In this document: in pieces, positions 1 through 28,856 of the stretch | Numbering within the stretch: the first letter of the stretch is position 1 | Layout: each line of letters opens with the position of its first letter | IMG/VR virus record: IMGVR_UViG_3300025864_000041 | Location: 1 to 28,856 of that record | Source: a virus | Length of the DNA: 28,856 nucleotides | Direction: 5' to 3' (one strand) | Program-made: the position numbers and the translations under genes | The notes under the pieces: generated by a model | Told to the model about the DNA's origin: nothing | Databases searched by the model: none | Seen by the model: only the letters and a program-made list of their open reading frames with translations

Positions 1-1
1 T

Positions 2-265
2 GGACTAGGCAAACTTCATCGAACTATTAGTCATACAACGGCTATGATTTTAATGATATCGTGTATGTTAGCAATAGTGTTAAGCATGCTTCCATATTTG
101 CTTTCAAATAAATGTCCCTTGGAAATACTTATTCGAAAACATCCTATTCGTAATTTAATTCGAGTATATAGGCCTACACCCTTTGTATATTTTATTTTAA
201 TTGCAATAATGTCACTTAATGTTTTTAATTATCTTTTAGCATTTAACTTAATACATTTATTTTAA
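2..265 (+). CDS. Small membrane protein, 5' end outside window
   Basis: The reading frame is open from the left edge, so the first 14 codons before the Met at 44 are probably part of a longer protein whose start is not visible. Two hydrophobic segments, each about 20 residues (roughly residues 15-34 and 61-87 of the visible part), flank a basic stretch rich in Arg, Lys and Pro. This suggests a two-pass or hairpin inner-membrane protein. The stop overlaps the next start in a TAATG junction, so the two are probably translationally coupled. I do not recognise a family. Confidence 0.6.
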   Translation, partial: GLGKLHRTISHTTAMILMISCMLAIVLSMLPYLLSNKCPLEILIRKHPIRNLIRVYRPTPFVYFILIAIMSLNVFNYLLAFNLIHLF

Positions 266-1527
266 TGATTTACGGAGCAATCGTACTTTCGTTTTTAATC
301 ACATTAGGATTTTATCTTCATGATAAAACTCAATACAAATTGTGGGAATTCTTTTTAGGAACTGCTGCAACCACTATAGTTGTAGTTATTTTTAAATTAT
401 GTTTCAACGCATTTGGCGATAGTTACACCGAAACTTGGGGTTCTACAATTGTAAGTGTTTATGAACAGGAACCATACAACTATTGGCATTCAGAAACATG
501 CTATCGTCAAGTTGCTTGTGGAACTTCGACAGATTCCAATGGAAATACTACAACACAATATTGTTCAGAACCATACGATTGTTCTCACCAAGTTGATGTT
601 GGTCCTCATTGGTATGCAGTAACTGACATTAAAGAACAAATTTCAATTACTGAACATCAGTATGATTCTTTATCTTACATTTATGGAGGAAAGAGATTTA
701 TTACAAATGAAAATAACAACTATGATTCTAGAGACAAATGTGTATCATCTAAAGGTACAAAATTTCAAGGAAAACAAGTAGGACAAACATCATATGAATA
801 TCGAGTTGATTGGCAAAAAACAGAAACTACTCGTAAAGCAATTGCAACTCAACATAAATACACAAATAAAGTAAAATCTTCAGACTTAACAATTTTCAAT
901 ATTTCTTTAGTTAATAAAGTACAAGCAGACTCGATGGGTCTTTTCAATTATCCTAAGTTAAAAGATGAATTTACTTATCCTACAATTTTAGGAACTAAAG
1001 TGTCTCCAGCGATTAATGAAAATTTCCGCAAACTTAATGGAAAGTTTGGACCTACAAGTCAAATGAGATTATGGGTTCTTGTATACGAAAATAAGCCTTC
1101 AATAATTGGCAATTATCAGGAAAATTATTGGGTACGTGGAAATATGAATGAATTGGTTGTATGCATAGGAAAACAAGATACAACAATTCAATGGGTAAAT
1201 GTATTCTCATGGACCACTAACGAAGCTTTAAAAATACAGATAAGGGATTATATTATCAATCAGAAATCAGTGACTGAGAAGCATTGGAATGAACTCTATA
1301 TGTACATGGATAATAATCTTAATACTTACAAGCGTAGAGATTTTAAAGAATTTGATTATCTTAAACGTAGAACAAAACCTTGGGAAATTATCCTTGCATA
1401 CATATTCGGAATTGGAGTTGCAATAGGAATGAATTTCTGGGCATCCACAAATGATTATAAAGACGAAAACAAATCTACATTTCTAGATTATAATAGTTAT
1501 AATAAAAAATATACAAACTGGCAATGA
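265..1527 (+). CDS. Multi-pass membrane protein with a four-cysteine external-type domain
   Basis: 420 residues. Hydrophobic segments lie at about 1-19, 29-49 and 375-394, leaving one large soluble segment (about 50-370) between membrane anchors. Near its start are four cysteines (C79, C85, C100, C106), spaced CX5C-X14-CX5C, among aromatic residues and histidines. They could form disulfides or bind a metal. The start overlaps the preceding stop by one base and the 3' end overlaps the next gene by ATGA, so it is the middle gene of a coupled trio. I do not recognise the family; an envelope-associated phage protein is the most one can say. Confidence 0.8.
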   Translation: MIYGAIVLSFLITLGFYLHDKTQYKLWEFFLGTAATTIVVVIFKLCFNAFGDSYTETWGSTIVSVYEQEPYNYWHSETCYRQVACGTSTDSNGNTTTQYCSEPYDCSHQVDVGPHWYAVTDIKEQISITEHQYDSLSYIYGGKRFITNENNNYDSRDKCVSSKGTKFQGKQVGQTSYEYRVDWQKTETTRKAIATQHKYTNKVKSSDLTIFNISLVNKVQADSMGLFNYPKLKDEFTYPTILGTKVSPAINENFRKLNGKFGPTSQMRLWVLVYENKPSIIGNYQENYWVRGNMNELVVCIGKQDTTIQWVNVFSWTTNEALKIQIRDYIINQKSVTEKHWNELYMYMDNNLNTYKRRDFKEFDYLKRRTKPWEIILAYIFGIGVAIGMNFWASTNDYKDENKSTFLDYNSYNKKYTNWQ

Positions 1528-2252
1528 AAAAAGTTTTATTTATTGGGGACATTCATGGAACAACTGAATGGGAAGAAATCGCAAAAAATGGTTTGAAACA
1601 ATTTTATGAAATTGTGTTTCTCGGAGATTACATCGATAGTTTTTATAAAAAACCAGTTGATCAACTATATAATCTGAATAATCTTGTTAAATTTATAAGA
1701 AAAAATAAAACACAAGTTACAGCATTAATTGGAAATCATGATTATGCAGTTATTAATTCACATTCTGCTATATCCGGATATCAGCATTTGCATGCTCATG
1801 AATATAAAAAAGTATTTCAAGATAATGTTGATCTTTTTCAAATAGCTTGGGGATATACAAATGATACAACAAAAAAATATACTCTTGCAACTCATGCTGG
1901 ATTAACTAAAAATTATTGGGAACGATACATACTTCCTCAAATTAATGAAGGCGGGTTTATTCATAAAATTACAGAAGGAAAAGAAATTCAAATGCATGAA
2001 GCATTGAATTATCTTAAAGACAAAAAAGATATTTTATGGAAAGTTGGTTTTGTTCGTGGTGGTTTTGGAACTCCAGGCGTTTTATGGGCTGATTATACTG
2101 AAGTTATTGATGATCGATATTCTGGAATAAATCAGATATTCGGACACACTCCTCAACCAACAATTAGAGTTGATCAATATGGTGACGATTTAGTAGCATG
2201 TGTTGATAGTTGGGGAAATAAAAAAGGAACGAGTTTACTCATGACTTTATAA
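1524..2252 (+). CDS. Calcineurin-like metallophosphoesterase (PPP-type phosphatase)
   Basis: 242 residues with the full ordered motif set of this superfamily: GDIHG (8-12), GDYID (34-38), GNHD (70-73), HAGL (124-127) and GHTP (207-210). These residues bind two metal ions and the phosphate, so the enzyme should be active. The length and the WADY segment before the last motif resemble lambda-type protein phosphatase and ApaH-like dinucleotide tetraphosphatases; the sequence alone does not choose between protein, nucleotide or RNA substrates. Start ATG overlaps the previous stop (ATGA). A strong terminator follows 20 bases after the stop, so this is the last gene of its operon. Confidence 0.93.
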   Translation: MKKVLFIGDIHGTTEWEEIAKNGLKQFYEIVFLGDYIDSFYKKPVDQLYNLNNLVKFIRKNKTQVTALIGNHDYAVINSHSAISGYQHLHAHEYKKVFQDNVDLFQIAWGYTNDTTKKYTLATHAGLTKNYWERYILPQINEGGFIHKITEGKEIQMHEALNYLKDKKDILWKVGFVRGGFGTPGVLWADYTEVIDDRYSGINQIFGHTPQPTIRVDQYGDDLVACVDSWGNKKGTSLLMTL

Positions 2253-2271
2253 TTTTAATCATAGATAATAG

Positions 2272-2295
2272 AAAGGAACTCTTGGAGTTCCTTTT
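2272..2295 (+). terminator. Intrinsic terminator after the phosphatase gene
   Basis: A perfect 10-bp stem (2272-2281 with 2285-2294) with a 3-base TTG loop runs into TTTTGTTGTTT. It lies just after the stop at 2252. Confidence 0.85.
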
Positions 2296-2323
2296 GTTGT
2301 TTAAATAAGATATACATTAACTG

Positions 2324-2346
2324 ATCACAGGACATAATCCTGTGAT
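2324..2346. promoter_or_regulatory. Perfect 9-bp inverted repeat, possible operator
   Basis: ATCACAGGA (2324-2332) and its exact complement (2338-2346) flank a 5-base loop, CATAA. There is no T-run after it, so it is not an ordinary terminator. It sits about 235 bases upstream of the protease-scaffold gene and could bind a regulator or fold in the leader RNA. Confidence 0.4.
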
Positions 2347-2523
2347 TCGTGTGTTAAAATACTATCATTTTCAGAAGATTCAATGAATTTCTTAACAGTT
2401 TTTTAACATCACTTTTATATTCAAATTATTAACTCATAATATAGTATTCACCTATATCTTCTTAGTGTATACTGTTAATGTGTTGTTAATTGCACTAACC
2501 ATACATTTATCACTCGTTTCATC

Positions 2524-2540
2524 GTATATATAGAATATAG
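2524..2540 (+). promoter_or_regulatory. AT-rich promoter-like element before the head operon
   Basis: A TATATATAGAATATAG stretch lies about 40 bases before the protease start. Similar GAATATATAAA-type strings precede several other first-in-operon genes here (20281-20296 on minus, 20309-20330, 24031-24050, 25265-25280), which is the reason for calling it. Not tested. Confidence 0.3.
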
Positions 2541-2580
2541 TAAAACCTATGTATTTAAACTAAAAAAACGATTAAAAACT

Positions 2581-5022
2581 ATGGCAGGAAAAAATTTATT
2601 GATTCTTGAACGTTCAGCTCAGAATCTTCAAAAGATTACCCGCAACGGAAAAACGATGTTAGAGGGTGTCTTCGCCGAGTTTGGAATTGAAAACCGCAAT
2701 GGACGTATTTACGAAGAAAAAGAGTATTTACCTCACTTGGAATATCTTAAAAAAGATATCGCTAACGGCAACTTACTTGGTGAGTTAGATCACCCTGAAA
2801 GATTTGAAGTTGCTTTAGGCAGTGTTTCACATAGAATTTCCGAGTTATGGTACGACCAACAGAAACGTCAAGTTTTGGGTCGTATTGAAATTTTGGAAGG
2901 TACTCCAAAAGGACAAATTGCCAAATCATTATTAGAGGCAGGCGTTCCACTTTCAATCTCTTCAAGAGCAGCTGGTACTGTTAACGAAGACAAAACCGTT
3001 GCAATTCAACAGATTTATACTTATGACTTAGTTGCTAAGCCAGGATTTGAATCAGCTCAATTGCATAAAGTTAATGAAAGTGTAAACCCAAGACAAAAGG
3101 AAATCGATGAAATGATTATAGCCTTAAACGAAGGTGTAACGTCTCGTAAACAACACAACATCAATTCAAAGTTCGGTAAATTGAATGAAAACATTTCAAT
3201 TCTTGACTTAACAGATAAAGTTCCTATCACATGGCACGGACATGCCGGCATACGTGAAGAAGCTTTAGTAGCTCAAGAAGAAGCCAAACAGGCAAAGCAA
3301 CAAACAACTAAAATTAATGAAAATAATCAAATGGCAGAAACAAAACCAGGAGTTATTAATGAAGAAACTGTACAGCAATGGACAGGCTTATTCACAAAAG
3401 AACTTAGCGCCATAAATTCCAGATTAGACGAAATTCAAGAGAGTGGTAGCACTACAGATCTTACAGCAATCAAAAAGTATATCGAAAAGATACGCAAGAT
3501 TCAGGAAGATTCATTGAATTGGCAATCTGAGATCGCTAAGGCTGTAAATGAAGTTGCTACTTACGCTGATACATTAGCAGATAAGAGTAATAAACATTAT
3601 AAACTAACTAAGAAGATTGTTGAAACTGTAGACTACAACGCAAAAACGCTCAATGCAACACAAGATTGGACAGGCGAAGTAGCTAAAGTAACAAATGCAA
3701 TCGGAGAAACTGTAGATCACAATGCAGAAATGCTTAATGGTCTTAATGAATGGTCAACCCAAATTGCTAAGGGTGTCAATTCACTTAATGAATGGGGTAC
3801 AGAAAAAGCAAAAGCTATCAATGATATGCATGATTGGGTTGGCACTCAAGCAAAAGCTGTCAATGGCATGCACGAATGGACTTCATCAATCGCTAAAAAC
3901 TTCAATCATTCAGTTAATTGGACTGAAGAAATGTTAGGAAGAGCAATTTCTAAAGAAGACGCAGTCAATATGATGAAATATGTCGACTTAGTATCAGAAT
4001 CTAAAAATGATCCAAAACTAAAAGCAAAAATCGACGAAATGCTTAAAGTTAACTCTATCACTGCAAAACCTCTTAACGAGGCAAATCTTAAAGGCATCAT
4101 GGTTATTGACACCGTTGGAAAAGTTGGTAATGTAAAAGTTGCTGATCTTTCTTCTAAAAACACAGGTGTTGAATTCGATGACAAAACCAAAACTATAGTA
4201 GCTAAAATGAGAAATGTCAAATTTAGCAAAGAAAAAATGCCAATTGGTAATAGTAATTTACAAGCGCCATTAAATGCAAAATCTGAAAAGGTTGGTAGTG
4301 ATGGCATGAATAATGAACCTAAAGACCTTAAAGCTAATCTTAAAACTTCTAAAGTTATTGGTGGTAAAGACACTGTAGGAGGCAATCCAAAAGTAAATAT
4401 TGCAAAAGCACAAAATCTTAAATTAAACGTTAAAGCAGGCGGAAAAGGCTTGGTTAACGAAAGTTTTAATAAAACTGAAGATATTCAATCAAGACGTACA
4501 AGACTCGATGAAAAACTTTCTTTGATTATTAACAATCTCGAAAAAGAAAAGACTGTTGACGAAAGCGTTAAATCAGAATTTCCATTCACACAACTTTTAA
4601 GTGGTGAGGATAGAAGCAAATTTGCAAATCTTGATGCATCCGATAAACAAAAGGTAGTCACTGAAATTTCTAAAGTTCCAACAACCGATTCTAAAGTAAT
4701 TGTTAAATTATGGGAAAGCGCATTATCAAATAATAAAGTTGATGAACCACTTTGGCTCAAACTTGCTCCTAAAGTTTACAGAGACGCTTTTACAAAAGCT
4801 CCTCAAAATATCAAGGAAAGTCTTAATGCTAAATCAGAATACTTTACTTTAAACACTCAATATCAGATTGATAATTTCTGGGAAACTAGCGATATTATTC
4901 CTCGTCCAGTTTATACCTTAAATGAATCTATTGCTGCAGTAACAGGCGAAGAAGCAGATCAAAAATACGATAGCGTAGTCGCAGGAGTTGCAGAAGGAAT
5001 GAAACGATACATGAATGTGTAA
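2581..5022 (+). CDS. Prohead protease fused to scaffold (T4 gp21-gp22-like)
   Basis: 813 residues. Residues 1-165 are a T4 gp21-type (S77) prohead protease, with a GELDHP motif holding the putative catalytic His71 and a SISSR motif holding the putative nucleophile Ser128. Residues from about 170 on are helical, charged scaffold. LNE/INE/VNE tripeptides, matching the (L/I)xE cleavage signal of T4 gp21, recur (for example E166, E184, E203, E247, E261 and further on). This suggests the scaffold is cut up by its own protease. Around 390-450 it carries a 14-residue repeat, each unit starting with Trp and containing an AKxxN core. In T4 the protease and scaffold are separate genes. It lies just upstream of the capsid gene, as in T4. 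An in-frame ATG at 3331 could also make free scaffold. Confidence 0.93.
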   Translation: MAGKNLLILERSAQNLQKITRNGKTMLEGVFAEFGIENRNGRIYEEKEYLPHLEYLKKDIANGNLLGELDHPERFEVALGSVSHRISELWYDQQKRQVLGRIEILEGTPKGQIAKSLLEAGVPLSISSRAAGTVNEDKTVAIQQIYTYDLVAKPGFESAQLHKVNESVNPRQKEIDEMIIALNEGVTSRKQHNINSKFGKLNENISILDLTDKVPITWHGHAGIREEALVAQEEAKQAKQQTTKINENNQMAETKPGVINEETVQQWTGLFTKELSAINSRLDEIQESGSTTDLTAIKKYIEKIRKIQEDSLNWQSEIAKAVNEVATYADTLADKSNKHYKLTKKIVETVDYNAKTLNATQDWTGEVAKVTNAIGETVDHNAEMLNGLNEWSTQIAKGVNSLNEWGTEKAKAINDMHDWVGTQAKAVNGMHEWTSSIAKNFNHSVNWTEEMLGRAISKEDAVNMMKYVDLVSESKNDPKLKAKIDEMLKVNSITAKPLNEANLKGIMVIDTVGKVGNVKVADLSSKNTGVEFDDKTKTIVAKMRNVKFSKEKMPIGNSNLQAPLNAKSEKVGSDGMNNEPKDLKANLKTSKVIGGKDTVGGNPKVNIAKAQNLKLNVKAGGKGLVNESFNKTEDIQSRRTRLDEKLSLIINNLEKEKTVDESVKSEFPFTQLLSGEDRSKFANLDASDKQKVVTEISKVPTTDSKVIVKLWESALSNNKVDEPLWLKLAPKVYRDAFTKAPQNIKESLNAKSEYFTLNTQYQIDNFWETSDIIPRPVYTLNESIAAVTGEEADQKYDSVVAGVAEGMKRYMNV

Positions 5023-5107
5023 TTAGTGCATTAAGTATCAAAAATTAACGTTTTAGTAATAATAAATAAAATATCAAAAATAAAAAATAAAAATAACTTT
5101 AATAAAA

Positions 5108-6895
5108 ATGAAACAAATAAACGAACAACAGATAGTTGCTAAATGGTCTCCAATGATCGAGTCTACAACGGGTCTTAAAGATCCTAAGAAACTTTCATGG
5201 ATTGCCAAATACGCACACTATCACGCATTAAACGAAGCTGCAATGGGTGGCGTTAGCACTCCTTATGCAACTCTTTACAACGTTCCTGGAATAGGTAATG
5301 CAATGCCTGCACAACAATCAGCAACAACTGGTAACCAATTCTATCAGAACGCAACAAAAGGTTCAGGTGACAAATGGCCTGCACTTCTTCCAATGGCTCT
5401 TCAGGTGGCTGCAAGAACAATAGGTTTCGACCTTGTTAACGTAGTTCCTATGCCAGGTCCAACAGGTGTTGTATCTTATTTAGATTACGTATACGCTGGT
5501 GGTAAACAACCATACGGTGCTCAACCAGGAACTCAAGCACGTCCTAATCCAAAAGAAGCATCTAATCCACTTTATCCAGGTGTAAAAGTTGCAGCTCCAG
5601 GACTTTATGAAGCTCCTCTAGCATTCAAACTTCAACTTAAAGCAGCAGATGCTTCAACATTTACAACAGCATTAGTTGAAGGCGCAGCAGTTCACTTCTC
5701 TAATGGCGGAGCTACTTTAGAAGCTGTTTATATTGGCAAATCAAGAATTGATGCTTTCCCAATGTTTAGAACAGGTGTATTCGGCGGTGGCGCTGCTAAC
5801 TTGGCAAGTATATTCGATGGCAATATAAATACTGATGTATCTTATGGCACATTCGTTTCCAACACAAGTACTGGTATTACTACTTTCCCAACACTTATCT
5901 CTACATTAGAAGATCAAGTACAAGGATTTGTAGGTGCAGGTCCAACAGACTCAGATCGTTGGGAAGGTACTTTTGTAACTGGAACTACTCTTTACGAACC
6001 TATGGAAAGAGGCGTTGGTGAACTCCAATACCCAAGAGCTTTAGGGCTTCAATTATTCACTAGATTTGTACAAGTTGGAACATTCCAAGTATCAGTAAGT
6101 GTTACTCAAGAGCAAATTCAAGACCTTAACAAACAATGGGGTATTGATGTTATTGCAATGGTAGAAAACGCTGGTATCAACGAAATTTCACAAGCTATTA
6201 ACAAACACATCCTTTCAAGATTATTCGGTCTTGGCTGGAAAAACCACATCAATGGCTACGCAGTTGAAGGTATCAACCTTAACATGAACTGTGCTTCAAC
6301 CGGTTCTCTTACATCAGTTGCTTACGCTTATCCAAGTGGCACTGAATTAGCTTCTTTTGACAATCAATCAATGCCTATCCCTGGATTCGCAACTTACGCA
6401 TCAGTACTTGGTGCTACTTTCGAAAACCAAGATACTATGATTAAGAGAGTTATGGCTAACATCCTTGCAGCTGGTAACATCGTAATGCAAAGAGGTCGTA
6501 GAGGCCCAGCAAACTTTATCGTAACAAACGTTAAAATTGCTACAGCTCTTCAATCAAACAGTGGTTACACATTCTCACCAATCACTAATACATTCACTCA
6601 GTCTAACGGTTCATTGTACCCACTCGGAACAATCGCTGGAATGACTCTTTATGTAGATCCAAACATGATCTATGCAGACACCAGAGTACTTGTAGGACGT
6701 AAAGGTGCAGCAGACGAACCAGGTGTTATATTCGCTCCTTATCTTATGGCTGAAAGCGTTAAGCTTATCACTGAAGGTACAGGTGCTCCTAAGGTAATCA
6801 TCAAAACCAGATACGCTTTGGTTGATGCAGGTTTCCATCCAGAAACTCAATACATTACTTTATTCATTCAAACTAACGCAGGTTCAGTTATTTAA
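5108..6895 (+). CDS. Major capsid protein (T4 gp23-like)
   Basis: 595 residues. Segments around 95-130 and 490-590 match the gp23 fold, including the VxPMxxPTG stretch and the YVDP element near the C-terminus. It forms the hexameric shell of the head. A prohead-protease site is visible as ALNE|AA at residues 40-45, so mature protein would begin near Ala44; T4 gp23 loses a 65-residue N-terminal peptide in the same way. It follows the protease-scaffold gene after an 85-base A-rich spacer and is followed by a strong terminator. Many codons end in C, and overall GC is higher than in neighbouring genes, as expected for a heavily expressed gene. Confidence 0.95.
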   Translation: MKQINEQQIVAKWSPMIESTTGLKDPKKLSWIAKYAHYHALNEAAMGGVSTPYATLYNVPGIGNAMPAQQSATTGNQFYQNATKGSGDKWPALLPMALQVAARTIGFDLVNVVPMPGPTGVVSYLDYVYAGGKQPYGAQPGTQARPNPKEASNPLYPGVKVAAPGLYEAPLAFKLQLKAADASTFTTALVEGAAVHFSNGGATLEAVYIGKSRIDAFPMFRTGVFGGGAANLASIFDGNINTDVSYGTFVSNTSTGITTFPTLISTLEDQVQGFVGAGPTDSDRWEGTFVTGTTLYEPMERGVGELQYPRALGLQLFTRFVQVGTFQVSVSVTQEQIQDLNKQWGIDVIAMVENAGINEISQAINKHILSRLFGLGWKNHINGYAVEGINLNMNCASTGSLTSVAYAYPSGTELASFDNQSMPIPGFATYASVLGATFENQDTMIKRVMANILAAGNIVMQRGRRGPANFIVTNVKIATALQSNSGYTFSPITNTFTQSNGSLYPLGTIAGMTLYVDPNMIYADTRVLVGRKGAADEPGVIFAPYLMAESVKLITEGTGAPKVIIKTRYALVDAGFHPETQYITLFIQTNAGSVI

Positions 6896-6920
6896 TCGTA
6901 ACTAAATACCAGATAAATAA

Positions 6921-6950
6921 AAAGAGAGGCAACCGTCTCTCTTTTTTTTT
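6921..6950 (+). terminator. Intrinsic terminator after the capsid gene
   Basis: AAGAGAG (6922-6928) pairs with CTCTCTT (6937-6943) and runs directly into a long T tract to 6950. It ends the capsid transcript. Confidence 0.9.
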
Positions 6951-6973
6951 CAAAATAAAATAATTATACGAAA

Positions 6974-7396
6974 ATGACATACGAAAAAACTAATGCGCAA
7001 TTAACAACAGATGTTAATGCACTTTTAGGCATTGATGCATCACAAAATTTTGTAGTAGAAAAAACTAGTGCACAATTAACAGCAGATGTCAATGCACTTT
7101 TGCATCTTAAGGATCCATCAGTAAATTTTGCAGGCGAAAAAACTAATGCTCAATTAACAGCAGATGTTAACACACTTTTAGGTATTAAAGATCCATCAGT
7201 AAATTTTGCAGGCGAAAAAACAAATCTTTACAATGCTGACACGACAACACACAGAAAAGCTAAAGATGGTTCAACACATCGAAGAGTTAAAGATGGCACA
7301 ACCTATAGAGATATAGATACTTCAACCTATAGAGATACAGAAGAACTACCAATAGCTCAACCTAATGATGGTATAACTTATACTCCAGAGATGTAA
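6974..7396 (+). CDS. Small tandem-repeat protein downstream of the capsid gene
   Basis: 140 residues built almost wholly of repeats. Three copies of a 25-26 residue unit (EKTNAQLTADVNALL followed by an IKDPSVNFAG-like tail) occupy residues 4-80, then a partial fourth begins. The rest is a second, shorter repeat of about 9 residues with THRKAKDG/TTYRDID-type units. No signal peptide or membrane segment. It stands alone between two terminators right after the capsid gene, so a head-associated or abundant late protein is possible. I know no family for it. Confidence 0.75.
   Translation: MTYEKTNAQLTTDVNALLGIDASQNFVVEKTSAQLTADVNALLHLKDPSVNFAGEKTNAQLTADVNTLLGIKDPSVNFAGEKTNLYNADTTTHRKAKDGSTHRRVKDGTTYRDIDTSTYRDTEELPIAQPNDGITYTPEM
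6983..7213 (+). repeat. Three tandem coding repeats of about 78 bases
   Basis: Copies lie at about 6983-7057, 7058-7135 and 7136-7213. Copies 2 and 3 are nearly identical in sequence, which points to recent duplication or ongoing repeat exchange. Confidence 0.85.
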
Positions 7397-7429
7397 ATAA
7401 TTCAACTTACATAAGTTATTTTAAAATAG

Positions 7430-7456
7430 AAAGAGGATCGAAATGATCCTCTTTTT
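7430..7456 (+). terminator. Terminator between convergent operons
   Basis: A perfect 10-bp stem (7430-7439 with 7445-7454) with a GAAAT loop is followed by a short T tract. It ends the + strand repeat gene. Because the minus-strand island also ends here (stop at 7486), it may work in both directions, with a weaker T-rich tail on the minus strand. Confidence 0.85.
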
Positions 7457-7485
7457 GTGTTAATATTTTTTGATGATTTTTTTTA

Positions 7486-8106
7486 TTAATCTAATCTTCC
7501 GCCTCCAAGTTTACCGATATAATAGGTTTCAACAGGATATTTTAAAATTGCGCCAAACGTATCAAATTCTTCTCGACTTAAAAATTGGTTTTTAATCATT
7601 TTTTCATAAACAATGTAGATTTGATCAGAATCTTTTCCACCTATTTGTGTTGGATCTTCATGAACGTCATAGATGATATATTTTTGAGCTTTACCTAATT
7701 TTAAGAAAAATGGACGTCTCGCTCTCCAGGAACCATGGTTAGGCCAATGATTATCTGCCGGAAGTATATGAATCATTCTTCCACCTATATTACATAATTT
7801 ATCAGCATTTTTAAATGCCATATAAAAATCTGCAATATGTTCTGAAGTTCCAAAATCAGATACAACATCAAATTCTTTTCCAATTATTACATCTTTATTT
7901 AAATCAATCATTAATGAATTTCCATGTCCATTTAAATCAATCGATAAATATTCCCATCCTTTGTTTTTCCAATATATTTTTGTGTATGATAATTCATCAT
8001 ACGGAAAACATGACATGAATTGTTGATCCCCGAATTCACATATTGATTTGTATTCAGGTTTTATCCATTTTTGAATAAAATTCAATGATTGTGTTGTAAC
8101 TCCCAT
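7486..8106 (-). CDS. Class I SAM-dependent methyltransferase-like protein
   Basis: 206 residues. A Rossmann-type methyltransferase pattern is visible: an ICEFGDQ segment (22-28) in place of the glycine-rich SAM loop, a strand ending in an acidic residue (LSIDLN, 54-59), and FDVVSDFGTSEHI (79-91) as motif IV. The glycine loop is less standard than in well-known families, so the substrate is open. It is the last gene of the minus-strand island and follows the FkbM gene after only four bases. That suggests it methylates a sugar or another acceptor used by the neighbouring enzymes. Confidence 0.7.
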   Translation of the reverse strand: MGVTTQSLNFIQKWIKPEYKSICEFGDQQFMSCFPYDELSYTKIYWKNKGWEYLSIDLNGHGNSLMIDLNKDVIIGKEFDVVSDFGTSEHIADFYMAFKNADKLCNIGGRMIHILPADNHWPNHGSWRARRPFFLKLGKAQKYIIYDVHEDPTQIGGKDSDQIYIVYEKMIKNQFLSREEFDTFGAILKYPVETYYIGKLGGGRLD

Positions 8107-8110
8107 TGTA

Positions 8111-8767
8111 TTATTTTTTTATTTTAACAAATACTTCGTCAGCTTCTAATTTTCCCATCATATAATAGCCTTTGGATATAATGTAATTAGTTTGTGCTGT
8201 ATCATTATAATTATTCTCAATAGTTATTACTTTAATATTAAATTTATCAAAGTCAATAGTTTTGATAATTTTAAATTCGTTTCCTTCTGTATCTAAACTA
8301 ATATAATCCACATTTACAATATTATTAGCATCTAATATTTCATTAAGAATGACAGTGTTTATTTCTATTTCTTCTACACTTCCACCCCTTGTTTTTACTT
8401 CTAATGCAATTCTTTGTTTATGTCTTTCATCATATTCATCAGATAAACCACTTAACATATTAGCTGGACCTACAACCTGCGTAAATCTTCTATGTGTGTT
8501 AGATTCGCCTACTCCTGCCATTATTTTTATACAATTTCTATTTGTATCAAGTTGGTTAAATAATGCTGGCATAGGTTCAAAACATATTCCTGTCCATCCC
8601 AATTCTTTTTCAAGATAAAATGTATTAGATAGTGTTTTACCATCATTTGCGCCAATATCAACGAAAACACCATTTCTTTTATTATTAAAATATGAAATAA
8701 CAAAAGCATCTTGACCACTTTGACTAAATTTCCTATTAAGCTTGTGAATATTCATTAAAGCATCCAT
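8111..8767 (-). CDS. FkbM-family methyltransferase
   Basis: 218 residues. The FkbM signature is clear: SQSGQDAF (15-22), VDIGANDGKT (36-45) for SAM binding, LGWTGICFEP (56-65), and DTEGNEFKI near residue 160. FkbM enzymes O-methylate small molecules and sugars. Lying among glycosyltransferases, it most likely caps or decorates a glycan. The first Met may be internal: a second Met at residue 5 also fits, since the SQSGQD segment normally starts close to the N-terminus. Confidence 0.88.
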   Translation of the reverse strand: MDALMNIHKLNRKFSQSGQDAFVISYFNNKRNGVFVDIGANDGKTLSNTFYLEKELGWTGICFEPMPALFNQLDTNRNCIKIMAGVGESNTHRRFTQVVGPANMLSGLSDEYDERHKQRIALEVKTRGGSVEEIEINTVILNEILDANNIVNVDYISLDTEGNEFKIIKTIDFDKFNIKVITIENNYNDTAQTNYIISKGYYMMGKLEADEVFVKIKK

Positions 8768-8770
8768 AAT

Positions 8771-9493
8771 TTATTTTTTTTGTCTATGATGATTTACTAA
8801 TTGATTGTAAGGAGAATTTTTAAAAAGATTTATTTCTTCATTTCCATACTGACATGGATCTCTATATCTTTCAGCATTATATTTAATACTCATAAGAGAT
8901 AAGACAGATTGATCATGTCTATGATCTTTAAATCCTGACAGATTTGAGCCATACATATTTAGCTCATCGGTAACAATTCGCGGATCTCTTAAATATCGTT
9001 GCCATTCTTTTAAGAATTCAATATTGCTTATATTTTTTTTCCACAAATGATAAGATGCTGTAATCATAATTGCTTCCCAGTATTTATATTCATCACAATT
9101 AGTTAAAACAAAACAATCTTTTTTCGTCCATGTTTTATTTTTATGACCACCAGCTATTTGAAATAAAACTTTATCTTTTTCATTAGCAATATCAAATACA
9201 GGTGTTAAATCATTAATAACTTCTACACCGGCATCGCTATACATTACAACATCATCTTCATTAAGAAATTCAAAGGCTTTAAGAATAATATATGGCTTCC
9301 ATATCCAATAGCCGACACCTCTAGGATATTTTAAAATATATGAATTTTTTGTCCAAAATTCGGTTTTTTGTAATTCTTCCTTTGTATGTTTAAACACCTT
9401 ATCAACCTTTCCAACAGCTAATGCCGAAGTTGCTAGTAATTCCATGCTTTTATAATATTGTTGATCTCCAAATGTTATAAGTACTTTTTTCAT
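8771..9493 (-). CDS. GT-A type glycosyltransferase-like protein
   Basis: 240 residues. It has a GVGYWIWKPYI segment (59-69) followed by DDVVMYSDAG (80-89). This pairing is typical of a group of bacterial polysaccharide glycosyltransferases in which the D-x-G/D element binds the metal-nucleotide-sugar. HRHDQSVLSLM at about 195-205 resembles the acceptor-side motif of the same group. The start overlaps the stop of the next upstream gene (GT25) by one base. Donor and acceptor cannot be told from sequence. Confidence 0.75.
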   Translation of the reverse strand: MKKVLITFGDQQYYKSMELLATSALAVGKVDKVFKHTKEELQKTEFWTKNSYILKYPRGVGYWIWKPYIILKAFEFLNEDDVVMYSDAGVEVINDLTPVFDIANEKDKVLFQIAGGHKNKTWTKKDCFVLTNCDEYKYWEAIMITASYHLWKKNISNIEFLKEWQRYLRDPRIVTDELNMYGSNLSGFKDHRHDQSVLSLMSIKYNAERYRDPCQYGNEEINLFKNSPYNQLVNHHRQKK

Positions 9494-10191
9494 TATTCTC
9501 GTCGTAAATCTTGTCTATCTATAAATCCTCTTTGTAATTCTGAAAAATCTGCAATCTGAAATGCGCATTTAGGTTTTCTCATATATGCACGCAAGGAATT
9601 TTCTTGTCTAAACATTATATCGTTAATAGCATCATCATTTGTAGTTTTAAATGATAGCATTTCATTACTAACTTTATTAAATCCTGTATCACGAACAATG
9701 TATGCTTGTAATCCATCAGTAAATCCGGGTTTAATTAAATGAGTTGTTATTATTTCAATTTTTTGTTGAGACCAATTTCTAATTGCTCCACCCAAATATA
9801 TCATTTCCCAATCTAAATTTTTAGATTCTTCTTCTATTTCGGCTAAAATGTCTTGTATATCGGAAGTAAATTCCACATCGTCTTCAACAATTAAAGCGCT
9901 TTTAGCTCGAATTGTTTGTGCAAATTTAAGGGCAGCAATATGTGATAATGTGCAGCCTATTTGAAAACGATTAAATTTGTTTGTTGGGTGATTTGTTAAC
10001 TCATCTCTAAATGAAAAATAAGAACGATGAGGCGGTATAATTGAAACGATGTTAGGAGTTATTTTTGCTCCATCAAATGCTGGAAGATAGTAAACGTTGT
10101 CAAATCCTCTTTCTTTTAAGTGGGATTCTAGTCGAACTCTACGATCCTTTCTTCTTTCTAGACTAATTGCTATTACAATATCGTAAATCAT
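9493..10191 (-). CDS. Glycosyltransferase family 25 (LPS-type)
   Basis: 232 residues, the usual length for GT25. The N-terminal SLERRKDRR segment (10-18), the IGCTLSHIAALKFA segment (78-91) and the VEDDVEF metal/sugar-nucleotide motif (102-108) are all present in the right order. GT25 members often transfer galactose in lipopolysaccharide or collagen. One-base overlap with genes on both sides places it firmly in the same transcript as the fucosyltransferase upstream. Another GT25-like gene lies at 12574-13293 on the same strand. Confidence 0.88.
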   Translation of the reverse strand: MIYDIVIAISLERRKDRRVRLESHLKERGFDNVYYLPAFDGAKITPNIVSIIPPHRSYFSFRDELTNHPTNKFNRFQIGCTLSHIAALKFAQTIRAKSALIVEDDVEFTSDIQDILAEIEEESKNLDWEMIYLGGAIRNWSQQKIEIITTHLIKPGFTDGLQAYIVRDTGFNKVSNEMLSFKTTNDDAINDIMFRQENSLRAYMRKPKCAFQIADFSELQRGFIDRQDLRRE

Positions 10192-11048
10192 TATTTTTTA
10201 ACTGCATTAATTAGCCACGTTTCAAATCCTGACAAATTTGTTTCTAAATCTTGTTTTTGTTCTGGCGTAAACACAGGTTTTTTGTAATATGTATCAAAAT
10301 ATTCTCTATTCTGATCTATTCTTTTAATCTCATCCATCCATCCTGTATATCTCATAACATTTATAAATGAATCCACATTCCAATCTCTTGAAACTTTAGG
10401 GTCTCCACAATAAATTGGCATAGCGCCTACAAGAAATGCATCCATCAATTTTTCTGTACAGTAATATGGGTATTGTGTATTTTCATACACTAGCATAAAC
10501 TTATGAGGATTCGCCAAAAAGAATTTATCTTTTGCATCTCTCCAATATTTTCCATTTGAATAATTTTGAAGTATTGGATCATTTGTCAATACTTTTCCGT
10601 ATGATGAAACTTTCTTATACTGATTGAGTTGCTGATATGCTGCTATTCTCATTACATTAAAAGGATTAGAAACTGTAAATGCTGCCCATCGTACAAATTC
10701 TTCTTCTTTGTAATTGAGTCTATTGTAAAGACGATCTTTTAACTCAGGTTTTAATAAAATATAAATTTGCCACAATGGAAGTCTATAGTTTATTTCGCTA
10801 TGAGGATCAAAAGAAATACTGTAATCTGATTTAAATTGTTCAGATCTCCAGTTTTCTGCAAGTATTAATACTTTCTTACATTTATACTTAGGCGTTTCTT
10901 GCATCCTATTAAAAATAGAATGAAACAAAACATCAGGCTTAACTGAGTCTATTACAACTTCAAAATGTTTTTTAAGAATAGGCGATATAAAATTCTCTAT
11001 ATTCCATTCAGGCCAGAAATCTGCAAACCATACTTTTAATTTGTCCAT
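10191..11048 (-). CDS. GT10 alpha-1,3/4-fucosyltransferase
   Basis: 285 residues. The conserved GT10 fucosyltransferase motif is seen at 183-216: KFMLVYENT, then YCTEKLMDAFLVGAMPIYCGDP. It carries the Glu-Asn and Thr-Glu-Lys residues that bind GDP-fucose. An SSYGKVLTND segment (148-157) matches the family's other conserved block. No membrane anchor is seen, as in bacterial members such as that of Helicobacter. It probably adds fucose from GDP-fucose made by the host, since no fucose synthesis genes are present here. Confidence 0.9.
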   Translation of the reverse strand: MDKLKVWFADFWPEWNIENFISPILKKHFEVVIDSVKPDVLFHSIFNRMQETPKYKCKKVLILAENWRSEQFKSDYSISFDPHSEINYRLPLWQIYILLKPELKDRLYNRLNYKEEEFVRWAAFTVSNPFNVMRIAAYQQLNQYKKVSSYGKVLTNDPILQNYSNGKYWRDAKDKFFLANPHKFMLVYENTQYPYYCTEKLMDAFLVGAMPIYCGDPKVSRDWNVDSFINVMRYTGWMDEIKRIDQNREYFDTYYKKPVFTPEQKQDLETNLSGFETWLINAVKK

Positions 11049-11052
11049 TTAT

Positions 11053-11214
11053 TTAATATCTTAATTTTCCTGTGAAAATGTAACATAAAGGATTTGATAT
11101 CACATACCATATACGTGTGTACCATTTCGATGTTGTTTTAATATAAAAAGTTGTTGTGCGTGGTAGACTATCTATGATAGAATCTCCGCAATGAACTTGT
11201 GATTGTTTTGCCAT
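11053..11214 (-). CDS. Small uncharacterised protein (53 aa)
   Basis: A 53-residue frame with ATG at 11214 and TAA at 11053. It fits exactly between neighbours: the upstream gene stops at 11216 and the downstream gene starts at 11048, so spacing is one and four bases. That tight packing is the main support. The C-terminal half is rich in aromatic and hydrophobic residues, a possible weak membrane contact. Family unknown. Confidence 0.65.
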   Translation of the reverse strand: MAKQSQVHCGDSIIDSLPRTTTFYIKTTSKWYTRIWYVISNPLCYIFTGKLRY

Positions 11215-11215
11215 T

Positions 11216-11677
11216 TTATTCAAGTTTTAAGGGTTTTTGCATCTCTATGAAAGCGTCAGTATCTTTAGGGACAACATCAAATGAAATAATATTGTAATTT
11301 GTAATTTCTTTATTTTCATTGATTTCTCCAGTTCCTCTTGATCTTACAACATATAATTCATTAAATTTTTCTATATCGTTGTCAATTAAGCCTAAAAGCT
11401 TTCGACCGTTAGGTGTGTTTAATATTTCTACAGTTCCTTCGATTGATTTTCGTTCTTCATTAATATGAATTTCTTTCACCTTATGAGAGGCATCACTTAA
11501 ATTTCCTTTAAAATTTTCAGCATTTGGATATCCTAATTGTCCAAACATTGGAATTTCATGAGAAAGTTCTTCAAATTGTTTCACAATATCTTTTGCACAT
11601 TCTTTTGTGTACATTCTACCATTACTATTTTCTACATCGTAATATAAAAATGTTCCTTTAATTTTCATTTTATTCAA
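11216..11677 (-). CDS. Prohead protease-like protein, catalytic His replaced (pseudo-protease)
   Basis: 153 residues, aligning by eye along the whole protease domain of the 2581-5022 protein. Shared are the ENSNGRMY start, the GTVEILNTPNGR block and an SRGTGEINENK block, the last matching SSRAAGTVNEDK. The nucleophile-like Ser113 is kept, but the GELDHP motif has become GQLGYP (46-51), so the catalytic His is Tyr50 and the preceding Asp is Gly. An active S77 protease needs that His, so it is probably inactive. There is no scaffold part. It sits in the glycosylation island rather than beside the capsid gene; a structural or regulatory role is conceivable. Confidence 0.82.
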   Translation of the reverse strand: MNKMKIKGTFLYYDVENSNGRMYTKECAKDIVKQFEELSHEIPMFGQLGYPNAENFKGNLSDASHKVKEIHINEERKSIEGTVEILNTPNGRKLLGLIDNDIEKFNELYVVRSRGTGEINENKEITNYNIISFDVVPKDTDAFIEMQKPLKLE

Positions 11678-11846
11678 ATTTTTGTGTTATCCATTTTTTA
11701 TTTTCATTATCCCATTTATAACTTCCATAATCTCTTCCTGGAACATCATGTGTAATATCTCCAAATTCTGCAAATTTGTTTCCTGATGTAATTTCATCAT
11801 TCTCATCTTTGATGATTTTAGTGTTTTCGTTATTCAACTCGCTCAT
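11670..11846 (-). CDS. Small acidic uncharacterised protein
   Basis: 58 residues if started at Met 11846 (MSELNNEN). A longer frame from 11915 exists, but its extra 23 codons lie inside the upstream gene and look like that gene read in another frame. The chosen start overlaps the upstream stop by 17 bases, and the 3' end overlaps the pseudo-protease start by 8. The product is hydrophilic, with a C-terminal GSYKWDNENKKW stretch. No family recognised. Confidence 0.6.
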   Translation of the reverse strand: MSELNNENTKIIKDENDEITSGNKFAEFGDITHDVPGRDYGSYKWDNENKKWITQKFE

Positions 11847-12117
11847 ACGTTTTTTCAAATATTTTTGGTTTACAAGGATAGAATTCTCCTTCAACGCCTT
11901 TAATGATCCAATCATTTAAAGAGGCTGTCATATAGCCTTCCATTGTAGGAATTCCTAACAAATCGTTTGCTCTTTCATTTTTATTTTTCTTATATGACAT
12001 GTTTTGAATAGTGGGAATAATGTTTGAACAAAATTCTCTTATTTCTTCAAGATTTTCTCCTGTCCATTGAACTGCGTCAATTACTACTGGTTTTTTTCTA
12101 AATTTACTCATAATCAT
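11830..12117 (-). CDS. Conserved small phage protein, function unknown
   Basis: 95 residues. The pattern FRKKPVVIDAVQWTGEN at the N-terminus and EGYMTASLNDWIIKGVEGEF, then YPCKPKIFEKTYE, at the C-terminus is one I know from many phages of unrelated hosts, where it has no assigned function. Start may be Met 12117 or Met 12111 (MSKFRKK), the latter closer to relatives. It overlaps the next gene on the same strand. Confidence 0.8.
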   Translation of the reverse strand: MIMSKFRKKPVVIDAVQWTGENLEEIREFCSNIIPTIQNMSYKKNKNERANDLLGIPTMEGYMTASLNDWIIKGVEGEFYPCKPKIFEKTYERVE

Positions 12118-12119
12118 TT

Positions 12120-12581
12120 TTATTTATAAAGTTGTATTTTAGTGTAGCCTTCTGCTTCTCCCATCCCTGGTTCTGAAATATAATCTACATAACAATGTCC
12201 CGTTTTCATGTTATGAAACTCATACGCGGTTATATCTTTAGTTTCGTTTTTTCCTTTTAAGTATGCTGCGTATTCTCTTGGAGTTTCAAATCCTGTTTTT
12301 TCAAGATGTTCTTTCGTTCTTATACGTGATTCTGCTTCTTCTTTACGCCATCTTAGGCCATCTTTTGAAACTGCATCTATAACGTTTTTGCCATCATGTA
12401 TGATATACCAGTCATCAAAAACTTGTTGTTTCTTACGATCACCTGGTTTGTCGCCAATCCATACAAACATACGAGTGTACCATTCAGTAACTCCCCAACA
12501 ATCACATCCTGTGTTTTCATGTTCTTCGAAAACAAATCTGTACATACAGTCTTGAACTTTTTCTATAATTTCTTTATTCAT
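12120..12581 (-). CDS. Uncharacterised protein
   Basis: 153 residues from Met 12581 (MNKEIIEK); an upstream Met at 12593 is also in frame. The 12581 start gives an 8-base overlap with the GT25-like gene before it, a spacing typical here. A CDCWGVTEW segment near residue 26 and several Trp and His residues suggest a folded soluble domain, but I do not recognise it. Confidence 0.65.
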   Translation of the reverse strand: MNKEIIEKVQDCMYRFVFEEHENTGCDCWGVTEWYTRMFVWIGDKPGDRKKQQVFDDWYIIHDGKNVIDAVSKDGLRWRKEEAESRIRTKEHLEKTGFETPREYAAYLKGKNETKDITAYEFHNMKTGHCYVDYISEPGMGEAEGYTKIQLYK

Positions 12582-13293
12582 AATCTGCATCATTTACGCC
12601 AAGCATAAATACTGTGCGATATTTTTCATAATTTTTATCTTCACCTCTAATGTTTGAAGTAAGTGTTTTTGATGGTATAATTAATGGAGGACTTGCAACA
12701 TAAAAGTTAAAGTCTTCACTTGTCATCATGTGATATGTGATACTATCAGCAATCATAGGTGATGCATCAACAATTGAAATATATTTTTCCATTGCTCTTC
12801 TATTCATACCATACGCTAAAATAGACCAACATGCATAGCCTTTAGTCCATCTTGGTTTAACTCTAATATTCTGAGGAAGCATTTCATATAAAAATGAATA
12901 AAGAAGAATTCCATCAGCATCTTCAGGAATTGTATTCATATACTTTGGAAGTAATGTATCAAAATCTTTATGAAAAGCACAATCGTCTTCAAAAATGAAT
13001 ATGCTTTGTACTCCATCAAGTAAAGCTGTTTTAATCACGTTATAGTGTGATTGCATTGCTCCCAATTCATTTGGAAATTTTTGATTGAATCTTACTTGTC
13101 TCCCGTCAGGAGAATTATATCGTTGACAGTAAGGTTCGATAAGTTTAGCTGCATATCCTGGAACTACTGGGCGATAAAATTCAGCACTAATCTGATGGTA
13201 AAAGAATTGCCCGCACATATATTTATATTTGTCATCTCTCTCCTTAAGACATATGCAAACAACTTTTTCGTATTTATCATTTATTAGACTCAT
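12574..13293 (-). CDS. GT25-like glycosyltransferase (second copy)
   Basis: 239 residues. An N-terminal VVCICLKERDD stretch resembles the GT25 start. LGAMQSHYNVIKTAL (77-91) and IFIFEDDCAFHKDF (98-111) match the family's acceptor and EDD sugar-nucleotide motifs. It is clearly diverged from the other GT25 in this island (9493-10191), so the two probably use different acceptors rather than being a recent duplication. Confidence 0.8.
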   Translation of the reverse strand: MSLINDKYEKVVCICLKERDDKYKYMCGQFFYHQISAEFYRPVVPGYAAKLIEPYCQRYNSPDGRQVRFNQKFPNELGAMQSHYNVIKTALLDGVQSIFIFEDDCAFHKDFDTLLPKYMNTIPEDADGILLYSFLYEMLPQNIRVKPRWTKGYACWSILAYGMNRRAMEKYISIVDASPMIADSITYHMMTSEDFNFYVASPPLIIPSKTLTSNIRGEDKNYEKYRTVFMLGVNDADYE

Positions 13294-13307
13294 ATTTTTT
13301 AATAAGT

Positions 13308-13604
13308 TTACGTTCCAATTCCTATATGGCCATCACCATAAATACTACCATCAACACAAAGATCTGAAATATCTATATTTAGTTTTTCGGTTGTAGTTCT
13401 AATATTACCATGTACTATCAAATTTTGTTTTGGAGGATTAATACCTACAGCTCCACTTCCCGAAGATGGAATAAATAATTTTTCCTTTGGTTCTTCATAA
13501 AGTCCAAATTTTGCATTAGGATAATTCATATACTTATGATTTTTTATTTCTATTGTATATTCGTACCCATTTCTTTTCAAATACCAAAGAATAAATTTTA
13601 TCAT
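13308..13604 (-). CDS. Uncharacterised protein with glycine-rich C-terminus
   Basis: 98 residues. The N-terminus is basic and aromatic. The C-terminal 30 residues (HGNIRT to GDGHIGIGT) alternate polar and hydrophobic residues with many glycines, like the beta-strand repeats of phage fibre and adhesin tips. It could be a fragment of a larger fibre-type protein. Spacing is one base to the next downstream gene. Confidence 0.5.
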   Translation of the reverse strand: MIKFILWYLKRNGYEYTIEIKNHKYMNYPNAKFGLYEEPKEKLFIPSSGSGAVGINPPKQNLIVHGNIRTTTEKLNIDISDLCVDGSIYGDGHIGIGT

Positions 13605-13605
13605 A

Positions 13606-13923
13606 TCATAATATGTTTAAACCTGTTAAAACTTTACATAATAATCTTTCCATCCATAGTTTATATTCATAAATATAGTGAATGTTTCGCTTACGATCAT
13701 AATAAGTTGCACATGTGCCAGTTTCTTTAAGAAAATAATCTCGCTGCCATGTCATTGACATTGGCGTAGGATTCGAACCTCTGTATTCTTCAAGCCACTC
13801 AGCATATTTATGTGTTAATCCACCTTTATAATTGCATCCGAATTGAGGTCCTCCAGTTTTTCCGTATGTTGGAGCATAGCCTGTTTCACTTTTGTATTTA
13901 AGTCTTAAATCCAGTTCTGTCAT
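13606..13923 (-). CDS. Small protein with an internal duplication
   Basis: 105 residues. Two related halves can be seen: YKSETGYAPTYG followed by HKYAEWLEEY (residues 10-47), and FLKETGTCATYY followed by YEYKLWMERL (64-94). Each has an ETG-x-x-x-TY core then a Tyr/Lys-Trp/Leu-Glu helix. Its 5' end overlaps the stop of the upstream gene by four bases. Family unknown. Confidence 0.6.
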   Translation of the reverse strand: MTELDLRLKYKSETGYAPTYGKTGGPQFGCNYKGGLTHKYAEWLEEYRGSNPTPMSMTWQRDYFLKETGTCATYYDRKRNIHYIYEYKLWMERLLCKVLTGLNIL

Positions 13924-14198
13924 AGCTTTAACAAGTCATTTTGTTTTAACATTATTTCTTCAAGTTTTGCTAATACATCCGGAGATGGTATTGTAGGATA
14001 TATACATTCTATTTTTGATTGTTGTCCAGTAGTACCAGGAAGAACAATAGTTCGAATGATCGTATCTGTTTCATCCTGTAAACTTTGAGAAAATGTTTTA
14101 TCAAAAAGAGCTCTTAATTCAGCAAGTCTTGTTCTTGCTTTTAATTGTGATTGCAGTCCAAGAGGAATGTAGCATGCTAAAATAATTAATTGTTTCAT
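13920..14198 (-). CDS. Uncharacterised protein
   Basis: 92 residues, helical and charged with a short hydrophobic N-terminus (LIILACYIPLGL) that might be a weak signal or simply a buried helix. It overlaps its neighbours on both sides by four bases, so it is translated with them. It lies directly after the capsid-like gene in the same transcript. No family recognised. Confidence 0.6.
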   Translation of the reverse strand: MKQLIILACYIPLGLQSQLKARTRLAELRALFDKTFSQSLQDETDTIIRTIVLPGTTGQQSKIECIYPTIPSPDVLAKLEEIMLKQNDLLKL

Positions 14199-15172
14199 GA
14201 TAAAAATATTTTAAGATTATGTTTATATTCAATTTTTCTATATAAATGATTTGCGCTATCACCTACTGGGGTTAATACATATCTTATTTTAAATATCATC
14301 TTTGGAGCTCCTATGCCTTCAACTTGTAATACTGATTCAATTCCATAAGCATAGATAAAAAGTTTAAGTCCCGGATATTTAGCAGGTGTTTTGCATCCAA
14401 TGTATACATTCGTATCGCCATAAAGCATATAAGGATCAACATAGATAGTTATCCCCGCTATCATTCCGATAGGATAGGGCATTCCATTGCTTGATTTTAA
14501 TTCTTGCTTTTCCGAAATTACGGTGTATTCACTGTGCATTTGTAATGAGCATCCAGTTTTAACACTACATATTGCAAAATTTCCATACCCAAATTTTCCG
14601 TTAAAATTTATTTTATTAGATTCTTCTATAATTGCGTTTAAAAGATCTTTAACATTATTAACTTTTATTTTCTTTTTATACTCAACATCTATGCGGCTTC
14701 CAAGAAGATTCTTTTTAAAACGAAATTTATTTGAAAATTTATATGCCCAATCTTTTACTTTATCTACTGAAGTATAATCACTTAGATAATTTTTCTCTGC
14801 TATTTTTCCAATTTGAGCTACTGTAGATTTTGAAATACCTATAGCAGCTTCATGCATCAAAGCGTTTTTAACCATAACATTAACATCAATATCAAAATCA
14901 TCTTCCAATTTCGTAATTTGATCTTGTGTTACGCTGCAGGATACTTCGAATGTTTCAGTTTGAATATCTTGCTTAACTTCGGTAAGATTAGTTTTTTCTT
15001 TATTTGTCCAATCGAAATAGCCATAAGTATATTGAGGTAGATCAATAATTTGTACCTCTATAAAGTCTTTAAGAGGTGATAATTCAATAATTTTTTCGAC
15101 AATTTCTTTTGAATTTGGTTGTTTAGTTTCTTCTTCAATTTCGGGTGTAACTACTTTTTTTGTTTTTTTCAT
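14195..15172 (-). CDS. Truncated, diverged major capsid protein paralogue
   Basis: 325 residues. From about residue 70 to 310 it matches the C-terminal half of the major capsid protein (about 320-590): TFEVSCSVTQDQI against TFQVSVSVTQEQI, YPIGMIAGITIYVDPYMLYGDT against YPLGTIAGMTLYVDPNMIYADT, and EGIGAPKMIFKIRY against EGTGAPKVIIKTRY. The first 300 residues of the capsid protein, which carry the cleaved N-terminus and much of the shell fold, are replaced by a 70-residue charged leader. It could be a minor capsid or decoration protein, or a competitor of assembly. T4 gp24 is a full-length paralogue, so this is something different. Confidence 0.85.
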   Translation of the reverse strand: MKKTKKVVTPEIEEETKQPNSKEIVEKIIELSPLKDFIEVQIIDLPQYTYGYFDWTNKEKTNLTEVKQDIQTETFEVSCSVTQDQITKLEDDFDIDVNVMVKNALMHEAAIGISKSTVAQIGKIAEKNYLSDYTSVDKVKDWAYKFSNKFRFKKNLLGSRIDVEYKKKIKVNNVKDLLNAIIEESNKINFNGKFGYGNFAICSVKTGCSLQMHSEYTVISEKQELKSSNGMPYPIGMIAGITIYVDPYMLYGDTNVYIGCKTPAKYPGLKLFIYAYGIESVLQVEGIGAPKMIFKIRYVLTPVGDSANHLYRKIEYKHNLKIFLS

Positions 15173-15173
15173 T

Positions 15174-16421
15174 TTAAAATAATGTTTTAGATTTTATAAC
15201 TTTTGTTTTCTCTAACAAAAACACATCATCAAGAAGTTTTTGAAATATCCATTGACTGTCGCAATGATTTCTTGTAACTTCAAAACTGCATTCTAAAAAC
15301 TTCTTATGAAGAGTCTTGTTAGAATATATATCGTTTATTTTTTGGACCGTTTCCTCAACATTGGTCAAATCTTTTTTAACAAATAATCCGTATTCATCAA
15401 GATCAACGAATCTTTTTTCTGTTTTCTTACCATCTTTGTAAATCCAACAATTTTCTGCCCAATGATAGTCAAACATAGGAACACATCCTACACCAATGAT
15501 TTCACATTGTGCGTATTCAAAGTTATCGCCATAAGCGTCAGCATTCAAGTGATAAAAATCTGCACCCACAAGTGAGTTACTTAAAGTCTCCATTCCATCT
15601 ACATAATCATAGGGTCCGTATATGTAAACTTTATTGAGATCTCTTTTATCGTTATCAATTTCAAGTCCGTTTTCAATAACTTTTTTATTCACTTCAACCA
15701 TGCGATGATTTGGTTCTTTTGACCCTGAGTCTAAATCTTCATAAAATATTTTAAGTGCACCCAGTGACCTCTCGACACCTTTCATCTCAAGTAATAGGTT
15801 ATTTTGTTTAGCGAAAGGAAGGAACCCGTAGAGTCTCTCGGGTTGCTTGAATGTGGCAAATCGACCAAGGTAAGTGATTTTCTTGAAATGCTCGGTCTTA
15901 CGATATTTCGCCAACTGTTCAAAGTTAAAACCTACATGAAGTTGAACAAATTTGTTCTTAATGTCTGTTCCGAATAAAGTAATGAGTTTGTTAAAGAATG
16001 GTGACGTAATGCTATGAGATACAATGCCATCACATTGATTACAAATTTCAAAGAAATTAGCATTTCTCCAAATCGATGCAATTTTATGATCATTTTGAAA
16101 GACAATCTTCTTTGTTTTGATTCCTTTTACCATTTTCAAAAAACCATCTTGGGCCCATTGAGCGTGCTTAACGCTTGGAACTGAATTAATAAACACATAA
16201 TCAAACCCATTTAATGTTTCGTAAAAAGTGTTGATGTTTTCTTTGGTAATCATTTCATATGCTGGCATATCCTGTGATTTTCCTCTTCCCCATTTCTTAT
16301 CATCAACAACATAGACTTTGTGTTCTATGTCTTTTGTTTTAAGAAAGTTGCAAATTTCGATCATATATCGCGTAACGCCCGCGCCCTCGATCCCTCGACC
16401 CAAAATTAATGCTATTTTCAT
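15174..16421 (-). CDS. GT-B glycosyltransferase related to T4 DNA alpha-glucosyltransferase
   Basis: 415 residues, close to the 400 of T4 AGT. From memory of that enzyme, the N-terminal LGRGIEGAGVTRYMIE block, INSVPS at about 79-84, QNDHKIASIWRN (about 109-120), DGIVSHS and FFNKL, and a YLGRFATFKQ then MKGVERS segment follow the same order. AGT transfers glucose from UDP-glucose to hydroxymethylcytosine in phage DNA. If the function is conserved, this phage carries a modified base; it could equally have been recruited to glycosylate a protein. No hydroxymethylase is seen in the window. Confidence 0.75.
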   Translation of the reverse strand: MKIALILGRGIEGAGVTRYMIEICNFLKTKDIEHKVYVVDDKKWGRGKSQDMPAYEMITKENINTFYETLNGFDYVFINSVPSVKHAQWAQDGFLKMVKGIKTKKIVFQNDHKIASIWRNANFFEICNQCDGIVSHSITSPFFNKLITLFGTDIKNKFVQLHVGFNFEQLAKYRKTEHFKKITYLGRFATFKQPERLYGFLPFAKQNNLLLEMKGVERSLGALKIFYEDLDSGSKEPNHRMVEVNKKVIENGLEIDNDKRDLNKVYIYGPYDYVDGMETLSNSLVGADFYHLNADAYGDNFEYAQCEIIGVGCVPMFDYHWAENCWIYKDGKKTEKRFVDLDEYGLFVKKDLTNVEETVQKINDIYSNKTLHKKFLECSFEVTRNHCDSQWIFQKLLDDVFLLEKTKVIKSKTLF

Positions 16422-16672
16422 GCCTTTTTATTTTTATTTTGTTCTTCTAATTTTCCAGATATCTTGCCAAAGAAAAAGAAATTTATCAATGCTTGTTTTA
16501 ATTGTTTAACATTATCATTAGTAACTTCATAACCCATTGAAGTTAATAGCTCTTCGCCTAACTTATGAAGTGCATCCATTTCTAAATCATATCCCGATAC
16601 TCCCTGTACTTCTGATAATTGATACCCAATCATACGAGCTCTTTTAGTAATTTCTAATAAATCATTTTTCAT
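16418..16672 (-). CDS. Small uncharacterised protein
   Basis: 84 residues, mostly helical, with a basic Asn/Lys-rich C-terminus. It overlaps the start of the alpha-glucosyltransferase-like gene by four bases and probably shares its translation. No family recognised. Confidence 0.6.
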   Translation of the reverse strand: MKNDLLEITKRARMIGYQLSEVQGVSGYDLEMDALHKLGEELLTSMGYEVTNDNVKQLKQALINFFFFGKISGKLEEQNKNKKA

Positions 16673-16690
16673 ATCTTCATATTTCTTTAA

Positions 16691-16888
16691 TTAATACCAG
16701 TTCCTATTATTTCCTGCTCCTCTTAATATGCCTCTTATGACGCAATATATAATTGCCAGTATACATAGTGTTAATTTAGTCTTCCAAAAAAGTATACAAA
16801 ATATAGCGCATGTAATGGGCCCTGCTCCAAATATAAGGCTTATGATGACTAAAATTGTAATCGCTGTAAATGCTGCTGTTGAAATCAT
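16691..16888 (-). CDS. Small membrane protein
   Basis: 65 residues of which most are hydrophobic: two or three membrane segments at about 4-20, 22-36 and 38-53, ending in a basic Arg/Asn-rich tail. The size and topology would fit a holin or a small envelope protein, but the position, within a glycosylation island and away from any lysis enzyme, does not support a holin call. Confidence 0.6.
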   Translation of the reverse strand: MISTAAFTAITILVIISLIFGAGPITCAIFCILFWKTKLTLCILAIIYCVIRGILRGAGNNRNWY

Positions 16889-17310
16889 ATATCTCTAAAT
16901 AAATGATTTAAATGTTTCTGTATCTCTTCCATACCATCTACAGTATATTGATTACCATCTAATCTTTTCACTAATAATCTTGGCGGCATAGGATCCTCTA
17001 TAAGAACTTCTTGCATAACTGCTACTGATTTAATTCCTACTGATTTAAGAGTTTCATCATTTATTGATTCTGAGAATCTTTTTAAATAATCAATATATTC
17101 TTCTTTTAATGTTTTCATATTATGCTCTTTAAAATATTCTCTTAGTATTTCACAAACTTTTTCGTTAGATATCCCATATAAAGCTGCCATACGTTTAATA
17201 TTTACATCAGGTATTTGACTATAATTTGCTTCTTCCTTTCGTTTTTTTGCAATTTCATTTGCAGTTCTAACTATACTTGTTATAAGCTGATTATCGGCAT
17301 TTGTTTTCAT
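16885..17310 (-). CDS. Uncharacterised protein with a possible helix-turn-helix
   Basis: 141 residues, charged and helical. Residues about 37-60 (IKRMAALYGISNEKVCEIL) have the spacing of a helix-turn-helix, with Ala, Gly and a following recognition-type helix. A DNA-binding or adaptor role is possible but weakly supported. Its 3' end overlaps the membrane-protein start (ATGA). Confidence 0.55.
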   Translation of the reverse strand: MKTNADNQLITSIVRTANEIAKKRKEEANYSQIPDVNIKRMAALYGISNEKVCEILREYFKEHNMKTLKEEYIDYLKRFSESINDETLKSVGIKSVAVMQEVLIEDPMPPRLLVKRLDGNQYTVDGMEEIQKHLNHLFRDI

Positions 17311-17311
17311 A

Positions 17312-18277
17312 TTAAAATAAACTTTTAGTTGTCGGTATTTTCTTTGCTTGTTTTGGGTATATTTTCAACAAATCGTTGATATTAAGATATTTCATTGGTT
17401 TGTTATTGAGATAATTGAATGTGTCATTCATCATAGCTTCTTTGTCTGCAAAGTTAAAATGTAATAAAGGTTGCTTTTTAGGATAAAGGGCTTTCTTAAC
17501 AAATTTATACATTATCCAATCAGTATCTTTTGTATTCAACTTATCTCTAAGCTTTCCTAATTCTGAAGGAGACACGCAAGTGATTGGAATTTTCTGAAGA
17601 TAATCATGATTTAATGAAGCGAATACATCATCAAAGAATGGAACTTCCAAATAGAATACTGAAAAGTCACAATTTCGATTACATTTTGATTTTTTATTGA
17701 GCTTATCAATAAAATCTGATTCGCTTTTAAGCAAACGAATAAAAGAAGCAAATTTAGTTATGAACATTTCACTAACTTCTTTAATGTGTACTTTAGGAAC
17801 AAAGAAATTTGTTGCCATCATGTTAATAGGTTCGCCTGATATATTATCTTTGTACCACTTATAAACTATTGGCCATTTTCTTTTGTAGTCTTCGATTTTA
17901 GGCCAAGTGTCTCTGTCATGTACAATCTTATCGTGTTTCATCATTTCATAGAATGACTCGTCGTAAACTAATACATCATCATCAGTCATGTATAAATCAT
18001 CATCCATCATACCTAATTCGGCTATCATATTTAAAAAATACATTTTCTTACAATAGGGCGCATTTGTTAAATACAAATCACCATAAAATTCAATGATATT
18101 TTTTCTCGTAAAAATTACCGTTTTTGATAAATCAACAATCTTACTAAATTGCTCAATATCTTTTTCATCTTCTTTATCTACATACAAAATGAGATTCTCT
18201 TTAAGAATATCATGTAGCTTATTTTCATAAAAAAGTTTGAAAATCTGCAGTTGATGTGTGGTAACAACTGTAATCAT
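17312..18277 (-). CDS. GT-A glycosyltransferase-like protein with DDD motif
   Basis: 321 residues. The N-terminus VVTTHQ and a later YMTDDDVLVYDESFY segment (DDD at 99-101) fit a GT-A fold enzyme with a metal-binding D-x-D, which uses a nucleotide sugar. The C-terminal 100 residues are helical and basic. I cannot assign a family number. It leads into the chain of genes ending in the alpha-glucosyltransferase relative. Confidence 0.65.
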   Translation of the reverse strand: MITVVTTHQLQIFKLFYENKLHDILKENLILYVDKEDEKDIEQFSKIVDLSKTVIFTRKNIIEFYGDLYLTNAPYCKKMYFLNMIAELGMMDDDLYMTDDDVLVYDESFYEMMKHDKIVHDRDTWPKIEDYKRKWPIVYKWYKDNISGEPINMMATNFFVPKVHIKEVSEMFITKFASFIRLLKSESDFIDKLNKKSKCNRNCDFSVFYLEVPFFDDVFASLNHDYLQKIPITCVSPSELGKLRDKLNTKDTDWIMYKFVKKALYPKKQPLLHFNFADKEAMMNDTFNYLNNKPMKYLNINDLLKIYPKQAKKIPTTKSLF

Positions 18278-18697
18278 TTATTCTTTATTTAAATAATTAA
18301 GAAGCGCTTCTCTTGGAGTATCTTTCCATTTTGCAGCTTCAATAAAAAATTGTGATTCAACATCTTCTGGCTCATCACCTGAGACTACGCTTTGAAAACC
18401 TTCAGATGTTACTGCCCAATGACCATTATCATCATAAAGAAGATTTGGAGCATGTCCTAAGTTACTAAGTTGTTCCATGATAAAATCAAACAGAAGTTGT
18501 TCAAAGTACGTTTTGATGTACACCATAATTTCATCTGCTAATTCATCAATCTTTTTTTCATCTTCAGTACGATCATATCCGTCTTTATCATATTCTTTGG
18601 ATTCTTCGTTCCAATGCAAATTCTTTTTATCAATCAAAGAATAACGGAATTTGTTCAATGATTCAATTTCGTCTTGAAATGCTGAGTTATAGCTCAT
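18278..18697 (-). CDS. Acidic uncharacterised protein
   Basis: 139 residues, strongly acidic, helical in the first two thirds. No cysteines, membrane segments or known motifs are seen. It begins the second section of the island, after a palindromic terminator (18773-18796), so a promoter for it may lie in 18698-18772. No family recognised. Confidence 0.6.
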   Translation of the reverse strand: MSYNSAFQDEIESLNKFRYSLIDKKNLHWNEESKEYDKDGYDRTEDEKKIDELADEIMVYIKTYFEQLLFDFIMEQLSNLGHAPNLLYDDNGHWAVTSEGFQSVVSGDEPEDVESQFFIEAAKWKDTPREALLNYLNKE

Positions 18698-18772
18698 AGT
18701 TTTTTATTTAAATATAATCAAAATCTTTGATATTATATCTCATAAAGCAGTTAAAGTTTTGTTAAAAACACA

Positions 18773-18796
18773 CGAAAAGGAACATTAATGTTCCTT
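18773..18796 (-). terminator. Palindromic terminator after the acidic-protein gene
   Basis: A perfect 20-base palindrome (18777-18796) is followed on the minus strand by TTTTCGTGTGTTTTT. It lies between the stop at 18823 and the next minus-strand gene, so transcription of the first gene is probably cut down before the rest of the island. Confidence 0.8.
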
Positions 18797-18822
18797 CTCA
18801 TTGAATTACATTGAAATTATTT

Positions 18823-20268
18823 TTATTCTACATTTTCAGCATCTAATATATTCATTGCGCATTCTTCTGCGTCTCCATCTAAAGTAAAACAACTTGAAAC
18901 AATATCTCGATGTTTTGCCAATAAGTCAATAGCTTCATCTTCTGTGCTGCCGGCATCAATAAGTTCATTTATTATCCAATTTTCATATTGTGAAATATTT
19001 CCATCTTCAGATCTTGGATAACTTTCCCCTTCAGAATCTTCAGGACTTGGATAACTTTCCCCTTCAGAATCATCATCATCTATTTGTTTATCTTCAACCA
19101 GCCATTCATTTAAATTTTTAACTGCATGAACTGCATTTAAATAATCTCTTTGACTTTCACCTAAGAATTTTTTGATCTTCGATGATTTATCAGTTTCTAC
19201 TTTAGATTTTTCTGTTTTTTCAACTTCTTTCTTTTGAAGTTCTTTAGTTTCTTTATATTTTATAATAGCATTTTTCATGCCGCCTTTGAATGTATCATTA
19301 TAGAAAGACGTGAAAGCACTTACTACGTTGCTTGAACCAGTTCTAAGAATTTCTTCTCTTTCATCACCAGCTGTATCGTATACTACAAAGTATTTTTGTG
19401 GAGCATTAAGATCAGCAGTTGGTTCCGACATTTCTGGAGATTCTGCAGGCATTTCTGGAGTTGTTTCAGGTGTTTCCAATGGTGTTTCTTCTGGAGTTCC
19501 TTCTGCTGGCAATCCTGAATCATCAGTGCCAAGATCATCTGCACCTTCGATAGGTAAGCCATCATCTGCAGGTTCGGCACCAGGTTCTGACACGTTTGTA
19601 TCTAAACCTAAATCGTCAGTTGTATCTTCAGATCCTTCAAGAGGTAAGCCATCGTCGTCAGGTTCTACAGCCTCATTGGCAGGATTCGGAACCATTTTTT
19701 CTTCAAAGAAATTTTCCTGTGGTTCTGCTTCAGGTTCGATATTGCCTGCCGGTTGTATTTCTTTTCCTTCAATTATTTCTTCTACAGGTTCGTCTGTAGC
19801 ACCCATTCCGCCATCAATACTACCATCTGATAAAGTTGATACTGGAAGTGTAAGAACACCCACAACATAGTCGCTATCATATAGTTTGTATACGTCGCCT
19901 TCACCTTCTTCTGCAAAGCCTTCTTTGGTTTTCTTGTTTTCTTCCCAGAATTCTTTGTATTGAGTGATTTCGCCTTTAGCGCCATTTTTGAAATCTTCGA
20001 AGTTTTTCTTCAATTTTTCAATAACTGCTAAACCATCTTTTTCTTTGTCTTGCAAAGTAGATTTGTCTTTTTTATCAGGAGTGCCAGGTTTGTCTTCCTT
20101 TTCTTCGGTTTCTTCCTTTTCATCATCTTTATCTTCGTCTTCTTCGTCGTCCTTTTCTTCGTCCTTTTCATCCGTTTTCTCTTCGGGTTCAAAATCTTCA
20201 AAGGTTCTTAAATTTTTAAAGAATTGGTAGTCTTCGTATTGACTTAATGATTCACGAACATGTTTCAT
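18823..20268 (-). CDS. Large acidic low-complexity protein
   Basis: 481 residues. After a 28-residue start (MKHVRESLSQYEDYQFFKN) comes an almost pure Glu/Asp/Lys tract (about 29-75). A second acidic Pro/Gly-rich part (about 165-290) has DDGLPLEG and DDGLPIEG repeats, then a small folded-looking domain (KYFVVYDTAGDEREEI). Near the C-terminus is an 11-residue repeat, SEGESYPSPED. An LNE tripeptide occurs in VKNLNEWLVED. Such composition fits a head core or DNA-mimic protein. It is the first gene of the minus-strand island, directly behind the divergent promoter region. Function unknown. Confidence 0.7.
   Translation of the reverse strand: MKHVRESLSQYEDYQFFKNLRTFEDFEPEEKTDEKDEEKDDEEDEDKDDEKEETEEKEDKPGTPDKKDKSTLQDKEKDGLAVIEKLKKNFEDFKNGAKGEITQYKEFWEENKKTKEGFAEEGEGDVYKLYDSDYVVGVLTLPVSTLSDGSIDGGMGATDEPVEEIIEGKEIQPAGNIEPEAEPQENFFEEKMVPNPANEAVEPDDDGLPLEGSEDTTDDLGLDTNVSEPGAEPADDGLPIEGADDLGTDDSGLPAEGTPEETPLETPETTPEMPAESPEMSEPTADLNAPQKYFVVYDTAGDEREEILRTGSSNVVSAFTSFYNDTFKGGMKNAIIKYKETKELQKKEVEKTEKSKVETDKSSKIKKFLGESQRDYLNAVHAVKNLNEWLVEDKQIDDDDSEGESYPSPEDSEGESYPRSEDGNISQYENWIINELIDAGSTEDEAIDLLAKHRDIVSSCFTLDGDAEECAMNILDAENVE
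19013..19071 (-). repeat. Two direct copies of a 26-base coding repeat
   Basis: Copies at 19013-19038 and 19046-19071 are identical and 33 bases apart, giving an 11-residue repeat in the acidic protein. Confidence 0.85.
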
Positions 20269-20280
20269 ATTGTATAGTTT

Positions 20281-20296
20281 TGTTTTATATATTCAA
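20281..20296 (-). promoter_or_regulatory. Promoter-like element for the minus-strand island
   Basis: Read on the minus strand this is TTGAATATATAAAACA, ending 13 bases before the ATG at 20268. It shares the GAATATATAAA core with the elements at 20309 and 25265. It resembles the TATAAATA late promoter of T4, which is an analogy, not a demonstration. Confidence 0.4.
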
Positions 20297-20308
20297 GCTT
20301 TTTTTACC

Positions 20309-20330
20309 GGAATATATATAAAAATAAAAG
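20309..20330 (+). promoter_or_regulatory. Promoter-like element for the plus-strand cargo region
   Basis: GGAATATATATAAAAATA lies 8 bases before the ATG at 20339, back to back with the minus-strand element. The pair makes a compact divergent control region of about 70 bases. Confidence 0.4.
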
Positions 20331-20338
20331 TTACACCT

Positions 20339-21181
20339 ATGAAGTATAGTGAATACATACAACTATTAGACGTTTTGGAAGAACAAGGAATAACTCTTGA
20401 AGAATTTCAAGCAAATCAACAATTATATGAAGGCCTCATTGGAAATGTAGCTGGAAAAGTTTTTGGATTACTTAAAAAAGGAATGAAAACTCTTATTTCT
20501 AAAGGTGTTTCTCAAGAATATATTAAGAAACTTAATGATTCAGCTAATAAGATCGTGCAAATGGTTCAGGACAAATTAGCTACCAAGAAAGATGCAGAAG
20601 GAAAAGGCGGAGAAGGTGTAATTCAATCTATAGAAAAAAATGTAGAAACATACAAAACAACTTGGTCAAATAAAAATAATAATGCTCAAGTTCCGCCAGA
20701 ATTACAAACAAAACTCGATAATAAAAAAAATAAAGAAATAGCAAAATACATTAATGGTCAAGTAACTGTATACTCAGATAAAGTAAAAACCTCAATTAAA
20801 ACAAAAAAAGGTTTATCAGACAACGATAGAGAAAACTTACAAAATTATTGGGATCAGTTAATGACCAAAATTAATGTTGATGTATCTGGAAAATTAATTG
20901 AAAATGGAATACTTGAAGATGATGATGCATATTCAGTTTTCAAAGATATTTTAAATATTAAGAAAATGGGTGTAGGCGGTGAAGAACCCAAACCAGCAAA
21001 CCCCGATTTACCTAAAGTAGGAAATGTATATACAGTACTTATTGGTCAAGCTCCTACAAAAGTAAAAATAACAAAAATTGATAACAAAACAATTTATTAT
21101 GTAGGACTTAATTCTGGACAAAAAGGAATTAAAGGAGAAGTTCCTATTACAGCTGCAAAAGATTTTAAACCTGCATCTTAA
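20339..21181 (+). CDS. Probable head-internal protein with capsid-targeting N-terminus
   Basis: 280 residues from Met 20339. A longer frame reaches back to 20270, but those codons cover the divergent promoter, so the later start is preferred. The first 31 residues (MKYSEYIQLLDVLEE to LYE) are followed by Gly and look like a targeting peptide ending in an L-x-E protease site. The body is helical and Lys-rich (about 35-210), then a proline linker, then a small beta-rich domain (about 222-280) resembling an SH3-like barrel by its strand pattern. The family is unknown to me. Confidence 0.7.
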   Translation: MKYSEYIQLLDVLEEQGITLEEFQANQQLYEGLIGNVAGKVFGLLKKGMKTLISKGVSQEYIKKLNDSANKIVQMVQDKLATKKDAEGKGGEGVIQSIEKNVETYKTTWSNKNNNAQVPPELQTKLDNKKNKEIAKYINGQVTVYSDKVKTSIKTKKGLSDNDRENLQNYWDQLMTKINVDVSGKLIENGILEDDDAYSVFKDILNIKKMGVGGEEPKPANPDLPKVGNVYTVLIGQAPTKVKITKIDNKTIYYVGLNSGQKGIKGEVPITAAKDFKPAS

Positions 21182-21202
21182 TTAAGAAATTAAAATATTA
21201 TA

Positions 21203-21826
21203 ATGGCAAAAACTTCTATATCAAATGACGCTAAAAGAGCCGCAGAAATGTACAAAAAAGCTGATGAGTTATATGCAAGAATAACGAAAAACTTTGAAAG
21301 TATTGAAAGCGGTGAAGTTAAATACTCGACTGATAAATTCAAATTTATCAAACTTCAAAGTGATTTGAAGCAAGTAAGAAATATGCTTACCAAAATAGAT
21401 ACTGATAGTCTTGTTGCTTATGTGGGACAAGAAAAAGTAAACACAATGGAGAATAACATAACTTTCATGATTGAAAACAGTGAATACATAGAAAAGCGTC
21501 TTATGGCTGATCAATATGTAGATGACCTTTATGTTCCTGTTAAACATTATCTTGAACAATTTATGGGTGATGAAAGTAATTACAAAAAATGGGCAGCAAA
21601 TATTAGTGATTTAGCTAAGAAATTTGTTGGAATGATGGCACACCCTAATAACATTGATAATTTCAAAGGTTATCTTAAAAGAATAGTGTTAGGAACAATG
21701 ACTTTAAGAGAATTTAAAAAGATATTCGAATCAAGCAAACATAAAATGATTGCAATATATGAGCCAAAATTGGGCGCTAAATTCGAATCATTCACAGAAT
21801 ATAAAAACTATAACTATGAAGCATAA
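21203..21826 (+). CDS. Uncharacterised helical protein
   Basis: 207 residues, all-alpha by composition, charged, without membrane segments or cysteines. Unlike its neighbours, it has no Lys-rich N-terminal peptide ending in L/I-x-E. Its last 11 bases overlap the start of the SET-domain gene, so the two are translationally coupled and may work together. No family recognised. Confidence 0.7.
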   Translation: MAKTSISNDAKRAAEMYKKADELYARITKNFESIESGEVKYSTDKFKFIKLQSDLKQVRNMLTKIDTDSLVAYVGQEKVNTMENNITFMIENSEYIEKRLMADQYVDDLYVPVKHYLEQFMGDESNYKKWAANISDLAKKFVGMMAHPNNIDNFKGYLKRIVLGTMTLREFKKIFESSKHKMIAIYEPKLGAKFESFTEYKNYNYEA

Positions 21827-22529
21827 AATTAAACCATTAGAAGATTATTTACAAACAAAAGCTATCAACGAAGAATTTTCAAATCCTTTCGATAAAGATA
21901 ATACAATTGAGACGAAACCATCTCATATTGCTGATAAGGGTGGGATGTTATCGCTTCGTAAAGAAGTATTCAATATTAATCGTGTTGAATATTCTAAGAA
22001 AAATAATGGATCATTTATAGTAATGGCAAAAACTCAATTTGCCAAAGGAGAAATAGTTGAAATTGCTCCGATTATCTTTGTAGGATTGGAAGCGAAAGCA
22101 GTTCCTCGTTTAAAAGATTACATTTACGAAATTGATAAAAAGAAACAAATTTATGGCGTAGTTTTGGGCTATGGATCTTTATACAAACACAGTGAAACTC
22201 CTAATATAACTTTTGCATATAATAAAGGTAATAAGCAAATGTATTTCATTTCAGCAAAAACAATTAATGCTGGAGAAGAATTAACAATTGATTATGGAAA
22301 AGATTACTGGGCAGAACGTTCAGGATTTGGAACAATGGCACCACAAGAAAATCCAGTTCAAGGTGGAGAAGCTGTTGCAAAAGGTGAAAGCGAAGAAAAT
22401 GAAAGCATGGTTCAACCAAATTCTCAAGATATCACCAACATGTCAACAGCAAAACAATTTGGAGAACCAAACAGTCGAATGAACCCCGCAGTTACTGGAG
22501 TTGCCATTAAAGGAATTGGCCAACAATAA
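21816..22529 (+). CDS. SET-domain methyltransferase with capsid-targeting peptide
   Basis: 237 residues from Met 21816; a longer frame from 21750 lies inside the previous gene and is less likely. The first 19 residues, MKHKIKPLEDYLQTKAINE, form a targeting-type peptide with an INE site. A SET domain follows: the GSFIVMAKTQFAKGEIV block (65-81), GYGSLYKHSETPN (118-130) in the place of the NHSxxPN motif, and AKTINAGEELTIDYGKDYW (147-165), which holds the catalytic-type Tyr. SET enzymes methylate protein lysines with SAM. The tail (170-237) is disordered. Chlorella virus vSET is a packaged relative by analogy. The target is unknown. Confidence 0.87.
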   Translation: MKHKIKPLEDYLQTKAINEEFSNPFDKDNTIETKPSHIADKGGMLSLRKEVFNINRVEYSKKNNGSFIVMAKTQFAKGEIVEIAPIIFVGLEAKAVPRLKDYIYEIDKKKQIYGVVLGYGSLYKHSETPNITFAYNKGNKQMYFISAKTINAGEELTIDYGKDYWAERSGFGTMAPQENPVQGGEAVAKGESEENESMVQPNSQDITNMSTAKQFGEPNSRMNPAVTGVAIKGIGQQ

Positions 22530-22544
22530 AATAAAATTTAAACT

Positions 22545-22802
22545 ATGAAAGCTAAATTAATAAAAGAATCATTAAATGAAACAGAATGGTTTCCGGGAGT
22601 GGGTGCTTATTTATCAAAAATTCGTAGAAAATTGTGGTTTAAAGGATTTAAGTGGAAAGATACAGAAGACATAGTAATAGAATATACTGATCGTGTAGTA
22701 GAGTTTTTACGCACTCATGATAAAGGAGATAAAATCGCTTTAAACAATATCGTAGAAATAATTGCCAAAAAATATATTAAAAATCATGAAAAAAATAGTT
22801 AA
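22545..22802 (+). CDS. Small basic protein with capsid-targeting peptide
   Basis: 85 residues. Begins MKAKLIKESLNE, the same 12-residue leader as the 23137 gene, with a predicted prohead-protease cut after Glu12. The remaining 73 residues are basic with a WFPGVGAYL start and helical end. Predicted to be packaged in the head with the DNA. Family unknown. Confidence 0.65.
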   Translation: MKAKLIKESLNETEWFPGVGAYLSKIRRKLWFKGFKWKDTEDIVIEYTDRVVEFLRTHDKGDKIALNNIVEIIAKKYIKNHEKNS

Positions 22803-22836
22803 AGAATCGTTAAATGAAAGCTTTAAAAATATTTGA
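22786..22836 (+). other. Stray targeting-peptide frame overlapping two genes
   Basis: A 16-codon frame, MKKIVKESLNESFKNI then TGA, overlaps the end of the 22545 gene and the start of the 22814 gene in a third frame. It encodes a perfect leader-type peptide (compare MKAKLIKESLNE). A one-base indel would join it to the 22814 protein. It may be a relic, a sequencing or assembly error, or a real fused start. Confidence 0.4.
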
Positions 22837-23119
22837 AAAATTTGAGGAAAAAAGTGATCCTATAGCGGATATGGGTATTGGCATAGGGAAGTTAAATATC
22901 TATACTGAAGTATGGGCTATTATTACTAATGGTGATTCAGAAATATACGAGATATATCTTAAAAAAGAATATGCTTTAAGAGAATGTGAAAAAATAAATA
23001 AGCAAACATATGTATTTAATCAGCATAGAAAAGCTGAAGTTAAATCATTAGGTGATGCCATTGATCTTATAAAAGATGTAGTTAGAGATAACGCGGAAGA
23101 TCCAGGAGAAGATTATTAA
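22814..23119 (+). CDS. Small acidic protein of the EKSDPI group
   Basis: 101 residues. Begins MKALKIFEKFEEKSDPIAD and continues MGIGIG; the segment EKSDPI-x-DM-x-IGI is shared with the 25293 gene. IFE at 6-8 could serve as an I-x-E protease site. The middle (TEVWAIITNGDSEIYEIYL) resembles a small beta sheet. The unrelated bodies of the two genes suggest that only the N-terminal module is shared. Confidence 0.65.
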   Translation: MKALKIFEKFEEKSDPIADMGIGIGKLNIYTEVWAIITNGDSEIYEIYLKKEYALRECEKINKQTYVFNQHRKAEVKSLGDAIDLIKDVVRDNAEDPGEDY

Positions 23120-23136
23120 AATAAAAAATAATAAAT

Positions 23137-23460
23137 ATGAAAGCTAAATTAGTTAAAGAAGATTTAAACGAAGAAGGAAAAGATTTTGAATACACAGGAA
23201 GATTTAATCAACCAGGCAGGGCAAATTATTCGCCTTCTCGCCAAAAAGAACGCCTTAAGCCTTCAACTCAAGGAGCTTATGCACACTCTCAAAAAGAAGA
23301 AATACTTCAACGAATTGAAATATATTGTAATCAAGTGATAAATGATGCAGAAGAACTTTCTAATAAGTACAAACATGATGAAATAGAATTAGATACACTA
23401 AATAATGCTAATTCTGGTGCACGTATAGCAGAAGATATTTTAGGCCTTCTTAATAATTAA
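23137..23460 (+). CDS. Small protein with capsid-targeting peptide
   Basis: 107 residues. Begins MKAKLVKEDLNE with a predicted cut after Glu12. The next stretch, about 15-50, is rich in Gly, Pro, Ser and basic residues (FNQPGRANYSPSRQ) and is probably disordered; the C-terminal half is helical. Predicted head-internal protein; family unknown. Confidence 0.65.
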   Translation: MKAKLVKEDLNEEGKDFEYTGRFNQPGRANYSPSRQKERLKPSTQGAYAHSQKEEILQRIEIYCNQVINDAEELSNKYKHDEIELDTLNNANSGARIAEDILGLLNN

Positions 23461-23463
23461 TAT

Positions 23464-23862
23464 ATGTATATAGACGGTATCAAAACCATTCTAGCAGACA
23501 TTAAGTCTGTACAACTTTCTTTACTCCAAAAAGGAATAGAGAAAAAAGACAATAAAGCAGAATATTTCAAAAAGAAAACCGTGAAGTTTGTGTTACCTAC
23601 AAGTTTTCCAAGAACTGACGAATATTTCGAAGCGTTACTTGGTGATATGTTTAAAGATCTTTTAGTTGATGCACCAGATGATGCAGATTATCTGGGCTTA
23701 TGGATTGAATATGATACCATAACATTAGATAACGCCATATCTCTCCAGTCACTCAAAGACATCCAAGAGTATTCTAAAGGTCCAATAACTCCTTCCTATG
23801 AATTTTTCAAAATGACTTTACCCAAAGAAACACCCAACGGTTTCAATGAATCGTGTAATTAG
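23464..23862 (+). CDS. Uncharacterised protein, no targeting peptide
   Basis: 132 residues, starting three bases after the previous stop (so part of the same transcript) but without the Lys-rich leader of its neighbours. A hydrophobic-acidic core (EYFEALLGDMFKDLLVDAP, then DYLGLWIEYD) suggests a compact alpha-beta fold. A terminator-like RNA follows the TAG stop. No family recognised. Confidence 0.6.
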   Translation: MYIDGIKTILADIKSVQLSLLQKGIEKKDNKAEYFKKKTVKFVLPTSFPRTDEYFEALLGDMFKDLLVDAPDDADYLGLWIEYDTITLDNAISLQSLKDIQEYSKGPITPSYEFFKMTLPKETPNGFNESCN

Positions 23863-23871
23863 TCAATACAA

Positions 23872-23951
23872 GATGACTTGTAGTTTAAAGACAGAATCTC
23901 AGTATTAAAGCTGAAGGAGTGAGTGTGGGAGCTCACCAGGCCATCTTTTTT
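23872..23951 (+). ncRNA. Cloverleaf-like structured RNA of unknown role
   Basis: A 9-position closing stem (23872-23880 with 23937-23945, one A-C mismatch) encloses three hairpins: 23883-23886/23894-23897, 23899-23902/23911-23914 and 23919-23923/23932-23936. It is followed by six T (23946-23951). Total length is 74 bases, as in a tRNA, and TA joins stem and first arm. However, the third loop (TGTGGGAG) lacks the TTCRA motif and the second loop has 8 bases, so it is not a normal tRNA. It could be a decayed tRNA, a small RNA with its own terminator, or a leader element for the downstream gene. Confidence 0.4.
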
Positions 23952-23994
23952 AAAATAATTCATTCAATTTTTTATACTCGAGTATATCACGAAG

Positions 23995-24016
23995 CAGTTA
24001 GCAATAACTGTTTTTT
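23995..24016 (+). terminator. Intrinsic terminator with GCAA tetraloop
   Basis: CAGTTA (23995-24000) pairs with TAACTG (24005-24010) around a GCAA loop, followed by six T. It separates the small-gene cluster and the structured RNA from the KamA gene. Confidence 0.85.
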
Positions 24017-24030
24017 GAGCATGAAAATAT

Positions 24031-24050
24031 TTAATATATAGAACAAAACT
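24031..24050 (+). promoter_or_regulatory. Promoter-like element before the KamA gene
   Basis: TTAATATATAGAACAAAACT lies 45 bases before the ATG, after the terminator. It shares the AATATATA core with the other promoter-like sites. Low confidence. Confidence 0.3.
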
Positions 24051-24073
24051 AAACTAAAATTATGTATATAATA

Positions 24074-24089
24074 AGTAAAATATTTTACT
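24074..24089. promoter_or_regulatory. 16-base perfect palindrome next to the KamA start
   Basis: AGTAAAATATTTTACT ends five bases before the ATG at 24095. A perfect palindrome there could be a repressor site or a hairpin hiding the ribosome binding region; A/T richness raises the chance of coincidence. Confidence 0.35.
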
Positions 24090-24094
24090 AAAAA

Positions 24095-25261
24095 ATGGAC
24101 GAACAAGATTCATCTAACAAGGGGCATTTTCAGACCACAGAGCTCTCTGAAAATACCGAACCTCCTTTAGCAAGCTCCCCGAAATCAATCGATTTTAAAA
24201 ATAAATTCTACCCTACATCATCTTTATCAGAATGGAATGACTGGAAATGGCAAATCCGTAACAGCATAACTTCTTATGATGAATTGAAAAGAATTTTCGG
24301 AGATTCTGAATACGAATTATCCGAAGACATTAATCTGCCATTAAGAATCACTCCATATTATGCGAGTACAATTTCTTCATTAAATCAAGGAATTGGTAAG
24401 TGTGTTATTCCAACCAGTAACGAACTTATTGTTACACCTAATGAAGTTAATGACTCATTGCATGAAGAACAACAAAGTCCAGTAGCATGTATAGTGCATA
24501 GATATCCAGACCGTGTCTTGTTTCTAACAACGGACTTTTGTTCTTCAAATTGTCGATACTGCACAAGAAGTCGACTTATTAATCGTGAAACAATTTCACG
24601 AAAAGTTTGGGATAAAGGAATTCAATATATTAAAGATCATCCTGAAATACGAGATGTATTGTTATCAGGTGGTGACCCACTTACAATGAGTGATGATAGT
24701 ATTGAGTATCTTCTTAAAGAAATAAGAGCTATTGATCATGTTGAGTTTTTACGTATTGGAACAAAAGTTCCTGTCGTATTACCTCAAAGAATTACTCCTG
24801 AGTTAACTAATATGCTTAAGAAATACCACCCTTTATTTATCAGTATTCACTTTAGCCATCCGGATGAAGTAACTCCAGAAACAAAACAGGCTTGTGAAAG
24901 ACTTGCAGACGCAGGAATTCCGTTAGGGTCACAAACCGTTTTACTTAAAGGCGTTAATGACAGTGTGGAAATCATGAAGAAGCTTATGCATAATTTACTT
25001 ATGATAAGAGTACGTCCTTATTATATCTACGCGTGCGACCACGTAGTAGGTACATCACATTTTAGATCACCTATCAGTAAGGGTATTGAAATCATTGAAG
25101 GATTACGAGGCTGGACAAGTGGTTATGCAGTTCCTCAGTTCATTGTTGACACGCCGGGCGGCAAAATCCCACTTTTGCCTGAATATTTTGTAAGTAGAGA
25201 AGGAAACTGTATAAAATTCCGAAACTATCAAGGAAAAGAATTCACATATTATGAAGATTAA
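24095..25261 (+). CDS. kamA: Radical-SAM lysine 2,3-aminomutase (KamA family)
   Basis: 388 residues. The radical-SAM cluster motif CSSNCRYC (C149, C153, C156) comes after RYPDRVLFLTTD. SGGDPL (191-196), FISIHFSHPDEV (248-259), SQTVLLKGVND (279-289) and the RVRPYYIYACD block (305-315) match lysine 2,3-aminomutase. Asp315 and Asp352 correspond to residues that hold the substrate amino group, and Lys357 (DTPGGK) to the PLP lysine, so activity on lysine is expected: L-lysine to beta-lysine. The usual GGGGK before the lysine is shortened here. EpmB, which modifies EF-P, is a relative. Own terminator and promoter region upstream; no targeting peptide, unlike its neighbours. Confidence 0.92.
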   Translation: MDEQDSSNKGHFQTTELSENTEPPLASSPKSIDFKNKFYPTSSLSEWNDWKWQIRNSITSYDELKRIFGDSEYELSEDINLPLRITPYYASTISSLNQGIGKCVIPTSNELIVTPNEVNDSLHEEQQSPVACIVHRYPDRVLFLTTDFCSSNCRYCTRSRLINRETISRKVWDKGIQYIKDHPEIRDVLLSGGDPLTMSDDSIEYLLKEIRAIDHVEFLRIGTKVPVVLPQRITPELTNMLKKYHPLFISIHFSHPDEVTPETKQACERLADAGIPLGSQTVLLKGVNDSVEIMKKLMHNLLMIRVRPYYIYACDHVVGTSHFRSPISKGIEIIEGLRGWTSGYAVPQFIVDTPGGKIPLLPEYFVSREGNCIKFRNYQGKEFTYYED

Positions 25262-25264
25262 AGC

Positions 25265-25280
25265 GAATATATAAATAAAA
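25265..25280 (+). promoter_or_regulatory. T4-late-like promoter element
   Basis: GAATATATAAATAAAA contains TATAAATA (25270-25277), the T4 late consensus, 15 bases before the ATG at 25293. It starts just after the KamA stop. Confidence 0.4.
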
Positions 25281-25292
25281 TGTATTGTTTAT

Positions 25293-25577
25293 ATGCGTGC
25301 CAAATTCATAAATGAAAAATTTAAAGAAAAAAGCGATCCTATAAAAGATATGCGTATAGGCATACGAAGTAAGAATTTTCCAAAAGGATTTGAACCGATA
25401 TTTATTTTGAAAAAACGATATCCTGGAATGGATTGGCCAGTAGGAACAGTGTTCGGACAAGTTGATGGGTGGGATTCATTAAAAGTATATGATAATAAGG
25501 GTTCAGAACACGGAAATACAGCATGGACAATGACGTATTTTATACCGTGGATAGGTACATTCTTTGAAAAATTTTAA
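25293..25577 (+). CDS. Small basic protein of the EKSDPI group
   Basis: 94 residues. MRAKFINEKFKEKSDPIKD has an FINE site at 5-8 and the EKSDPI-x-DM-x-IGI module found in the 22814 gene. The body is unlike that gene: a Gly/Trp-rich, beta-type region (PGMDWPVGTVFGQVDGWDS, then DNKGSEHGN). Predicted head-internal protein, with a promoter-like element of its own. Family unknown. Confidence 0.65.
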   Translation: MRAKFINEKFKEKSDPIKDMRIGIRSKNFPKGFEPIFILKKRYPGMDWPVGTVFGQVDGWDSLKVYDNKGSEHGNTAWTMTYFIPWIGTFFEKF

Positions 25578-25586
25578 ATTGTGAAC

Positions 25587-26048
25587 ATGAAAAAAGTTAG
25601 AGAAGAATTATATGAAGAATTAAATGAATCATCTGCTACAAGCAAAAAAGGATTTCATGATAATATCGAGCAGGACACATTAGATAATGAGAATTTTCGT
25701 AAGGTACTCTATACCGGAAAAAATATGCAACTGGTTTTAATGACATTAAAACCTGGCGAAAACATTGGAATGGAACATCATCCTGCTGATCAATTTTTTA
25801 GATTTGAAGCCGGAACTGGAGAATGCATCATCAATGGAAATGTATATAAAGTAAGAGATGGATATTCAGTTTTAATCCCAGGTGGTGCAGAACATGACGT
25901 AATAAATACCGGCAAAGTAACTTTGCAAATGTACACATTATATTCACCACCAAATCATACAGATCAAGTAGTTCATACAACAAAAGAAGTTGCAGAAAAA
26001 GCTGAAAAAAGTGGAAAAGATAAATTTAGAGGTAAAACAACTGAATAA
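25587..26048 (+). CDS. Cupin-domain protein with capsid-targeting peptide
   Basis: 153 residues from ATG 25587; a GTG two codons earlier is also in frame. Leader MKKVREELYEELNE (1-14) ends with the LNE site. A single cupin barrel follows (about 36-122). Motif 1 is PGENIGMEHHPADQFFRFEAGTG (split as 57-66 and 67-79) with metal-type His64, His65 and Glu74. Motif 2 is GYSVLIPGGAEHDVIN (92-107) with His103. The metal site looks complete, so an enzyme (isomerase, dioxygenase or similar) or a small-ligand binding protein is possible. The C-terminal 20 residues are Lys-rich. The leader suggests packaging in the head. Confidence 0.85.
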   Translation: MKKVREELYEELNESSATSKKGFHDNIEQDTLDNENFRKVLYTGKNMQLVLMTLKPGENIGMEHHPADQFFRFEAGTGECIINGNVYKVRDGYSVLIPGGAEHDVINTGKVTLQMYTLYSPPNHTDQVVHTTKEVAEKAEKSGKDKFRGKTTE

Positions 26049-26062
26049 AATAAAAATACAGT

Positions 26063-26329
26063 ATGAAGGCAAAATTGGTTAATGAAAATTGGATTGATAA
26101 AAGACCGAAACAGGAAGTTTGGGCAGCAGATAACGATGAAGATGGATATGGCCCTAATGCAGAAATTCTACGTAATGTTGATGATTCGGATGAAAAGATT
26201 TTTTCAAAAAATGATGTTAAAAAAATACTTAGATCTATTGTAGGATATTCAAAGGAACAAGGCAGATTATGTGGAGATTTAGATCAAAAAATAAGAATGC
26301 TTGCTAGAAAACATAACATAAAATTATAA
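26063..26329 (+). CDS. Small protein with capsid-targeting peptide
   Basis: 88 residues. MKAKLVNE (V-x-E site after residue 8) then NWIDKRP. Acidic middle (ADNDEDGYGPNAEIL) and a helical basic C-terminus. Predicted head-internal; family unknown. Confidence 0.6.
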   Translation: MKAKLVNENWIDKRPKQEVWAADNDEDGYGPNAEILRNVDDSDEKIFSKNDVKKILRSIVGYSKEQGRLCGDLDQKIRMLARKHNIKL

Positions 26330-26331
26330 AT

Positions 26332-26637
26332 ATGAAAAAATTACTATACGAAACTTTACATGAATATATAAACGAAACTGAAGGTCTTTTTAAAGGACAA
26401 ATAGATACTGGTCTCGAAGCTAAAGATGTTGATCAAAAAGAATTCTTAGTAGGGTTAGCAGTTGAAAAAATACATTCTGACAACTTGGCAGTTCAAAAAG
26501 AACTCGTACTTCAAAATTTAGCTGACAATCCCAAATTTTATAGTGAAGGAATGAAAAAAGGACTATTTTCGGCACCAGCCGCAATTAACACATACAAAAA
26601 ATATTTTATAGACAAGGACGAACCCGAACAAAAATAA
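26332..26637 (+). CDS. Small helical protein with capsid-targeting peptide
   Basis: 101 residues. MKKLLYETLHEYINE is a 15-residue leader with an INE site. The body is amphipathic and helical (GLFKGQIDTGLEAKD, then EFLVGLAVEKIHSDNLAV). Starts two bases after the previous stop. Last member of the run of tagged genes; family unknown. Confidence 0.65.
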   Translation: MKKLLYETLHEYINETEGLFKGQIDTGLEAKDVDQKEFLVGLAVEKIHSDNLAVQKELVLQNLADNPKFYSEGMKKGLFSAPAAINTYKKYFIDKDEPEQK

Positions 26638-26645
26638 ACACAAAA

Positions 26646-26924
26646 ATGGCAGTAAAAAAAATAATTAAGCCAACAATTAAACCAACACCTAAACTAGCAA
26701 CTGAATCAACATTTTGGGATAAAATTAAAAAATTCCAAATAATAATTAGTCTTATCATAGTTCTTGGTGGATTTTTAGTAGGATATGTGACGTTACTAAA
26801 TGATGTTAAAGAACTTAAAAAAGAAGTTGCGGAAAATACCACACAACTTAAAAAAATGAATGACATTTTGTCGGATCAACAACTTCTTAATGGAAAGATC
26901 ATTCAATATATGCAAATGAAATAA
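26646..26924 (+). CDS. Single-pass membrane protein with coiled coil
   Basis: 92 residues. A basic 30-residue N-terminus, one membrane helix at about 32-54 (IIISLIIVLGGFLVGYVTLL), then a 38-residue coiled coil (LKKEVAENTTQLKKM). Basic residues before the helix put the N-terminus in the cytoplasm. Next to four lipoproteins, this recalls an inner-membrane spanin with outer-membrane partners, but no lysis enzyme is seen here, so the call is tentative. Confidence 0.6.
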   Translation: MAVKKIIKPTIKPTPKLATESTFWDKIKKFQIIISLIIVLGGFLVGYVTLLNDVKELKKEVAENTTQLKKMNDILSDQQLLNGKIIQYMQMK

Positions 26925-26955
26925 ATAAATAAATAAATAAACAATAATAAAAATT

Positions 26956-27381
26956 ATGAAAAAACAATTACTAACAATTTTGACAATTTTGGCATTTATG
27001 ATTCTTGCATCATGTAATACAAAAAACCCAAACTCTAAACAAGGTATATCTATAATGTATGTGGAGGACACTACCAAACTATCTATACAAGAAAAGAATC
27101 AAATTATCATTATTAAGAATCAAGAAGCGATAATAAGAAATCAAGAAAACTTGTTAAGTCGTCAAAAAGATGAGTTTAACAATCAAGGAACTGTGTTAGG
27201 TAATCAAAAAGGTATGCTAAACAATCAAAACGGTGTGTTGGGCAATCAAAAAGATATGCTAAACAATCAAGGAAGTGTACTAAAGAATCAAACAACCGAG
27301 ATAAAGAATCAAAAAAGCATATTAATAAGACAAGATTCAATAAAAAAAAAGGATTCAGTGATTAATATACAAATGAAATAA
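26956..27381 (+). CDS. Lipoprotein with long Asn-Gln heptad stalk (copy 1)
   Basis: 141 residues. Lipoprotein signal (MKKQLL to LASC) with Cys20 at the lipobox. After a spacer of about 17 residues (with a YVEDTTK segment) come 12 heptads, ten with Asn-Gln at positions 2-3 (for example NNQGTVL, GNQKGML), two with Arg-Gln. Setting the hydrophobic residue at a makes Asn the d residue, as in trimeric coiled coils of autotransporter adhesins. Longest of four paralogues. No charged residues follow the Cys that would clearly mark surface export. Confidence 0.8.
   Translation: MKKQLLTILTILAFMILASCNTKNPNSKQGISIMYVEDTTKLSIQEKNQIIIIKNQEAIIRNQENLLSRQKDEFNNQGTVLGNQKGMLNNQNGVLGNQKDMLNNQGSVLKNQTTEIKNQKSILIRQDSIKKKDSVINIQMK
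27133..27333 (+). repeat. 21-base coding repeats in lipoprotein copy 1
   Basis: Nearly every 21 bases contain an AATCAA core coding Asn-Gln, in tandem. The same unit recurs in fewer copies in the three downstream genes. Confidence 0.75.
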
Positions 27382-27415
27382 ATAAATAAACAAACAAACT
27401 AAATAAAATAAAATT

Positions 27416-27700
27416 ATGAAAAAACAATTATTAACAGTATTAGCAGTAGCATTTATGATTTTTGCATGTAATTCATGTACTCCAAAAAGTCCTGCAGTAA
27501 AACAAGAAATAGTGTACACACAAGATACTTCTAAGGTATCTCAGTCAGAACGTAATCAACTTATGATTATAGCAAACCAAGAAGCGATAATAAAAAATCA
27601 AGAAGAGATAATAGCAAATCAAAAAACCTCGTTAAAAAATCAAGGAACCATGTTAAAAAATGAAGATACAATTAAACAATCTACTGATAAAACTAAATAA
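27416..27700 (+). CDS. Lipoprotein with Asn-Gln heptads (copy 2)
   Basis: 94 residues. Signal peptide with Cys18 or Cys21 as the lipid site; the box (IFAC) is less typical than in copy 1. YTQDTSKVSQSERNQ (about 36-50) is shared with copies 3 and 4. Six heptads follow (ANQEAII, KNQEEII and so on), then it stops soon after. It lacks the C-terminal IDSMIVI module of copies 3 and 4. Confidence 0.75.
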   Translation: MKKQLLTVLAVAFMIFACNSCTPKSPAVKQEIVYTQDTSKVSQSERNQLMIIANQEAIIKNQEEIIANQKTSLKNQGTMLKNEDTIKQSTDKTK

Positions 27701-27709
27701 AATAAAAAT

Positions 27710-28090
27710 ATGAAAAAAGTAATTTTAGTAATTTTAACAATTTTGACATTTAGCATTCTTATATCATGTAATACAGGCTCTGTGAAGCCAGAAAAACAAA
27801 CTATATCTGTAACGTACACACAAGATACTTCTAAGGTATCTCAATCAGAAAGGAATCAAGCTTTGATTATTAAGAATCAGGCAGAGATAATAGCAAATCA
27901 AGAAAACTTGTTAAAAAATCAAGATACAATTGAAAAAAGTGTAAATAATGAATATTCACAAAATACAGAAAATCTTATTAGTGAAAGCAAAAATGTAAGT
28001 TCTATGTATATGCAATTGGAACAAATAGGAAAATATTTAAAAATACAACAAAAACAAATCGATTCAATGATTGTAATCAAAATGAAATAA
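27710..28090 (+). CDS. Lipoprotein with Asn-Gln heptads (copy 3)
   Basis: 126 residues. Lipobox Cys20 (LISC), shared YTQDTSKVSQSERNQ block, four heptads, a linker with Ser/Asn, then a C-terminal segment ending QQKQIDSMIVI, which copy 4 also has (QQREIDSMIVI). Copies 3 and 4 therefore share N- and C-terminal modules but differ in stalk length. Confidence 0.75.
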   Translation: MKKVILVILTILTFSILISCNTGSVKPEKQTISVTYTQDTSKVSQSERNQALIIKNQAEIIANQENLLKNQDTIEKSVNNEYSQNTENLISESKNVSSMYMQLEQIGKYLKIQQKQIDSMIVIKMK

Positions 28091-28122
28091 CTAAAATAAA
28101 ATAAAATAACTAAAATAAAATT

Positions 28123-28599
28123 ATGAAAAAACAAATATTATTGGCAATTTTAGCAACATGGGCATTCATGATTATTGTATCATGTGTTGCATGCACTTCT
28201 AGTTATGCACAAGGAAAACAAAATATATCTATAGCGTATACGCAAGATACTTCTAAAATATCTAAGTCGGAAAAGAATCAAACTATAATTCTTAAGAATC
28301 AAAAACATATGATGCAAAATCAAGGAACCATGTTGCAAAATCAAAAAACCTCATTAAAAAATCAAGGAACCATGTTAAAAAATCAAGATTCAATTAAAGA
28401 TAATATAACTGATAGTACACAACAAGTTATTAGCAACAACAAAAATGCGCCTGCATTAAATCTTCAACAAACAATATATAATAATAATACATTAATATTT
28501 GATCAATTAGAAAAAACACAAAAAACTTTAAAAATGCAACAAAGAGAAATCGATTCAATGATTGTAATTCATAAGAAAACAAAACATCTCCAAAAATAG
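28123..28599 (+). CDS. Lipoprotein with Asn-Gln heptads (copy 4)
   Basis: 158 residues. Lipobox Cys21 (IVSC); an alternative signal peptidase I site (SYA|QG) follows 8 residues later, so the form made is uncertain. Shared YTQDTSK block, six heptads (QNQGTML, KNQKTSL), an Asn-rich linker and the QQREIDSMIVI end. Stop is TAG. Last complete gene of the array. Confidence 0.75.
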   Translation: MKKQILLAILATWAFMIIVSCVACTSSYAQGKQNISIAYTQDTSKISKSEKNQTIILKNQKHMMQNQGTMLQNQKTSLKNQGTMLKNQDSIKDNITDSTQQVISNNKNAPALNLQQTIYNNNTLIFDQLEKTQKTLKMQQREIDSMIVIHKKTKHLQK

Positions 28600-28611
28600 A
28601 ATTTTTGGCTC

Positions 28612-28635
28612 GACGCTTCTCAATCGAGGAGTGTT
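28612..28635 (+). other. RNA hairpin after the lipoprotein array
   Basis: A 10-bp stem (28612-28621 with 28626-28635, including three G-U pairs) around an AATC loop. It is not followed by a T-run, so it is either a weak terminator or a structured element. The rest of the spacer to 28736 is AT-rich with no gene seen. Confidence 0.45.
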
Positions 28636-28736
28636 TCGCGTGTCTGCTTATATTCAAAATATAATTGTTAATTTTTAAAACAAATTACATCCGAATGAAT
28701 ATAATTATCAAATAAACTAATATAAACTACATCGCC

Positions 28737-28856
28737 ATGAATATATTTAAAAAAATATGGTATTCTGAACGTTTTATGACGGAAGATCAAAAAATTGTTA
28801 ATACAACATTAAGAGATGTTACAGAATGGATAGAAAAAGAAAAAACACCACCAGAT
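28737..28856 (+). CDS. Uncharacterised protein, 3' end outside window
   Basis: Forty codons visible from ATG 28737, open to the right edge. Begins MNIFKKIWYSERFMTEDQ, with a charged helical stretch after it. Too short to assign. The 137-base spacer before it, with a hairpin, suggests a new transcription unit. Confidence 0.55.
   Translation, partial: MNIFKKIWYSERFMTEDQKIVNTTLRDVTEWIEKEKTPPD

Follow-up and report, generated by a model that had tools for sequence, protein, structure and literature searches.

The closest described counterparts of the locus analyzed here are the internal proteins of phage T4 (IPI-IPIII and Alt), which likewise begin with a short propeptide (10-19 residues in T4) that ends in a site for the prohead protease gp21, an enzyme that cleaves after L/I-X-E (PMC9026906). 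For SPN3US and phiKZ, the available sections of two reports (PMC5694885, PMC9026906) describe head ejection proteins whose propeptides are cut at A/S-x-E, as well as an identical 15-residue N-terminus on SPN3US gp53 and gp54. The polyvalent proteins of phages and conjugative elements resemble our case in combining several effector-like domains in one polypeptide whose entry into the host along with the DNA is predicted (PMC5512222). What giant phages deliver into the cell is mostly unknown, because the protein bodies diverge fast. In the window (the whole 28,856-nt stretch that was analyzed) we find a cluster of T4-like leaders and, directly after the predicted cut in two of them, a second element; in this giant-phage group, a short tag beside a protease site appears to label dozens of unrelated proteins, some of them cuttable chains.

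Leader peptides and the matching signal on scaffold and capsid proteins

The sequence-only reading had described nine genes between 20339 and 26637 with leaders ending in L/I/V-x-E, three of them nearly alike, and on both points it was correct: all nine genes (named by their first nucleotide; Table 1) open where it placed them among the window ORFs, with leaders of 8-31 residues that end in LYE, INE, LNE, IFE, LNE, INE, LNE, VNE and INE, and those of 22545, 23137 and 26063 are near-identical strings. Some of these sites have V in the first position of L/I-x-E. The pattern M[KR]...[LIV]xE within 32 residues is found in 9 of 13 genes at 20.3-26.9 kb vs 3 of 27 elsewhere in the window (p 4e-4), and a tighter pattern in 7/13 vs 0/27 (p 9e-5); both p values are optimistic, since the patterns were composed after the leaders had been seen.

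Table 1. Features of the window, with nucleotide coordinates and the evidence for each
Feature	Coordinates	Strand	Evidence
Prohead protease (S77/S80-like) fused to scaffold half rich in [LIV]NE	2581..5022	+	PHROG head maturation protease E 1.5e-38; Pfam Peptidase_S77 E 1e-13
Major capsid protein (Gp23 family); predicted cut after residue 43, HALNE|AAMGG, nt 5236/5237	5108..6895	+	Pfam Gp23 E 7.5e-36
Acidic protein, start MKHVRESLSQY; candidate prohead core protein	18823..20268	-	Homologues in five distinct relatives
Leader, 31 residues, ends LYE; body 249 residues	20339..20431	+	G001 homologue starts MKYSEYIQLLDILE
Leader, 19 residues, ends INE, on SET-domain protein (21816-22529)	21816..21872	+	Pfam SET E 1.4e-11
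Leader MKAKLIKESLNE	22545..22580	+	Leader pattern
Leader MKALKIFE	22814..22837	+	Leader pattern
SDPI tag KFEEKSDPIADMGIG, directly after predicted cut of 22814	22838..22882	+	Tag HMM
Leader MKAKLVKEDLNE	23137..23172	+	Leader pattern
Leader MRAKFINE	25293..25316	+	AATATATAAATAAA motif visible upstream
SDPI tag KFKEKSDPIKDMRIG, directly after predicted cut of 25293	25317..25361	+	Tag HMM
Leader MKKVREELYEELNE on cupin protein (25587-26048)	25587..25628	+	Pfam Cupin_2 E 2.4e-15
Leader MKAKLVNE	26063..26086	+	Leader pattern
Leader MKKLLYETLHEYINE	26332..26376	+	Orthologues MKKIAYETLQEYLNE (G001), MKKLVYESLNE (G003)

The same LNE signal on capsid and scaffold proteins had also been claimed, and it is borne out. 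The T4-type protease gene (S77/S80) at 2581 is the predicted cutter of the leaders; its scaffold half holds nine [LIV]NE (14.5 per 1000, vs 2.35 in the rest of the window), and [LIV]NE occurs 71 times in 6126 scaffold residues vs 607 times in 391079 (odds ratio 7.5, p 4e-36). LNE stands at the cut column of the major capsid protein (MCP) in all 78 of the related MCPs that could be aligned. T4 gp24, whose sequence starts MAKINELLRES, is cut at MAKINELLRE|S. Judged from these motifs, the window leaders look like cut sites of the phage's own T4-type (S77) prohead protease.

In orthologues from other phages the xE site is constant and the residues preceding it vary. The SET-domain orthologues, down to 51% identity, have the sites AINE|EF, LDE|EF, YLNE|DF, KLNE|DF and KLAE|DF, with [LI]xE|[ED]F.NP[FY] retained in five distinct homologues, and the 26332 and cupin proteins follow a similar pattern (the cupin orthologue in the relative G009 starts MRMVKEKLYE). 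Outside tagged genes, the enrichment of [LIV]NE leaders is weak in most relatives and weak or absent in several, so the leader-only genes are less secure there; chance xE motifs were rejected for the tagged genes only, and may remain among the leader-only genes of relatives. Among the leader-bearing genes of the relative G003 are some for a MoxR-type AAA ATPase, a VWA/metallopeptidase and a lysozyme, proteins that one would not readily expect as cargo.

A second element after the predicted cut

The claim that the bodies behind the leaders are unrelated stands: those of 22814 and 25293 give no match at E<=10. But directly after the predicted cut the two genes have 15 residues in common, KFxEESDPIxDMGIG (the SDPI tag), which had gone unreported. 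The only other pair below E 0.1 in the body comparison is an 18-residue match. A tag HMM finds these two copies in the window. The 22814 tag region resembles dozens of tagged G003 proteins, mostly across the first ~25 residues only; in a 405-kb relative the tag occurs 88 times in 64 ORFs, preceding unrelated bodies, and over all contigs there are 295 distinct copies. That leaders and tags alike stand before unrelated bodies agrees with the modular exchange that had been proposed. Most contigs with the tag are fragmentary and lack an MCP, so that only G003, G001, G005 and the window tie them to this phage clade. In named phages, tblastn with a 25-residue tag consensus gave no hit at E 10, with a query short enough to miss divergent copies. 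In bacterial genomes, 34 pattern matches were rejected as chance: nearly all are single in their locus, they come from unrelated phyla, and those listed lack the xE-KF context.

Immediately before the SDPI half of the tag, which alone served as the query, [LIVMF]xE-x-[FYL] is present at 99/99 internal and 179/186 N-terminal copies. Between different body clusters the tag is 65% identical, vs 7.6% for the next 18 residues. One conceivable origin for such a pattern is a DNA-level recombination or gene-exchange cassette (homing-like or spread by gene conversion), translated by chance and functionless as protein, and the many paralogous cassettes, the several homing endonucleases under one promoter-like motif (see below) and the skew of Asn and Glu codons at the cut (AAC 0.44 vs 0.12 genome-wide; GAG 0.17 vs 0.07) would suit it. 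At the tag, however, amino acids are conserved while synonymous codons overall are as mixed as genome-wide usage predicts (same-codon rate 0.653 vs 0.645 expected), and the tag retains its place at the start of modules. We rejected the cassette on the same-codon rate and regard it as barely credible; on this codon comparison, the conservation of the tag is selection at the protein level.

Modules, polyproteins and gene class

The tag is also found within ORFs, in chains of 2-8 tagged modules. Every one of the 88 non-terminal modules ends in [LIVM]xE, vs 4 of 194 terminal ones. Members of one body family align whether standalone or fused (for example, 56% over 88 residues), the three largest clusters having standalone-or-first and internal members in the proportions 22/16, 27/8 and 17/13, and two polyproteins that each contain two or more tags terminate in a stretch resembling the mature N-arm of the MCP.

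An alternative would take [LIV]xE-KFxEESDPIxDMGIG as one uncut motif by which proteins dock, inside the infected cell, on a partner that they share (a phage compartment, polymerase or chaperone), with the multi-tag proteins as uncut multidomain scaffolds. The residues on either side of the predicted cut are conserved together, and because a T4-type leader needs no conservation after the cut, the box could be one binding peptide merely containing xE; the tagged genes are moreover scattered across 30-387 kb of G003, beyond the head genes, and in the model of body family A2 a portion of the tag folds as a short helix. It would not be expected from uncut docking, however, that an xE end is always found on non-terminal modules and almost never on terminal ones, that orthologous SET, cupin and 26332 proteins carry tagless xE leaders, or that MCP and scaffold bear the same [LIV]NE signal. 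In some copies a few extra residues stand between xE and F(T/S)E (HIDE|RMGFTE, TINE|QLSKFTE); xE and tag can thus be separated, which also counts against it, and we consider this alternative unlikely. The model of a three-module polyprotein has low confidence overall (62.5), dips near the junctions, and is only mildly informative.

The bodies behind the tag fall into 119 clusters across all contigs, commonly of ankyrin and leucine-rich-repeat-like types, with zinc-ribbon-like modules also present; Pfam identified 18 families, chiefly ankyrin, in 84 tagged proteins. Among these 84 it found no MPTase, ART, DdrB-ParB, MuF or other typical polyvalent domain, and neither they nor the window cargo matched the IPI, IPII, IPIII or Alt families in Pfam or PHROG, in which T4-like phages also vary. 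The commonest body family gave a good model (pLDDT 84) with no structural match in PDB or BFVD. The proteins might instead be cleaved head-core or scaffolding parts that fill the prohead, give it shape and mostly leave it, with no role in the host, as T4 gp22, gp67 and gp68 are cut to fragments that are mostly lost (PMC9026906), and the candidate core proteins 18823 and 20339 do adjoin the cluster. Set against this, more than 100 unrelated body clusters and the SET and cupin proteins of the window look effector-like, and the predicted cut sites are located at module borders; we hold a purely structural role to be quite improbable. In the literature that we searched, neither the SDPI tag nor polyproteins in jumbo-phage heads were found. 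Our main finding, the tag behind the predicted cut and the polyproteins, was also absent from the sequence-only reading.

A promoter-like motif precedes tagged genes and the portal and protease genes. It is found at 8/24 tagged genes vs 17/176 (p 0.004) and at 10/29 leader genes vs 69/699 (p 5e-4), and lies 25-53 nt upstream of the 18823 homologues in G003, G001, G006, G009 and G011. The short pattern RAATATATAA alone does no better than its reversed control (88 vs 79), whereas a longer form exceeds the control (36 vs 5). Several homing endonucleases in the genome lie under the same motif. Late-type control of the tagged genes, as read from this motif, is a candidate only. Leaders just as frequent on early replication genes had been named as an observation that would speak against packaged cargo; the window being a 28.9-kb fragment, the whole-genome test was run on relatives, and in two large ones the genes for DNA polymerase (polB), ribonucleotide reductase and DnaB helicase have neither leader nor promoter-like motif.

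Proposed reading and closest known systems

Tag and cut site together suggest that the virus head contains a large cargo of interchangeable proteins, and the earlier tagged-cargo interpretation is partly supported. The best explanation, which we consider probable, is a head-cargo set of a Lak-like giant phage, similar to the T4 internal proteins and enlarged to a universal tag and protease-cleavable polyproteins; what the sequences show is the tag itself, the rule at the junctions, the modular build, conservation of the protein sequence and agreement with the cut sites inferred for the protease. For cleavage, packaging, docking, ejection and host function, we infer the following course. A short Lys-rich peptide at the N-terminus would carry each protein into the core of the prohead, and the S77-type prohead protease of the phage would cut after [LIV]-x-E. 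In a large subset, KFxEESDPIxDMGIG would remain as the new N-terminus of the mature protein and would probably dock it on the inside of the capsid, on the DNA or along the route of ejection. Where the same box links several cargo modules in one open frame, cutting after each [LIV]xE would yield many separately tagged proteins from one polyprotein, and the cargo, often ankyrin- or leucine-rich-repeat-like, would leave the head together with the ejected DNA and act at an early stage in the new host cell. The fuller claim, of a giant-phage clade whose many unrelated effector modules, in tandem and with the same 15-residue mature tag, are packaged via an N-terminal targeting peptide, split in the prohead by the maturation protease and injected together as a large exchangeable arsenal, seems to us slightly more probable than its opposite.

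A start tag that can be read from sequence allows a search for cargo without body similarity, and gives 88 candidate modules in one genome. If the cargo reading is right, polyprotein processing joins tailed-phage head maturation, and the tagged proteins would provide many candidates for early effectors and anti-defence proteins. The tag would also be a short portable signal, testable for loading foreign proteins into phage heads, a use to which the T4 targeting sequence has already been put.

By MCP, which is related (47%), the nearest named relatives are the Prevotella Lak phages. They differ in that a pattern search found no SDPI tag in Lak-A2, nor in LR756500 and three relatives, and in the 400 kb of Lak that was analyzed, [LIV]NE was not enriched among the first 15 residues (p 0.31). 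SPN3US and phiKZ, in the report sections available, are likewise giant phages with many processed inner-head proteins and an S80-like protease, but their propeptides often exceed 100 residues with the motif A/S-x-E, and those sections describe neither a universal tag after the cut nor tagged modules in tandem. Polyvalent proteins are described as entering whole or as processing themselves through a peptidase domain of their own (PMC5512222), whereas the modules described here are bounded by prohead-protease-type sites, each with the same tag. As with the T4 internal proteins, the genome encodes a protease from the same Pfam family, the bodies are unrelated and exchangeable, and capsid and scaffold proteins carry the same signal. 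T4, however, has a handful of such proteins, each single, whereas one relative here has 88 tagged modules in 64 ORFs, and only here is a conserved peptide found after the cut, with tandem modules in one ORF.

Leaders and the predicted protease sites of the lineage

The window is a 28.9-kb piece of a giant phage whose nearest named relative by major capsid protein is Prevotella phage Lak (47% identity). Its relatives with 66-79% capsid identity include the contigs G003 (405 kb) and G006 (323 kb), both of which we examined over their whole sequence. The nine short leaders ending in [LIV]-x-E claimed by the sequence-only reading exist and are clustered, in 9 of 13 genes versus 3 of 27 elsewhere in the window, although the pattern behind this count was picked post hoc. 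The xE position is kept in orthologues of other phages, and the preceding leader residues vary. It had also been claimed that the capsid protein and scaffold bear the leaders' signal, and this is borne out: 78 of 78 relatives have LNE at the same column of the capsid alignment, and across the sampled phages the scaffold half of the protease gene has 7.5 times the [LIV]NE density of all remaining proteins (71 in 6126 residues versus 607 in 391079, p = 4e-36). The leader signal matches the predicted protease sites of its own lineage.

Two neighbouring G003 genes, encoding a MoxR-type AAA ATPase and a VWA/metallopeptidase, both carry xNE leaders and are a possible, if unexpected, pair of head proteins. 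A lysine 2,3-aminomutase-like radical SAM gene within the window's cargo cluster has no leader; G003 holds only a short C-terminal match to it, close to its own cargo genes. Lipoprotein-like genes of the window form a tandem family with repeated NQ-rich segments. Amid glycosyltransferase-like genes, the window encodes another Gp23-like capsid protein, a short one (Pfam Gp23, E = 1.7e-13), as well as a further S77-like protease, present as a fragment (PHROG, E = 1e-18); the two are possibly a paralogous head pair.

Locations of the features discussed (window coordinates unless a contig is named)
Feature	Location	Strand
Protease-scaffold fusion, S77/S80 family	2581-5022	
Major capsid protein, Gp23-type	5108-6895	
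Second S77-like protease fragment	11216-11677	minus
Second Gp23-like capsid protein	14195-15172	minus
Radical SAM gene	24095-25261	plus
C-terminal match to radical SAM gene	G003:267779-267928	
Lipoprotein-like genes	26956-28599	plus
MoxR-type ATPase and VWA/metallopeptidase genes	G003:45465-49200	minus
Tagged polyproteins with N-arm-like end	L302; G003:145625-146779	
Five adjoining Lak-A2 genes	W01:231835-234281	minus

A tag beyond the predicted cut and its modules

The leaders are real, but the sequence-only reading overlooked a second element after the predicted cut: the products of genes 22814 and 25293 have 15 more residues in common beyond it, which we call the SDPI tag. In G003 the recurrent N-terminal string typically reads MKLVREHINE and, after the predicted cut, KFTEESDPIHDMGIG. 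A profile search, in which the tag was clearly separated from background, found 88 copies in 64 G003 ORFs (~10% of the contig); the window has 2 and the related contig G001 has 1. With other IMG/VR contigs included, there are 295 distinct copies. The tag was not found in G006, G013, G014, Lak-A2 or LR756500, nor convincingly in bacteria, nor, in a search of limited sensitivity, in named phages. Several tagged G003 ORFs (78181, 81913, 271004 and others) have no ATG ahead of the leader and, as read, must start at another codon.

Tag pairs with the same amino acid use the same codon in 65.3% of cases versus 64.5% expected from genome usage, which rules out recent DNA copying as the cause of their similarity and implies that it is kept as protein, pointing to selection on the tag peptide. 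Codons at the cut are mildly skewed toward AAC and GAG.

Many ORFs carry between two and eight tags. With a regular expression for the SDPI half of the tag alone, [LIVMF]xE, a single residue and then F, Y or L stood directly ahead of 99 of 99 internal copies. An [LIVM]xE end was found in 88 of 88 modules (a tag plus its body) followed by another module versus 4 of 194 ORF-terminal ones, but non-terminal ends are partly set by the tag match, whose profile covers the xE columns, so the regular expression is the cleaner junction test. The bodies form 119 clusters. Each of the three largest (with 38, 35 and 30 members) turns up inside chains as well as in the first or sole position, and alignments between standalone and fused homologues span most of their length. 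Tags from different clusters are 65% identical, versus 7.6% over the next 18 residues. These sequences argue that modules are shuffled around a fixed boundary.

Ankyrin repeats occur in 13 of 84 tagged proteins; other bodies, judged by eye, are leucine-rich-repeat-like, zinc-ribbon-like or small unknown domains. Such binding-type repeats would fit host-interacting proteins. The commonest unknown body family was modelled with confidence (pLDDT mostly 83-97 in the body blocks and ~50 in the first tag residues), and the model matched nothing in the PDB or BFVD.

Possible ties to the phage head

At least two tags are present in each of two polyproteins (684 aa in contig G021, 385 aa in G003) whose C-terminal part resembles the mature N-arm of the capsid protein, PGMGxxxPxxx...GSGDxW, with a Lys-rich tail behind it. 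The same segment is found on other proteins in G006 and the related contig G015, one of them HAD-like at the N-terminus.

Of 24 tagged genes that have an upstream gap, 8 are preceded by a promoter-like motif, RAATATATAA[AT]AT?AA (36 copies versus 5 in a reversed control), compared with 17 of 176 others (p = 0.004). The portal and protease genes of G003 and G006 have the motif or its core ATATATAA upstream; neither lies ahead of the genes for DNA polymerase, ribonucleotide reductase and DnaB. These early replication genes, where leaders would have spoken against a cargo set, have none. The capsid gene itself has no motif within 60 nt and may be co-transcribed with the protease gene. Homing endonucleases also have the motif upstream, so it marks a gene class and not solely cargo. 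Genome-wide in both contigs, as GAATATATAAAATAAA, it lies ~20-30 nt ahead of the ATG of portal, protease, tail and homing endonuclease genes, and is similar to the T4 late TATAAATA element.

Other leader systems and T4

The contig G014 (348 kb, 48% capsid identity) has its own leader family of roughly thirty genes, of the type MK[YH]IKxxxFE followed by [AS], with [LIV]NE enriched within the first 15 residues (p = 2e-7); Lak-A2 shows no such enrichment in the 400 kb of genome covered. It therefore looks as if leader systems turn over between lineages. Five adjoining Lak-A2 genes start with variants of MKVQIR.GVFETNSSS.H.L and have different bodies.

In T4, a targeting role for leaders of 10-19 residues was established via IPIII, and gp21 is described as cutting after L/I-X-E and chopping its own scaffold (PMC9026906). 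The leaders here end in a similar signal, and the scaffold is rich in [LIV]NE. We infer that the tagged proteins are cleaved, packaged and injected. Tagged polyproteins of this kind are not described in the PMC literature searched, an absence that is no proof of novelty. Taken together, the sequences support a T4-like head-cargo system working through leader cleavage, which this clade would have extended with a universal post-cleavage tag and polyproteins.
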